Source: Methylomonas methanica (lineage in GTDB: Bacteria > Pseudomonadota > Gammaproteobacteria > Methylococcales > Methylomonadaceae). Taken from it: a stretch of DNA of 64,000 nt. The number at the start of each line of letters is the position of its first letter. Position 1 is the first letter of the stretch. Below the pieces are notes generated by a model. That model searched no databases. It was not told the origin of the DNA and saw nothing but the letters and a program-made list of their open reading frames with translations. The stretch spans positions 62,001-126,000 of the forward strand of contig LUUF01000079.1 of assembly GCA_001644045.1 (NCBI GenBank), read 5' to 3'. This document shows positions 1-64,000 of the stretch, in pieces. The position numbers were made by a program, and so were the translations under genes.

Positions 1-951
1 GTCAAACATGCCATCGGTTGCGCGTCGGGCACGGATGCGCTGCATCTGGCCTTATTGGCCGAAGGCATCGGCGCCGGCGACGAGGTGATTACCAGTGCGT
101 TTACCTTTATAGCCACCGCCGAAGCGATCAAATATGTCGGCGCCACACCGGTATTTGTCGATATTGATCCTGGCACTTTCAATATCACCCCGGAAAATAT
201 CGAAAAAGCGATTACTGCCAAAACCAAGGCGGTGATGCCGGTACATTTATTCGGCCAACCAGTCGATTTGCCTGCCGTCAAGGCTATTTGCGACAAACAC
301 GGTTTGAAACTGATAGAAGACTGCGCGCAATCGTTCGGCGCGACGGTTTACAACAAGCAAACCGGCAGTTTCGGCAACGCGGCCGGCTTCAGTTTTTTTC
401 CCAGCAAGAATTTGGGTTGCTTCGGCGACGGCGGCTTGGTGACCACCGATTCCGACGAGACCGCCGCCAAGATCAAGCAATACCGCAATCACGGTTCGGA
501 TGTGCGCTATTACCACGACGTGGTGGGTTACAACAGCCGCTTGGACGAGTTACAGGCCGTGGTGTTGCGCGCCAAATTAAAACGCATCGATCAATACAAC
601 GCCGCTCGCCGCCATGCCGCGCATTTGTATTCGGAATTGATGGCCGATTTGCCGCTGACCACGCCGTATGAAGACGGCATCGGTGTGCATGTTTATCATC
701 AATATACCTTGTTGTCGGACCGCCGTGACGAGGTGATGAAGGCGCTGCAAGACCAGCAAATCGGCTGTGCGGTTTATTATCCGGTGCCGCTGCATCAACA
801 AAATGTCTTCAAGGAAGAGTGCGCTGGCGTGTCCTTGCCGGTTACCGAATCGGTGGCCGCGCGTTGTTTCTCGTTGCCGATTTGCTCCAATCTGAGTGAC
901 GACACCGTTAAGCAAATCGTCGGCGTGATTCGCGGCGTTTTCCAAGCATAA
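1..951 (+). CDS. DegT/DnrJ/EryC1/StrS-family sugar aminotransferase (5' end outside window)
   Basis: PLP-dependent aminotransferase of the family that makes amino sugars for surface polysaccharides from nucleotide-linked keto sugars. The reading frame is open from base 1 (VKHAIGCASGTDALHLALL), so the true start lies upstream. Family marks are the phosphate-binding GCASGTDAL near the window edge, the cofactor Asp in EDCAQSFGA, and the Schiff-base Lys in FFPSKNLG (codon at 406-408). The wording VITSAFTFIATAEAI and FVDIDPGTFNI resembles WbpE/WlbC-type enzymes acting on UDP-3-keto-GlcNAc derivatives, but the substrate cannot be fixed from sequence. Next to lpxB on the same strand, which suits an envelope role. 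Family sure, substrate inferred. Confidence 0.9.
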   Translation, partial: VKHAIGCASGTDALHLALLAEGIGAGDEVITSAFTFIATAEAIKYVGATPVFVDIDPGTFNITPENIEKAITAKTKAVMPVHLFGQPVDLPAVKAICDKHGLKLIEDCAQSFGATVYNKQTGSFGNAAGFSFFPSKNLGCFGDGGLVTTDSDETAAKIKQYRNHGSDVRYYHDVVGYNSRLDELQAVVLRAKLKRIDQYNAARRHAAHLYSELMADLPLTTPYEDGIGVHVYHQYTLLSDRRDEVMKALQDQQIGCAVYYPVPLHQQNVFKEECAGVSLPVTESVAARCFSLPICSNLSDDTVKQIVGVIRGVFQA

Positions 952-1005
952 TTCTAAAAATGTAGGGTGGGCTAAGCCATCGCGCAGCCCATCAACAATT
1001 CTCAA
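952..1005. repeat. short REP-like inverted repeat between genes
   Basis: The 54-base spacer carries GTAGGGTGGGCTAAGC followed by an inverted TGGGCT (968-973)/AGCCCA (986-991). This wording resembles short palindromic intergenic repeats seen in many gammaproteobacteria. Only one copy is present here, so repeat status rests on general knowledge and not on copies in this window. Confidence 0.35.
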
Positions 1006-2157
1006 ATGACCAATCAACCAGCCTACACGGTGCTATTTAGCGCCGGTGAATCCTCCGGCGATCAACACGCGGCCAATATGTTCCTGGAATTGAAGCGGCG
1101 TTGTCCGGCGATGCGCGCTATCGGCATGGGCGGTGCAAAAATGCGTCAGGCCGGTATCGATGTGCGATACGATTCGGCCGGTATCGGCGTGATCGGTTTG
1201 GTGGAGATTCTGAAGCATTACGGCGAGATTCGCCGCGCACTGAATTTGCTGAAACAAATCGTTACCGATGAAAAACCGGATTTACTGGTTTGTGTCGATT
1301 ACAAGGAATTCAACTTGAAACTGGCGCGCTTTGCGAAAAGCCAGGGTGTAAAAGTATTGTTCTACGTCAGTCCGCAAGTATGGGCTTGGCGGCCGGGCAG
1401 GGTAGTGACTTACGGCAAGGCCATCGACATGATGGCGGTCATCTTTCCGTTCGAGACTAAATATTACGAAGCCGAAAACGTCCCGGTACGATATGTCGGT
1501 CATCCTTCCGTGGACAAAGTTCACCCGCAGCGCAGAAAATCCGAGGACCTGGCGCTGTTCGGCCTGGATTCGGCGCGGCCCGTCATCGGCATATTGCCCG
1601 GCAGCCGAAGTAACGAAATCAAAAGTATATTGCCGGTGATGCTGGCTGCTGCACAAAAATTGGCCGAGCGTCGGCCGGAATTGCAATTTGTATTGCCGCA
1701 AGCCGATTCGATCAGCGATGCGGAATTGGCATCGCATCTGAATAATTGTTCTGTGGCAATTCATATAGTCAAACAGCAGCCGTACGATGCGATTCAATGT
1801 TGCGATGCGGTGATGACCACTTCCGGCACCGCCTCGCTGGAAATAGCCTTACTCGGTGTGCCGATGGTGATCGTCTACAGGCTGGCAGCATTCAGTTATT
1901 GGTTGGGTAAACGCTTGGTGAAAATCCCGTTTATCGGGTTGCCGAATATCATCGCCGGCAAGGCTATCGTCAAGGAATTGATTCAGGAACAACTGACGCC
2001 GGAGAATTTGGCAACCGAGATTCTGCAACTGTTGGCCGATGGGGATTATCGGCAGCGTTGTATAACCGAGTTGCAGGCAGTCAAACACCAACTCGGCGAT
2101 GGCGGCGGTTCAAGGAACATGGCGCAATTGGCGTTAGAGATGTTGAGCGGTGAGTAG
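1006..2157 (+). CDS. lpxB: lipid-A-disaccharide synthase LpxB
   Basis: GT19 glycosyltransferase that condenses UDP-2,3-diacylglucosamine with lipid X to form the lipid A disaccharide at the inner membrane. The 383 residues match the family's usual length. Recognisable blocks are SAGESSGDQHAANM at the N-terminus, VDYKEFNLKLA, VSPQVWAWRPGR, the nucleotide-sugar motif PGSRSNEI, and TSGTASLEIALLGVPMV in the C-terminal donor-binding half. Here it is not beside lpxA or fabZ, its common partners, but follows a sugar aminotransferase on the same strand. Start ATG at 1006 gives an N-terminus in line with homologues. Confidence 0.97.
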   Translation: MTNQPAYTVLFSAGESSGDQHAANMFLELKRRCPAMRAIGMGGAKMRQAGIDVRYDSAGIGVIGLVEILKHYGEIRRALNLLKQIVTDEKPDLLVCVDYKEFNLKLARFAKSQGVKVLFYVSPQVWAWRPGRVVTYGKAIDMMAVIFPFETKYYEAENVPVRYVGHPSVDKVHPQRRKSEDLALFGLDSARPVIGILPGSRSNEIKSILPVMLAAAQKLAERRPELQFVLPQADSISDAELASHLNNCSVAIHIVKQQPYDAIQCCDAVMTTSGTASLEIALLGVPMVIVYRLAAFSYWLGKRLVKIPFIGLPNIIAGKAIVKELIQEQLTPENLATEILQLLADGDYRQRCITELQAVKHQLGDGGGSRNMAQLALEMLSGE

Positions 2158-2228
2158 CCGCTCAAGACTGGTAAAATATCCGGCGGTTTGCCTGCGCGCC
2201 GTTGGACTTTGAAACGTAACGGCTGTTT

Positions 2229-3635
<1,407 letters not shown>

Positions 3636-4736
3636 ATGTTTGATACGAACAGCAAAACCATCTTGGTCGTCGACGACTCGCCGGAAAACCTCACCGTCAT
3701 CAGCGAATTACTGCAACCGCAATACCGTGTGCGAGTCGCAACCTCGGGGCAGAGAGCGCTGCAGATGGTTGCCAACCAGCCTTACCCCGATTTGATTCTA
3801 CTCGACGTGATGATGCCGGGCATGGATGGTTATCAAGTGTTCGAGCATCTGCGCGCGGATCCGATTACTTGCACCATTCCGGTGATATTCGTTACGGCCA
3901 TGGACAGTATGGAGTCCGAACTGCACGGGCTGGACGTCGGTGCGGTCGATTACATCACCAAACCTATCCTGCCGCCTATCATTTTGGCGCGCATCCGCAC
4001 CCAGTTGGAGCTGAAGCAGGCCCGGGATTGGCTGCGCGACGAAAATACCTACCTGGAAGCCGAAATAGCCAAAAGGATGAGCGAAAACGAATTGATTCAA
4101 AAAGTCAGTATTCGGGCCTTGGCGCATCTGGCGGAAATCCGCGATCCGGAAACCGGCAATCACATCCTGCGCACCCAAGGCTATGTGCAGCATTTAGCCG
4201 TTGCCTTGCAAGGCCACCCGCGTTTTTCCGCGACATTGACTGATCATTACATCGAATTGCTGACGCGCTCCGCGCCGTTACACGATATAGGCAAAGTCGG
4301 CATACCGGACGCGATCCTGCAAAAGCCGGGCAAACTAACCCGCGAAGAATGGGCGGTGATGAAGACCCATGCCAAATTAGGCAGCGATGCGATAGAAATG
4401 GCCGAACGCGATGCCACGCGCTCGGTGGAGTTTTTGATTCTGGCCAAGGAAATTGCGCATTGGCACCACGAAAAGTGGGATGGCAGCGGCTATCCGGATG
4501 CTTTGGAATGCGATGGGATCCCTGTTTCCGCAAGGATTATGGCCTTGGCTGATGTATTCGACGCGTTGATTTCCCGGCGTGTTTATAAAGAGCCCATGGC
4601 TTTCGATGAAGTTAAGACTATTATTGCCGAAGGACGTGGCCGACACTTCGATCCGGATATGGTCGATGCCTTTTTAGCCGATTTCGATGCCTTCTGCGCT
4701 ATTGCCCAACAACATCTCGATTCAACCGTGGAGTAA
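3636..4736 (+). CDS. response regulator with HD-GYP c-di-GMP phosphodiesterase output (RpfG-like)
   Basis: 366-residue two-domain regulator. Receiver domain at about 8-125 with phospho-acceptor D57 (LLDVMMPGMDG) and conserved Lys in ITKP (K109). HD-GYP domain at about 165-355, with metal-site HD in PLHDIGKVG (216-217), HHEKWDGSGYP (277-287) and the ADVFDALISRRVYK segment. These residues are intact, so activity against cyclic-di-GMP is expected. It opens a same-strand run of seven signalling genes, 7 bases before the next one, and is probably the chemical output of that phosphorelay, since no gene in the run has a DNA-binding domain. Confidence 0.95.
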   Translation: MFDTNSKTILVVDDSPENLTVISELLQPQYRVRVATSGQRALQMVANQPYPDLILLDVMMPGMDGYQVFEHLRADPITCTIPVIFVTAMDSMESELHGLDVGAVDYITKPILPPIILARIRTQLELKQARDWLRDENTYLEAEIAKRMSENELIQKVSIRALAHLAEIRDPETGNHILRTQGYVQHLAVALQGHPRFSATLTDHYIELLTRSAPLHDIGKVGIPDAILQKPGKLTREEWAVMKTHAKLGSDAIEMAERDATRSVEFLILAKEIAHWHHEKWDGSGYPDALECDGIPVSARIMALADVFDALISRRVYKEPMAFDEVKTIIAEGRGRHFDPDMVDAFLADFDAFCAIAQQHLDSTVE

Positions 4737-4743
4737 ATGAGTC

Positions 4744-5664
4744 ATGAATCAAAGCGCTCGCATTTTGTTGGTTGAGGACGAGGAAATTATCGCGATCATC
4801 GTTCAGGATTTGCTGGTCGCAGAGGGCTTTCTGGTGACGGTTTGTGCAAATGGCTTCACTGCCTGGGAAACCTTGCAGCACGACCAAGTCGGTTACGATT
4901 TGGTGCTGCTTGACAGGGGCTTGCCACGGATGGATGGGATGGAACTGCTGAGATTGATCAAGGGGGATAGGGCCTTGGCCTCCATTCCGGTGATTATGCA
5001 GACCGCTCGCAGCGACAAGCAAAGCATACAGGATGGCCTCAGCCAGGGCGCTTACTATTATCTGACCAAACCCATCCAGCCGGAAATTTTGCTGGCAGTT
5101 ATCCATGCCGCTCTGCAACAACGCCATGAGTTGCGGGAAATGCTCGAGAGCGTCAATCGCGCCGAACGGCCGCTGGCTTTCTTGCATTCCGCCGTGTTTC
5201 GTTTTTGCGATCTCGAAGACGCGAAGATGTTGAGTCATTTTTTAGCCCAATCCTGCCCCGAACCTGAACGCGTTATCCAAGGCTTGCAAGAGCTGATGAT
5301 AAATGCGGTCGAGCACGGCAATCTGGGGATTTCCTATGCGGAGAAAGGCGAGCTGATGATGGCGGGAGTCTGGCTGGACGAAGTTCAAAAGCGCCTGAAA
5401 CTCCCGGAATTTAGCCGGCGTTATGTTTCGGTACATTTCCAGCGTCTACCGGATAAAGTGATTTTTACCGTTCAGGACCAGGGCGCCGGTTTCGATTGGC
5501 AGGATTTTCTGGATTTTTCCCCGGAAAGGGTGTTCGATTTACATGGTCGCGGTATTGCGATGGCTAGGCTGATGAGTTTCGATCGTCTGGAATATCAGGG
5601 TAACGGCAATACGGTGTCCGCCGTGGTTAACGGCGTATCTTCCTTGTGCGGCTTCGATAATTGA
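4744..5664 (+). CDS. response regulator fused to RsbW-like HATPase domain
   Basis: 306 residues. Receiver at about 6-125 with D57 (LLDRGLPRMDG) and K109 (LTKP). The second half (about 150-300) is a GHKL ATPase of the anti-sigma/serine-kinase type: N-box LQELMINAVEHGN around N187, then VQDQGAGFDWQDF and a glycine-rich DLHGRGIAM lid. There is no HisKA dimerisation and phosphorylation domain, so it is not an ordinary histidine kinase; family members act as switch kinases or anti-anti-sigma partners. No STAS-domain partner or sigma factor lies nearby, so the target is unknown. Preceded by the HD-GYP gene. Confidence 0.88.
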   Translation: MNQSARILLVEDEEIIAIIVQDLLVAEGFLVTVCANGFTAWETLQHDQVGYDLVLLDRGLPRMDGMELLRLIKGDRALASIPVIMQTARSDKQSIQDGLSQGAYYYLTKPIQPEILLAVIHAALQQRHELREMLESVNRAERPLAFLHSAVFRFCDLEDAKMLSHFLAQSCPEPERVIQGLQELMINAVEHGNLGISYAEKGELMMAGVWLDEVQKRLKLPEFSRRYVSVHFQRLPDKVIFTVQDQGAGFDWQDFLDFSPERVFDLHGRGIAMARLMSFDRLEYQGNGNTVSAVVNGVSSLCGFDN

Positions 5665-5681
5665 TTCGATTTTGCAAGCCC

Positions 5682-7889
5682 ATGCCGTCGAATAACAATC
5701 ACTCAAAACCAGCGCAGGTCAGCCGTAAAAGCATAGTCGCTGTCGTGTTGATATATGCCATCTTCGCGGCCAGCTGGATTTTGGTATCGGATCAAGTGAT
5801 ACACCAGCTTTTCAGAGATCCCGATCAGCTTACTTTAGCCAGTATGCTTAAAGGCTGGGTCTATGTGCTTATTACCTCTTTACTACTCTATGGCTTGATG
5901 CGACGCTGGTTTGGCCGAAGCGCCGAATCGCAAAAGGCTCCTCCCACGCCCCTGCGCCTGCTGTTGTCGTTAGGGTTGTTGATAGCCGTCATCCTGGCTT
6001 TGATGGTGACAAGCCTATTTCTCACGATCGAACAACACACCCAAGAAGAATTCGGCCGGCTGCAGGCAGTCGCCAGCTTAAAGTCCAGGCAAATCAGCGA
6101 TTGGCTTAATGAACGGCGCGGGGATGCGGATTTTATCCAAACCAGCGAATTTTTCATCGAACAGTATCAACACTGGCAGGTCGATGGCGATGTGCAAAGC
6201 GCCGAGCGCCTGCAAAGCCGTTTGGAACAATTTCGTAAAAGCAGGGGAATTTCGGCTATTAGCCTACTCAATCCGCAAGGCGAGCCTTTATGGCGCTCCG
6301 AGTATGCGCCCGCTGCAATCGCGCCCGGGCTTCTGACGGCGGCGCAGTTGTCGACAAAAACTCGGCAAGTCCAATTCGTCAATCCTTATCGGGATAATAG
6401 CGGCCGCGTATTATTGGATTTGGTTGCACCGCTGACCGCGCTACCGGTAGCTGCGCCGTTGATTGTTCTGCATCTTGATCTTAGCGAGTGGCTTTTTCCT
6501 GTTCTGGAGAGTTGGCCGGTGGCCAGCGGCAGCGGCGAAACCCTGCTGTTCCGGCGCGATGGCGATGATATTTTCTATCTGAATCCCTTGCGCTTTCGGC
6601 CGGATGCGGCGGCATCGTTTCGTCTGCCGCTTAACTCCCCAAACTTGTTGGCGGCCAAGGCGCTGAGAAGCGAAGCTAGCCTCGATAACATTCTGGAGGC
6701 CAAGGATTACCGAAATGTCGCCGTTATTGGCCTGGTACAGGCGATAAACGGCACGGATTGGTTGTTATTGACCAAGTTGGATAAGGTCGAGGTCTACGCC
6801 AAGGCCAGGAGCGAAGTGGGTTGGATCGTTTGCGTCGGGAGCTTGACCATTTTTATAGTCTGTGCCGGTTTTTATCTGATGCGGCAGAATCAGAACCTGG
6901 CGTTGGCCACAGCTGTACAGGAGGCTCAAGCGGAGCGCCTGCGGGCGCTGGATTTGTTAGCCGCGATATCCGATTTGTCCGTTGACGCGATATTCGCCAA
7001 GGATCTTGAGGGCCGTTATATTCTGTTTAATACCGCCGCCGCCAATTTTGTCGGCAAACCGGTAGAGGAAGTGCTAGGTCTGGACGACACCACCATATTT
7101 CCGCTCGAGCAAGCCGAGCAATTACGGGAATTTGGCCGGCGGGTGATGGTGGAAAATATCACCTTGACTAATGAAGAAACACTGGACACTCAACACGGTC
7201 CCAGAGTGTTCCTGGCAACCAAGGGACCATTGTGCGACGCGAACGGTAAAGTGATAGGGCTGTTCGGTATCTCGAGAGATATTACCGAACGTAAGCAGGC
7301 CGAGCTTGAGTTACGCGAAAGCGAGGCGCGCTTTCGCGGCTTGGTGGAACAGTCGCTGGCGGGAATTTATATTATTCAGGAAGGGCGCTTTGTTTACGTC
7401 AACCCGGGGTTTGCGGCGATCTTCGGCTATGAACGGGCCGAGGATATTATCGACGGTAAACTGGTGGCGGATCTGGTCTCGCCGCAGGATAGGCAGATGG
7501 TTATCGAGAATTTACGGCGGCGCATCGATGGCGAGATTGGAGACATTAATTACTGCTTTGAAGGCTTACACCGCGACGGGCGCGGCATTGACGTCGAAGT
7601 ACACGGGCGCAGTTTTGTGCATCAAAACCGGCCGGCGGTGATTGGTTTCGTTCTGGATGTCAGCGCCCGCAAAGCCAACGAAGATAAACTCAATCATCAG
7701 GCCGAGGAACTCAAGGCGCGTAACGATCAGTTGGAGCGCTTTAATCGGGCCATGGTTGGCCGAGAGCTGGATATGATTAAACTGAAACAACAGGTCAACG
7801 AGCTGTCTAAGGAGCTTGGCCGGCAACCGCCCTATACCTTGACGTTTCTAAGCGGCGATAGGCAAGCCGCGGAAGCCGGCGACTTATGA
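5682..7889 (+). CDS. membrane PAS sensor protein without kinase domain
   Basis: About 735 residues. Start uncertain: a TTG at 5661 overlaps the previous stop codon, and the ATG at 5682 is taken here; neither has a strong ribosome site. Layout: membrane segments near the N-terminus (AVVLIYAIFAASWILV, VYVLITSLLLYGLM, LLLSLGLLIAVILALMV), a periplasmic stretch of about 270 residues, another membrane segment (IVCVGSLTIFIVCAGFYLM), then two PAS domains ending in DITERKQ and LDVSARK. It ends in a coiled-coil tail, RFNRAMVGRELDMIKLK, and has no HisKA, HATPase, GGDEF or receiver domain. It probably passes its signal to a kinase of the same operon by contact (inference). Confidence 0.85.
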   Translation: MPSNNNHSKPAQVSRKSIVAVVLIYAIFAASWILVSDQVIHQLFRDPDQLTLASMLKGWVYVLITSLLLYGLMRRWFGRSAESQKAPPTPLRLLLSLGLLIAVILALMVTSLFLTIEQHTQEEFGRLQAVASLKSRQISDWLNERRGDADFIQTSEFFIEQYQHWQVDGDVQSAERLQSRLEQFRKSRGISAISLLNPQGEPLWRSEYAPAAIAPGLLTAAQLSTKTRQVQFVNPYRDNSGRVLLDLVAPLTALPVAAPLIVLHLDLSEWLFPVLESWPVASGSGETLLFRRDGDDIFYLNPLRFRPDAAASFRLPLNSPNLLAAKALRSEASLDNILEAKDYRNVAVIGLVQAINGTDWLLLTKLDKVEVYAKARSEVGWIVCVGSLTIFIVCAGFYLMRQNQNLALATAVQEAQAERLRALDLLAAISDLSVDAIFAKDLEGRYILFNTAAANFVGKPVEEVLGLDDTTIFPLEQAEQLREFGRRVMVENITLTNEETLDTQHGPRVFLATKGPLCDANGKVIGLFGISRDITERKQAELELRESEARFRGLVEQSLAGIYIIQEGRFVYVNPGFAAIFGYERAEDIIDGKLVADLVSPQDRQMVIENLRRRIDGEIGDINYCFEGLHRDGRGIDVEVHGRSFVHQNRPAVIGFVLDVSARKANEDKLNHQAEELKARNDQLERFNRAMVGRELDMIKLKQQVNELSKELGRQPPYTLTFLSGDRQAAEAGDL

Positions 7890-10531
7890 ATGGCGTCGAG
7901 CTGTCATCAGGTGCTTTTTCCAACCTAGTACGATTCCGCTATCAGCGTAGGTACAGACTCGCGTATCTATCGGCGGTGGTTCTATCTTTGGTCGCGCTGG
8001 TAATTCGTCTGTATTTGCCGGCATCCTTCGGCGAACGCCCGCTGTTGTTGCTGTTTTTGTTTCCGGTGATCGTTAGTGCCATGCTTGGCGGCTTGGGGCC
8101 TGGATTATGGGCTACCGCAATGGTGGCCTTCGTCACCAATTACCAGTTGATACCTCCTTATCGTAGCGTGGCGATTGCCAGTATTTACGATGTTCTGCAG
8201 TGGACGATGTTAATTGCCAATGGAATTTTGGTTAGCCTGTTTAGCGAATTTTTGCTACGTGCCCGGCAACGTGAAAATGCCCACTGGCAACAGTTATTGC
8301 AAACGCGGGACAAGCTGCGTTTCAGCGAAACCTTGTTTCAGGCCACTTTTGAAAATGCGGCGATGGGGCTTTCCATATTAGCGCCCGACGGTAGTTGGCT
8401 TAAAGTGAATCGCAAATTCTGCGATATCGTCGGTTATAGTCGGGAAGAATTGATAGGGCGCCGTTTTGCGGATATTACCTGTCCGGACGAGCAAAGTACC
8501 GATGCGGATTTCATGCAACGAATGTTGGCTGGCGAGTTGAATCACTTTTCCAGGGAGAAGCGCTTTATTCGCAAGGATGGCAGCATAGATTGGATCAGTC
8601 TCAATGTTTCCATCGTCCGCAAGACGGATGGCAGTCCGGATTATTTTATCTCGGCCATAGAAGATATCGAACAACGTAAACAGGCGGCACTGGCCCTAAA
8701 CGCAAGCGAAACGGCCTTGAAAGTTGCGCAGCGTTTGGCCGGCTTGGGTAGCTGGACTTGGGATTTGCGCACAGGCAAGCACAATTGGTCGGAACAGATT
8801 TATTATTTATATGGTCGCGATCCTAATTTACCGCCAGCCGATTATGACGAGGTTATCCGGTATTTTAAGCCGGAGAGCAGGCAGCGGTTGCATGCTGCCG
8901 TTGCGTTGGCCTGTAGTGAAGGCGTGCCTTATGAATGCGAACTAGAGTTGCAAGGCCATGGCGAGCGGTGTCGTTGGGTGGTTGCCCGTGGCGAGTCCCT
9001 CCGCGATGAGCACGGTAATATCGTGGTTTTGCATGGCACCGTACAGGATATAACGCAGCGCAAACAGGCCGAGCTTGCGCTGCTCGATGCGCAGCGGGCA
9101 GTCCTGGAAACGCAGCGCGAGGCCGGACTCGCCGCGCTCAATTTGATGGAGGATGCCATTTCCGCCCGTCAAGATGTTGAAGTCGCTAACGCATCGCTAC
9201 GCGAAAGCGAAGAATTCAAGCGGGCTATTTTGGATTCGGTGAGCGCCAACATTGCCGTGTTAGACCGTTACGGCGTGATTGTTGCCGTCAATCGGCCTTG
9301 GCAGCAGGTTGCCGACGACAATGCCGACGCCTGCGGGCAATCCCCGGAGCTTTGCGGCGTAGGCACTAATTATTTGCAGGTTTGCCTGCAGGCTTCGGGT
9401 CAGGGGACATTGGAAATATTCACCGGATTGTCGGCTGTATTGGAGGGCCGACTTCCCCGTTTTACGTATGAATACGCCTGCCGCTCCGGACAACAGCAGC
9501 GCTGGTTTGCCATGGTCGTCACTCCGCTGGGCGTCGCGGGAGGCGGGGCGGTGGTTTCTCATACTAATATCACCGAGCGTAAATTGGCGGAAACGGCCTT
9601 GGTCGAGAGCGAGCAACGTTTGCGCTTGGCACAAACTACTGCCAACATCGGTATCTGGGATTGGCATATCGCTAGCGGCAAGGTGCAATGGACCTCAGAG
9701 CTTGAAGCCATGTTTGGTTATGCGCCGGGCGCTTTTCCCGGAGACTATCCAACTTTTTCCCAGCGCGTGCATCCCGAAGATTTGGCGGAGCTGGAACAAC
9801 AGAGAGATTCAGCGGTCGCGGCTCATCTGCCTTTTGATTTAGATTATCGGGTCCAACTCGAATCTGGAGATATCAGGTGGCTAAACTCCAAAGGCGGCGC
9901 CCATTATGACGAAATGGGCAAGCCAACGCGGGTGTTTGGCATTTGCATCGATATTACCGAGCGTAAAAATACCGAAAGCGAGCTCAAACTCTGGGCGCAA
10001 GCCTTCGAAAACGCTGAATTCGGATTGGCGATTGCCGATGCGCAGACTAATTTGTTTTTGGCCGTGAATCCGGTATTTGCAGCGGAGCGCGGTTACACCA
10101 CCGAAGAATTGATCGGTAAACCGGTAATGATGGTTTATCCACCCGATTTAATCGATCAGATCAAACAGCGGATCGAGGTTTTGGACACCACCTGCCATGG
10201 TGTGTTTGAGGCCGAGCATCAGCGCAAGGACGGCAGCCGTTTTCCGGTGATGCTCGACGTTACGATCATCAAGTCCAGCGATGGAAAATCCTTACGGCGT
10301 GTCGCTTATGCCTTGGATATTAGTGACCGCAAGGCCGCCGAAGCTGCTCTGCGAGCGCAAACAGATGCCCTGCAGCGCTTCAACCGGGCCATGGTCGGCC
10401 GCGAAATGGACATGATTGCGTTAAAACAACGCATCAACGAGCTGTCCCGGCAGCTTGGGCAAGAACAACCCTATCCTTTGGCGTTTCTAGACGGGACCGA
10501 AATAGCACCGCAACCGGATGCCCTGCCATGA
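7886..10531 (+). CDS. DUF4118-type membrane protein with about five PAS domains, no kinase
   Basis: 881 residues, overlapping the previous gene by four bases (ATGA). The N-terminal ~110 residues form four membrane helices of the KdpD-like DUF4118 type. About five PAS units follow, several ending in the PAC signature (DIEQRKQ, DITQRKQ, NITERKL, DITERKN, DISDRKA). Between PAS 2 and 3 is a linker [14 protein letters not shown]. The C-terminus repeats the tail of the preceding protein (RFNRAMVGREMDMIALK, then PYPLAFLDG). No catalytic or output domain is present, so it is a pure sensor. Its first PAS is closely similar to a PAS in the following kinase, pointing to local duplication. Confidence 0.87.
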   Translation: MNGVELSSGAFSNLVRFRYQRRYRLAYLSAVVLSLVALVIRLYLPASFGERPLLLLFLFPVIVSAMLGGLGPGLWATAMVAFVTNYQLIPPYRSVAIASIYDVLQWTMLIANGILVSLFSEFLLRARQRENAHWQQLLQTRDKLRFSETLFQATFENAAMGLSILAPDGSWLKVNRKFCDIVGYSREELIGRRFADITCPDEQSTDADFMQRMLAGELNHFSREKRFIRKDGSIDWISLNVSIVRKTDGSPDYFISAIEDIEQRKQAALALNASETALKVAQRLAGLGSWTWDLRTGKHNWSEQIYYLYGRDPNLPPADYDEVIRYFKPESRQRLHAAVALACSEGVPYECELELQGHGERCRWVVARGESLRDEHGNIVVLHGTVQDITQRKQAELALLDAQRAVLETQREAGLAALNLMEDAISARQDVEVANASLRESEEFKRAILDSVSANIAVLDRYGVIVAVNRPWQQVADDNADACGQSPELCGVGTNYLQVCLQASGQGTLEIFTGLSAVLEGRLPRFTYEYACRSGQQQRWFAMVVTPLGVAGGGAVVSHTNITERKLAETALVESEQRLRLAQTTANIGIWDWHIASGKVQWTSELEAMFGYAPGAFPGDYPTFSQRVHPEDLAELEQQRDSAVAAHLPFDLDYRVQLESGDIRWLNSKGGAHYDEMGKPTRVFGICIDITERKNTESELKLWAQAFENAEFGLAIADAQTNLFLAVNPVFAAERGYTTEELIGKPVMMVYPPDLIDQIKQRIEVLDTTCHGVFEAEHQRKDGSRFPVMLDVTIIKSSDGKSLRRVAYALDISDRKAAEAALRAQTDALQRFNRAMVGREMDMIALKQRINELSRQLGQEQPYPLAFLDGTEIAPQPDALP

Positions 10532-13500
10532 AACTTGCCTGTCTGATTCTGTCCTTATTGCTGCCTTTTCTGGCCTTGGCGGTGCAATGGTTATTGTGGC
10601 CCTGGATTAGTCCGTTCGTTTGGTTTCTATTTTTCCCCACGGTGTTTTTCAGTGCTCGCCTAGGCGGTTTCAAGGGCGGGCTGGCCAGCACCTTTTTAAG
10701 CGCTGGCTTTGTCTGGTATTTCTTTATTCCGCCGCAGTTGAGTTGGGAAATGGACAAGCCGGCCAACTTTTATTCGGTTGGCATGTTTCTGATAATGGGT
10801 TATTTATTCAGCGATACCCAGGAACGTCTGCGCCGGGCACAACAAAATACCGAATCCGCTTTAGCCCAGACCAGTGCCGCGAAGGAAGAGGTTACCCAGC
10901 TTTATCAAAAGTCCTTGGAGTTGGATCGGCTCAAGACTGAATTTTTTGCCAATATCAGCCACGAGTTGCGCACGCCCTTAACCTTGATTATCAGCCCGTT
11001 AACCCGGCGACTGGCTTTGGGCCTGTCTGCGGCGGAGCGCGGCGAAGATGAATTAATCCTGCGTAATGCCCGCTTGTTATATCGCCAAGTCAGCGACTTG
11101 CTGGATGTCGCCAAGCTGGAGGCGGGGCACATGGCGGTCGATTATGCGCACATCGATATTGCCGAGTTAACTCGTGCGGTAGCCTCGCAGTTCGATTCGC
11201 TCGCCAAGGAAAAAAATATCAGCTATCTGATAGACGCGCCGGAACCCCTGCCAGCCGAAGCGGACGGCGAAAAAGTACAGCGCGTGTTACTAAATCTGCT
11301 GGCGAACGCCTTTAAATTCACGCCCGATGGCGGAAGCATCCGTTTAACGCTACGCAAGGATGCGGACATGGCCGTTATTGACGTACAAGACAATGGCCCC
11401 GGCATACCCGAGGAGATGCGCGAGGTAGTGTTCGAACGCTTCCGGCAAGTCGAGGGCGGCGCGCAGCGGCGCTTTGGCGGTACGGGTTTGGGATTGGCCA
11501 TCGTTAAGGAATTCACCGAGTTGCATCGCGGCACGGTAACGTTAAACCAGTCAGAGGGTGGAGGGGCCTTATTCAGCATCCTCTTGCCGTTACGAGCGCC
11601 GCAAGGAACTCTGGTTAGAGACACGTCCACGCAGCTTGATCCCAATTTCAATTTGCAAAGTTCCGCTGAAAATCGTTGGCCTTCCCGCCAATTAAGCGTC
11701 GCCGCGCATATAGCCGAAGCTAACGCACCTTTGGTGCTGGTGGTTGAAGACAACGCGGATATGAATGCGTTTATTGTCGATATTTTAAAGCCATATTATC
11801 GAGTCGCCAGCGCTTACGACGGCCGTGAAGGCCTGGCGTTGGCGAGGAGATTGCAACCGGACCTGATCTTATGCGATTTGATGATGCCGTTAATGAGCGG
11901 CGATCAAATGGTTATCGAGTTGCGCAGGCAATCGATTCTGCTGGATGTACCTATTGTGATGCTGACCGCTAAAGCCGACGATGAGCAACGAGTGCGGATG
12001 CTAAATGAAGGCGTGCAGGATTATCTGCTCAAACCCTTTAGGGTGAATGAATTGCTGGCGCGGATTCACGGTTTGATTCAGGTACGCAAAAGGAATGCGG
12101 CCAGCCTGAGTGAAAGTGAGGCGCGCTTCGAAGCCACTTTCGAACAAGCGGCGGTAGGCATCGCGCTGCTTGCCCCCGATGGTCGTTGGTTGCGGGTTAA
12201 CCGTAAACTCTGTGAAATCGTGGCTTACAGCCATGACGAGTTATCGGCGCTTAGCTTCCAGGACATCACGTATCCGGACGATCTGGAAACCGACTTGGCT
12301 TACGTACAGCAATTACTTGCGGGCAAAATCCAAACCTATTCGATGGCGAAACGCTATATCCGTAAGGGCGGTACCCTGGTTTGGATTAATTTGACCGTCT
12401 CCCTGTTGCGTAATCCGGATGCCAGCCCAAGTTATTTTATAGCGGTGATCGAAGACATTACCGAACGCAAACTGATCGAGGAAAGCCTGAATAAATCGCA
12501 GGCCCAGTTGAAAACGTTTATTCAGCATGCGCCTATCGGCATTGCCATGTTCGATAGAGAGATGAACTATCTGTCCGTCAGCGGCCGCTGGCTGGCGGAT
12601 TATGGTCGGGGACATACGGATTTGATCGGCCTGAACCATTACCAGGTCAACCCGGATATGCCCGCCGAATGGCGAGAGATTCATCAACGTGGCTTGAGCG
12701 GTGCCACTATCAAGAATGACGAAGATTTGTGGGTGCAGGCGGACGGCAGTAAACGCTGGCTGCGTTGGGCTGTCTTGCCCTGGACCGACCAGAATGCGGC
12801 GATAGGCGGTATCATTATTTCCACCGAGGATATAACCGACAGAAAACTGGCCGAGGAAGAAATTCGCCGGCTTAACAACGATTTGGAACAACGCGTCATT
12901 GCCAGAACCGCCGAACTCAGCGCCGCGAACCGGGAGTTGGACAGCTTTGCCTACGCGGTTTCGCACGATTTGCGCGCACCGTTGCGAGCCATGAGCGGCT
13001 TTAGCCAGGCGCTTGCAGAGGATTACGGCGCGCAGTTACCAGGCGAAGCCCAAGTTTTTCTGAAACAGATAGAACACGCCAGCAGCAAGATGAGCGAATT
13101 GATCGACGGGCTGTTGGTACTTTCGCGTACCACACGCGGTGTGTTGAAATTTGACCGGATTGACCTCAGCGCCTTGGCGGAACGAGTTTTGGCCGACTTG
13201 CAACGCGATCAGCCCGAACGCCGGCTTAATATTTATGTCGAAACCGAGATGGTGGTTAGCGGCGATAGGCGTATGATCGAGGCGCTGATTCACAATCTCT
13301 TGGAAAACGCCTGGAAATACACCGCCAACACGGAGCAAGCCAACATACGGTTTTATACCGAACTGGCCGATGGGACGAAGCGTTTTTGCATAGCCGACAA
13401 CGGTGCCGGGTTTGATATGGCCCATGCCAGCCGCTTATTCCAGCCGTTTCAGCGCTTGCACCGTCAGGAAGAGTTTCCGGGGATAGGCATTGGTCTGGCT

Positions 13501-13635
13501 ACCGTGCAGCGTATCGTGTTTCGCCACGGCGGTACTATCGAGGCCAGCAGCGAGCCGGGCAGGGGTGCGGTTTTTTGCTTTACTTTACCGGAGCCGATTG
13601 CCGGCTCCGCGGCGGATAATCTGGAGATAGCATGA
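10528..13635 (+). CDS. double hybrid histidine kinase (HK-REC-PAS-PAS-HK)
   Basis: 1035 residues, overlapping the previous gene by four bases (ATGA). Order: N-terminal DUF4118-like membrane helices (1-95); first HisKA with H145 (ANISHELRTPL) and HATPase with DNGPGIPEEM and [10 protein letters not shown]; receiver with D450 (LCDLMMPLMSG); two PAS domains; second, phytochrome-like HisKA with H813 (AVSHDLRAPLRAM) and a second HATPase (DNGAGFDM, GIGIGLATVQRI). Two complete kinase cores in one chain, with a receiver between them, suggest an internal relay. As the first kinase after two kinase-less sensors, it is a good candidate for their partner. Confidence 0.93.
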   Translation: MKLACLILSLLLPFLALAVQWLLWPWISPFVWFLFFPTVFFSARLGGFKGGLASTFLSAGFVWYFFIPPQLSWEMDKPANFYSVGMFLIMGYLFSDTQERLRRAQQNTESALAQTSAAKEEVTQLYQKSLELDRLKTEFFANISHELRTPLTLIISPLTRRLALGLSAAERGEDELILRNARLLYRQVSDLLDVAKLEAGHMAVDYAHIDIAELTRAVASQFDSLAKEKNISYLIDAPEPLPAEADGEKVQRVLLNLLANAFKFTPDGGSIRLTLRKDADMAVIDVQDNGPGIPEEMREVVFERFRQVEGGAQRRFGGTGLGLAIVKEFTELHRGTVTLNQSEGGGALFSILLPLRAPQGTLVRDTSTQLDPNFNLQSSAENRWPSRQLSVAAHIAEANAPLVLVVEDNADMNAFIVDILKPYYRVASAYDGREGLALARRLQPDLILCDLMMPLMSGDQMVIELRRQSILLDVPIVMLTAKADDEQRVRMLNEGVQDYLLKPFRVNELLARIHGLIQVRKRNAASLSESEARFEATFEQAAVGIALLAPDGRWLRVNRKLCEIVAYSHDELSALSFQDITYPDDLETDLAYVQQLLAGKIQTYSMAKRYIRKGGTLVWINLTVSLLRNPDASPSYFIAVIEDITERKLIEESLNKSQAQLKTFIQHAPIGIAMFDREMNYLSVSGRWLADYGRGHTDLIGLNHYQVNPDMPAEWREIHQRGLSGATIKNDEDLWVQADGSKRWLRWAVLPWTDQNAAIGGIIISTEDITDRKLAEEEIRRLNNDLEQRVIARTAELSAANRELDSFAYAVSHDLRAPLRAMSGFSQALAEDYGAQLPGEAQVFLKQIEHASSKMSELIDGLLVLSRTTRGVLKFDRIDLSALAERVLADLQRDQPERRLNIYVETEMVVSGDRRMIEALIHNLLENAWKYTANTEQANIRFYTELADGTKRFCIADNGAGFDMAHASRLFQPFQRLHRQEEFPGIGIGLATVQRIVFRHGGTIEASSEPGRGAVFCFTLPEPIAGSAADNLEIA

Positions 13636-14069
13636 GCAACGCCAAAACCATCCTGTTGGTGGAAGATAATCCTCAAGACGAAATGCTGACCTTGCGGGCA
13701 CTACGTAAGGCGAATCTGGCCAATCAGGTGGATATAGTGCGAGACGGCCAGCAAGCCTTGGACTTTCTGTTCAAAACCGGCGAGTTTGCCGATCGCGACG
13801 GGCCGGATCTGCCGACCGTGATGCTCTTGGATATCGGCTTGCCTAGGCTGTCCGGTCTTGAAGTGCTGGAGCGGATACGCGCCGACAGCCGCACGGAGTT
13901 ATTGCCGGTGGTGATTTTGACCTCGTCGGATGAAGAGCGTGATCGAATAAAAAGCTATCGGATCGGTGCCAATAGTTTTGTGCGCAAACCGGTGGATTTC
14001 GGTGAATTCGCCGAGACTGTGGCGCGCTTGGGCGTATATTGGTTAGCCACCAACGAGCCGCCGCGATAA
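13632..14069 (+). CDS. single-domain response regulator (Rcp1-like)
   Basis: 145-residue stand-alone receiver, overlapping the kinase stop by four bases (ATGA). Acidic pocket in [10 protein letters not shown], phospho-acceptor D67 ([12 protein letters not shown]), Thr/Ser in [10 protein letters not shown] and Lys in FVRKPVDF. The wording ([27 protein letters not shown]) is that of regulators paired with phytochrome-type kinases, which fits the phytochrome-like second HisKA core just upstream. With no output domain, it would act as a shuttle or by protein contact. Confidence 0.93.
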
Positions 14070-14082
14070 TGCTTATCCGCGC

Positions 14083-17238
<3,156 letters not shown>

Positions 17239-17314
17239 GCCGGTAATGCCACCAGGAAACGGCTGGTCAAAGCATTGCCCCTTTCGGCTTTGCCTCCCCC
17301 CATAGCGCGGATAC

Positions 17315-17348
17315 AAAAAAGCCGCAGCGTCCAAACGAAACGGCGGCT
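17315..17348 (-). terminator. rho-independent terminator of bfr
   Basis: Read leftward, AGCCGC ... GCGGCT (17348-17343 pairing with 17325-17320) is followed directly by six T. It lies 27 bases past the bacterioferritin stop codon. Confidence 0.8.
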
Positions 17349-17374
17349 ATTGGTAAGTATATTACCAGGCGGGT

Positions 17375-17845
17375 TTAAGACATTTGCGATTGCAGATAAT
17401 TTTGCAAACCGATGATGTTGATCAGGCCCAGTTGTTGTTCCAGCCAGTGAGCGTGATCTTCCTCGGTATCGTCCAGCATCACTTCCAGAATTTCCCGGGT
17501 TTGATAATCGCGCACGCTTTCGCAATAAGCGATGACCTTGCGCAAATCCGCGACCACCTTATACTCGACCGCCAAATCGTTTTTCAACATCTCCGGTACG
17601 TCGGCGCCGACCGCCAGCGGTTCGCGCTTGGATAAATCCGGTGTGCCTTCCAGAAATAAAATCCGCTTGATCAAGGCATCGGCATGGTTGGTTTCGTCCT
17701 GAACTTCGTGATTGATGCGTTCGTATAATTTGCCGAATCCCCAGTTTTCATACATCCGGGAATGGATAAAGTACTGGTCGATAGCAGTCAGTTCGCCCGC
17801 CAGTAATTCGTTTAAATGTGCTATGACTTGTTTGTCGCCTTGCAT
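17375..17845 (-). CDS. bfr: bacterioferritin lacking the haem-ligand methionine
   Basis: 156-residue ferritin-like subunit that oxidises and stores iron in a 24-mer shell. Ferroxidase ligands are in place: E18 ([11 protein letters not shown]), E51 and H54 (DETNH), E94, and E128/H131 (EEDH, one position later than in E. coli). The residue at position 52, where haem-binding bacterioferritins have Met, is Thr (codon at 17692-17690). This subunit should therefore not bind bridging haem itself. In bacteria with two Bfr types, subunits of this kind pair with a Met-bearing one; no second bfr lies in the window. Single-gene unit with its own terminator. Confidence 0.93.
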
Positions 17846-17982
17846 ATGCCGCCTCCCGGATAAATTTGATAAAGCCCTTGGCTATGGTAATACAAATAGC
17901 CGCCGGGTTCTTGGTTTGCGCGGATTACTTATGTGCAATTAAAACGTTCGGCCATGCAATAGCGCTATGCTGGCGATGCGGC

Positions 17983-20097
17983 TTAACTCCGAAATTGCTC
18001 CACCTGACCATGCAAATAAGCCGCCTGTTGGTTCAACTCACTGCTGGCGGTATGCGCCGCAGTGCCGCTTTCCACCAGCTCGACGATCACTTCGCCTATG
18101 GTATTTAAGTTTTTATCCAGATTTTGGGTGACATGGCTTTGTTCCTTGACGGCCTCGGCGATGTGTTTGTTCATGTCGCCGATGCGATTGACCGAGTCGT
18201 TAATGATAAATAATGCTTCCTCGGCAGCGTTGGATAGTGCGACAGTTTCGTCCATGCGTTGCCGTCCGACTGAAATAACCTCCACCGCTTTGCCGGTTTT
18301 GCTGATTAAACTGTTCACCATTTTGTTGATTTCATGGGTGGCATCCTGGACGGATTTCGCCAGATGTCTGACTTCGTCGGCCACCACCGCAAACCCCCGG
18401 CCTTGATCGCCGGCCCGCGCCGCCTCGATAGATGCGTTCAAAGCCAGCAGATTGGTCTGATCGGCAATGCCGCTGATGGTGTCGACAATAGCGGTGATAT
18501 TTTTACTTTCCAGCCGCATGTCTTCGATTACCCGAATGGCCTGGCCGATATTCTCCGATAGTGACGCAATTTTCACGGTGCTGGCCTTAACTACGTCGCA
18601 ACCTTTCAGCACCGATTGCATTGCATTCGCAGTTGACGATTGCGCTCTTTGCGCATGCTCGGCAATGTCGTGAGCGCTGACCGCCATTTCCGCCATCGAC
18701 GACACGACTTGTTGCACCTCGCGTTTTTGCATGGACAAGCGCTGGGCATTGTCGGCATTAATCTTGGAGGATAGGGAGGACGATAAATTAACGGTTTGCG
18801 AGGAGGCTTTTATTTGGTTAATCAGCAGGCGCAATTTATCGAACAGGATATTCAAGTCGCCGGCCAATTCGCCGACTTCGTCATGCGAGGCAACCGGCAA
18901 TGCTCTGGTTAAATCGTTGCTTTCCGTGATGGTCCGCACACTAGTCGCTACTTGTTTCAAGGGGTTTATCAAGCGGCCGAGTACATTCCAGGCCAGCAGC
19001 ATGGCTACCGCGACTATGGCCGCCGCGACGCCTATCTGGCCGGTCACCGTGACGTTGCGCTGATGGTCGAGTAGCTGTTCCACCGCTTGTTGTTCCGCCA
19101 GTACCGCCGCTATCGGCATCTCCATATACACCGCCCACGTCGAGGCGCCTTCCGCTAGTTTAAATGGCAATACGATATAGACCTTGCCGGCGTCGCTGGC
19201 GATGGAGAAATGCGTGGAACTATCGCGAATGCTGTTCGCGATCAAGCGATAGTGATCGCCCAACGCCGTTTGCGCTGCTGTCGCCAGTTCCTGCAAGCGG
19301 CTATCGCCGGCAATCACGCCGTCCTGGCTAATCAATAAAATTCTGCCTTGACCACCATAAATGCCTGCGTTGGCGGCACTGATGGTTTTGCTTAAAAAAC
19401 CTAGGCCCAGGTCCGTTCCGGCACCGCCGACATAGACTTCGCCGGCCAGAATCGGATTGACCACCGAAGCCATCAACACACCCTCGTATAGATAAGGGTC
19501 CACCACACAGGCATTACGCGTCAGTTTCGGGCAGGTGTACCACCAGTTGAGCGGATGGGCCACTTGCGGCGTTTCGTCGGTGATCACGTTTTCGCCTTCT
19601 TGCACGGAGCTGACTTGGCCGTTTTCGTCGCGCACCCAATATGGCGAGTACCGGCCGCTGGCGCTGGAACCCGATTTTTCGTCGCCGACATAACGGGCAT
19701 CGGCATTATCGAAGCCATTCAGTTCGGCGGTCACATAAGTCGATAACACGCCGGGCGATGCCTCCGTGGATTGCCGCACGATTTGATTTACGTGCTCGCG
19801 CATTGCCGGGGTGCCGGCTAAAGCCTTTTGCCGGGCATCCAATGTGGCCAGCGCATGAAAACGATTGACGGTGTATGCGCTTTGAAAAATAGCCTGCAAA
19901 GGCTGAACTACCTGCAAGGCTGCCGATTCCATGCGATAGCGCGCCGCCGATTCGATGGCCGGCTTGATTGCCGCGCCGATTTTTTCCTGAGTCTGGCTCG
20001 CGCTGTACCAACCGAAACCGACAATCGCCAACACGATAATCGCCATACTGGCGGCGTTCTGCACCAACAACTTGGATAAAATTGAATTCTTGCGCAT
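17983..20097 (-). CDS. methyl-accepting chemotaxis protein
   Basis: 704-residue transmembrane chemoreceptor. One membrane segment near residues 15-35 (ASMAIIVLAIVGFGWYSAS), a large periplasmic sensor of about 300 residues of probable Cache type, a second membrane segment (IGVAAAIVAVAMLLAWNVL), a HAMP linker, and a long helical signalling domain with the invariant tip IADQTNLLALNASIEAARAG at about 545-563 followed by GFAVVADEVR. The ligand cannot be read from sequence. No CheW, CheA or methylation-enzyme gene is adjacent, so it is an orphan receptor feeding a chemotaxis array encoded elsewhere. Confidence 0.96.
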   Translation of the reverse strand: MRKNSILSKLLVQNAASMAIIVLAIVGFGWYSASQTQEKIGAAIKPAIESAARYRMESAALQVVQPLQAIFQSAYTVNRFHALATLDARQKALAGTPAMREHVNQIVRQSTEASPGVLSTYVTAELNGFDNADARYVGDEKSGSSASGRYSPYWVRDENGQVSSVQEGENVITDETPQVAHPLNWWYTCPKLTRNACVVDPYLYEGVLMASVVNPILAGEVYVGGAGTDLGLGFLSKTISAANAGIYGGQGRILLISQDGVIAGDSRLQELATAAQTALGDHYRLIANSIRDSSTHFSIASDAGKVYIVLPFKLAEGASTWAVYMEMPIAAVLAEQQAVEQLLDHQRNVTVTGQIGVAAAIVAVAMLLAWNVLGRLINPLKQVATSVRTITESNDLTRALPVASHDEVGELAGDLNILFDKLRLLINQIKASSQTVNLSSSLSSKINADNAQRLSMQKREVQQVVSSMAEMAVSAHDIAEHAQRAQSSTANAMQSVLKGCDVVKASTVKIASLSENIGQAIRVIEDMRLESKNITAIVDTISGIADQTNLLALNASIEAARAGDQGRGFAVVADEVRHLAKSVQDATHEINKMVNSLISKTGKAVEVISVGRQRMDETVALSNAAEEALFIINDSVNRIGDMNKHIAEAVKEQSHVTQNLDKNLNTIGEVIVELVESGTAAHTASSELNQQAAYLHGQVEQFRS

Positions 20098-20345
20098 GGG
20101 GGATTTTTAATCTGCTTAAGGCGTGCCGGGCTGAATGGATTGTTTTTGTTTTTAAGAATAGACCAAGCAGGCGAATGATTTGCTTAACAGGGTGGTGTTG
20201 CAAATTTCGATGTGTGACTAGCTAAAGTTGCCATCTTGGCACGGACTGGCTCAGAACTTAAAAACTGACCAAGTTAAGGAGTCCTCTAAAAATAAAAAAA
20301 TCTCCTTCTCTCTACGAAAGAGGGCTTTTTAGAGGCTACCTTAAA
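20098..20345. other. intergenic region with nested inverted repeat
   Basis: Lies between cobW-family and chemoreceptor genes, both leftward. CCTCTAAAAA (20283-20292) and TTTTTAGAGG (20326-20335) form a perfect 10-base inverted repeat enclosing a second AT-rich T/A-run structure. It sits just past the stop of the GTPase gene and probably serves as its terminator. Confidence 0.5.
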
Positions 20346-21326
20346 TTAGTGCAGCTTGATTGCGTTAGGGTTAAGCAAGAGACCAAAAGCGCTGCTCAGA
20401 TCCTTGGCAAGTGCCGTTGGATCGCCGTTGACGATGAATACCAGTCGGCCTCGACCGTCGTCGGCCGCTCTGGAAACTAATGGGACAGGCGGGTAAAGTT
20501 GAGCGCCAGCGGCTTGGATGACCATGGGTTCGGCTTGTTCGGCAAGATAAACCACGCCTTTTACACGCAGTAAGTCTTGCGGATGGCATGCCAGCAGTTC
20601 GTGCAGGATTGTTTGTAAGTGCTGCCAGGGCGGAGCTCGTTCCAGATGCAGCGATATGCTGCGGAAGCTATGTGCCGGTAACGGGTCTCCGGCAGGCACG
20701 CGACGCAAACTCGGGCCTTCTTTGGTCAGCAGGCTAGCCGTGCGGAAGTCTCCTGCCGTTGCAGTCTGTCTAGGCGTGGCCGGCGCCAGAACTTGCAAGC
20801 GCGTTTCCAACGCAGCGTGCTGGTCCGCATTGCTCAAGTCGGCATGGGTTAGCAATAAGGTATCGGCCCACGCCACCTGCGCGCGAGCTTCGGCAAAACT
20901 ATCCAGTTGTGCCGCAGCCGATGGTATCGCCAAGGTGGTGATTACATGCTGCAAATGATAACGGCCAGCCAGCCAGCGCTCGCGCAACAGAGTATCCAAA
21001 ATCGGTTCCGGGCTGGCCACGCCGCTGGTTTCGATAATCATCCGTTCGAAAGGTTTGTCTTTAGCCTGATCCCAAGCCATCCAAAGGTTTTTTAAAGTGG
21101 GCGCCAAAGCGCCTTTCACCTTGCAGCAAAGACAACCACCGGACAGCACCGTCAACGGCAGGTCCTGGCTTGCCAACAGATCCTGATCGATCGGCATTTC
21201 GCCGAACTCGTTAATTACCACCGCGGTATTTACCCCGTCCGCCAGTAGCCGGTTCAACAACGTGGTCTTACCGCTGCCGAGGAAGCCGGTGAGCATGATG
21301 ACGGGGATTTTTGAATTTGAATTCAC
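20346..21326 (-). CDS. COG0523 / CobW-family GTPase, probable zinc metallochaperone
   Basis: 326-residue G3E-family GTPase. P-loop GFLGSGKTTL (14-23), switch segment NEFGEMPIDQDLL, the metal-binding motif GGCLCC (CLCC at 65-68) that defines COG0523, and a C-terminal CobW_C domain. Members bind zinc or cobalt and deliver metal to client enzymes, or help in zinc starvation. It follows a ZnuD-like TonB receptor with a Zur operator on the same strand, which favours zinc over cobalamin. A hairpin between the two leaves open whether they share a transcript. The zinc role is inferred from context. Confidence 0.88.
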   Translation of the reverse strand: MNSNSKIPVIMLTGFLGSGKTTLLNRLLADGVNTAVVINEFGEMPIDQDLLASQDLPLTVLSGGCLCCKVKGALAPTLKNLWMAWDQAKDKPFERMIIETSGVASPEPILDTLLRERWLAGRYHLQHVITTLAIPSAAAQLDSFAEARAQVAWADTLLLTHADLSNADQHAALETRLQVLAPATPRQTATAGDFRTASLLTKEGPSLRRVPAGDPLPAHSFRSISLHLERAPPWQHLQTILHELLACHPQDLLRVKGVVYLAEQAEPMVIQAAGAQLYPPVPLVSRAADDGRGRLVFIVNGDPTALAKDLSSAFGLLLNPNAIKLH

Positions 21327-21423
21327 GGCTCTAGTTTTGCTTTAACGGTCAGTTATTGCAACATTTTCAAGTAAGCCATGGCAAATGGCTTTAAATATCG
21401 GCCCACCTATTGCAGAGTCTGAA

Positions 21424-21459
21424 AATCCGCCCGTTTAAACGTGAGGGTACTGGCGGATT
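21424..21459 (-). terminator. possible terminator after the TonB receptor gene
   Basis: Read leftward, AATCCGCC and GGCGGATT form an 8-base stem with a 20-base loop followed by TTTTC. It lies about 50 bases past the receptor stop and could weaken read-through into the GTPase gene. The loop is long, so the call is tentative. Confidence 0.45.
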
Positions 21460-21509
21460 GGGTTTGTTAACGGTGATCGTTTGATGGATGTCTAGCATCG
21501 AATGGAAGG

Positions 21510-23540
21510 TTAATATGAAATCCTCAAGCCCACTTCCGCTCCGCGTCCCGCTTCAGGCGCAAAATTTCTCAAGTACGATGTCGAGTTGCGGATGTTTTGA
21601 TCCAGCAGGTTGTTACCTTTGGCAAACAGCATCAGCTTGGCGTCTTTATAGGCCTTGATTTGATAATTGGCGCCAACATTCAGCAGGAAATAGCCGGTGG
21701 TGGAGGTTTCGAAATCGCCGGCATGCGGTTGAGATTCGGCGCGGGTGAAGCGCAGATACGTCGATAATTTCTCCCGGTTGAAATCCAGTTGCAGGCCGTA
21801 GCGTAACGGAGGCATGCGCGGTACGTCGCTGCCGTTGACGAATTCGCCGCGGGTGTAGTCGCTGAATAAGCTCAGTTCCAGCAAGCCGAGATTGTTTTCC
21901 ATCATCGGTACGATCAGTTTGGCTTCGTAACCTTTGAAGATGGCGTCGTGTTGTCCACTGGTGACTAGCGGCACACAGTCCGCCACGCAAGGATTGCCGT
22001 CTTGATCGACGAATTCACCGCTACGTTGCTGGAAAATATAATCGCTGGCCCAGTTGTGGAATAAGTCGAATTCGGCGCGCAGCCAGTCGGTTTTGAAGCG
22101 GTAGCCCAAGTCCAGGTTGTAGGAGGTTTCTTCTTTCAAGCCCAGGTCGCCTCTGTCGTAACTGTGGGTGGCGTCGTGGTAGCCGTCGGACAGCAGTTCC
22201 TGGACCTGCGGCGCGCGCGAGGAGCGGGTGACCGCCAGATTCAGGCTATTGCGGTTATCCAGTTTCCATACGGCCGATGCGGAAGCGCTGACCGGGGTAT
22301 AGCTGAGATTGGCGAAACCGTCCGGGCGAATATCGGTTTGTTCGACGCGGGTGCCCAGTTGATACGTGACCGCGCCAATGTCGAATGATTCCACGGCGAA
22401 GACGCCGTAACTGGTGATGTCCGAGCGCGGCACGATGCTGTCGCCGGTGAGTTTCTCTATCGCATTAAAATCGCTGGCCTGGGTTTGGAAACCCAGCACG
22501 CCGCGCAGCGGTCCCAAATCTTGGTGGGCCAGTTCCATGCGGCCTTCGTAGGACTGGTTGGTGTAGTACGCACCAGGTTCCCCGTTGGCGATTTCGGTGT
22601 GTTGATAATCCGTGTAACCCAGCCGGGTGCGCAGACTTTTCGCGAAACGGAATGGGTTGTTCAGCTCGCTCTTAAAGTCGTATTTGGTTTGCCGCATCGC
22701 GATGCGCACGGTTTCGTCGCCGGTGCCGTCCGGCGCGATGGCGTAGTTGTTATTTAGATTATTGATGGAAACGCCGGCAAAGCCGGGCGCGCCGATCCAG
22801 GACAAGCCGGCCGAACCGCTGAGCGCTTCGGCGCCGGTGTTGTTCAGATAGCCTTTGGGGTTATCGACAATCTCCAGGCTGGGATCGGTAATCGCGACTT
22901 TTGCGGTGTCTATGCCGCTGCCGCCAATGTCCAAATTGTTGCGATGCCGGTAAAAGCCGTCCAGGTGATAAGCGATGTTGTCCTTGCCGCCCTCGACTTT
23001 CATCGTAGTGCTGGTTTCGTCGGAAGTGGAATCGAAACGTTGCTCAAGCGCGGCATCTATCAGTTTGTCGAACTGGCGGCCGGGGATACGGTTGTCGATG
23101 ACGTTAACGACACCGCCCATCGCGCCGCTGCCGTACAGCAGCGTCGCCGGGCCGCGCAGCACTTCGATGCGCTCGGCCAGCAACGGTTCGACGCTGGTGG
23201 CATGGTCCGGGCTGATCGCCGCGACATCGTTGCTGCCGATACCGTTGCTTAATACCCGTACCCTGGGGCCGGTCTGGCCGCGGATGACCGGCGTGCCGAC
23301 ACCGGGGCCGAAGGACTGGCTGCTGATGCCCAGCTCGTTTTTCAAGGTATCGCCGATGCTGTGGCCGGTTTTCATACGCAATTCGTCGTCGCTTAATACG
23401 GTGACCGGCACCGGGCTGTCCGTTTTCTTATTTTGCAATGGTGCGGTGACGACGATTTCTTCCAGTGCTTGTATAGGTGGTTCTTCGGCTATCAGAACCG
23501 GAGACGGCAGCATTAAAATCAGGGCAGCGGTTTTTTTCAT
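21510..23540 (-). CDS. TonB-dependent outer-membrane receptor, ZnuD-like (zinc)
   Basis: 676-residue outer-membrane gated channel. Signal peptide ending near residue 18-20, TonB box LEEIVVTA, plug domain with VIRGQTGPRVRVLSNGIG and SPDHATSVEPLLAERIEVL, then RGPATLLYGSGAMGGVVNVI and a 22-strand-type barrel ending in a C-terminal aromatic (GLRISY). The plug wording ISPDHA...VEPLLA matches zinc receptors of the Neisseria ZnuD type. One extracellular loop has a CVADC pair and a nearby His, possible metal ligands. A Zur operator lies 35 bases upstream of the ATG. Zinc as substrate is well supported by operator plus family, but not shown. Confidence 0.9.
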   Translation of the reverse strand: MKKTAALILMLPSPVLIAEEPPIQALEEIVVTAPLQNKKTDSPVPVTVLSDDELRMKTGHSIGDTLKNELGISSQSFGPGVGTPVIRGQTGPRVRVLSNGIGSNDVAAISPDHATSVEPLLAERIEVLRGPATLLYGSGAMGGVVNVIDNRIPGRQFDKLIDAALEQRFDSTSDETSTTMKVEGGKDNIAYHLDGFYRHRNNLDIGGSGIDTAKVAITDPSLEIVDNPKGYLNNTGAEALSGSAGLSWIGAPGFAGVSINNLNNNYAIAPDGTGDETVRIAMRQTKYDFKSELNNPFRFAKSLRTRLGYTDYQHTEIANGEPGAYYTNQSYEGRMELAHQDLGPLRGVLGFQTQASDFNAIEKLTGDSIVPRSDITSYGVFAVESFDIGAVTYQLGTRVEQTDIRPDGFANLSYTPVSASASAVWKLDNRNSLNLAVTRSSRAPQVQELLSDGYHDATHSYDRGDLGLKEETSYNLDLGYRFKTDWLRAEFDLFHNWASDYIFQQRSGEFVDQDGNPCVADCVPLVTSGQHDAIFKGYEAKLIVPMMENNLGLLELSLFSDYTRGEFVNGSDVPRMPPLRYGLQLDFNREKLSTYLRFTRAESQPHAGDFETSTTGYFLLNVGANYQIKAYKDAKLMLFAKGNNLLDQNIRNSTSYLRNFAPEAGRGAEVGLRISY

Positions 23541-23574
23541 GTTAAGTGGAGCGGTCAGGAATGATGCTTAAAGA

Positions 23575-23589
23575 TGTTATATTATAACA
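23575..23589. promoter_or_regulatory. Zur operator
   Basis: TGTTATATTATAACA, a perfect 7-base inverted repeat around one central base. It equals the core of the gammaproteobacterial Zur consensus TGTTATANTATAACA. It lies 35 bases upstream of the receptor ATG, where repressor binding would block the promoter. Zinc-dependent repression of the receptor is the expected outcome. Confidence 0.85.
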
Positions 23590-23822
23590 ATTGTGGATGC
23601 AATATTATCGCAGCAGTTTTTACACATTCCCGTTACGGCTTCTTTGGTGATTTGAATTTGATTCGTTGTTAAAACAACAAAGTTGACAGTAATAATTTAG
23701 GAGAGCAAACCGGATCGCTCTCGAAATCATATGGGTGAAATGTTACAGAAATGTTTCTTTGAACCTCGGAATAAATGCTTATTCCCGGTGGCGTTGATAG
23801 ATCCAGGTAATTCGCTAATAGT

Positions 23823-25022
23823 TTACAGCGACGGCTGTTCCATACATTGCATGGCCTGGATCGCAATTTCCAGTTCCTCGTCCGTGGCAATTACCAATAT
23901 CGCCAATCCGTAGTTGGGTTGACTGATGTTGCCGCAAGGGCGCACCGGTTTTTGGTTTTTTTGCTGGTCTATCGCAATCCCGAAGAGTGTCATATCCAGA
24001 CAGACTTGTTCGCGCAGCCAGGCATCGTTCTCGCCGATGCCGCCGGTAAATACCAAGGCATCGACACGGCCCAGCACCGCAAAATAAGCGCCGATATATT
24101 TTTTAATGCGATAGGCGTACATCGCCAGTGCCAGCTTTGCCTGTTCGTCGCCGGCTTCGGCCATGCGGTGGATTGCGCGCATATCGTTTTCGCCGCAAAT
24201 GCCTTTGCAGCCGCTTTCTTTGTTCAACAAGGATTCGATGGCCTCGTTGGACAAATTCAGCGTGCGGCTCAGATAAAAATGGATTGCCGGATCTATGTCG
24301 CCGCAGCGGCTGCCCATCATCAAACCTTCCAGCGGCGTCATGCCCATCGACGTATCGATACTCCGGCCGTTCTGGATGGCCGTGACGCTGGCGCCGTTGC
24401 CTAGATGCAGCGTGATCAGATTGGTTTCCGACAAGGATTTGCCGAGACATTGCGCGGCCTGCTCCGCGACATAGCGGTGCGACGTGCCGTGGAAACCGTA
24501 ACGTCTTACACCATGTTCCGCATAAAAATGTTTGGGCAGGGGATAGCGGTAGGCATAATCCGGCAGGGTTTGATGAAACGCCGTGTCGAATACCGCCACT
24601 TGCGGCGTGTCGCCCATTTGCCGGATGGCTTCCTCAATGCCCAGCAAATTGGCGGGGTTATGCAGTGGTGCCAGTGGAATTACCTCGGCTATGCGCTGCA
24701 TGACTTGCGTATCAATCAAGGCTGGTTCACGAAAATGTTCGCCACCATGAACGACTCGATGGCCGATACAGGCCAGCTCCCGGCAGTCGTTCAACACGCG
24801 GCAGGCGGCCAGCGTTTTGAATAACACCTGTAAGGCTTGTTGATGATTGCGGCTGACTATGTCTTCACGCACCCGATCGGTATCCGGTAACGTGTAGCTG
24901 TGGCTGGCAGCTTCTTCACCGATACGTTCGATAATGCCGGCGATTAACACCGAGCGATTGCTCATGTCGAATAAGCTGTATTTAACCGATGAACTGCCGG
25001 CGTTGAGCACCAGAATTTTCAT
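23823..25022 (-). CDS. ackA: acetate kinase
   Basis: Interconverts acetyl phosphate + ADP with acetate + ATP. The 399 residues match the family. Seen: NAGSSSVKYSLFD at the N-terminus, HRVVHGGEHF, FDTAFHQTLP, RYGFHGTSHRYV with the catalytic His, THLG-type segment LITLHLGNGASVTAI, MTPLEGLMMGSRCGDIDPAI, and FTGGIGEN near the C-terminus. Last gene of a leftward pta - DUF gene - ackA operon, 20 bases after the middle gene. In a methanotroph the pair would handle acetyl-phosphate overflow under low oxygen (inference). Confidence 0.98.
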   Translation of the reverse strand: MKILVLNAGSSSVKYSLFDMSNRSVLIAGIIERIGEEAASHSYTLPDTDRVREDIVSRNHQQALQVLFKTLAACRVLNDCRELACIGHRVVHGGEHFREPALIDTQVMQRIAEVIPLAPLHNPANLLGIEEAIRQMGDTPQVAVFDTAFHQTLPDYAYRYPLPKHFYAEHGVRRYGFHGTSHRYVAEQAAQCLGKSLSETNLITLHLGNGASVTAIQNGRSIDTSMGMTPLEGLMMGSRCGDIDPAIHFYLSRTLNLSNEAIESLLNKESGCKGICGENDMRAIHRMAEAGDEQAKLALAMYAYRIKKYIGAYFAVLGRVDALVFTGGIGENDAWLREQVCLDMTLFGIAIDQQKNQKPVRPCGNISQPNYGLAILVIATDEELEIAIQAMQCMEQPSL

Positions 25023-25042
25023 GAATATCTCGAAGGGGGCGA

Positions 25043-25570
25043 TTAATATGCAAGTTTCGCCGGTGGCGGCGGGCTGTAACGGCGATCCAGATCGTGGTCG
25101 ATTTTACCGGTCAGGCTTTCCACGGCTTTGATGGTCAGACTGGCATTGGGGCCCTTGGATTCGGAAATGTAGTCGCCAACCAATTTGCCATCGGCTACCT
25201 TGACCAAACGCCCCATCAGATAAGCGAACAAAAAGCTGGGTTTATGTAGCCGCCCGACCAAAATGTAGTCGGCTTGGAATTGTTTGCCCAGTTGCGCGGC
25301 GGCATCGGCATGGTCGAACAAATAGCCCACGCCGCTGTTGGCGGCTTGTTGTGCTTGGTCCGGTATCGCGACGACAACGTAGCCGGCGCGGGTTAATTCC
25401 TGTTCCAGCAGCGGTTTGATCGACGCGGTTCTTTGCAATTCGGCGGGGACGCCCGGCGCCAGCGTCAGGTCTTTTAATTCAAAATCCAGAACGGCGATGC
25501 GGGTTTCCGCCAGCGAGCCAAAGCTCAGTAAGCAAAGCAGCAAGCTGCGTAGCAGCGTGTTGACTATCAT
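25043..25570 (-). CDS. secreted DUF2380/DUF3280-like protein of unknown function
   Basis: 175 residues with a signal peptide (LLLCLLSFGSLAETR, cleavage near 22). The mature part starts RIAVLDFELKDLTLAP, contains QFQADYILVGRLHKPSF, and ends in a proline-rich PPPPAKLAY tail. This pattern resembles the DUF2380/DUF3280 group of periplasmic proteins, which I recall as frequent in methylotrophs; the assignment is by eye. Its ATG overlaps the pta stop by four bases and ackA follows 20 bases later, so it is clearly part of the operon, although a periplasmic product has no known place in acetyl-phosphate metabolism. Confidence 0.75.
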   Translation of the reverse strand: MIVNTLLRSLLLCLLSFGSLAETRIAVLDFELKDLTLAPGVPAELQRTASIKPLLEQELTRAGYVVVAIPDQAQQAANSGVGYLFDHADAAAQLGKQFQADYILVGRLHKPSFLFAYLMGRLVKVADGKLVGDYISESKGPNASLTIKAVESLTGKIDHDLDRRYSPPPPAKLAY

Positions 25571-27696
25571 GTTTTGTCGGCTTCCTGGGCTTGAATCGCG
25601 GTAATGACTACGGTGTTGACGATATCCGTCACAGTGCAGCCGCGGCTCAGGTCGTTGACCGGTTTGTTCAGACCCTGCAGGATGGGGCCGATGGCGATTG
25701 CGCCGGATGAACGCTGTACCGCTTTGTAGGTGTTGTTGCCGGTATTCAGGTCGGGGAAAATCAATATGGTCGCCTGGCCGGCGACCTTGCTATCCGGCAG
25801 TTTGGTTTTGGCCACGCTGGCGTCCACGGCGGCATCGTATTGCATCGGGCCTTCCAACAGCAGGTCCGGGCGCAAGGTCTGGGCAATTTTGACTGCGTCT
25901 CTGACCTTGTCCACCGCCTCACCCTTGCCGGATTCGCCGGTGGAGTAGGACAGCATGGCAACGCGCGGCTCGATGTTGAACATGCGCGCGGTTTCGGCGG
26001 CATTAATGGCGATGTCGGCCAATTGCGCGGCGTTGGGGTTAGGAATCACCGCGCAATCGCCATAGACCAATACGCGATCTTCCAGGCACATGAAAAACAC
26101 GCTGGAAACTATCGATGCGCCGGGTTTGGTTTTGATAATTTCGAAGGCCGGACGAATGGTATGCTGGGTGGAATGCACCGCGCCGGACACCATCCCGTCG
26201 GCATAAGCGAGATGTATCATCAAGGTGCCGAAATAGCTGGGATCGGCCATCAAATCGAAAGCCGTGTCGTAAACGATGCAACGGTGTTTGCGGGCCTGAT
26301 AATAGGTTTCCGCGAACAGCGGCCGCAGATCCGATTTAATCGGGTCGATGATATTGATATTGTCCATCTTCAAGGCCATGGCCTGGATTTTCTGCCGGAT
26401 CTCGGCTTCGTTACCCAGCAGGGTGATTTTCACGACATCGCGCAGTAATAAAATCTCCGCCGCGCGCAGAATCCGTTCTTCATTGCCTTCCGGTAGCACG
26501 ATATGCTGTTTCTTGGCCTTGGCGCGCTGCAGCAAATCGTACTCGAACATCAGCGGCGTGGTTTTATGCGAAACCTTGCTGCACAGCCGCAGCCGCAGTT
26601 CCACCATATTGATGTTACTTTCGATCAAGCCCAGCGCGGTGGCAATCTTGCGGTCGTCTTGGGAGTGCAGGCGGGCGGTGACTTGGCTGACCAGCAAAGC
26701 CGTGGTGAAGGTGTCGGAATCGACGCCGAGTACCGCGAACGGCGTACCTCCCAAGCCATCGATTAATTTTTGCACTTGCGGGGCGGGTTGCTGATGGCCG
26801 GTCAATATCAGGCCGGCAATCTGCGGATAGTTGCTGGAGTTGTAGGCCATCAGGCTGGCCATGATGATGTCCGAGCGGTCGCCTGGCGTAATAACCAAGT
26901 CGCCGGTTTCCACATAATCCAGAAAGTCCGGCACCAGCATCGCCGCGACTTTGTAGTGATACACCTCTCGGCTCATGGTCGCGCTTTCGCCGGAAAACAC
27001 TTTGGCGCCTATCACCTTGGCGATGTTGCCGATGGTGGGTTTTTCCAAGGATGATTCGGCGGGCACCACGTACACCGGAAATTCGCTGGAATGATTTAAA
27101 CTGTGGCGCAGGCTGGCAATTTGATTTTGAGCGACGCCGATGATAACCGTGGCCAGCGATTCGCAATCGTGCTCGCGCATGGAATGTTTCAGGCTGGCCA
27201 AACCATTTAATATTTGTTCGTCGCTACGATTTTCGCCCTGCATAACCGGCATCAGCAGACAGCCCAAATTATTGGCGACATCGGCGTTGAAATCGAATTC
27301 GAAAATGGCGTTGCCGTGTCGATAGTCACTGCCGACGCAGAGGACGTGATCGCAACGAGTCTTCAGGGCCCGGTATTTGGCCAAAATGATTTTCAACAGT
27401 TCGTCATACTGTTCGTCGGCCAACAGATGGCGGGCTTCTTCACTGGTACAGCCATACATTGCCTCGTATGGGGTGCCGAGCTGATAGCGGTGGCTAATGA
27501 ATTGAATCAAATCGTCCTTGTCGGCATTACCTTGAATAATCGGCCGAAAAAAGCCGATATTGTCCGCGTAACCGGACAACATTTCGATGATGGCCAACAT
27601 GATCAAGGATTTGCCGCTACCCTCGTCGACGCCGGCAATATAGATGTCTTGCGAAATCAAGGGTTCGCTTGCTGCGGTGGGCTGAGTTGGATTCAT
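25567..27696 (-). CDS. pta: phosphate acetyltransferase (long, multidomain form)
   Basis: Interconverts acetyl-CoA + phosphate with acetyl phosphate + CoA. The 709 residues match the long proteobacterial form. The N-terminal part is a P-loop/DRTGG regulatory module (YIAGVDEGSGKSLIML, GDRSDIIMA); the catalytic domain occupies about 380-705 (HIVLPEGNEERILRAAEILL, DGMVSGAVHSTQHTIRP, SYSTGESGKG, LQGLNKPVNDLSRGC). First gene of the operon with the secreted DUF protein and ackA. Confidence 0.97.
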   Translation of the reverse strand: MNPTQPTAASEPLISQDIYIAGVDEGSGKSLIMLAIIEMLSGYADNIGFFRPIIQGNADKDDLIQFISHRYQLGTPYEAMYGCTSEEARHLLADEQYDELLKIILAKYRALKTRCDHVLCVGSDYRHGNAIFEFDFNADVANNLGCLLMPVMQGENRSDEQILNGLASLKHSMREHDCESLATVIIGVAQNQIASLRHSLNHSSEFPVYVVPAESSLEKPTIGNIAKVIGAKVFSGESATMSREVYHYKVAAMLVPDFLDYVETGDLVITPGDRSDIIMASLMAYNSSNYPQIAGLILTGHQQPAPQVQKLIDGLGGTPFAVLGVDSDTFTTALLVSQVTARLHSQDDRKIATALGLIESNINMVELRLRLCSKVSHKTTPLMFEYDLLQRAKAKKQHIVLPEGNEERILRAAEILLLRDVVKITLLGNEAEIRQKIQAMALKMDNINIIDPIKSDLRPLFAETYYQARKHRCIVYDTAFDLMADPSYFGTLMIHLAYADGMVSGAVHSTQHTIRPAFEIIKTKPGASIVSSVFFMCLEDRVLVYGDCAVIPNPNAAQLADIAINAAETARMFNIEPRVAMLSYSTGESGKGEAVDKVRDAVKIAQTLRPDLLLEGPMQYDAAVDASVAKTKLPDSKVAGQATILIFPDLNTGNNTYKAVQRSSGAIAIGPILQGLNKPVNDLSRGCTVTDIVNTVVITAIQAQEADKT

Positions 27697-27943
27697 GATC
27701 GATGACTTATAAACAAATTGGAAAGTCTAGCCCAGGATGTTGCCACATGGCGCGCTGCTTGGCGACTGTATATTTAGCTATCCGGGCATTTTGCGAACAA
27801 TAAACACCCCCAAATAGTCTTTGGCTATCATAGGTTTGGGTTTATAAAATAATGTAATATCAAAATAATTATTGATTAATCTGCAAGCTCGGCTTTAATG
27901 GCTATACTACTAGCCGGGCGCAGGGATTACTTGAACAACAGAG

Positions 27944-28588
27944 ATGGCGAAATTTACCGTTTATTTTAAAGACAATGCAATCCATACAGGTGTTTTTGAT
28001 TCTGGTGTAGTGCATATCGGTCGTGATGAAACCAGTGACCTCGTGGTTGACAGTCTTGCCGTCGCGCCGGCGCATGCCGTGGCTGTCATAAAAGACGGCG
28101 CTTGCGTTCTGAAACAATTGAACGAAAAGTTTCCGTTATTGGTAAACGATCAGCGCACCAAGGAATGGAATCTACAAAACAACGACATCATCAACATCGG
28201 TAAGCATTACATTGTTTACAACACCACCGATGAGTTTTCGGAAAAAGTCCTTGTCTCCACGGCAGCCGACTTCGGCGACCCCGATGTACGGGCGTTAAAC
28301 GAGAAGCTGGAAGAAGCAGTAAAATCCCCCGAGGCTAATTTGCAAGTGTTGAATGGCATGCACATTGGCCGCATCTTGCGCTTGAAAAAAGCCATGACGC
28401 GCCTGGGCCACGAAGGCGCCGGCGTTATCGTGATTGCCAGGCGAAAAGATGGTTATTTCCTTTCTGCGTTGCAAGGGCACGATGGCCTGGCGATTAACGA
28501 CGAACCCTTGGGCGACCGCACCGTGCAATTGCAAAGTAACGATGTAATTGTCGTTGACAGCACCTCTATGCAATTTTTCTTGGATTAA
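27944..28588 (+). CDS. tandem FHA-domain protein
   Basis: 214 residues, two FHA-like units joined by a short helical linker: about 1-95 (HIGRDETSDLVVDS, INIGKHYIVYN) and about 130-214 (GMHIGRILRLKKAM, LQSNDVIVVDS). FHA domains bind phosphothreonine. The first keeps G26-R27 and H44, but the Ser of the usual SxxH motif is Ala (APAH, 41-44); the second is more degenerate. Binding to phosphopeptides is therefore uncertain. The gene is 4 bases from a PilZ gene and faces the lap operon. A functional link to the kinase-like protein at 52979-58099 would be speculation. Confidence 0.85.
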   Translation: MAKFTVYFKDNAIHTGVFDSGVVHIGRDETSDLVVDSLAVAPAHAVAVIKDGACVLKQLNEKFPLLVNDQRTKEWNLQNNDIINIGKHYIVYNTTDEFSEKVLVSTAADFGDPDVRALNEKLEEAVKSPEANLQVLNGMHIGRILRLKKAMTRLGHEGAGVIVIARRKDGYFLSALQGHDGLAINDEPLGDRTVQLQSNDVIVVDSTSMQFFLD

Positions 28589-28592
28589 GCGC

Positions 28593-28976
28593 ATGACATT
28601 TGAAAAAAACGATGATAAACGCCGTTTTCACAGAATTTTTTACCATGCAGGGGCGGAGTTAGCCGGTTCGGGTCAAACGTATCCTTGTAAAATTATCGAT
28701 CTGTCCTTGCGCGGGTGTCTGTTGGATTTGGAACAGCCCTTGTCCGGGCAGCCCGATGCCTTATATTCCTTGAAATTCGACTTATCCGAAGAAATCAGTA
28801 TTACCATGGAAGTGCTGGCAACTCATGCCGTTGGCAATAGAGTCGGCTTTAAGTGCGTGCATATCGATATCGATAGCATTTCCCGTTTGCGGCGACTGGT
28901 CGAGCTCAACTTGGGGGATAGCGAATTGCTGGAACGAGAATTGGCGGCCTTGAGCGATCTGGCCGACCACCAATAA
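28593..28976 (+). CDS. PilZ-domain c-di-GMP-binding protein
   Basis: 127 residues taken from the ATG at 28593, 4 bases after the FHA gene; a longer frame from 28548 would overlap that gene and adds nothing conserved. PilZ signature present: R10/R11..R14 (KRRFHR, the RxxxR clasp) and DLSLRGC (36-42, DxSxxG). Cyclic-di-GMP binding is therefore expected. The rest is a small beta barrel with a C-terminal helix (RLRRLVELNLGDSELLERE). It has no attached output domain, so it would act by protein contact. It converges on the lapD-lapG operon, another c-di-GMP system. Confidence 0.92.
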   Translation: MTFEKNDDKRRFHRIFYHAGAELAGSGQTYPCKIIDLSLRGCLLDLEQPLSGQPDALYSLKFDLSEEISITMEVLATHAVGNRVGFKCVHIDIDSISRLRRLVELNLGDSELLERELAALSDLADHQ

Positions 28977-28986
28977 GTCGGTAACT

Positions 28987-29466
28987 TCAGCCCAATCCGG
29001 CTAGCCAAAGTCTAAAACGCATTCCCCATTCCGACGTAAAGCCTACCGTGGTAAACACAATATCGCCGGCGGCGTTAATGAAGAACACTGCCGGTACGCC
29101 TTTGATACCGTAACGTAGACCGATACTGCCGTTGTTGTCGTTCACAACCGGCCATTGCAGCTGCTTGTCGTTTAAATAGTTCTGCAATTTGCTATCGTCG
29201 CCGGAACGTATAGCTACCGTCAATCCCGGATAGTCACGCAGTATATTGCTGACGCTGCCCTGCATGCTTCGGCATATTCCGCACCATTCCGCCCAGAAAT
29301 ACAGCACCGCCGGACCTTTGCTTATACGCTGCATCGCGTTTTCGCCGGTCAGCTTGGTTTGGGCTATGGCCGGTGGCGTACCGCTGACTAAATCCTGATT
29401 GACCAGAAATTGCCCGGCAAAGATAAATAATGCCGCAAAAATATAAAACCCCAGCTTTTTCAGCAT
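28987..29466 (-). CDS. membrane-anchored periplasmic thioredoxin-like protein
   Basis: 159 residues: N-terminal anchor or uncleaved signal (FYIFAALFIFAGQFLV), then a thioredoxin fold with active site WCGIC (C62, C65) and the cis-Pro segment GVPAVFFI. Resembles ScsD/TlpA-like thiol reductases of the periplasm. Its ATG overlaps the previous stop by one base (TAATG), placing it last in the leftward operon trHb - lapD - lapG - metallopeptidase - thioredoxin. The partner disulfide is unknown. Confidence 0.87.
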   Translation of the reverse strand: MLKKLGFYIFAALFIFAGQFLVNQDLVSGTPPAIAQTKLTGENAMQRISKGPAVLYFWAEWCGICRSMQGSVSNILRDYPGLTVAIRSGDDSKLQNYLNDKQLQWPVVNDNNGSIGLRYGIKGVPAVFFINAAGDIVFTTVGFTSEWGMRFRLWLAGLG

Positions 29467-30200
29467 TACAAGCCTTGCATCACGCTGGCGCCGTGCTGTT
29501 TTAGCCAGAGTCGGTGTTGCTTAAAGTCGGGCAGATGTTCGGCGACTAGTTGCCAAAAAACCGGGGAATGATTTTTGTGCTTGATGTGGCAAAGTTCGTG
29601 GACCACCACGTATTCCAGAGCCGCTGGCGGCGCCAACAGCAATAGCCAATTCATGTTGATGTCGTTTTTGGGGCCGCAGCTGCCCCAACGGCTTTTTTGG
29701 GTTTTGATGCGGATGCTGCGCGGAAACAGTGCAAAGCGCGGCGCGTGTATATCGACCAGTTGCTGTACATGCTGTTTGGCTTGATTTTTCATCCAGCGCG
29801 TTAAAGCTTGCCGGATCAGTGTGGAGTGTTGTTCATCGGCAATGCCTGCCGGTAATTTCACCCAAAACATTTCGTCATTCAGTAACTCGATCCGAACGGT
29901 TTTGGTTTTGCCGGCGGTAATTTTTAGCGGCAAGCGTCGGCCTCGATAGGGGATTTGCGCGCCATCCATATACTCGCTCGGTGCTAGACGCGGGGCGGCG
30001 GCTTGCACCCTGCCGGCGACGCGTTTTAGCGCGGCTTCGATCCATGATTGTTGGGCTTGTACAAAAGCCTGAATGCGCCGTTCGGAAACTTTAAGCGGTG
30101 CCACCACTTCTATTTTTTCGGCGGTGACCACGATGCGGGTGTTTTTGGCCCGGCTGCTGCGACGCAGGCTGTAAAGTAACGGGGTGGGTTGGCTATTCAA
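29466..30200 (-). CDS. YgjP-like (DUF45) zinc metallopeptidase
   Basis: 244 residues of the UTP-pyrophosphatase/YgjP-like DUF45 family. Zinc motif HELCHIKHKNHS (HExxH plus a later His) near residue 205, preceded by the family block KTQKSRWGSCGPKNDINMNW. The frame starts with TTG at 30200, whose TG overlaps the lapG stop (TTGA); no better start is evident. No signal peptide, so cytoplasmic. The substrate in this family is not established. Position inside the lapD-lapG operon suggests co-expression rather than a known shared role. Confidence 0.87.
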   Translation of the reverse strand: MNSQPTPLLYSLRRSSRAKNTRIVVTAEKIEVVAPLKVSERRIQAFVQAQQSWIEAALKRVAGRVQAAAPRLAPSEYMDGAQIPYRGRRLPLKITAGKTKTVRIELLNDEMFWVKLPAGIADEQHSTLIRQALTRWMKNQAKQHVQQLVDIHAPRFALFPRSIRIKTQKSRWGSCGPKNDINMNWLLLLAPPAALEYVVVHELCHIKHKNHSPVFWQLVAEHLPDFKQHRLWLKQHGASVMQGL

Positions 30201-30868
30201 AAAGGCGATTCCAGCATTCTTAATTTAAGCTCGGTCCACATGCTCAAGCGGTCCGATCCGCCGACATGTTGCCCGGAACCTTTGCTTTTGGCAAGCCATA
30301 AGCCGGTACCGTTAAAGCTGTATACGGGCTGCAAGTCGCTGCGTTGCGTAGCCGGGACGATGCTCGGTTTCAGGTTGTCCAGCACCAGCGGTACCGCGCG
30401 TGGCGAGTCGAAATAGGTCAACACCATGTGTGCCTGATTGAGTTCCAACGCCTTGACGTAGGTAATCCGCAGCTTGTTTTCGTCGATACCCATTTCCACC
30501 AAGGTAAAATATTTGGCGATGGAGTAATCCTCGCAATCGCCGGCACCTTTGGCCAGAAACTCGGTCGGCGCTGCCCAGTAATCGGTTTTTTGCCACAAGA
30601 TAATATCGTCGACAAACTCGATGTTACCATTGAAAAAGTCGTTAACCCGTTCCAATTTCGTCGCTTCCGGCCAGCTTTTGCCGTTCTCGATCAAACTTTG
30701 CCAGTCCACAAAACGTTGCTTTGCGGCGGCTCCGTACTTTTTCTCTACTCTGTCCAGCAGGCTTTGATCAATCAATAAGCCGGCTGCCAGCACAATGCTG
30801 CAACATAGGCTGAAGACGAGAATGGCTAAACTGGCAGCGTTGAGTGCGCCTTTGTTAACGGCTGGCAC
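30197..30868 (-). CDS. lapG: LapG-type periplasmic cysteine protease
   Basis: 223-residue bacterial transglutaminase-like cysteine protease. N-terminal membrane/signal segment (SLAILVFSLCCSIVLAAGLL). Catalytic triad readable as C112 (GAGDCEDY), H147 (QAHMVL) and D164 (LVLDNL). In the known system LapG cuts the N-terminus of a large surface adhesin to release biofilm cells, unless held by LapD. Start is GTG at 30868, 14 bases inside the lapD reading frame. No LapA-like giant adhesin or its type I secretion genes are in the window. Confidence 0.93.
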   Translation of the reverse strand: MPAVNKGALNAASLAILVFSLCCSIVLAAGLLIDQSLLDRVEKKYGAAAKQRFVDWQSLIENGKSWPEATKLERVNDFFNGNIEFVDDIILWQKTDYWAAPTEFLAKGAGDCEDYSIAKYFTLVEMGIDENKLRITYVKALELNQAHMVLTYFDSPRAVPLVLDNLKPSIVPATQRSDLQPVYSFNGTGLWLAKSKGSGQHVGGSDRLSMWTELKLRMLESPF

Positions 30869-32759
30869 CGACGATTCCTATCGCCTTCAAGCTGCGATAA
30901 TCCTTATCCGATTGTACGTTTTCGGCCAGAATCGAAATATCCAGTAACGTGGAAATTTCTTGCATGGTTTGTACGAACGCGTGTTTTTGCGAGGAACTGT
31001 CGATGCCGTTACCGATGTCGCGCGCCAGGCGGATAAAGTCGGGTTTCAGGCGTTTGACCAAGTCCGCCGACATGGATTGAGTTTCGAAGCGTTTTATCAT
31101 GACCCGCGCACCCCACTGATGTACGGTTTCGATGAAAGCCTGGTAGGCGTCTATGTCCTTCACGACCGCATACGCGGATAGACTGAACACCAGCTTTTTG
31201 GCTTCCATCGGATTTTGTTTGATCAGTTTCTCCAGCCAGAGCCGGAAATCGCTGTTTTTGATGGTGCGGGTCGACACGTTCACGGCAATGGCGTGTTCGA
31301 TGTGATTGTGTTGAATATGATCCAGCGCGATGCGAATCACACCTTTATCAAGATCGACAATTTTGGCGAATTTTTCGGCTATCGAGATGAATGGACCGAT
31401 CGCCACCAGTCCGCCTTGTTTATCGTGCACCTGAATGAAAGCTTCTTCCATCAACAGCTCGCCGCTGCTGAATGCGGCGATCTGCCCGATATACCAAACT
31501 GAATAGCCGTTATGGTCTACGCAGTCGAAGACCAGATCTTTCCAGGTGGCAATATCGCGGGCGAAATTATCGCCGGTGCGGATGAAATAACTGTTGGCGC
31601 CAATCAGATGCGCTTGTTCGTAAGCTTCGTGCGCCGCTTCCAGCAGACTTTCGGTGGTCATCAGCGGATTGAAACCAACGACGCCGATGTGGGCCAAATC
31701 GGTTTTTTGGTAGCGTTCGCCCAGTTCGGTAACTTCGTTGCTCAGGGATTTGACCAGTTCTTCAAGCTGTTCCGGATTACCGATTTTTAGCAGCAATGCA
31801 AATTCGGCACCATAGAATCGATAAGCTTTGCCGGATTGTTCTCCGGCCAGATCGGCAATTTTTTCCAGAATGGCGGCAAAAGCCTGTAAAAATTGATCGA
31901 TCGCGTCGCTGTCGCGCTCTTTAACCAGATCGACCAGACTGTCGATTTTTATTAATACTATGAAGGCCTCGGCGTCTTCCAATGCCAAGTGCTTCAGGTC
32001 GGTTTCGAACACGGCTTTTTTATACAGCCCAGTCAAGTCGTCGCGCAACAGGCTGGCGCCCATTTGGTCCAGTTTGCCGTGTAGTGCGGCTATCGTGATC
32101 TTGATTTTATGCGACATGGTGTTCATCGACGCCGCCACATTGCGCACTTCCCGAGTCCAGGGCAACTCTTCGATGCTTTCGAAATGGCCGTCGCTGATCT
32201 GCTGAGCCAATAAATCGATTCTACTTAGCGATGCCAGTGTGACGCGCAATAACAGCGCCAGCAGGGCGATGGATAACAAAAATGCCGCCAATGAATAATA
32301 AAACCCGGATTTGGCTTGTTCATACAGCTTTAGATAGGCGTAACCGGAGTTGACGGTGACATAAATCACCCCGCTCATGTTCCAGCCCGAGCTGATTTCG
32401 CTTTCGGCGGTGGCCGACGTCATAGGCAAGAGTTCGGTAAACCAGTCCGGCACGCCTTCTATGCGTTTGTCGCTGCTTAGGGCTACCAGCTCTTTGTTGT
32501 CCGCATCGACCAGCCTGATTTCCTTGTAATAACCCATATCGAAAATAGCGTTCATCATGGTTTTAATCACCGGATCGCGGTTATCGACCATGTAAGGGCT
32601 AAGCGATAGGCCCAGCGATGTGGCGGTATCCTGGGCATGATTCTTCGATTCGCCTTCCAGATAGTCCTTGATGTTATTGACGCTCAGCGCGAAATTGACG
32701 CTGAAAATCATCAAAAACAGCGCCGATATCAGGATTAACAATTGTTTGGATAATGACAT
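30855..32759 (-). CDS. lapD: LapD-type c-di-GMP receptor with degenerate GGDEF and EAL domains
   Basis: 634-residue inner-membrane receptor. Membrane helices at about 7-27 and 153-172 flank a periplasmic domain with the SGWNMSGVIYVTVNSGYAY segment that holds LapG. A HAMP linker follows. The GGDEF motif reads YGAEF (316-320) and the EAL motif reads EEAFI (438-442), so both enzyme activities should be lost while the EAL fold can still bind c-di-GMP. Binding of the nucleotide makes LapD capture LapG and keep the adhesin on the surface. Encoded 5 bases after a truncated haemoglobin gene and overlapping lapG. Confidence 0.94.
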   Translation of the reverse strand: MSLSKQLLILISALFLMIFSVNFALSVNNIKDYLEGESKNHAQDTATSLGLSLSPYMVDNRDPVIKTMMNAIFDMGYYKEIRLVDADNKELVALSSDKRIEGVPDWFTELLPMTSATAESEISSGWNMSGVIYVTVNSGYAYLKLYEQAKSGFYYSLAAFLLSIALLALLLRVTLASLSRIDLLAQQISDGHFESIEELPWTREVRNVAASMNTMSHKIKITIAALHGKLDQMGASLLRDDLTGLYKKAVFETDLKHLALEDAEAFIVLIKIDSLVDLVKERDSDAIDQFLQAFAAILEKIADLAGEQSGKAYRFYGAEFALLLKIGNPEQLEELVKSLSNEVTELGERYQKTDLAHIGVVGFNPLMTTESLLEAAHEAYEQAHLIGANSYFIRTGDNFARDIATWKDLVFDCVDHNGYSVWYIGQIAAFSSGELLMEEAFIQVHDKQGGLVAIGPFISIAEKFAKIVDLDKGVIRIALDHIQHNHIEHAIAVNVSTRTIKNSDFRLWLEKLIKQNPMEAKKLVFSLSAYAVVKDIDAYQAFIETVHQWGARVMIKRFETQSMSADLVKRLKPDFIRLARDIGNGIDSSSQKHAFVQTMQEISTLLDISILAENVQSDKDYRSLKAIGIVGASR

Positions 32760-32764
32760 GATGC

Positions 32765-33157
32765 TCAGCTTCCCGTGGCTTCTTGGTTAATCATATGCGT
32801 CGCGAGTTGTTGCAGGGCGGTACGGATGTTTTCGCGCAGGCGCGGGTCCGTTTCAATCTCGTCCAAGGCCTTGTTCATGCAGAGCATCCATTGATCGCGC
32901 TCCGATTCGCCTATCGGAAACGGAAAATGCCGGGCACGCAGCATCGGGTGGCCGAATTCTTCGATAAACAGGTTGGGGCCGCCCAGCCAGCCCGAGAAGA
33001 ACTTGAATAATTTGTCTTTGGCTGTCGCCAGGCTGGGAGCGTGCATGGCGCGGATGCCCTGCGCTTCCGGCAGAATGTCCATATAAAAGTAGAATCTGTC
33101 GACCAGGCTGCGTAACGCAGTCTCGCCGCCGATTAACTCGTAGGGGGTGGGGCTCAT
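32765..33157 (-). CDS. group II truncated haemoglobin
   Basis: 130-residue 2-on-2 globin. Group II marks: FFSGWLGGPNLFIEEFGHP, proximal His in LRARHFPFPIGE and the G-helix Trp in ERDQWMLCM. Such globins bind O2, NO or H2O2, serving in NO handling or oxygen chemistry. It is the first gene of the lapD-lapG operon (5-base gap to lapD), an arrangement hinting that oxygen or NO status is tied to adhesion control; that link is inferred from position alone. Confidence 0.92.
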   Translation of the reverse strand: MSPTPYELIGGETALRSLVDRFYFYMDILPEAQGIRAMHAPSLATAKDKLFKFFSGWLGGPNLFIEEFGHPMLRARHFPFPIGESERDQWMLCMNKALDEIETDPRLRENIRTALQQLATHMINQEATGS

Positions 33158-33283
33158 TACCTATTTAACCTCGTATGTGCAATTTCTTTAGGTATACTAG
33201 CAGACGGTACCGACAATGCCTTGAAACTCCGGGGACATTGCGCGGTCATAGCATTACTTGTAACTTTGAGAGGATAACTGATC

Positions 33284-33952
33284 ATGCGTTTAAATACTGC
33301 ATCTGCTCGTTCGGAAGCCGGCATACTGGCGACCAATAAGGTTTTAAAAAATACTTATTTATTGCTATCAATGACTTTGCTGTTCAGCGCCGCCATGGCT
33401 GCGGTAGCAATGACGCTGGACCTGCCGCATCCGGGCTTGATTATCACCATGGTAGGCTATTTCGGTCTGCTGTTTTTAACCACCCGTTTCAGTAACAGTG
33501 TGCTGGGCTTGGTGTTTGTGTTTGCGTTGACCGGTTTCATGGGCATGACCTTGGGTCCGATTTTAAACATGTATGTGCATGCGTTCAGCAACGGTCATGA
33601 ACTAATTTTAACCGCACTGGGCGGTACCGGCGTCATTTTCCTGGGTTTATCCGGCTATGCGCTGACCACCCGCAAGGATTTTAGTTTCATGGCCGGCTTC
33701 CTGATGGTGGGCGTGCTGGTGGCGTTTTTTGCCGGTTTGGCCGCGATTCTGTTCTCTGTACCTGCGTTGTCCTTGGCGGTTTCAGCGATGTTTGTGTTGC
33801 TGATGTCCGGGATGATTTTGTATCAAACCAGTGAAATCATCCACGGCGGCGAAACCAACTACATATTGGCGACGGTATCCTTATATGTTTCCATCTACAA
33901 CCTGTTCACCAGCTTGCTGCAATTGTTGGGTGTATTCGGCGGTAACGACTGA
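33284..33952 (+). CDS. BAX inhibitor-1 / YccA family membrane protein
   Basis: 222 residues with about seven hydrophobic helices (for example YLLLSMTLLFSAAMAAVAMT, FGLLFLTTRFS, ALGGTGVIFLGLSGYALTT, FLMVGVLVAFFAGLAAILF), ending with the family segment ETNYILATVSLYVSIYNLF. Members are inner-membrane proteins; YccA of E. coli modulates FtsH, and others act as pH-sensitive calcium leaks. Transcribed divergently from the trHb-lap operon; GAGAGGATAAC gives a ribosome site 6-10 bases before the ATG. Own terminator. Confidence 0.94.
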   Translation: MRLNTASARSEAGILATNKVLKNTYLLLSMTLLFSAAMAAVAMTLDLPHPGLIITMVGYFGLLFLTTRFSNSVLGLVFVFALTGFMGMTLGPILNMYVHAFSNGHELILTALGGTGVIFLGLSGYALTTRKDFSFMAGFLMVGVLVAFFAGLAAILFSVPALSLAVSAMFVLLMSGMILYQTSEIIHGGETNYILATVSLYVSIYNLFTSLLQLLGVFGGND

Positions 33953-34005
33953 TAGCTTGGCTAATTGCGCTATTTGCTAAGGCTTTTAAACGCCGCGATT
34001 AAAGC

Positions 34006-34044
34006 AAAAATGCCCCGTCGGGAAACCGGCGGGGCATTTTTTTT
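34006..34044 (+). terminator. strong rho-independent terminator
   Basis: AAAAATGCCCCG and CGGGGCATTTTTTTT form a 12-base stem with a short loop followed by a T-run, 53 bases past the BAX-inhibitor stop codon. Confidence 0.92.
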
Positions 34045-34469
34045 GCGCATGCGTGTGTTTTTAGCTAATCGGTATGAAAGTCTGATTAAGCTATCTTAGA
34101 GAAGCCCTTTCCTTGTTGCTCGGCACTACTTGTAAGTCTCAAAGCGCAGATCAAAATTTTTATCAGGAGGCGAGCGTGCAGGATTGATAAATGTTCCAGC
34201 GATGGCCCGAGAAGAGGTAAGCCCCTTGAACGCCATTCGAGTGAGCTTGGGATAGTGCTCAAGATAGAGTTGTTAACTAAACCCAAGAGTTCAGCGTATA
34301 AAAATCAGTTGCAGCGGATCAATATACGCTATGCTCCAATAGCCTGCTGAACTGGATGTTGAATCACAGTCAGAGCTTTCATTTGCCATGGCTTGAATGG
34401 TGAATCAGTCGGCAATTGACTCGCTTTTACTTGTCATTCAGCCTGCAAGTAACGTGTAAAGCCGGCTTT
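34045..34469. other. gene-poor stretch with no recognised feature
   Basis: About 425 bases between a strong terminator and a small leftward gene. The only open frame of note (34086-34286, minus) has no ribosome site and no recognisable protein, and base use is less GC-rich than in the neighbouring genes. It may be eroded remnant DNA. No inverted-repeat ends, target duplications or transposase motifs were seen. Confidence 0.4.
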
Positions 34470-34610
34470 TTAATGTTGCTCAGGGCTATACCAAGCTTCA
34501 GATGCCATTTTGCACATTTCGTGAAAAATGACTTTCAATAGTTGGAAAGCTGAAATAGCTATTAGTGCGCCGATAGTGACTCCGGCCATTGCGACAAGTG
34601 CGATTTTCAT
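34470..34610 (-). CDS. small single-pass membrane protein (46 aa)
   Basis: Unrecognised. The start is set by a consensus Shine-Dalgarno: read leftward, GAGGAGGCATT precedes the ATG at 34610, much stronger than for the longer frame beginning at 34652. The product starts MKIALVAMAGVTIGALIAI, one hydrophobic helix of about 25 residues, and ends in a short polar tail (MCKMASEAWYSPEQH) with one Cys. The near-perfect ribosome site is the main evidence that it is made. Isolated from other genes on both sides. Confidence 0.6.
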   Translation of the reverse strand: MKIALVAMAGVTIGALIAISAFQLLKVIFHEMCKMASEAWYSPEQH

Positions 34611-34973
34611 AATGCCTCCTCTTTTCGTCGAATAAAGTGTGAACAGCATCATATAAATGCCGATTGGAGCTGGATTTTCCTACGTTATACGAGGATTTCA
34701 AGTGGTTTTTAAACTACATCTGTCGCGCGATTTTTCAATGTTATTCATCTTCAGAGACTTAACATTCGACGTTAATGTTGTTTGCTAAAAATTTTTTTTC
34801 AAATGCCATGTCTTTGCCTGTTGCAGGCTTACTTCTGAAAAACGGTTGTGCGCTTATTGTTGGATCGGACTTATACTCTAGCGCTCCGTCTAAGAGACAC
34901 GGAAAAGGAGGCACTCATACGACTTTGGGTTTAAGCAGCAAAGCCGGTTAACTAAAAAGCGGGGGGATAAACG
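34611..34973. promoter_or_regulatory. long leader region before the globin-like gene
   Basis: 363 bases, AT-rich in the first two thirds. A TATACT at 34872-34877 is a plausible -10 box without a good -35. That would give a leader of about 90 bases, rich in purines, containing GACACGGAAAAGGAGGCAC and GCAAAGCCGG. Part of this wording recalls c-di-GMP riboswitches, but the expected P1b stem is not formed. A G-rich ribosome site (GCGGGGGGATAA) lies just upstream of the ATG at 34974. Confidence 0.35.
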
Positions 34974-35540
34974 ATGAACGATAAACTAACACCAAAAATT
35001 GACGAGAATCTGGCGTCTAAGATTGTGGATGTTTTCTATGCCAGCATGCTTGATGACTATAGAGTCAACCGATATTTTTACTCTAGACCCATCCAAGAGC
35101 AAACCGAACCTCTAAAACAACTTTTACACGCTTTACTCGGCGAAGAACCTGTCGAGCCTAAAAAACTTTCCGAGCTGGCGGATGCTTATTTTGCGGCGGC
35201 CTTCGCTAGAGGGAATGCCAAGCCCAGTTTGGTCAATAATCGAGACTTCGCATTTTTGGAGATGTTCGTAACCGGCGATATTGTCGGCAGCGATGAAAAG
35301 CCGCACCTGACCCTACTTTGTCCTGGCCATTCCCATTTCCTCAGGTTACAGCCCATCGACGACAACTACGATGTGGTATTGGAAATACTGCAAAACAGCC
35401 TTGAGCAATTGAATGTTCCTCAGGAAACTGCTGCCGAGATTCTGGCATTCGCTGCGACAGGCCGCGACGGTATTCTTGGTCGAGGCTGCGCGATCTATGA
35501 TGATGGTGATAACTCCATCGAATTTCGAACACACGGTTAA
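34974..35540 (+). CDS. divergent group I truncated-haemoglobin-like protein with insertion
   Basis: 188 residues. The start (KIVDVFYASMLDDYRVNRYF) and the end (DDNYDVVLEILQNSLEQLNV then ATGRDGILGR) follow the A/B and G/H helices of group I truncated globins, and the proximal His would be H119 or H121 in CPGHSHFLRL. Between them lie about 50 extra residues (58-112, with LADAYFAAAFARGNAKPSL), making it longer than the usual 120. The C-terminal 18 residues extend past the globin fold. Haem binding is likely but unproven. Single gene with a long leader. Family call is by eye and tentative. Confidence 0.6.
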   Translation: MNDKLTPKIDENLASKIVDVFYASMLDDYRVNRYFYSRPIQEQTEPLKQLLHALLGEEPVEPKKLSELADAYFAAAFARGNAKPSLVNNRDFAFLEMFVTGDIVGSDEKPHLTLLCPGHSHFLRLQPIDDNYDVVLEILQNSLEQLNVPQETAAEILAFAATGRDGILGRGCAIYDDGDNSIEFRTHG

Positions 35541-35603
35541 TTTTTACTACCGCCTAAAGCTCGGAAGACACAATTTACGCTGGTGACCGGGTACCAAACA
35601 GGC

Positions 35604-35637
35604 TGCCGGCTGGACACGATTTTGTGCCCAGCCGGCA
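35604..35637 (-). terminator. hairpin after sdaA
   Basis: TGCCGGCTGG (35604-35613) pairs perfectly with CCAGCCGGCA (35628-35637), with an inner CAC/GTG extension. It lies between the convergent globin-like gene and sdaA and could stop both; there is no clear T-run on either side. Confidence 0.5.
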
Positions 35638-35696
35638 ATAGATCGTTTAGCAAAAATACAAATCTTAGTGTTGAGCAGGTTCAGCCCGACAGTCAT

Positions 35697-37076
35697 TCAG
35701 CATTCGATCAAATTAACCGCCAAGCCGCCGCGCGAGGTTTCCTTGTACTTGGTTTTCATGTCGGCGCCGGTTTCGCGCATCGTCTTGATCACCTTGTCCA
35801 GGGATACGAAATGCTTGCCGTCGCCGCGCAGGGCAATTCGCGCGGCGTTGATGGCCTTTACCGATCCCATCGCGTTACGCTCGATGCAAGGCACTTGCAC
35901 CAAACCGCCGACCGGGTCGCAAGTAAGACCCAGGTTATGCTCCATACCGATTTCTGCGGCATTCTCGACTTGCTCTGGCGTGCCGCCCAAAACCTCGGCC
36001 AGTGCGCCGGCCGCCATGGAACAGGCGACGCCGACTTCGCCTTGGCAACCGACTTCGGCGCCGGATAGCGAGGCGTTCTCCTTGTACAAGATAGCAATTG
36101 CCGCCGCGGTTAGTAAAAAGCGAATCACGCCTTCCTCGTTCGCGCCGTCGCAAAATCGCCAGTAATAATGCAGCACCGCCGGGATAATACCGGCCGCGCC
36201 ATTGGTGGGCGCTGTCACGACTCGCCCGCCCGAGGCATTTTCCTCGCTGACCGCTAGCGCGAACAAATTCACCCATTCCATCGTGCCCACCGGCATGCTG
36301 GGGGTTTGCCGGGGTATTTCCCCGCTAAGCTGCCGATAAAGATTAGCGGCCCGACGCCGCACTTTCATACCGCCGGGCATCACGCCTTCTTGATGTAGTC
36401 CGCGTTCAACACAGGCCTGCATCACCTGCCAGATATTCAGTAAATTGCGGCGAATTTGTTCTTCGCTCAGCCAGGCTTTTTCGTTGCTCAGCATTAAGTC
36501 GCTGATCGACTTGTTATGCGTCGCGCACAGTTTTAGGATTGCTGCACCCGTTTTGAAGGGGTAGGGCAGACAGGTATCGTCATTACTCAGGCGATCGACC
36601 GCCGCAGCCGCATCGGTCACTACAAATCCGCCGCCTACCGAATAATAATCGCTTTGCTGCGATTCGGCGCCGTTTGCGTCAAATACGGTAAAGCGCATAC
36701 CGTTTGAGTGGTAAGGCAATACTTTGCGCTGAAACAGCAAATCGGCCTTCTCATTGAACGGTACCGGGTAGCGTTGCAATAGCCGAACGGCTCCGGTTTC
36801 GCGGATCGCCGCCAGCCGCTGCGGAATGATAGCCGGGTCTATCAAGTCAGGTGCTTCGCCTTCCAGGCCAAGCAATACCGCCTTGTCTGTGCCATGGCCT
36901 TTGCCGGTCGCGCCAAGTGAGCCGAATAATTCGATGCGCAAGCGCTGCACCTTATCAATGATGCCTTGCTGTTCCAGATTATTGACAAATGTCATCGCCG
37001 CCCGCATTGGCCCGACAGTGTGTGAGCTGGAAGGTCCGATACCGATTTTAAAAATATCGAAGACGCTGATAGCCAT
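35697..37076 (-). CDS. sdaA: L-serine ammonia-lyase, iron-sulfur type
   Basis: Converts L-serine to pyruvate and ammonia using a [4Fe-4S] cluster. The 459 residues match the single-chain SdaA/SdaB form. N-terminal beta domain starts [20 protein letters not shown] (substrate-gripping SSSHT); alpha domain has [13 protein letters not shown] and the cluster cysteines in [25 protein letters not shown] and nearby. Serine is central in serine-cycle or C1 metabolism, so this enzyme would drain it to pyruvate; the physiological trigger is not evident. Single gene, leftward. Confidence 0.97.
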
Positions 37077-37335
37077 GATTGTCGCCTAAATAGTGCAGAG
37101 AAAAGAGTTTCAAGAGTAGTTTGTACATTCCTATTGATAACGAAGCAATAAATATGCCCTGGTCGCAGCGTAATAAATATTATGCAGGAATGAAAATGCT
37201 CGTCGCTATCAGGGGCCATATTCCTAACTAAACTTATGTGTAAAGGTGGCGTTGGGCAACAAGCCCAACGCGGATTTGCCCGAAATAATTTAGGTCCGAG
37301 TAAATGTCTTTCTTCTGAATTAATGGAGCCAGGCC
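37077..37335. repeat. intergenic region with REP-like hairpin
   Basis: Divergent region between sdaA and a small secreted-protein gene. GCGTTGGGC (37249-37257) and GCCCAACGC (37263-37271) form a perfect 9-base stem with a 5-base loop, the wording of common palindromic intergenic repeats. The rest is AT-rich and shows no operator I recognise. Confidence 0.5.
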
Positions 37336-37698
37336 GTGAAAATACTATTTCTAATTGGCTTTAGCATATCCGCATTTTTGTCGATTTGTCAGGCGTTCGC
37401 CAAACCGATGAAGTGCGTCGTGGATGGAAAAACCCTGTATACGGATGATCAGGCCCGGTGCGCCAAAGGCGCTATCAAGCCTATCAATGGCAGCGTAATG
37501 ATTTCATCTTTTCCAAAGGGGGCTGCCGTGCCAAATGGTGGCACTAAACCAGCGCTTGAATTGCCGTCTGGCCTTGATGGAATTCTCCAACATTTCGGCA
37601 TCACGCAACAGGAGGTGAAAGATGGTTGGGAAACTGTTATGGATGCACATAAACGCGGTTCTTGGAAAGCGCCTGAAATGCCGGATGATGACAAATAG
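37336..37698 (+). CDS. small secreted DUF4124-like protein
   Basis: 120 residues from a GTG at 37336 with GGAG 8 bases upstream. Signal peptide FLIGFSISAFLSICQAFA, cleaved near residue 22. The mature start KPMKCVVDGKTLYTDDQARC has the two-Cys beta-hairpin pattern of the DUF4124 family; the C-terminal part (LDGILQHFGITQQEVKDGW) may be helical. Function unknown. It converges on glnA with a shared terminator. Confidence 0.7.
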   Translation: MKILFLIGFSISAFLSICQAFAKPMKCVVDGKTLYTDDQARCAKGAIKPINGSVMISSFPKGAAVPNGGTKPALELPSGLDGILQHFGITQQEVKDGWETVMDAHKRGSWKAPEMPDDDK

Positions 37699-37780
37699 CG
37701 TTAGCGATGGGCTGTTGTTGAATTCAAGCAAAACGGCAAAAAGTAGCTGTCTGCATTGGAAGGAGGTCAAGAAGAAATAA

Positions 37781-37815
37781 AAAACCCCGCTAAGCCTTGA
37801 GACTTGCGGGGTTTT
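37781..37815. terminator. bidirectional terminator (glnA / secreted protein)
   Basis: AAAACCCCGC (37781-37790) pairs with GCGGGGTTTT (37806-37815). Leftward, the stem is followed by TTTTTTATTT, ideal for glnA; rightward by TTTTGGG, adequate for the small gene. Confidence 0.9.
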
Positions 37816-37851
37816 GGGTTGGTCTGAGCCTGTCTGAAACAGGCTTAACCG

Positions 37852-39261
37852 TTACAAGCTATAGTACATATCTAACTCAACAGGATGAGTGCTCATACGC
37901 AGACGAGTCACATCTTCTTGTTTCAGTGCGATGTAGCCGTCAATCACGTCGTCGGTGAATACGCCGCCACGAGTCAAGAACTCACGGTCGGCATCCAGAG
38001 CCGCCAATGCTTCGTCCAGAGAGAAAGCTACTTGTGGGATCGCTTTTTCTTCTTCCGGTGGCAAGTCGTACAAGTCTTTATCCATCGCTTCACCTGGGTG
38101 AATTTTGTTTTGGATACCGTCAAGACCCGCCATCAACATGGCGGAAAATGCCAAGTATGGGTTAGCAGTGGAGTCTGGGAAACGTACTTCGATACGGCGA
38201 CCTTTTGGGTTGGTGACGTAAGGAATACGGATGGACGCGGAGCGGTTACGTGCTGAGTAAGCCAGCATCACAGGCGCTTCGAAACCTGGAACCAGACGTT
38301 TGTAGCTGTTGGTTGAAGGGTTGGTAATCGCGTTCAATGCTTTAGCGTGTTTGATGATACCGCCGATGTAGTACAGCGCGGTCTCGGACAAGCCACCGTA
38401 CAGGTTGCCGGTGAACAGGTTCACGCCGCCTTTAGCCAAAGATTGGTGAACGTGCATACCGCTGCCGTTGTCGCCAACCAGTGGTTTTGGCATGAAGGTA
38501 GCAGTTTTGCCATACGCGTGAGCGATGTTGGCGATCACGTATTTCAAGCCCAATACTTCGTCGGCTTTTTTAACCAGTGTGTTGAATTTAACGCCGATTT
38601 CGCACTGACCGGCAGTCGCCACTTCGTGGTGGTGAACTTCAACGGTTTGGCCGATTTCTTCCAGAACCAGACACATTGCGGAACGCATGTCTTGGAATGA
38701 ATCGACTGGCGGTACGGGGAAATAACCACCTTTAACGCCTGGACGGTGACCAATGTTGCCGTTTTCGTAAACTTTTTCAGAGTTCCAGCCGGCTTCTTCA
38801 GAGTCGATTTGGTACGAGCAGCCGCCCATGCTGGTGTTCCAACGGACATCGTCGAAAATGAAGAATTCGTTTTCAGGGCCGAAGAACGCAGTATCGGCGA
38901 TACCGGTAGATTGCAAATAAGCTTCTGCGCGTTTAGCGATAGAGCGTGGATCGCGCACATAACCTTGCATGTCTTTAGGCTCGATAATGTCGCAACGCAA
39001 GATCAGGGTTTTGTCGTCGAAGAAAGGATCGATAACCGCAGTACTTGGGTCAGGCATCAGAATCATGTCTGATTCGTTGATGTGTTTCCAGCCGGCGATG
39101 GATGAACCGTCGAACATGTTACCTTCTTCAAAGGTATCTTCGTCGATAGTGTGCGCTGGGAAAGTAACGTGTTGTTCTTTACCGCGCGTGTCGCAGAAAC
39201 GGAAATCGACAAATTTGACGTCGTTTTCTTGGATTAATTTCAGAACATGATCAACAGACAT
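37852..39261 (-). CDS. glnA: glutamine synthetase, type I
   Basis: ATP-dependent assimilation of ammonium into glutamine; dodecamer. 469 residues. Seen: [17 protein letters not shown], the [16 protein letters not shown] latch region, [22 protein letters not shown], the NRSASIRIP block, and the adenylylation segment [14 protein letters not shown], so GlnE-type control by adenylylation is expected. No sigma-54 promoter is visible upstream on this strand, unlike the nearby porin and glnK. First of the nitrogen block; separated from the upstream porin gene by a hairpin. Confidence 0.98.
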
Positions 39262-39359
39262 TAGTGAGGGTCTCCGTAGGTTATAGTTGTTTTGGTCAAG
39301 AAGCTAAAAAATATGGCTAACAATATCATCAAAAATCGTAAAGAGCTATAACAAGCAAA

Positions 39360-39391
39360 GCCTCCATGGGGCTTTTAACTCGATGGAGGCT
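39360..39391 (-). terminator. terminator of the porin gene
   Basis: Read leftward, GCCTCCAT ... ATGGAGGC forms an 8-base stem followed by TTTGCTTGTT, about 37 bases past the porin stop and before the glnA promoter region. Confidence 0.65.
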
Positions 39392-39427
39392 AAGTTATTT
39401 CAAACGATAATTCGCGAGTTTTCCAAC

Positions 39428-40807
39428 TTAGAAAGTGACGACTACGTCGGCAGTAAACAGGAACTGGCTTTGGCGGGTGCCATTGTCGAACGCCTTCGCG
39501 TCGTCGGTAAAGTCATAACGCACGTTCGGTCTTAAGTTCAGCCATTTTGCGGGTTTGTAGCTCATACCTGCGGTAACGGCATAGTAGCTGCTGCCTTGTT
39601 GCGTATAGCTAGCAAGATAGTTGCCGCCGCAAGCAAAGTTGTCGCCTTGGTTGGCCGATGCCGCATAGCAGCGACCTGGGCCGTATACCCGAATACCGTT
39701 ATGGTCGCGGAACCATTCAGCACGTAGGCCGGCGGATACTTTATCGTTTACATCATAGATAAGGTATTGGTTAATACCGTACCATTCAGCATTTTGAAGA
39801 TTACTCGCCGCACCGTTGTTTTGTGCAATTTGACCATTAGGCGTCCAGATGTTATCGGCAAAACCATGGTCGTGCTGGATAATGTAGTGCAACTTGTCTG
39901 TAAAGTTGTGTTTACCGACGATGCTATACATTGCCCAGGCATCGCTAACGCCTTCTGCACGGTCGCCAGCGGTCGATGTGATCGCTAATGAAGTTCCTGC
40001 ATCGTCGCTGGTCCATGTGACGCCACCCAGCCAAGCCCAGTTACCCAAGTCTCTGTCCCAGTTGCCGTCCCAGCCACCCGTGCTGCTGCCGGTCACCGCG
40101 CCGCCCATAACTGTCCAGTTACTGTTTGCTGCATAAGTAGCCAGTATCCCGGTATGAGTGAATGGTTCGCCGTACTGCATGGTGTAGGGCTTGGTGATGA
40201 AAAAGTTATCCGGAGAGGTCACTACTTCATAACCGATTGGGGTGTAGAAGTGGCCGACTTTGACGTCGATACCGTTACCGACTGGCAAGTTCAGTTCAGC
40301 GTAAGCTTGTGGCAGCGCCAATCCATAAAAGCGTTCGCCGTTGCCGCTCAAACCTAAGTCCCAACTGCCTCGTTCGCTGGCTTCCAGTGTCTTAGGATCA
40401 AATCCGGGAGAACCGTAGGCTTGGGTAAAGATAGCATCCGTGCCGTACATGGCATCCACCCGTCCGCCAATGTCAAATGAATCGCCGCTGACGTTTACCG
40501 CTTTTTGAAGATACAGATAAAACTGGTTAACTTGAAATTCGCCGCTGCGGTCATTGAATGTCACAGGGCCGTTGAAGCCGTCACCATTGCTGCTCATATT
40601 GGCGCCGACGCTAGCATTCAGCCAGCCACCCAATTTCAGATTGTGGTCCTTCATAAACTTGGCTTCGTTTGGATCAATGCCGGCTGCGCCCAACAAGCCG
40701 GACGCTTCTGTCCAGCTCTCTGCGCTGGCAGTGGTGCTGCAAAGTGCCGCTAAGCCTATTAGGCAAGTGCCTACGCCGTGCTTGCGTGAATGGAAGGCTT
40801 TTTTCAT
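39428..40807 (-). CDS. outer-membrane beta-barrel porin (BBP2/OmpL-like), nitrogen-regulated
   Basis: 459 residues. Signal peptide to about residue 29 (LAALCSTTASAES). The mature protein has alternating barrel strands (LKLGGWLNASVGA, QVNQFYLYLQKAV, VKVGHFYTPIGYEV) and ends with a C-terminal Phe (FTADVVVTF), as barrel proteins do. The pattern VGHFYTPIGYE with TKPYTMQYGEPFTHTG is that of the BBP2 (DUF1597) porins. A sigma-54 promoter and an NtrC-like site lie upstream and are shared with the divergent glnK-amtB unit, so it is probably induced by nitrogen limitation to admit a nitrogen source. The substrate is unknown. Confidence 0.85.
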   Translation of the reverse strand: MKKAFHSRKHGVGTCLIGLAALCSTTASAESWTEASGLLGAAGIDPNEAKFMKDHNLKLGGWLNASVGANMSSNGDGFNGPVTFNDRSGEFQVNQFYLYLQKAVNVSGDSFDIGGRVDAMYGTDAIFTQAYGSPGFDPKTLEASERGSWDLGLSGNGERFYGLALPQAYAELNLPVGNGIDVKVGHFYTPIGYEVVTSPDNFFITKPYTMQYGEPFTHTGILATYAANSNWTVMGGAVTGSSTGGWDGNWDRDLGNWAWLGGVTWTSDDAGTSLAITSTAGDRAEGVSDAWAMYSIVGKHNFTDKLHYIIQHDHGFADNIWTPNGQIAQNNGAASNLQNAEWYGINQYLIYDVNDKVSAGLRAEWFRDHNGIRVYGPGRCYAASANQGDNFACGGNYLASYTQQGSSYYAVTAGMSYKPAKWLNLRPNVRYDFTDDAKAFDNGTRQSQFLFTADVVVTF

Positions 40808-40846
40808 GTGGTTTACCTCTTGGTGAGTAAGTGTTGAAGAATTTAA

Positions 40847-40862
40847 AGCACTTTTCGGGCCA
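40847..40862 (-). promoter_or_regulatory. sigma-54 promoter of the porin gene
   Basis: Read leftward TGGCCCGAAAAGTGCT, fitting TGGCAC-N5-TTGCW with two mismatches and the obligatory GG-N10-GC spacing. Expected start site is about 29 bases before the ATG at 40807. Confidence 0.75.
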
Positions 40863-40944
40863 TATTTGTTTGTGGCTAAAATTAAAGGTTAAAGGCGGTT
40901 TTTTTTGATTCCAGCTGATCTTTTCTGGTGCGATTTTGGGCTGT

Positions 40945-40961
40945 TGCACAGATATGGTGCG
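40945..40961. promoter_or_regulatory. NtrC-like site 1
   Basis: TGCACAGATATGGTGCG, a 17-base dyad fitting TGCACCAWWWTGGTGCA except at three positions. Its centre is about 118 bases upstream of the predicted porin start, a typical enhancer distance. Confidence 0.75.
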
Positions 40962-41040
40962 CTCGCGATTCGGTATATCGGTGGTTACTATGACGCCATG
41001 GAAAAATTTGAGATTGTGAAACGGGTGGAATTCGAAATGG

Positions 41041-41057
41041 TGCGTCAGGGTGGTGCG
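41041..41057. promoter_or_regulatory. NtrC-like site 2
   Basis: TGCGTCAGGGTGGTGCG fits the NtrC dyad with a perfect right half (TGGTGC). Centre about 114 bases upstream of the predicted glnK start. Confidence 0.7.
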
Positions 41058-41074
41058 CGCACCATGACTGTGCG
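41058..41074. promoter_or_regulatory. NtrC-like site 3
   Basis: CGCACCATGACTGTGCG, directly abutting site 2, with a good left half (GCACCA) and partial right half. The junction of the two forms the perfect palindrome TGGTGCGCGCACCA (41051-41064). Tandem sites favour cooperative NtrC oligomer binding. Confidence 0.6.
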
Positions 41075-41135
41075 AATAGCATGTTCATTTGCGTTCGGGT
41101 TTTATAAATCCTTTGAAAATCAGGGGAATGAATAA

Positions 41136-41151
41136 TGGCATGCATCATGCT
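41136..41151 (+). promoter_or_regulatory. sigma-54 promoter of glnK-amtB
   Basis: TGGCATGCATCATGCT matches TGGCAC-N5-TTGCW at nine of eleven fixed positions with exact GG-N10-GC spacing. Expected start near 41163, 36 bases before the glnK ATG. Confidence 0.85.
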
Positions 41152-41195
41152 TTGCTTGTTTCGGGAATTTACTAACTCAAGCAAAGAGGTGTTGA

Positions 41196-41537
<342 letters not shown>

Positions 41538-41559
41538 TATCAAGATGGGGAAACCAACA

Positions 41560-42963
41560 ATGAAATATTTAACAGGCATGGCGCTATTCGCGCTGTTTGG
41601 ACTCTCGGGCATGGCGTTTGCGGAAGAAGTTGCGGCACCCGCCGTGCAAGCTACCGTCAATAAAGGCGATACCGCATGGATGATCGTCGCCACCGTATTG
41701 GTCGCCTTAATGGTTATACCTGGGTTGGCCTTGTTCTACGGCGGTATGGTGCGAGCCAAGAATATGTTGTCTATCTTGATGCAGGTCTTTGTAATCTTTT
41801 CGTTGACGGCGATTATGTGGGCGACTTTCGGCTACAGCGTAGCCTTTACTGAAGGCAACGCGTTTTTCGGCGGTTTCAGTAAGGCATTTTTGAAGGGCAT
41901 TACCCCGGATTCGATGGCGGCGACTTTCAGTAAAGGTGCCTATGTACCGGAATTCATTTATGTAGCGTTCCAGCTGACATTCTCGGCTATCACGCCGGCC
42001 TTGATCATAGGCGCATTTGCCGAACGGGTTAAATTTTCGGCGGTGCTGTTGTTTACCGTGATTTGGTTTAGCTTCTGCTATTTGCCGATGGCGCATATGG
42101 TGTGGTATTGGGCTGGCCCTGACGCCTACACCGATGCTGCCGCCGCGGAAACCGCGGGTGCGACCGCAGGCTTTTTATTCCAAAAAGGTGCGCTGGATTT
42201 TGCGGGCGGTACCGTGGTGCATATCAATGCCGGTATCGCCGGCTTGGTCGGTTGCTTGATGATAGGCAAGCGTATCGGCTACGGTAAAGAGTTCATCGCT
42301 CCGCACAGCGTGACTATGAACATGATAGGCGCATCCTTGTTGTGGATAGGCTGGTTCGGCTTCAACGCCGGCTCCAATCTAGAAGCCAACGGTCTGGCGG
42401 CATTGGTTTTCGTCAACACGTTATTGGCGGCTGCTGCGGCAACCTTGGCTTGGATGGGGGCGGAATGGGCAGTGCGCGGTAAACCCAGCATGTTGGGTGC
42501 TACATCTGGTGCTGTTGCCGGCTTGGTGGCGATCACGCCTGCTTGCGGCTGGTCGGGTCCCATGGGGGCTATCGGTTTAGGCTTGGTGGTCGGAGCAGTT
42601 TGCTTCTGGGCGGTAACGTTCTTAAAGCATGCGCTGAACTACGACGATTCGTTGGATGCTTTTGGCGTGCATGGGGTTGGCGGTATTATCGGGGCCTTGG
42701 GTACAGCCGTTGTCGCCAATCCTGACTTGGGTGGCACCGGTGTATGGGATTATGTCACCAACGCTACCTTGCCCGATTACAGTGTATTGACGCAGATTAC
42801 CAGTCAAGCCTGGGGCGTCGGTATCGCAATTGTCTGGTCCGGGGTAGTGTCCTTCGTTGCCTTCAAAATCGCCGACGTGGCTGTGGGGCTGCGGGTCAGC
42901 GAAGCGACCGAACGTGAAGGTCTGGATGTCACCGAGCATGGTGAAACCGCTTATCATGTATAG
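41560..42963 (+). CDS. amtB: ammonium transporter (first copy)
   Basis: Trimeric inner-membrane ammonium channel. The ATG at 41560 is preferred over that at 41545 because GGGGA lies at the right distance; it gives 467 residues with a signal peptide (FALFGLSGMAFAEE). Conserved blocks: PGLALFYGGMVRAKNML, ITPALIIGAFAERVKFS, pore His in LPMAHMVWYW, VVHINAGIAGLV, WIGWFGFNAGSN, and the second pore His in FGVHGVGGIIG. The C-terminal tail needed for GlnK control is present. Ends in a terminator. Methane oxidisers must manage ammonium, a competitive substrate of methane monooxygenase, which gives this uptake system added relevance. Confidence 0.97.
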   Translation: MKYLTGMALFALFGLSGMAFAEEVAAPAVQATVNKGDTAWMIVATVLVALMVIPGLALFYGGMVRAKNMLSILMQVFVIFSLTAIMWATFGYSVAFTEGNAFFGGFSKAFLKGITPDSMAATFSKGAYVPEFIYVAFQLTFSAITPALIIGAFAERVKFSAVLLFTVIWFSFCYLPMAHMVWYWAGPDAYTDAAAAETAGATAGFLFQKGALDFAGGTVVHINAGIAGLVGCLMIGKRIGYGKEFIAPHSVTMNMIGASLLWIGWFGFNAGSNLEANGLAALVFVNTLLAAAAATLAWMGAEWAVRGKPSMLGATSGAVAGLVAITPACGWSGPMGAIGLGLVVGAVCFWAVTFLKHALNYDDSLDAFGVHGVGGIIGALGTAVVANPDLGGTGVWDYVTNATLPDYSVLTQITSQAWGVGIAIVWSGVVSFVAFKIADVAVGLRVSEATEREGLDVTEHGETAYHV

Positions 42964-42987
42964 ACTTGAAAGCTGCGCTTAACGCGA

Positions 42988-43024
42988 AAAAAACGGGCGG
43001 TCGGCGATGGCTGCCCGTTTTTGT
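42988..43024 (+). terminator. terminator of glnK-amtB
   Basis: AAACGGGC (42991-42998) and GCCCGTTT (43013-43020) form an 8-base stem followed by TTTTTG, 28 bases past the amtB stop. Confidence 0.88.
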
Positions 43025-43032
43025 TATCATAA

Positions 43033-43049
43033 AGCACAACTTTGGTGCT
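43033..43049. promoter_or_regulatory. NtrC-like dyad before the second glnK
   Basis: AGCACAACTTTGGTGCT is a 17-base dyad close to the NtrC consensus. It lies about 104 bases before the second glnK ATG. No sigma-54 promoter with correct GG-N10-GC spacing could be found between the two, so its role is less sure than that of the sites at 40945-41074. Confidence 0.45.
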
Positions 43050-43123
43050 TTTGCCCGCGTAAATTGTAGGTTCTATCGGATTTATTTATCATTGGCGGCA
43101 ACAGTGACGAAACAGCTTTTTAA

Positions 43124-43483
<360 letters not shown>

Positions 43484-43518
43484 GTCTTCAACAAAAAATA
43501 AAAAGCAGTAGAACATCA

Positions 43519-43564
43519 AAAATCGCCCTGGTCTGCGCGAAATTCGCAGACCAGGGCGATTTTG
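43519..43564. terminator. long bidirectional hairpin between second glnK and amtB
   Basis: AAAATCGCCCTGGTCTGCG pairs perfectly over 19 bases with its complement (43545-43563) around a 7-base loop. With flanking A and T tracts, it should terminate in both directions or act as an attenuating or processing site inside the unit. Confidence 0.85.
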
Positions 43565-43616
43565 TCGTTTATAGCCTGCTTAATAATCACAACACACCAT
43601 CATTTCGTGATAGACA

Positions 43617-44909
43617 ATGACAACAATAACAAGAGCGCTGATGCTGATTGCATGCAGCTTGATACTGCCGGAGCCCGCCTGGGCCGACGGCATTAACCAA
43701 GCCAACACGGCTTGGGTTTTAACCTCCACCGCACTGGTCCTGTTCATGACCATTCCCGGCCTCTCGCTATTTTACGGCGGCTTGGTCAGAAGCAAGAACG
43801 TGCTGTCGGTACTGATGCAATGTTTTGCGATTACCTGTCTGGTATCGATACTGTGGCTGGCCGGCGTTTACAGCTTCGTATTTGCCGACGGCGGCAGCTG
43901 GCAGCAATTCCTGGGCGGCGGCAGTAAGATTTTTCTGCCGGAGATGGGCACGCAAAATTTGATCGGCGATATTCCGGAAACCGTGTTTTTCATGTTTCAG
44001 ATGACCTTCGCGATTATTACTCCCACTTTAATCGTCGGTGCCTTCGCCGAACGGATGAAGTTTTCGGCGATGCTCTGGTTTAGCGGGCTTTGGCTGATCG
44101 TGGTGTATATGCCGATTTGCCACTGGATCTGGGGCAACGGTTGGCTGGCGGCGTTGGGGGCCAAGGACTTCGCGGGCGGGATTGTGATTCATGTCAATGC
44201 CGGGGTTGCTTCCCTGGTGGCGGCATTAGTGTTGGGGCGTCGTAAGGGCTTTCCCACCGTGGCGATGCCGCCGCACAATATGACCATGGTCGTTACCGGT
44301 GCCGGTATGCTCTGGTTCGGTTGGTTCGGTTTCAATGGCGGTAGCGCGTTAAAAGCCGACGGCAGTGCAGGGATGGCGATAGCCGTGACGCATATCGCCG
44401 CCGCCGCCGGCGCGTTGACCTGGATGACGATCGAATGGCTGCGTTTTAGTAAACCCAGCGTATTGGGTATCGTCACCGGAATGGTTGCCGGGCTGGGCAC
44501 CATCACACCGGCCTCCGGTTTTGTCGGACCGATTGGTGGGTTGATCATCGGGATCATCGCCGGCGCGGTGTGTTTTTATGCCACGCAATTCGTCAAACGC
44601 CGTTTAAAAATCGACGATTCCTTGGACGTGTTTCCGGTACATGGGGTCGGCGGTTGTGTCGGTTCGATTTTAACCGGCGTGTTTGCTGCTGAAAGCTTCG
44701 GCGGCTTGGGTTTAAACGGGGTTACCATCGCCGAGCAAGTCGGCGTACAAGCTTTGGCTGTACTGGTGACCGCGGCCTGGAGCGGGTTATTCAGTTATGG
44801 TTTATTGAAACTCATCGACTTGTTTATTGGTTTACGCGTCAGTGAAGATGAAGAACAACAAGGTCTGGACATTGTGCTGCACGAAGAAACCGGCTACCAC
44901 AATCTGTAA
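43617..44909 (+). CDS. amtB: ammonium transporter (second copy)
   Basis: 430 residues, shorter than the first copy because it lacks the Ala-rich periplasmic insertion. Signal peptide LIACSLILPEPAWAD, then PGLSLFYGGLVRSKNVL, ITPTLIVGAFAERMKFS, pore His in MPICHWIWG, VIHVNAGVASLV, WFGWFGFNGGSAL and FPVHGVGGCVG. The C-terminal tail (LRVSEDEEQQGLDIVLHEE) is conserved with the first. The hairpin upstream implies separate or reduced expression relative to the adjacent PII gene. Sequence divergence from the first copy is much larger than between the two PII proteins. Confidence 0.96.
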   Translation: MTTITRALMLIACSLILPEPAWADGINQANTAWVLTSTALVLFMTIPGLSLFYGGLVRSKNVLSVLMQCFAITCLVSILWLAGVYSFVFADGGSWQQFLGGGSKIFLPEMGTQNLIGDIPETVFFMFQMTFAIITPTLIVGAFAERMKFSAMLWFSGLWLIVVYMPICHWIWGNGWLAALGAKDFAGGIVIHVNAGVASLVAALVLGRRKGFPTVAMPPHNMTMVVTGAGMLWFGWFGFNGGSALKADGSAGMAIAVTHIAAAAGALTWMTIEWLRFSKPSVLGIVTGMVAGLGTITPASGFVGPIGGLIIGIIAGAVCFYATQFVKRRLKIDDSLDVFPVHGVGGCVGSILTGVFAAESFGGLGLNGVTIAEQVGVQALAVLVTAAWSGLFSYGLLKLIDLFIGLRVSEDEEQQGLDIVLHEETGYHNL

Positions 44910-44940
44910 ACATTAGCGCGTAAACTATAGGCTTCTCATA

Positions 44941-44970
44941 GCGGGCAGGGCGGATAGCCACACTGCCCGC
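44941..44970 (+). terminator. hairpin after second amtB
   Basis: GCGGGCAG pairs with CTGCCCGC around a 14-base loop. There is no T-run, so it may be a weak or Rho-assisted terminator or a REP-like element. Confidence 0.5.
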
Positions 44971-44993
44971 ATCCCTACAAAATCAGGAAAATC

Positions 44994-45758
44994 ATGCCCA
45001 TCACTCTCGAAGCTTTAGAAATCATCGTTCGCGCCGCCGGCGATGTGGCGATGCAATATTTCAACGATCTGGATTCTCTGGCGATCAACAAAAAAAGTGC
45101 TCGCGATCTGGTCACCGACGCCGATGTCGCGGTGGAAAATTACCTGAAACAAGCGCTCGGCGAGCAGTGCCCCGAGTACGGTTTTTGGGGTGAGGAAAGC
45201 GGTCAAACCGCCAATCAAACCAGCCGTTGGATCGTCGATCCGATCGACGGCACCCATTCGTTCTCGAAAGGCCAATATTTTTGGGGCATCAGTGTCGCGT
45301 TGGAAATCGACGGCGAATTGATAATGGGCGCGGTTTACGGGCCGGCATTGGACGATTATTACTGCGCGGAAAAAGGCAAGGGTGCCTGGAAAAACGGCAA
45401 ACCTATCAGGGTTTCGGATGAAACCAGTTTGGCCAGCAGCATGGTATCCACGGGTTTTGCGTGCCTGCGCCAGTATTTGGAGGACAACAACCTGCCGCGA
45501 TTTAATCGTATCGCCCAGGCTACCACCGGTCAGCGGCGCTTGGGTTCCGCTGCACTGGATTTATGCACCGTTGCGGATGGCCAGGTCGATGCTTTTTGGG
45601 AGCAGGAGCTGAATCTTTATGACATCGCGGCGGGTGTGCTGATCGCCAAAGAGGCGGGCGCGACGGTCACCGATTTTAAAGGTAATCCCGGCGTGTTTCC
45701 AAAGCAGGTTTTTGTAACAAACGGCAAAATTCTTGATCAGCTGCTGCCGCTGATGTAA
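44994..45758 (+). CDS. inositol-monophosphatase-family phosphatase (HisN-type candidate)
   Basis: 254-residue Mg-dependent, lithium-sensitive-type phosphatase. Metal-site motifs GEES, VDPIDGTHSF and the later LYDIAAGVLIAKEAGA are intact. The family includes inositol-1-phosphatase (SuhB), CysQ and histidinol-phosphatase HisN. The GQYFWGISVAL wording and length resemble HisN, but substrate cannot be told with confidence. Not in a his cluster. Its last 22 bases overlap the end of the convergent glycosyltransferase gene. Confidence 0.88.
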   Translation: MPITLEALEIIVRAAGDVAMQYFNDLDSLAINKKSARDLVTDADVAVENYLKQALGEQCPEYGFWGEESGQTANQTSRWIVDPIDGTHSFSKGQYFWGISVALEIDGELIMGAVYGPALDDYYCAEKGKGAWKNGKPIRVSDETSLASSMVSTGFACLRQYLEDNNLPRFNRIAQATTGQRRLGSAALDLCTVADGQVDAFWEQELNLYDIAAGVLIAKEAGATVTDFKGNPGVFPKQVFVTNGKILDQLLPLM

Positions 45759-46951
45759 GCGTTTTTCATCAACATCTCGCAACGCTTGGCAATATTGATA
45801 GCTTGCTGTGCGGACGAGAAGCTTGCGTATTTTTCCGCAAACTGTTGGGCGGCCTGCGTGTGTTTCGAATTACGCAATAGCTCAGTCAGGGCCGTCTTGT
45901 AGTTGGGGCTTTTACTTTCCGCGGCGATATAAGTACCCGCGCCGAGAGCAGCGAGGTTTTGAGCGCTGATCAATTGTTCGAGTTGAAAAGGCAATGCAAG
46001 TAAGGGCTTGCCAGACAATAAAAATGCCGACAGCGTCGCCACGCCGCCATGGCAAATGGCCAGATCGCATTGTTTAGCGGCTGCGGAGATGATCACGGGA
46101 TGTGGTGTGATGTGCAGATTGGCGCTGCTATTTTTCTCGATAAAAGCGGGCGTTGTGCCGGGTATGTGCACCAATATCGACCAAGGCGACGCGCGCAACT
46201 GTTTTAACAGTGCATCCAGGCCCGGATATTCCGGGCGCAAATATGCGAATACTTTTTCGGCTCCGACGCTCGGCCAGATCGGCTCCATGCCGTCCGTTTG
46301 CAAAATGGTCGGTCCCCAATAGTTTGCGCTGCGGTATTGCCGATAATGGTCCAGCTCCGGAAACGTGCAGATAAAGTCTTCCGCAAAGTCGAATAAGTCT
46401 GCCAAAATCCGCAGCGATGGTGTATTCATGCGCTCTAAAACCGAGTTTGTCGTGCTCAATACCTGGCTTTCGATGGCGCTTAAGACCTTATCGGCGACTC
46501 GCAACCAGGGACGGATATTGGGCATGGGACTGAGGCGCGGCGGCGAGAAAAAGCCGGTGCCGAACCCGGCTCTCGGGATGTTAAATTCGCGGGCCGCGAG
46601 TAATGCGGTCGGCGCATGGTCGAATACTATCAGGTTGGGGTCCAAATACCGATATAAGGATTGCCAAGCTTTTGCCCGGGTAAACAGGCCGGTTTCATCG
46701 GTAAATCCGACATTCTGTAAAACTCCCGGATAACTGGAGGCGGGTGGTTGCACTCGACCGTCGGGCCAGCGTATAGGCGCCTGCAGATAAGTAAAGCTAT
46801 CATCAGCCAGCAAGGTTTCGGCATATTCCAGATCTCTAAGCGCGAATATTACCTCGTGTCCGAGTGTTTTAAGTTGTCTGGCAACTGGCACGAATGCGGC
46901 GGTATGACCGTAGCCGGCACCTAATTCCCAGCAATAAAGTACTCTACTCAT
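45737..46951 (-). CDS. UDP-glycosyltransferase-like (COG1819) enzyme
   Basis: 404 residues of the GT1/GT28-like fold. N-terminal acceptor domain begins MSRVLYCWELGAGYGHTAAF with the GxGH-type loop; C-terminal donor domain has CDLAICHGGVATLSAFLLSG then LPFQLEQLISAQNLAALGAG, matching the HGG nucleotide-sugar site of COG1819 enzymes that modify lipids, sterols or small molecules. No pathway partner is adjacent. Membrane segments not evident. Acceptor unknown. Confidence 0.85.
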   Translation of the reverse strand: MSRVLYCWELGAGYGHTAAFVPVARQLKTLGHEVIFALRDLEYAETLLADDSFTYLQAPIRWPDGRVQPPASSYPGVLQNVGFTDETGLFTRAKAWQSLYRYLDPNLIVFDHAPTALLAAREFNIPRAGFGTGFFSPPRLSPMPNIRPWLRVADKVLSAIESQVLSTTNSVLERMNTPSLRILADLFDFAEDFICTFPELDHYRQYRSANYWGPTILQTDGMEPIWPSVGAEKVFAYLRPEYPGLDALLKQLRASPWSILVHIPGTTPAFIEKNSSANLHITPHPVIISAAAKQCDLAICHGGVATLSAFLLSGKPLLALPFQLEQLISAQNLAALGAGTYIAAESKSPNYKTALTELLRNSKHTQAAQQFAEKYASFSSAQQAINIAKRCEMLMKNAYISGSS

Positions 46952-47163
46952 GGTTGCGGATTTTAATTCGGTTGAGCGGGTAATTATTTAAAGTTGATCG
47001 GGATATTTGCTACCGGAATTATTTTTACCAGCTTAAATCATGCCACGGCATTTGCTAAACAAATGAAATTACGCTATACCCTAATTAAACATGATGCGCA
47101 AACCTAATTACCGAAATAGGATTTCATTTTTAATCTACGCAGTATTAACTCACTGAATTTCTC
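46952..47163. other. divergent intergenic region (glycosyltransferase / autotransporter)
   Basis: 212 AT-rich bases that must carry both promoters. No operator or hairpin of note; the ATG at 47164 has no clear ribosome site directly upstream (AATTTCTC). Confidence 0.4.
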
Positions 47164-48975
47164 ATGAGCTTATCTCTACAACATACCGAAAAATTACCTA
47201 GTTTTAGCGAAATGCCGCCGACGCGTTTTTGCCGCCGATTGTGCTGCACTATTGGTCCGCATGTTCATAGTTCCAAACAGGTGTTATTGGCGGCTGCGGC
47301 TGCTTTATCGATGACGCCGTTTGCGCTGCACGCGTCGACGTTGTCCTTCTCCGCAAGTTCTTATAACGCGACTGAAGCGGGCGAGAGCGTGCCGGTCACT
47401 GTTAACATGAATACGGCGGCGTATGGTGGTTGCACTATCAGTGGCGAAGTGGTTGCCACCGGCGGCAGCGCGACTTCAGGTAGCGATTACAACATATCCG
47501 GCGGTACCTTTTCTTTCAATGTGCCGTTTACAGGAGGGCCGCATACCGATAGCGCAACAGTGTTTATCAATATTGTGGACGACACAATTGTGGAAAGCAC
47601 TGAAACTGTAAATTTGGCTATTCAAAACGCTACCGAAGATTGCTCGGGTCCGCCCAATACCAGCAGTACTGCAGTCCTCAGTATTGCGGATAACGATACG
47701 GCACCGACAACGCCAACTACGCCGACGTCACCTACATCGCCGACGCCTAACCTAAGCGCCGATCCGACCTTTACCCCTAATCAGCAATCAATTTACGAAG
47801 GTTTAACCAGCGCTTGCTCTGGAGCGAGCGGCGATTTATTGAACCGCTGCAATGAAATAAACAACGCCGATCTGAATGCGATTATTCCCGACGCCGTTGC
47901 CGCCCAAGGCGCGGCGGCCGTGGACTTCGGCTATAAGCAATTTTCCGTGGTGCATGGCCGCATCGTTAATCTGCGCAACTCCCAGCAGCAAAGTTCCTCG
48001 TTGCTCGGTTATTCCACCATCAATATCAACGGTGAAACCATACCGGTCGGCAAGGCTTTGATGACGGCATTAGGTCCGGCGCGTGGCGGTGCGGCAGGCG
48101 ACGATCCAAGCGATCAACCGTTCCGCGATAGCCCTTTAGGCTTTTTTTTAAAAGGCCAATTCAATGTCGGCGAAAAAGCCAATACCGGCAGCGAACGGGG
48201 TTTCAAAGTCGACAGAAAAGCCGTTACCTTCGGTCTGGATTACAGTGTCATGGACGAGTTGGTGCTGGGTGCGGCTTTCGGTTACGGCTCTACCGACACC
48301 AATTACAATTTAAATAGCGGAAGCATGTCGGCCGATGCCTATGAATTTTCTTCTTACGGCAGTTATTTCCTGCCGCAGTCGTTTTATATCGACTGGATAA
48401 TGAGTTATGCGCTGCATTCGTTTGACATCAATCGGCGTATCCAATATACCGGTTTCGACAATACGGCCACCAGTGCCGCCAATGGCGACCAATACGGCTT
48501 TAGTTTGGGGTTTGGTAAAGATTTTGCGTTACAAAGTTTTGTGATCAATCCGTATCTGAGACTGGATTACAGCAAAACCAAAGTCGATAGCTATCAGGAA
48601 AGCGGTGGCGGCGGCTTGGCAATGGAGTTTGCCGGCCAGTCTATCGATTCGGCGACATCGACTATTGGTGGTCAAGCCAGCAACGCGATTAGCACGTCTT
48701 GGGGCGTATTGTCGCCCGGCGTGCGCTTCGAATGGGTGCATCAATACCTGGACGAAAGCCGTTTGATCCAGGCGCGTTTTAGTCAGGCGGCTGCCGGCGC
48801 CGGCACATTCAGCGTAAAAACCGACACGCCGGATCGCGACTATTTCAATATTGGTACGTCGTTGGCATTGAGTTTGCCGGAAGGTCGGGCGGGCTTTTTA
48901 AGATACGAATACCGCTTGGGGCAGGCGTATATTACCGATCACACTATCGAGCTGGGGGCGAGAATTCCGTTTTAA
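47164..48975 (+). CDS. autotransporter with Calx-beta domain
   Basis: 603 residues. An unusually long N-region precedes the signal core (QVLLAAAAALSMTPFALHA, cleaved near 58), typical of extended autotransporter signal peptides. Mature part: a Calx-beta domain at about 60-175 (YNATEAGESVPVTVN, VDDTIVESTETVNLAI, LSIADNDT), a Thr/Pro-rich linker (TPTTPTTPTSPTSPTP), a short helical segment, then an autotransporter beta domain of about 300 residues ending in Phe (LGARIPF). Calx-beta folds bind calcium or serve as adhesion modules. The passenger is much shorter than in most autotransporters. Probably a surface adhesin or anchor. Confidence 0.88.
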   Translation: MSLSLQHTEKLPSFSEMPPTRFCRRLCCTIGPHVHSSKQVLLAAAAALSMTPFALHASTLSFSASSYNATEAGESVPVTVNMNTAAYGGCTISGEVVATGGSATSGSDYNISGGTFSFNVPFTGGPHTDSATVFINIVDDTIVESTETVNLAIQNATEDCSGPPNTSSTAVLSIADNDTAPTTPTTPTSPTSPTPNLSADPTFTPNQQSIYEGLTSACSGASGDLLNRCNEINNADLNAIIPDAVAAQGAAAVDFGYKQFSVVHGRIVNLRNSQQQSSSLLGYSTININGETIPVGKALMTALGPARGGAAGDDPSDQPFRDSPLGFFLKGQFNVGEKANTGSERGFKVDRKAVTFGLDYSVMDELVLGAAFGYGSTDTNYNLNSGSMSADAYEFSSYGSYFLPQSFYIDWIMSYALHSFDINRRIQYTGFDNTATSAANGDQYGFSLGFGKDFALQSFVINPYLRLDYSKTKVDSYQESGGGGLAMEFAGQSIDSATSTIGGQASNAISTSWGVLSPGVRFEWVHQYLDESRLIQARFSQAAAGAGTFSVKTDTPDRDYFNIGTSLALSLPEGRAGFLRYEYRLGQAYITDHTIELGARIPF

Positions 48976-49004
48976 GGAATTTGTAGCGAATTGCTTTGGG
49001 GAGG

Positions 49005-49033
49005 GGCCGCGCCGGAAATATCCCGTAGCGGCC
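49005..49033 (+). terminator. hairpin after the autotransporter gene
   Basis: GGCCGC (49005-49010) pairs with GCGGCC (49028-49033) and is followed by TTATCT. Lies between convergent autotransporter and rpe genes. Confidence 0.55.
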
Positions 49034-49048
49034 TTATCTAATGCAAAC

Positions 49049-49720
49049 TTATTTGGCGTTGGCCAATTCCGCGCGCATGTCGTCGATGACTTTTTTGTAG
49101 TCCGGTTTGCCGAAAATGGCCGAGCCCGCAACGAAGGTATCCGCGCCGGCTTCCTTAATTTCACGAATATTGCCTACGTTCACGCCGCCGTCGATTTCCA
49201 GGCGGATATCGAAGCCGCTGTCGTCGATGATTTTTCTGGCTTGGCGCAATTTATCCAGCGCGGATGGAATGAAAGATTGGCCGCCGAATCCGGGGTTGAC
49301 CGACATCAGCAAAATCATGTCGACTTTGTCCAGTACGTGTTCCAGATAATGCAAAGGGGTGCCTGGGTTGAATACCAGACCGGATTTGCAACCCAGGTCT
49401 CTGATCATTTGCAGTGAACGATCAATGTGTCTGGAGGCTTCGGGGTGGAAAGTAATGTAGCTGGCGCCGGCTTGAGCGAAATCGGGAATGATGCGGTCTA
49501 CCGGTTCCACCATCAAATGTACGTCGATAGGCGCGGTAACGCCGTGTTTACGCAGCGCTTCGCAAACCAGCGGACCGATAGTCAGATTTGGCACAAAATG
49601 GTTGTCCATAACATCAAAATGCACAATGTCGGCGCCCGCATTTAATACATTGACAACTTCTTCGCCCAAACGCGCGAAGTCTGCGGAGAGTATAGAAGGT
49701 GCAATCAGATTGTCAGCCAT
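49049..49720 (-). CDS. rpe: ribulose-phosphate 3-epimerase
   Basis: Interconverts ribulose 5-phosphate and xylulose 5-phosphate; also feeds the ribulose monophosphate cycle for formaldehyde fixation. 223 residues. Seen: [16 protein letters not shown], the catalytic [51 protein letters not shown] and EIDGGVN near the second catalytic Asp. Single gene in the window, not with gph or trpE as in some relatives. Well supported. Confidence 0.97.
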
Positions 49721-49856
49721 CTTTTGATCCTTTTGGTGAGGTTAAAAAACGGCCATTATAACTTTTTTCCGGCGTTTGGCTAAAACAGAGGATGGATCGA
49801 GTACTTGGCGGCCGTCGCTCAGCGTCTCAAGCCTCAATCGTTAACACGTTGCCTAA

Positions 49857-52229
49857 TCATAAATTACCGTCCGGCAGGTAATCGGTCAGAAATTTTTCGA
49901 ATTCCGCTATCGGCAGCGGCTTGCTGGCCAAATAACCCTGGTACAGATCGCATTGCCGGCTTTTCAGAAAAGCCAGTTGTTCGGCGGTTTCCACGCCTTC
50001 CGCAACCACTCGCATGCGTAGCGTTTTCGCCATGGCGATGATCGTAGCGGTGATTTCCATATCGTCGGTGTGTTTGGGGATGTCTTCAATGAAACTTTTA
50101 TCGATTTTTAAGACGTCCAGCGGAAATAGTTTCAAATAGGCCAGCGACGAATAGCCCGTGCCGAAATCGTCGATGGCCAGATGCACGCCCAAGGCATGCA
50201 GTTTATGCAAAATTTCGATGGCTTCTTTTTCGCGCTTCATCAACGCGCTTTCAGTAAGTTCCAGTTCCAGATACTCGGCCGGAAAACCGGTTTCTTCCAG
50301 AACCTTGGCGACCACATCACTGATGTCGCTATGTAAAAACTGTTGCGGGGATAGATTAACCGCCAGGCGTAAGGGCGGAAAACCGGCCTCGCGCCAGCGC
50401 TGGCCGTGGCGGCAGGTTTCTCTCAACACCCAATTGCCGATAGTAGTAATCAGGCCGGTTTCCTCGGCAATGGGGATGAAGCGAATCGGCGGTATCAGTT
50501 CGCCGCTGGCGGTCTGCCACCTGACGAGGGCTTCGGCTCCCACTATAGCGCCGTTATGAATGCAAAATTGCGGTTGAAAAAATACCCGCAATTCGCCTTG
50601 CTCGATGGCTTGTCGCAGGCGGATTTCAATATCGATGCGTTCTCGGGCCGCGCGGGTTAAATCTTCAGAGAAATATTTGAAACGATTACGGCCCTCGTTT
50701 TTGGCTTGATACAAGGCCGTATCGGCTTGCTGGATTAATTCGTCCGGCGAGGCGCCGTGTTCGGGAAACATCGCGATGCCGACGCTGACGCCGATGCGTA
50801 CCTCATGCCCGCTGGGTAGCTGCCAGGTTTGGTTTAAGGCATTGATGATTTGCGTGGCTACGTGAGCGACGGTTTCCGGTTGGTTGACTTCCTCCAGCAA
50901 CACCACAAACTCGTCGCCGCCGAGTCGGCAAATGGTGTCGCTGGTACGTAGCCGGGTAGTCAGGCGCTCGGCCACCATTTGCAGCAAATCGTCGCCGGCC
51001 AAATGGCCGAAACTATCGTTAACGTCCTTAAAGCGGTCCAAATCCAGCATCAACACTGCCATCTTATTGGCTTGGCGACGGGCTTTCTCGATATTGTGCT
51101 GCAGGCGCGACAGGAACAGCATGCGGTTGGGCAGTTTGGTCAGCGGGTCGTGGTGGGCCAGGAATTCCAGCTCCATTTCCGAAGCCTTCAGCTTGGAAAT
51201 GTCGGCAAACACGCCCACATAATTGCTGATCTCGCCTTTACCGTCGCGCACGGTACTGATGCTTAATAATTCCGGATACACTTCTCCGCATTTGCGGCGA
51301 TTCCAAATTTCGCCTTGCCAGTGGTCGGTAGCATTAATATTGGCCCACATTTCCCGGTAAAAATCGGCGTTATGGCGGCCGGAACTCATGATGCCGGGAC
51401 TATTGCCGATCACATCCTGATTGTCGTAGCCGGTAATATCGGTAAATGCCTTATTGACCATCGTAATCCGGCGCCGGGCGTCGGTGATCATCACGCCTTC
51501 GCGGGTGCTTTCGAATACGGCGGCGGCTTGTCCCAAGCGCTCCTCGTTGGCTTTGATGTCGGAAATATCGGTGATGGTGCCGACGTAACCGCACAATCCG
51601 CCCGCTTCGTCCAGTTCCGGCTCGGCGCGGCCCACCACCCAGTGCACACTGCCGTTCGCCAATTGAAACCGGTATTGCATATTGAAGGGCTGCAAGGCTG
51701 ATACGCAGCGCTGCCATTCGGTCATGACGGATTCGCGGTCTTCCGCAAGCAGCCCGGCTATCCAGCCGTCACCGTGCGAATCAATAAAATGCAAGCCGGT
51801 GATCTCGCACCAGCGGTGATTGACGTAGTCGCATTCACCTTTTTCGTTAGTGCGAAAAATTCCGACCGGGGCAATTTTTGATAAGGTATGGAAGAGTAGT
51901 TCGCTTTCCTGCAACGCGATTTCCGCATGCTTACGGGCGGTGATGTCGCGCAGCCCGATCACGAAGGCCGGCGCGCCTTCCCATTCCAGCGGAGTCGAGC
52001 GCATTTCGGCCCAGGCTATGCCGCTGGGACGAATCAGGTTGATGTCTTGAAATTGAATTTTGTCGGCGGGAATCGGGATCGCCAAGGAATGGCCGATCAG
52101 GCTGCCGCGTTCCAATAGCTGTTCCGCCGCCTGGTTGGCATAAATGACGATGCCTTGCGGATCGACCACCATTACCCCGTCGGTAATGGTATCGAGGATC
52201 AGATTAAGTTGTTTGAGTGTTTGTGGCAT
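49857..52229 (-). CDS. PAS-PAS-PAS-GGDEF-EAL cyclic-di-GMP enzyme
   Basis: 790 residues, no membrane segment. Three PAS domains (about 1-100, 115-235, 240-350; PAC ends DITARKH, DISDIKA, DISKLKA). GGDEF domain with intact GGDEF at 437-441 and the inhibitory I-site RTSD five residues before. EAL domain with E566 (GAEALVRW), DDFGTGYSSLAYLK and IDKSFI intact. Both synthesis and hydrolysis of c-di-GMP are thus possible, with the balance presumably set by the PAS sensors. Last gene of a leftward operon, 20 bases after the REC-KaiB gene. Confidence 0.95.
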   Translation of the reverse strand: MPQTLKQLNLILDTITDGVMVVDPQGIVIYANQAAEQLLERGSLIGHSLAIPIPADKIQFQDINLIRPSGIAWAEMRSTPLEWEGAPAFVIGLRDITARKHAEIALQESELLFHTLSKIAPVGIFRTNEKGECDYVNHRWCEITGLHFIDSHGDGWIAGLLAEDRESVMTEWQRCVSALQPFNMQYRFQLANGSVHWVVGRAEPELDEAGGLCGYVGTITDISDIKANEERLGQAAAVFESTREGVMITDARRRITMVNKAFTDITGYDNQDVIGNSPGIMSSGRHNADFYREMWANINATDHWQGEIWNRRKCGEVYPELLSISTVRDGKGEISNYVGVFADISKLKASEMELEFLAHHDPLTKLPNRMLFLSRLQHNIEKARRQANKMAVLMLDLDRFKDVNDSFGHLAGDDLLQMVAERLTTRLRTSDTICRLGGDEFVVLLEEVNQPETVAHVATQIINALNQTWQLPSGHEVRIGVSVGIAMFPEHGASPDELIQQADTALYQAKNEGRNRFKYFSEDLTRAARERIDIEIRLRQAIEQGELRVFFQPQFCIHNGAIVGAEALVRWQTASGELIPPIRFIPIAEETGLITTIGNWVLRETCRHGQRWREAGFPPLRLAVNLSPQQFLHSDISDVVAKVLEETGFPAEYLELELTESALMKREKEAIEILHKLHALGVHLAIDDFGTGYSSLAYLKLFPLDVLKIDKSFIEDIPKHTDDMEITATIIAMAKTLRMRVVAEGVETAEQLAFLKSRQCDLYQGYLASKPLPIAEFEKFLTDYLPDGNL

Positions 52230-52249
52230 TTAGGCGTTACGACCAGGCA

Positions 52250-52951
52250 TCAAACGATCACGGTCTGCACACCTGTACCAACATTTTGGGTAGTGATTGC
52301 CGCCATTACCGACGACATCCGGGAAAGATCGCCAAGCAGTTTTAACACCGGTTCCGGCAGGTCGCGCACCAGCATCGGCGTCGCAAATATTTCTTTTTCC
52401 AGGGCTTTTTCCGGCATGCCCAGTACTTCGACCACATCGAATACCCAATGGCCCGGCTCGTAAATGCCGGCCAGTACCGCGCTGATTTGTTCGACCAGTC
52501 TGCGGGTTTCCGGATTTAACGACACCACATATAAGGTCAGGACCAGTTTATGGTGGTTAGCCCGGCGCCCTTCGTGGACTTTGGCGATGTGTACGACTTG
52601 CGCGATATTTCTGATTTGCGATGCCGACAAGGGCTTGCTGGCCAGTTCGAATTGCAAGCCTTCCTCATGGGCGTCTTTCAGTTGGTCCATGAATTCGGCG
52701 GCAAAGGCCGTGACAATATAGACATTCAGGCTATTATCCAGCGCCTTCAGGCGGCGCAAGGTTTCCACGCCGTCTATGCCGGGCATGCGTAAGTCCAGGA
52801 ATATCAGATCGGGACGGTCGGCTTCCACCATGGCGATACCTTGCAGACCATTCTCGGCTTCGCGCACATGATAGCCTTCTTCTTCCAGAATCAGCTTGAA
52901 GGCGCCGCGTACCGCTGGGTCGTCGTCAATCACCAGAATGTTGTTTACCAT
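52250..52951 (-). CDS. response regulator fused to a KaiB-like domain
   Basis: 233 residues. Receiver at 1-118: acidic VIDDDPAVRG, phospho-acceptor D53 (FLDLRMPGIDG), Lys K106 (ASKPLS). The C-terminal part (about 136-218) follows the clock protein KaiB from end to end: LTLYVVSLNPETRRLV (KaiB LKLYVAGNTPNSVRAL), then VFDVVEVLGMPE, IFATPMLVRDLPEPV (KaiB ILATPTLAKVLPLPV) and LLGDLSRM (KaiB IIGDLSDR). KaiB-like folds bind KaiC in clocks and form the input domain of SasA kinase. Joined here to a receiver, the domain could be released or masked by phosphorylation. No kaiC lies in the window. Middle gene of a three-gene signalling operon. Confidence 0.88.
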   Translation of the reverse strand: MVNNILVIDDDPAVRGAFKLILEEEGYHVREAENGLQGIAMVEADRPDLIFLDLRMPGIDGVETLRRLKALDNSLNVYIVTAFAAEFMDQLKDAHEEGLQFELASKPLSASQIRNIAQVVHIAKVHEGRRANHHKLVLTLYVVSLNPETRRLVEQISAVLAGIYEPGHWVFDVVEVLGMPEKALEKEIFATPMLVRDLPEPVLKLLGDLSRMSSVMAAITTQNVGTGVQTVIV

Positions 52952-52978
52952 TGCCTCTGTCTCAGTCCGTTAAAAATA

Positions 52979-55900
52979 CTAATAGTGGGGGAATTTTAAC
53001 CGTATGCAGCAACCTTCGCCAATGCGACTTTCCACTGCTATCGAGCCGCCGGCATCCTGAATCAGTCGGCGAGTGACCGATAAACCCAGACCGGTGCCCT
53101 GACCAGGCGGTTTGGTGGTGAAGAAAGGATCGAACATACGGCTTTGCACGTCATCAGGAATGCCCGCGCCGTTGTCTTTTATCGTCAACTCTAGCATTTT
53201 TTCCGCGGAGCGGACGCTGATTTCAATTTCGGGGTGCTCAATACCGCGCAGCGCGTCGCGGGCATTGATCAATAAGTTGATCAAAATCTGTTGCATACTT
53301 TCCGCAGTACAGGCCAGTTTAGGCAGGTTTTCCGGTATCTCGGTGCGCAGGCCGATAGCGGTTTTGCGTAATTCGCCCTCCAATAGCAGCAGCGTTTGGC
53401 CTAAAACCTCCTCTATCGAGCAACTGCCGGTTTGCGTATTTTTTTGATGCATGAACACCAGCATATTCGAAACGATGTTTTTGATACGCTGAATTTGCTG
53501 CAACGCTTGCGCAAGCACTTGCTTGGACTTGGCGTCTTCGGTGCGGTCCGAGACAAATTCCACGAAGTTCATCACGCCCATCAGCGGATTATTAATTTCG
53601 TGCGCCACGCCGCCGACCAGCGTACCCAGCGCCGACAGCTTTTCCATTTGCAGCATATGATCCTGATTTTCCTGCAATTGTTTGTAAGCCTGGCGGGTTT
53701 GTTCCAGCAGGCGGGCGTTTTCCAACGAAATGGCCGCCTGTGCGGTCAACAGCTCGGTCATGCTGATTTTTTCCGGGGTGAATACGCCCTCCGACAGCCG
53801 GTTTTCCAGATACAGCAGGCCTATCAGCTCGGTTTGTTTGATCACCGGCAAACACAAAACCGAGCGTAAACCGAATGCGACGACCTCGGGAGAGTTTTGA
53901 AATTCGCCCTCGCTACAGGCATCGCTCAGCACGACTTTTTCGTGGGTGCGCTGCACGTAATTGACGATGGCGTGGCAGATATCGCGCACTTTGTTAAGAC
54001 TGTAATAGTGTTTGTGTATCGTGCGTTTTTTACCGACATGCTGCTCGGCGGCAACCAACAATTCGTCATTTTGTTTGATCAACAAATAACCGTGCTGAGC
54101 GGCGGAGCTTTCCAATACCACGGCCATGATTTTTTGCATCAGTTGAGTCAGATCGATTTCCGCCGACAGCGCCAGCGCCGATTTCATCAAATAACTGATG
54201 TCCAGACTGGGCAGCGTGGCGGGAGCAGGCTGGGTTTTGGCTACCCTGGCTCCGGTTTCCGGACTGACATATTGATGGCGTTCCTGCAGTCGGTTGTTTT
54301 TCGCGTCCGCCCGGCATAAACGGTAATGGCGGCGGGCTTCGCCGTAATACAGTTCCGCGTCGCCCAGACGGTGAGTATGCATCAGATCGGCCAGCGTTTC
54401 GTAGAGATGGCCGGTCAGCAGGCCGTAGTTCTGCGCCAACGATAGGGCGATGGCATCTAGGTAGATATTGCGCGCTTCGCGGTATTGGCCCTGCTGTCTG
54501 GCGATCTCGGCATGGATAAACATCAGGTAAGGCTTTAGCAAGGGGCCGAGCAGCGCCCAGGTTTCCAGTTGCGCAAGCACGGGCGCAATCTCGGAATCGA
54601 TTTGCGCGTAATCCGTTTCCGATCTGAGCAGGTTCAAGATCCGAAAGACATACCAGAGACGCTTCAAGATATTGTCGGTTAAACCATGCAAGTAATCTTC
54701 CACGGTTTTTAACGATATGGCCGCGGAACTATAGTCGCCTAGGTAATATTGGGCAAAACCCAGCAATACGAAATAACTGCCGGTAGCGGCGACATAATTA
54801 TTAGCCTGCCAGTCCGCCAGGGTTGCTTGCATCTCGACCGGGCTGTAATCGGGCTTCATGGGTAATACCCAGCCGGCCAGCACCGCCTGCGCCAGGCCTA
54901 TCGAAAACGATAGCTGGTTTTTGCGGGAGAATTGCAAACATTCATCGGCGGCTTCCTCGACCCAGCGCAGGTTTTTACCCTGGACCACTAGATTCCACAT
55001 CAGCGGGCCGTAGGACAAGCCGGCGTTGTATAAATCGCCGCAGTTCTTCCCGGATTGAATGGCTTTGTGCGCGTAATCAACAATATCGGCCGGGTGGCTA
55101 CGCGAGTGCATATTGCACCAGACGATGCCGTTCATGCCTCTGGTGGCGCCGAAGGTGTTGGGGTATTTGGCGCAAAGGTCGTGAGCCAAATCCTGGTATC
55201 GAAACGCCTGCGCGAATTTGCCCTGTTCGCCCAGATTGAGGCCCATGATGGAAAACGAATAAATCACCGATTCGTCCATGCCGCCTTCCAGGCAATGCAA
55301 GGTGGATTGGGCGGCGGATAAATACAGCTGCGGAACCAGGCCGCACATATATAAATCCGGAATCAACTCGCTATAAAAAGCCAGTTCGATTTTGCTCTGC
55401 CGCTGCTCGGTAAACGGCATATTCAGGATTTTCTCCCAGACGTCGTCCTGCTGTTCGATCTTTGACATCAGATTTTTCATGCGTTGCCGGGCTTGCTCCG
55501 GATCGTCTGGAATGGACTTGTTGAAATAGGCCAAGCCACGATTGGCGGTGGCGATAGCTTGCTTGAAATTGCCGAAGGAGGATAACGAAGTGGTCTGATC
55601 GGCCAGCGCTTCGGCTTTATCCAGGTCGCTGACCGCATGTTCGATCAGCCGATTCAACAAGGCTTCGGAACTGTCGTAGCGGCCGCACATCAGATCGGTT
55701 TTCGCCAGGCGTTGGTAAATCCGAAAAGTCAGCGTGTAAGCCGTTTCCCAACAATCGGCCGGCAGGTAATTGTGGGCCTTCAGGAAAAATTCGTTGGCGG
55801 CGTCGCCGGCCAGCGCATCCAGGGCTTTGTTGCCGGCGTTGAAGTTGATATTTACCAACCAGTAGGCTGTTTGTTCATCCAGACTATCCGGGCAACCCTG

Positions 55901-58099
55901 ATTGAGATGGGCGGCGATGGTGAATAAATTATCCAAATTGACCAACTCGGTACCAGGCGGAACCGCAGACAACAAGCGGTTGCCGATGCGCCAATGGATG
56001 CCGGGACGGGACGCGGCGGCAACTTGTTGTAATACCGCTTCCTGCACCCGGTCGTGGACAAACTGCAGGTCGGCTTTATTTTCCAGCAATAGCCCCATGC
56101 TTAATACCGGCTTTAAGTCCTCGAACAGTTGCTCGATGCGCGTATCCAGCACCAGCGCGACATCCTCGGCGGTGAAACGATTGCCCATGCAGGCGCAATG
56201 GTAAAGGATGTGCAAAGTCCGGCTCGGTAGTTTACGCACTTTGGCGCTGAACAGCTCCACCACGCTGGCCGGCATTTGCGTATCGCGGATGCGGTTCATA
56301 TCCCATTGCCAGTGTTGTTTGGCGTCGATACTGAGTAAGCCTTCGTTGTATAACCAGGCCAGACTTTCGCTGACAAACAAGGGGTTGCCTTCGGTCAGAT
56401 GCGCGATAAAGTCGGCCAAATTGGCGGTGGCCTTCAGCGACGAATCCAGAATATAGGCAACCATTTCGTGGCAATCGGCGTCGCTGAGTTCGGTCAGATG
56501 AATCTCGGCCAGCGGGCCGGCGTTTTCTCGTACGCTACGAATCAGTTTGGTCAAGGGATGACCGCTATCGACTTCGTTGTGGCGATAAGCGCCCATAAAA
56601 AACAGGTAGGGGTGTTCGCGCTGATTGGCGAACAGGTTTTGCAAGAAATCGAAGGTGGCGCTGTCGCACCATTGCAGATCGTCGATGAATAACACCAAGG
56701 GATTATCCTCGCTGGCCAGGCAAGCCAGAAAGCGGCCGAACAGATTGTTGAAACGGTTACGGGCTTCTACCGGTGGCAATGGCTGAACCTCGGCTTGCGG
56801 GCCGATGATGAACTCCAGCTCCGGCACCACGTCGACAATTACCCCGCCGGCATTGTCCACCGCTTCCAGGATTTTGGCCGACCAATGCTGAACTTGAGCA
56901 TCGCTCTCGGTCAGAAAGGTGCGTATCAGATTGCGCAAGGCCTGGATCAGCGAACTGTAGGGAATATTTTTTTGGTACTGGTCGAATTTGCCGGAGCTGA
57001 AATAGCCGCGATTTTTTACCAGCGGCTTTTGCAATTCCTGAATCAGCCGGGTTTTGCCTATGCCCGATAGACCGGAAATAAACACCGAACGAAACTGGCC
57101 TTGGGTTACCTGACTATATTCCCGGTGGATTAGCTCGGTTTCGCCTTGCCGGCCGACCATTTTCGAAATGAAAATCACCCGGCGGCTGCGGTCGTGCTGG
57201 CCTATGCCGAAATCGGATACCGTGCCGGTAAATTCGTGTTCTTTCTGGCAGCGCAGCAAGTCCGCCAGCAAGCCGGACGCGCTTTGGTAGCGTTTTTCCG
57301 GTTGCTTCAAGATCAGTTTGGCGATGATTTCGCTCAGCGTGTTTGGAATGCCGGGGCTGATGTCATGGACTTTGACCGCTTCCTCGGCCAGATGCGAGTG
57401 AATCAATTCCAACGGATCGGGGGAAAAAAACGGCAGCCGGCCGGTCAGCAGTTCGTAAAACACGATGCCCAGCGAATATAAGTCGGTGGAGAAATCGACC
57501 CGGTAGTTGATGCGCCCGGTTTGCTCCGGCGAGGTATAAGCGAGCGTGTTGCGGACAAATTCCGGATCGTAAATAAAGTGACTGACATCGCGGATGTCCA
57601 GCGGCGTGATGAAGTCGGTCAGGCGCAGATTCAAGTTGCCGGATTGCACCAAAATATTGTGCGGTTTGATGCCGCCATGGGTAATGCCGGCATCGTGCAC
57701 CGATTGCAAGGTATCGGCCAAGGAGCAGGCTAGCGTAAAAAAATCGGCTAGTTTCAGTGCTTGCTGTTGAGCGATCCAGACATTTAACGGTTGGCCGTTG
57801 AACCAAGGTTGCACGATAAATTGATCGCCGTCGTTGGATTCCAAAGCCAAAGGCGTACAGACGCGCGGGTCGTGCAATACTTTCAGCCGTTCGATTTTTT
57901 GCCGCAAGTGTCGGGATTGGTCGTCCCAACTGGACAATAGTTTCAGGCATTTAACCACCAGCGGGTATTCCGGCACGTGTTTATGATAGCCCTTATAAAC
58001 CGTGGCCTGCAGGCTTTCGCCCAGGTTCTCGATCAGCACATAGCTGTCCAGTTGCGGCGGGTGTTGTAGCAAAACTGTTCTGGTTGTGGTATCGATCAT
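52979..58099 (-). CDS. giant kinase-like / AAA ATPase / GAF / histidine kinase protein
   Basis: 1706 residues. Order: Ser/Thr-kinase-like domain (about 15-285); AAA/predictor ATPase with P-loop GLSGIGKT (343-350) and LVLFIDDLQWCD; a long helical TPR-like middle (about 650-1280); a GAF domain (about 1300-1450); and a histidine kinase with H1500 (GGVAHEINNPLMG), DNGAGIPDD and GQGTGLGLSV. In the kinase-like domain the ATP Lys (K50, VVKCLK) remains, but HRD reads HGG (141-143) and DFG reads DFI (162-164), so it is probably a pseudokinase. First gene of the operon with REC-KaiB, its likely phosphorylation target, and PAS-GGDEF-EAL. Cytoplasmic. Confidence 0.93.
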   Translation of the reverse strand: MIDTTTRTVLLQHPPQLDSYVLIENLGESLQATVYKGYHKHVPEYPLVVKCLKLLSSWDDQSRHLRQKIERLKVLHDPRVCTPLALESNDGDQFIVQPWFNGQPLNVWIAQQQALKLADFFTLACSLADTLQSVHDAGITHGGIKPHNILVQSGNLNLRLTDFITPLDIRDVSHFIYDPEFVRNTLAYTSPEQTGRINYRVDFSTDLYSLGIVFYELLTGRLPFFSPDPLELIHSHLAEEAVKVHDISPGIPNTLSEIIAKLILKQPEKRYQSASGLLADLLRCQKEHEFTGTVSDFGIGQHDRSRRVIFISKMVGRQGETELIHREYSQVTQGQFRSVFISGLSGIGKTRLIQELQKPLVKNRGYFSSGKFDQYQKNIPYSSLIQALRNLIRTFLTESDAQVQHWSAKILEAVDNAGGVIVDVVPELEFIIGPQAEVQPLPPVEARNRFNNLFGRFLACLASEDNPLVLFIDDLQWCDSATFDFLQNLFANQREHPYLFFMGAYRHNEVDSGHPLTKLIRSVRENAGPLAEIHLTELSDADCHEMVAYILDSSLKATANLADFIAHLTEGNPLFVSESLAWLYNEGLLSIDAKQHWQWDMNRIRDTQMPASVVELFSAKVRKLPSRTLHILYHCACMGNRFTAEDVALVLDTRIEQLFEDLKPVLSMGLLLENKADLQFVHDRVQEAVLQQVAAASRPGIHWRIGNRLLSAVPPGTELVNLDNLFTIAAHLNQGCPDSLDEQTAYWLVNINFNAGNKALDALAGDAANEFFLKAHNYLPADCWETAYTLTFRIYQRLAKTDLMCGRYDSSEALLNRLIEHAVSDLDKAEALADQTTSLSSFGNFKQAIATANRGLAYFNKSIPDDPEQARQRMKNLMSKIEQQDDVWEKILNMPFTEQRQSKIELAFYSELIPDLYMCGLVPQLYLSAAQSTLHCLEGGMDESVIYSFSIMGLNLGEQGKFAQAFRYQDLAHDLCAKYPNTFGATRGMNGIVWCNMHSRSHPADIVDYAHKAIQSGKNCGDLYNAGLSYGPLMWNLVVQGKNLRWVEEAADECLQFSRKNQLSFSIGLAQAVLAGWVLPMKPDYSPVEMQATLADWQANNYVAATGSYFVLLGFAQYYLGDYSSAAISLKTVEDYLHGLTDNILKRLWYVFRILNLLRSETDYAQIDSEIAPVLAQLETWALLGPLLKPYLMFIHAEIARQQGQYREARNIYLDAIALSLAQNYGLLTGHLYETLADLMHTHRLGDAELYYGEARRHYRLCRADAKNNRLQERHQYVSPETGARVAKTQPAPATLPSLDISYLMKSALALSAEIDLTQLMQKIMAVVLESSAAQHGYLLIKQNDELLVAAEQHVGKKRTIHKHYYSLNKVRDICHAIVNYVQRTHEKVVLSDACSEGEFQNSPEVVAFGLRSVLCLPVIKQTELIGLLYLENRLSEGVFTPEKISMTELLTAQAAISLENARLLEQTRQAYKQLQENQDHMLQMEKLSALGTLVGGVAHEINNPLMGVMNFVEFVSDRTEDAKSKQVLAQALQQIQRIKNIVSNMLVFMHQKNTQTGSCSIEEVLGQTLLLLEGELRKTAIGLRTEIPENLPKLACTAESMQQILINLLINARDALRGIEHPEIEISVRSAEKMLELTIKDNGAGIPDDVQSRMFDPFFTTKPPGQGTGLGLSVTRRLIQDAGGSIAVESRIGEGCCIRLKFPHY

Positions 58100-58196
58100 T
58101 CGCTGGCGGCTGGGATTATTTATGCGATTTTCGAGGCGGTTCCGGGGGCGGGCTGTTTTATAATTCTAGCCTTGTTTTGACTCAACAGGATTAGCC

Positions 58197-58763
58197 ATGG
58201 CCGCGACAGCCTCCAATATGCTGCCTTTAGGTAGTATCGCTCCAGACTTTTGTTTGCCTGATACCGTGACCGGCCGCGACTACGCCTTGCAGGAATTGAA
58301 AGGCGAACGCGGCACCTTGATTTTGTTTATCTGCAACCATTGTCCGTATGTGTTGCACATCAAACAGCAGTTGATCGCGATAGCCCGGCAATACGCCGTC
58401 TTGGGAATTTCGACGGTGGCTATCAGTGCCAATGACATCGAAAATTACCCGCAGGACGCGCCGGACAAAATGCAGCAGATGATGGCGGAATGGGGGCATC
58501 CCTTCGCCGCGTATTTGTACGACGAAACGCAGGGGGTAGCCAAGGCTTACCAGGCGGCCTGCACCCCGGATATTTATCTGTTCGACGCCGATCTGGCTTG
58601 TGTTTATCGCGGCCGTTTAGACGGCGCCACGCCGAAGAACGCCGTGCCGGTAACCGGCGAGGATCTGCGCAATGCCTTGGATAAGTTGCTGGCCGGACAG
58701 CCTATCGACGCGGCGCAAATTCCCAGCATAGGCTGCAATATTAAATGGAAAAATGCGGAGTAA
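58197..58763 (+). CDS. thioredoxin-like / AhpC-TSA family protein
   Basis: 188-residue thioredoxin-fold protein. N-terminal PLGSIAPDFCLPDTVTGRDY is a typical peroxiredoxin-like start; the redox motif is CNHCPYV (C46, C49). The family is annotated as thioredoxin-like or redoxin of unknown substrate. No signal peptide, so cytoplasmic. Divergent from the giant kinase gene with a 97-base gap. Function beyond thiol redox is not evident. Confidence 0.88.
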   Translation: MAATASNMLPLGSIAPDFCLPDTVTGRDYALQELKGERGTLILFICNHCPYVLHIKQQLIAIARQYAVLGISTVAISANDIENYPQDAPDKMQQMMAEWGHPFAAYLYDETQGVAKAYQAACTPDIYLFDADLACVYRGRLDGATPKNAVPVTGEDLRNALDKLLAGQPIDAAQIPSIGCNIKWKNAE

Positions 58764-58866
58764 ATTACGGAAACCCTGAACAAGTCGCCATCCCTGCTCG
58801 TTTTTGTTGTTAGATACCGGCGATGCACTATCCTTGCAACGGAAAAACCTACAAAAGAGGATGGAA

Positions 58867-59904
58867 ATGACAGAGCTTCAATCACGGCAGTTGCAATTTA
58901 GCGGTAGCGGTGGCGAATATTTCCGAATTTGGATCGTCAATGTCTGCTTGAGTATCGTTACCCTGGGAGTTTATTCCGCTTGGGCCAAAGTCAGGCGCAA
59001 TCAGTATTTTTACCGGCACACCACGTTGGCCGGCGCGGGCTTTGATTATCATGGCGAACCCATGGCAATTTTGAAGGGACGGATCGTCGCTTTTCTGCTG
59101 TTCGCTTGTTATACCTTGGTCGGTAAATTCGATCAGGTCGCGGGCTTGGCAATTTTGCTGGTGATCGTATCGGTGATGCCCTGGCTATTGATGCGTTCGC
59201 TCCGCTTCAGAATGCATAACACCAGTTACCGGGGCTTACGTTTTGCTTTTCATGGCAGCACCGGCGCGGCGTATTTCAATTTTCTGCTATTGCCGGTGTT
59301 ATCGGCGTTGACCCTGGGGTTGCTGTGGCCGCTGGCGCAGCAGCGCATGGCCCGTTACACCCGGGAAAACAGCACTTACGGTAACGAATTTTTTAAATTT
59401 TTCGCCACTAGCGGCGCGTACTACCGTATCTATCTAATGACGATATTCATCGGCGTGCTGGTGTTTGCCGGTCTGATGGCCAGCGTCATGTTGCTCGGCA
59501 GCAAGGAACTGATCCCGGTGGAGGCCGGGCAATTGGTGGCGATGAGCGTGTTGGTCGCCGCGATAGGTACTTATCTGGCCTTGTTTTTACTGGCTTATCC
59601 CTACGTGGCCGCGCGTTTGCAGAACCTGGTCTGGAATACCACGCAACTAGGGCCGCATGGTTTTCATGCCCAGGTTCGGGCGCGGGAGATGCTGGGCATC
59701 ATGTTTGGCAATGTGCTGTTGATTGTGTTGACCTTGGGTCTTTACAAGCCGTTTGCGGATATTCGCTTGGCGCGTTATCGCATAGAACATGTTGCATTAT
59801 TGCCGCGCGGCAGCATCGACGAGTTCGTAGCCGGTCTGCAGACTAATACTTCCGCCGCCGGCGAGGAGTTGGCCGAGATGTTTGATTTCGATATTGCCTT
59901 GTAA
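58867..59904 (+). CDS. DUF898 (YjgN-type) membrane protein
   Basis: 345 residues from the ATG at 58867, chosen over 58861 because AGAGG sits 6 bases ahead of it; the frame is open back to 58804. About eight hydrophobic segments in two repeats, each starting with a GEYFRIWIVNVCLSIVTLG- or GAYYRIYLMTIFIGV-type helix and the YSAWAKVRRNQYFYRHT motif. Function of the family unknown. The M48 protease gene begins directly at the next base (TAA then ATG), so the two are translationally linked. Confidence 0.92.
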   Translation: MTELQSRQLQFSGSGGEYFRIWIVNVCLSIVTLGVYSAWAKVRRNQYFYRHTTLAGAGFDYHGEPMAILKGRIVAFLLFACYTLVGKFDQVAGLAILLVIVSVMPWLLMRSLRFRMHNTSYRGLRFAFHGSTGAAYFNFLLLPVLSALTLGLLWPLAQQRMARYTRENSTYGNEFFKFFATSGAYYRIYLMTIFIGVLVFAGLMASVMLLGSKELIPVEAGQLVAMSVLVAAIGTYLALFLLAYPYVAARLQNLVWNTTQLGPHGFHAQVRAREMLGIMFGNVLLIVLTLGLYKPFADIRLARYRIEHVALLPRGSIDEFVAGLQTNTSAAGEELAEMFDFDIAL

Positions 59905-60918
59905 ATGTTGCTCACGGCGGTGTATTACGACGGGCGGCAAGCCCGGCCGCATCCCGTTACCCTCTGTGTGGAGGGGGATAAACTGTTGTTGCAAGGCCGG
60001 GACATCGTCCGGCGCGAAGATTTAAACCGTCTGAAAATTCCGCCGCCACTCGGCAGCACGCCGCGCCTGATTTTGTTCGCCGACGGCGGCCGTTGCGAAG
60101 TGGCCGACCGGCAAGGCTTTGCCGAGATGTTGCAGGATGCGGGTAATAGCGCGGTGGCTGGTCTGGAAAATAGCTGGTGGTATGCGTTGGCGGCGTTGCT
60201 GTTAACCTTGAGCCTGCTTGCTGCCGCGTACTTGGTTGGTTTGCCTTATGCGGCACGGGTCATGGCGGATCGGGTGCCCGTTTATCTGCTGGAGCGGATG
60301 GATACTCAGTTTTTTGCCAGCCTCGATCAAACCCTGTTAATACCCAGTGCGCTACCGGCACAACGTCGGCAAAGCATTCAGGATGGCTTACAGCGTCTAG
60401 CTTTGCCTCCGGGCGGTGGGCGGCCGGAACGCATCGAATTTCGCGGCAGTCCGACATTGGGTGCCAACGCCTTCGCGTTGCCCGGCGGCAGTGTGCTGGT
60501 GCTCGACGACTTGGTGAATCTGGCGAGTAGCGACGAAGAAATTTTGGCGGTGCTGGCGCATGAAATGGGCCATATTCGCGAAAAACACGCCTTGCGGCAC
60601 ATGCTGCAGGCTTCCGTGGTCGGTTTGGTCATGGCTTGGTATATCGGCGATGTCAGTAGTCTGTTGGCCGTCGCGCCGACCGTGTTATTGGAAACCCGCT
60701 ATTCCCGCGATTTCGAACGCCGCGCCGATGCTTTTGCCGCCGAGCTGTTGGGCGCTAACGGCATTCCGGTCAGCCGACTGGCCGATATATTGCAAAAACT
60801 GGAAGATGCACATCAAACCGCAGCGACGAAACAGCCGATAGAATCGGTCGAAGTTATGGATTATTTATCCAGTCATCCCAATACCGAGGAGCGGATCAAA
60901 CGCTTGCGCGGGCTGTAA
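59905..60918 (+). CDS. M48-family membrane metallopeptidase
   Basis: 337 residues. N-terminal ~85 residues form a separate soluble cap, then one membrane helix (WYALAALLLTLSLLAAAYLV, about 92-111), then an M48 peptidase domain with zinc motif HEMGH (219-223) and the third-ligand Glu in FERRADAFA. Orientation suggests a periplasm- or membrane-facing protease like BepA or LoiP. Abuts the DUF898 gene with no spacer; the pair, frequent in proteobacteria, is thought to act together in envelope quality control (inference). Confidence 0.92.
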   Translation: MLLTAVYYDGRQARPHPVTLCVEGDKLLLQGRDIVRREDLNRLKIPPPLGSTPRLILFADGGRCEVADRQGFAEMLQDAGNSAVAGLENSWWYALAALLLTLSLLAAAYLVGLPYAARVMADRVPVYLLERMDTQFFASLDQTLLIPSALPAQRRQSIQDGLQRLALPPGGGRPERIEFRGSPTLGANAFALPGGSVLVLDDLVNLASSDEEILAVLAHEMGHIREKHALRHMLQASVVGLVMAWYIGDVSSLLAVAPTVLLETRYSRDFERRADAFAAELLGANGIPVSRLADILQKLEDAHQTAATKQPIESVEVMDYLSSHPNTEERIKRLRGL

Positions 60919-60979
60919 AATGCTCGGGACTGGTGTTATTTTGGCTATCAGTTCATGTTCATCAGGAGAACAAAAACCC

Positions 60980-61393
60980 ATGAAACGTCTTTATCCCGTT
61001 GCGCTGGCTGGTCTGTTGGCGGCCAGCGGAACCGGTTGTTCCTATCATGCCAAGGCCGAGCACAACTTACGAAGCCACAAAGTGCACCACGTGGTCATCG
61101 TCTGGCTGAAACAGGCTGGTGATGAAAAACTGCGGCAACAATATATTCAAGAGAGTGAAGGCTTGGCTAAATTGCCGGGTGTGTTGGCTTACGATGTCGG
61201 TACGCCAGCGGCGATTAATCGCGGACGCCCGAATGCCGCGCTAGACGAAAGCTATGACGTAGCCGTGTCCGGCGTCTACGAAAGTCAGCAGGCTTACGAA
61301 GCGTTTTTGCGGAGTCCGGAGTATCTGCGCGTGGCGCAACAGGTGCTGCGGCCCTTGGTGGACAAATATAAGGTTTACGATTTTATCGAATGA
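60980..61393 (+). CDS. Dabb-family (stress-responsive A/B barrel) lipoprotein
   Basis: 137 residues. ATG at 60980 is set by AGGAGAA at 60964-60970; the frame is open earlier to 60920. The signal peptide ends in a lipobox-like SGTGC (Cys near 20), suggesting lipid anchoring. The mature part is a Dabb fold: KVHHVVIVWLKQ at the start, then YDVAVSGVYESQQAYEAFL and PLVDKYKVYDFIE. Dabb domains form dimers of ferredoxin-like barrels; the role is unknown. It follows the protease gene at 61 bases, possibly in the same unit. Confidence 0.85.
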   Translation: MKRLYPVALAGLLAASGTGCSYHAKAEHNLRSHKVHHVVIVWLKQAGDEKLRQQYIQESEGLAKLPGVLAYDVGTPAAINRGRPNAALDESYDVAVSGVYESQQAYEAFLRSPEYLRVAQQVLRPLVDKYKVYDFIE

Positions 61394-61418
61394 TGCTGAT
61401 AGTCTGCGGCAGTAGTTG

Positions 61419-61453
61419 TGAGCCGGGCTGTATCTTGGATGCAACCCGGCTCA
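61419..61453. terminator. hairpin shared by Dabb gene and eda
   Basis: TGAGCCGGG (61419-61427) pairs perfectly with CCCGGCTCA (61445-61453). Rightward a T-run follows after GATTGCTA. It lies between the convergent Dabb and eda stop codons. The wording (CCCGGCTCA, GATGCAACCCGG) also recalls REP-like intergenic repeats. Confidence 0.7.
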
Positions 61454-61458
61454 GATTG

Positions 61459-62088
61459 CTATTTTTTCAAAGCCGCGGCTTCCGCGGCGCGGCGGGTAAT
61501 TTCCGCCCAATCGCCGGCATCGACCAGTTCGGATGGCGCCATCCAGGAGCCGCCGACGCAGGCGACGTTGCTTAGCGCCAAATATTCAACCGCGTTTTTC
61601 GGATTGACGCCGCCGGTCGGGCAGAAAGTCACTTGCGGCAAGGGGCCGCCGATCGATTTCAGCATCGGGATGCCGCCCGCCGCTTCGGCCGGGAAAAACT
61701 TCATCGCGGTAATGCCTCTGTCCATCAAACGCATCACTTCGCTTGGCGTGATCACACCCGGCAAAATCGGTACCCCGGAAGCCAGGGCCGCGTCCAGCAG
61801 GCTGTCGGTGACGCCGGGGCTGACGATGAATTCGGCGCCGGCATCGATGGCGCTTTTCAGCGTTTGGGTGTTGATGATGGTGCCGGCACCGACAATCGCG
61901 CCCGGCACTTCGGCTTTGATGCGGCGGATTGCATCCAGCGCTACCGGGGTGCGTAAGGTGATTTCCAATACTTTCAAACCGCCTGCCACCAGCGCGCGCG
62001 CCAACGGTACGGCCTGGTCGAGTTGATTGATAACCATCACCGGCATTACCGGCGAGGTGTTCATGACTTCTTTTATTGATACGGTCAT
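61459..62088 (-). CDS. eda: KDPG aldolase
   Basis: 209-residue class I aldolase splitting 2-keto-3-deoxy-6-phosphogluconate to pyruvate and glyceraldehyde 3-phosphate, last step of the Entner-Doudoroff route. Seen: [15 protein letters not shown] with the catalytic Glu, [20 protein letters not shown], and the Schiff-base Lys in [11 protein letters not shown] followed by FCPTGGV. Downstream of gnd on the same strand (91-base gap), with edd ahead of gnd. In ribulose-monophosphate methanotrophs this is one of the ways to cleave the fixed hexose. Confidence 0.97.
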
Positions 62089-62179
62089 TTCTTATTTTCC
62101 TAATGTGATTGTGCTTGGATAAACCCACGCAGTGATGTGTGCCTGGTTAACGTAACGATAACAGCCTGATGAATTGGCC

Positions 62180-63625
62180 TTATACCGTATAAGTTGTCGA
62201 TGCGGTTTTGCCGCCGTGTCCGGTCCAGTCGGTATGAAAAAACTCGCCTCGGGGCCGGTCGGTGCGTTCATAGGAATGCGCGCCGAAATAGTCTCTTTGC
62301 GCTTGCAGCAGATTGGCGGGCAGCCGTTCGGTGCGATAGCCGTCGAAATAAGCCAGGGCGGATGAGAAGGCCGGCGTCGGAATGCCCAGTTGGATGCCCA
62401 GGATCACGGCTTGGCGCCAACCGGCTTCGGCTTGTTTCATCGCATCGACGAAAAAATCGGCCAGCAGCAAATTTTCCAGATCGGGATTTTGCTGGTAAGC
62501 CTGTTTGATGTCGTTCAAGAACTGACTGCGAATGATACAGCCGCCGCGCCACATCAGGGCGATGTCGCCGTAATTCAGAGCCAGTTCGTATTCCTTGGCG
62601 GCTTCGCGCATCAGCCGAAAACCTTGCGCGTAGGAAATGATTTTCGAGGCGTACAGGGCCTGGCGGATAGCTTGAATCATCGCCGCTTTGTCGCCGCTGA
62701 AGCTGGCGCTGGTCTTAGGCAACGCTTTGGCTGCGCGGATGCGCTCGTCTTTTTGTGCTGACAGGCAGCGGGCAAATACCGATTCGCCGATCAGGGTCAA
62801 GGGGATACCTAGGTCCAGCGCATTGATGCCGGTCCATTTGCCGGTGCCTTTTTGGCCAGCGGTATCCAGAATGCTGTCCAGCAGCGCTTGGCCGTTGTCT
62901 TCCTTGTAAGCCAGGATGTTGGCGGTGATTTCGATCAAATAGGAACTCAATTCGCCTTGATTCCACTCGGCAAAAATCGCCTGCATTTCATCGGTGCTGA
63001 GTCCCAAGCCTTCGGATAATAATTGGTAGGCTTCGCATATCAGTTGCATATCGCCGTATTCGATACCGTTATGCACCATTTTTACGTAGTGGCCGGCGCC
63101 GTTATCGCCAACCCATTCGCAGCAAGGATCACCATCGACATGGGCGCTGATGGCTTGAAAAATCGACTTGACCGCCGGCCAGGCCGCTTTGTTGCCGCCA
63201 GGCATGATCGATGGCCCGTGCCGGGCGCCTTCCTCGCCGCCGGAGACACCGGTGCCGACGTAGAGCAGGCCTTTTTCTGTTAGATATTGGGTACGGCGGT
63301 TGGTATCGGTAAATAAGGAATTGCCGCCGTCGATGATAATGTCGCCTGCCGACAATAGCGGCAATAGGTCGTCGATATACTGATCCACTACCGAGCCGGC
63401 CTTGACCATCAGCATGACTTTGCGTGGAGCTTCCAGGCTATTCACCAGCTCTTCCAATGAATGGGTGCCAATCACTTCGGTGCCTTTGGCGGGACCATCC
63501 AGAAACTCATCAACTTTGCTGGTGGTGCGGTTATACACCGCTACCTTGAAGCCGTGGTCGTTCATATTTAGGACTAAATTTTGTCCCATGACCGCCAGGC
63601 CGATCAAACCGATATTTGCTTTCAT
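62180..63625 (-). CDS. gnd: 6-phosphogluconate dehydrogenase, decarboxylating
   Basis: Oxidises 6-phosphogluconate to ribulose 5-phosphate, CO2 and NAD(P)H. 481 residues from the ATG at 63625 (MKANIGLIGLAVMGQNL), slightly inside the longest frame (63640). NAD(P) site GLAVMGQN and YNRTTSKVDEF; catalytic GTGVSGGEEGARHGPS and the Lys/His region KMVHNGIEYGDMQ; C-terminal GEFFHTDWTGHGG. The long form belongs to the standard homodimer. In the RuMP setting it supports cyclic oxidation of formaldehyde and regenerates ribulose 5-phosphate. Sits between edd and eda. Confidence 0.97.
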   Translation of the reverse strand: MKANIGLIGLAVMGQNLVLNMNDHGFKVAVYNRTTSKVDEFLDGPAKGTEVIGTHSLEELVNSLEAPRKVMLMVKAGSVVDQYIDDLLPLLSAGDIIIDGGNSLFTDTNRRTQYLTEKGLLYVGTGVSGGEEGARHGPSIMPGGNKAAWPAVKSIFQAISAHVDGDPCCEWVGDNGAGHYVKMVHNGIEYGDMQLICEAYQLLSEGLGLSTDEMQAIFAEWNQGELSSYLIEITANILAYKEDNGQALLDSILDTAGQKGTGKWTGINALDLGIPLTLIGESVFARCLSAQKDERIRAAKALPKTSASFSGDKAAMIQAIRQALYASKIISYAQGFRLMREAAKEYELALNYGDIALMWRGGCIIRSQFLNDIKQAYQQNPDLENLLLADFFVDAMKQAEAGWRQAVILGIQLGIPTPAFSSALAYFDGYRTERLPANLLQAQRDYFGAHSYERTDRPRGEFFHTDWTGHGGKTASTTYTV

Positions 63626-63715
63626 AGTTCTTACTCTCAAAGTGGTGGAGCGCAGACATGGACTTAGTGCCGTATTGCTACGGCCGGCGTCGAGCCCGAT
63701 AGTGTTGCTGTCGAT

Positions 63716-64000
63716 CTAGTCGACGAAAAACAGATTGGTCGCCCCGGTTTCCGAGGTTGACGCTTTTGCCCGCATCGCGCCGAACAGCTCGCGACCCATG
63801 CCAAAATGGTGACCGGTAGCGCTGTTGGCAGTCGGCACCCGGGCATCGAATTCGGCTTGATCCACCTGCACGTTGACTTCGCCGGTTTGGGTGTTTAGCG
63901 CAATGATGTCGCCGTCGCGGACTTTGGCCAGCGGGCCGCCGTCTATGCATTCCGGCCACATATGAATCGCCGACGGCACTTTGCCGGATGCGCCGGACAT
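63716..64000 (-). CDS. edd: 6-phosphogluconate dehydratase, C-terminal end (5' part outside window)
   Basis: Only the last 94 residues are inside. They begin MSGASGKVPSAIHMWPE, continue GGPLAKVRDGDIIALN and end SETGATNLFFVD. This is the swivelling C-terminal domain of IlvD/Edd dehydratases. Edd, not IlvD, is favoured by the adjacent gnd and eda and by the GPLAKVRDGD wording. The ATG at the window edge is internal and not the true start. Removes water from 6-phosphogluconate to form KDPG using an iron-sulfur cluster. Confidence 0.9.
   Translation of the reverse strand: MSGASGKVPSAIHMWPECIDGGPLAKVRDGDIIALNTQTGEVNVQVDQAEFDARVPTANSATGHHFGMGRELFGAMRAKASTSETGATNLFFVD

Follow-up and report, generated by a model that had tools for sequence, protein, structure and literature searches.

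A receiver-KaiB response regulator of Methylomonas and its relatives, conserved in genomes without KaiC and linked to a PAS-headed effector

Introduction

What does a KaiB domain do when it forms the output end of a response regulator? The question is raised by the middle gene of an operon in the stretch of DNA analysed here (64,000 nucleotides, hereafter the window), in which a histidine kinase gene is followed by the gene of a receiver-KaiB protein (REC-KaiB) and then by that of a PAS-headed effector (PAS3-GGDEF-EAL). KaiB is described as a fold-switching protein with two forms, ground and thioredoxin-like, the latter of which binds KaiC (PMC8059507). The original prediction for this locus was that phosphorylation of the receiver could uncover or conceal the KaiB fold and tie a two-component signal to a KaiC-like ATPase or another target. 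The features of the operon are as follows.

52979-58099, minus strand: upstream kinase, 1706 aa, with a gap of 27 nt to REC-KaiB (Pfam)
52250-52951, minus strand: REC-KaiB response regulator, 233 aa (ORF with ATG start, Pfam, phmmer, alignment)
52607-52939, minus strand: receiver domain of REC-KaiB, residues 5-115 (Pfam Response_reg)
52793-52795, minus strand: codon of the phospho-acceptor D53 in the receiver, with companions D9, D10, T81 and K106
52286-52552, minus strand: KaiB domain of REC-KaiB, about residues 134-222 (Pfam 142-212; Pfam, phmmer, profile-profile)
49857-52229, minus strand: downstream effector, PAS-PAS-PAS-GGDEF-EAL, 790 aa, 20 nt after REC-KaiB
51906-52229, minus strand: PAS1, the effector's first PAS, residues 1-108 (profile searches)

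Results

A KaiB homologue behind an intact receiver

The original prediction had described an intact receiver followed by a KaiB-like C-terminal domain, and the profile searches that it proposed bear out both parts. Response_reg (PF00072) matches REC-KaiB at E 2.4e-25, and D9, D10, D53, T81 and K106 are invariant in the 27 REC-KaiB sequences aligned. KaiB (PF07689) matches at E 2.9e-8 with 33.8 bits, above the curated cut-off of 27. The C-terminal 105 residues retrieve the KaiB entry 5jwq when phmmer is run against PDB sequences (E 1.6e-10), and a profile of the REC-KaiB family aligns with a profile of 20 ordinary KaiBs at a probability of 98.6 (E 1.2e-15). These matches, together with the invariant receiver residues, indicate that the arrangement is not a product of chance.

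REC-KaiB carries the motifs LYV, ATP, LPxP and GDLS common to KaiB. It also has its own signature, made up of the invariant W169, K182, L184 and F189 and the nearly invariant M193, residues that are rare in ordinary KaiB. The hydrophobic positions through which KaiB is reported to contact KaiC (A15, V47, I59 and L60; PMC8059507) correspond to V143, V176, I188 and F189, which are still hydrophobic. Against the clock-KaiB equivalog (TIGR02654), the C-terminal 100 residues reach 41 bits, below the 145.3 required. Judged by its sequence, the domain is a genuine KaiB homologue that lies outside the clock-KaiB equivalog.

Distribution and conservation of REC-KaiB

The closest named relatives of the window protein come from Methylomonas, the best four at 97-99% protein identity. 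The operon had been called heterotroph-like in the original prediction; since these relatives are methanotrophs, methanotroph is the better description of its setting. Methylobacter oryzae follows at 75% protein identity. Within the window's family, which we take to be Methylomonadaceae, KaiB matches were found in 45 of 151 genomes and the REC-KaiB form in 27, window's genome included. The 26 other REC-KaiBs fetched align with nearly the whole of the window protein, at 49-99% identity.

The KaiB part is the more constrained within Methylomonas, with dN/dS values of 0.00-0.06 (dS often exceeds 1), and these are lower than those of the receiver in seven of eight pairs, the seven in which both could be computed. 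Elsewhere the relation can be reversed: five loci (L064, L069, L073, L075 and L078) show identities of 55-59% for the KaiB part, versus 71-76% for the receiver. The KaiB part is therefore better conserved than the receiver within Methylomonas, but not always across genera. The regulator alignments (A1 and A2) contain 27 of 32 regulators, near-identical ones having been left out. For the KaiB set (A3), 127 KaiB domains were reduced to 77 at 80% identity, and 67 of these were used with 16 REC-KaiBs. A KaiB tree, built by a short search on 86 columns and with many unresolved forks, placed the REC-KaiBs in one set together with a separate KaiB from a split operon (L082, described below), supported by an SH-aLRT value of 99.

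Outside the family, we saw no REC-KaiB in a class sample of 369 genomes, where the frames of 26 of the 27 fetched loci (L109-L135) were read by eye and L127, which has an internal stop, gave no frame. None was seen in a phylum sample of 398 genomes, among six of the nine fetched frames longer than about 150 aa plus L154 and L165, and L180-L182 gave no match with the REC-KaiB profile. The same holds for the matches listed from a cyanobacterial sample of 194 genomes, from which seven frames of 250-284 aa were read. The best 20 of 1078 plasmid records matched are 25-36% identical and are regulators where annotated, none of them named KaiB. Five of seven non-Methylococcales loci were compared (L049-L053) and gave receiver-only matches (in L053 extending to residue 164) with no match to KaiB. 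By these partial checks REC-KaiB was not seen outside the window's family, although it may occur elsewhere.

REC-KaiB does not depend on KaiC

A KaiC-like ATPase was one of the partners proposed by the original prediction, and the genome-wide search for kaiC that it called for speaks against this. At E 0.001, circ_KaiC (TIGR02655) matches nothing in the window's genome, which measures 5.02 Mb and is 99.98% complete; PF06745 gives incomplete matches there, in frames of 363-520 aa. Of the 27 REC-KaiB genomes, 17 show nothing that scores above 30 bits as KaiC, the window's among them (G114, also in this group, is just 88% complete). The other ten do have KaiC, either on a different contig or no closer than 36 kb to REC-KaiB. 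In contrast, KaiC is matched at E 1e-20 in 34 of the 37 phylum-sample genomes with KaiB (G685 has a fragment only). Since most carriers lack KaiC and the rest encode it remotely, REC-KaiB is not KaiC-dependent, and KaiC partnership as a general mechanism is rejected on the strength of the 17 carriers without a match. With KaiC absent from its genome, the window's protein falls outside the Kai timing system. The wording "or another target" in the original prediction is compatible with these findings.

A stable core with interchangeable ends

In Pfam, the upstream kinase comprises protein-kinase-like, AAA_16, TPR, GAF, HisKA (HEINNP at 1500) and HATPase_c domains, and no receiver domain. Its protein-kinase-like domain has HGG in place of the usual HRD, and DFG is mostly replaced by DFI; of 36 frames examined, all 1600-1800 aa long and some of them near-copies, 34 have HGG and the other two are without the motif. 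The domain is probably a pseudokinase, as judged by these residues. The effector has the signatures RxxD (residue 428), GGDEF (437), EAL (566) and DDFG (687), and its PAS1 is common to effectors beside REC-KaiB and to proteins beside kaiB or kaiBC in other bacteria. Promoter-like and terminator-like sites were no more than at chance level.

A kinase core lies upstream in the window and in 25 of the 26 other fetched REC-KaiB loci, as well as in L082, the exception being L069. Among these 27 fetched loci (26 with REC-KaiB, plus L082), the protein-kinase-like part is absent from L069, L079 and L082. PAS1 is found 17-660 nt downstream of KaiB in the window and in 24 of the 26 loci (25 of 27 with L082). 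It is missing from L073 and L075, whose genomes (G070 and G088) have none anywhere at E 1e-12, so that PAS1 could not be the sole target of REC-KaiB. The effector has both GGDEF and EAL in 17 of the 27 loci and neither domain in eight, in which PAS1 is nevertheless 62-68% identical to that of the window. Six of these eight effectors were scanned with Pfam, and all are PAS-PAS-kinases with HisKA and HATPase_c, five of them with a receiver (the sixth, in L066, is cut by the contig end). The kinase core, receiver, KaiB domain and PAS1 thus mostly stay together, and the sensor and effector ends are interchangeable.

Several loci depart from this layout:

L082, 2765-8259: split operon with an ethylene-receptor-like kinase, a receiver, a chimera of a KaiB half and a receiver, KaiB, and PAS-GGDEF-EAL
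L069 (G048), 1529-10759: REC-KaiB and PAS1 effector together, kinase absent

The kinases of L079 and L082 have DUF4118-PAS and ETR1_N-PAS sensor halves, and the kinase core, receiver, KaiB and PAS1 are kept. L082 is the second locus of its genome (G094). Its receiver (126 aa) and its KaiB (96 aa) are encoded by genes of their own, with the chimera between them and overlaps of 4 nt. No kinase was found within 8.5 kb upstream of the REC-KaiB of L069. In two genomes of one genus (G011 and G079; loci L243 and L244) the regulator has decayed while the PAS-GGDEF-EAL-type effector is still open, with no kinase within the 15 kb fetched. One genome has two small ORFs (103 and 106 aa) between REC-KaiB and effector (L080:7112-7740). 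In another genus of the family, a single 909-aa KaiB-PAS-GAF-GGDEF-EAL chain directly follows kaiB (L183:2600-5326, genome G119). The PAS1 profile gives the PAS of this fusion no more than 10 bits, so the fusion supports a link from KaiB to c-di-GMP and not the PAS1 subtype.

PAS1 is linked to KaiB across genomes

We searched for PAS1 with a profile of 21 sequences (A4; the PAS1 of L063 was left out, as its stretch holds a stop), scoring the best 31 candidates per genome in the family scan and the best 11 in the phylum scan. In a scan of 30 genomes, 25 of the 27 with REC-KaiB had a strong match at the operon, and G094 had a second one at L082; in the window's genome (G000) the operon PAS1 is the single strong match among 116 candidates. 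The 151 family genomes gave 33 matches at E 1e-12, of which 26 belong to operons of REC-KaiB or of L082 (the profile was built from 21 of them), two are at decayed operons, four directly downstream of kaiB-kaiC and one without KaiB. In the four kaiB-kaiC cases the PAS heads GGDEF (G034 and G076) or GGDEF-EAL (G144 and G146). These kaiB-kaiC pairs are of cyanobacterial type and are directly followed by the PAS-headed GGDEF-EAL (L253, L254) or GGDEF (L245, L255) proteins, possibly a clock-to-c-di-GMP output. The match without KaiB, a PAS1-type one of 49 bits, lies in a receiver-bearing protein (L251) of a 63% complete genome (G134) that has no KaiB match.

Leaving aside the window's own genome, the 398 genomes of the phylum sample yielded 56 PAS1 matches at E 1e-9, all to sequences that the profile did not contain, and 45 are within 8 kb of kaiB. 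The 11 others, not near KaiB, are in G681 (C81), G604 (C26:2011, 8.75 kb), G689 (C112), G563, G531, G562, G870, G881, G618 (C191), G660 and G677 (C118). Counted by genome, 26 have both KaiB and PAS1, 11 KaiB only, five PAS only and 355 neither, a co-occurrence with a Fisher value of 3e-27 when the kinship of the genomes is ignored. The kaiB-adjacent cases span 12 genera and 10 families by hand count. Aligned, the PAS1 domains of both sets are short PAS domains with a common EMR...W...LRD pattern.

In two genomes of one genus, KaiB overlaps a PAS-kinase gene (365 or 368 aa) by 4 nt and no KaiC match was found at E 1e-20:

L246:5859-7258 (G694): KaiB and PAS-histidine kinase pair, 4-nt overlap
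L247:5841-7249 (G697): KaiB and PAS-histidine kinase pair, 4-nt overlap

The kinase core in L246 resembles CckA models. In L248 and L252, KaiB and the PAS gene are separated by KaiC, which is read in another frame. Because KaiC stands in this position in most kaiBC operons, the PAS could belong to KaiC there.

Residues that point to a possible fixed fold

The G89A/D91R variant of KaiB is reported to be mostly fold-switched, that is, thioredoxin-like (PMC8059507). None of the 28 distinct REC-KaiBs has G at position 89 or D at position 91; the former is occupied by A, S or I and the latter by T or S (A89 and T91 in the window). By comparison, G89 occurs in 71% and D91 in 60% of 116 ordinary KaiBs. 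Both residues are also absent from the seven elongated KaiBs and six SasA domains examined; the SasA domain is reported as thioredoxin-like (PMC7766417), and an elongated KaiB (KaiB-4 of T. elongatus vestitus) as fold-switched by NMR (PMC10808063). This suggests that the KaiB domain of REC-KaiB may be permanently thioredoxin-like and, instead of switching folds, would be gated by the receiver in one fixed form. Positions 89 and 91 serve only as a proxy for a locked fold, because some ordinary KaiBs also lack G89. In an AF2 model of the full protein, the receiver is well predicted and the KaiB half poorly (pLDDT 46-79 per ten-residue block). The elements of that half end beta-alpha, as in the switched form, at pLDDT 46-62 over the last 60 residues. 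In a fold comparison the model matched receivers, with the KaiB part barely covered.

Discussion

The genes, residues, conservation, KaiC-independence and KaiB-PAS linkage observed here bear on a model in which REC-KaiB would be a KaiC-independent adaptor, relaying a phospho-signal, through KaiB-PAS docking, to a kinase or c-di-GMP enzyme that begins with a PAS domain; we give it a probability of about 0.5. To judge by the operon and the conserved residues, the co-encoded histidine kinase would phosphorylate D53. Phosphorylation would then change the hold of the receiver on KaiB, releasing or presenting the domain; such gating is proposed on the precedent of CikA, whose pseudo-receiver is reported to bind KaiB (PMC12632262). 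The KaiB domain, probably fixed in its thioredoxin-like form, would dock on the N-terminal PAS1 of the effector, as the genetic linkage hints. Docking could set the output, namely c-di-GMP turnover by GGDEF-EAL in the window and a hybrid kinase in several relatives. We infer that control runs from KaiB to effector.

Three other readings have to be weighed. Thioredoxin-like folds can act as docking or dimer domains, and the KaiB domain might likewise be a plain structural output that dimerises or steadies the regulator, the PAS neighbour being incidental. The two REC-KaiB genomes without PAS1 would fit, as would the one genus in which the receiver is better conserved than the KaiB part. We nonetheless consider this reading unlikely, given that within Methylomonas it is the KaiB part that is more constrained and that incidental linkage does not explain a PAS1 type beside kaiB in 12 genera and 10 families. 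A second reading is a feedback of KaiB on its own histidine kinase, as on CikA, tuning receiver phosphorylation while the effector is controlled separately. It would fit the loci where kinase and REC-KaiB occur together and PAS1 is missing (L073 and L075). In G011 and G079, kinase and regulator are both gone or decayed within 15 kb of the effectors, and binding of KaiB by the pseudo-receiver of a kinase has a precedent (PMC12632262). On the other hand, the window's kinase has no receiver domain in Pfam, KaiB is linked to a PAS gene in other bacteria, and L069 retains PAS1 with no kinase beside REC-KaiB, which lowers the likelihood of feedback; we regard it as improbable.

In the third and least probable reading, the domain would act like SasA or KaiB, binding a KaiC-type ATPase in trans and so connecting two-component signalling to a Kai timer. 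The contact positions do remain hydrophobic (V143, V176, I188 and F189), and ten of the 27 carriers have KaiC. Yet in those ten it is encoded on a different contig or 36 kb or more from REC-KaiB, and the 17 others, including the window's 99.98% complete genome, show no KaiC match above 30 bits, leaving this reading very improbable.

REC-KaiB has features in common with several known systems and differs from each of them. With KaiB (PF07689) it shares a homologous domain that keeps the four motifs and the hydrophobic KaiC-contact positions, but it differs from clock KaiB in its place C-terminal to a receiver, its 41 of 145.3 bits and a genome without KaiC. SasA also has a KaiB-like domain within a two-component protein; it is, however, a kinase with that domain at its N-terminus, whereas REC-KaiB is a regulator with KaiB as its output. 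In keeping with this, Pfam places KaiB C-terminal to the receiver rather than N-terminal to a histidine kinase, and the SasA-like proteins scored (L166 and L170) reach 19 bits with the REC-KaiB profile. The seven elongated cyanobacterial KaiBs, which we take from their N-terminal extension to be KaiB-4, resemble REC-KaiB in that KaiB forms the C-terminal end of a larger protein and in lacking G89 and D91, but their N-terminal part, inspected by eye, is not a receiver. Two-component control of GGDEF-EAL enzymes, with kinase input to a c-di-GMP enzyme, is familiar, but here the signal would run via a KaiB adaptor instead of a receiver fused to GGDEF or EAL.

KaiB beside a PAS kinase is already known in purple bacteria: Rhodopseudomonas palustris and Rhodobacter sphaeroides have a kaiC-kaiB-PAS/HK operon (PMC4794148, PMC6627678), in which the KaiB gene adjoins a PAS-bearing kinase gene. 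KaiC is present there, and a receiver-KaiB fusion is absent from the operon as those sources describe it. The original prediction knew of no arrangement like REC-KaiB, and our search of open-licence papers agrees, having found no receiver-KaiB regulator, no KaiC-free KaiB in such an operon and no KaiB-linked PAS subtype.

More tentatively, and with the balance of our expectation against it, the linkage could reflect a general Kai output interface outside cyanobacteria, in which KaiB docks a short PAS subtype in kinases or c-di-GMP enzymes and a receiver has replaced the KaiC timer as the driver in the Methylomonas family. That the PAS of the L183 fusion is not of the PAS1 subtype makes this less likely. 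If it were true, the timer would drive docking where KaiC is present, and elsewhere the clock part would be an ordinary phospho-signal adaptor. Non-cyanobacterial SasA homologues are described as lacking the KaiB-like domain, with a different output pathway expected (PMC5520375).

The KaiB part of REC-KaiB is kept by selection in genomes without KaiC, and must therefore serve another role. Its KaiC-free conservation and its linkage to PAS suggest that KaiB can act as a signalling adaptor outside clocks, and one PAS subtype, linked to kaiB across distant genera, offers a small candidate partner. If the adaptor model is true, it would explain some orphan KaiBs and give a handle on the missing Kai output step outside cyanobacteria. 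In methanotrophs, it would mean that a clock component has been rewired to two-component and c-di-GMP signalling.
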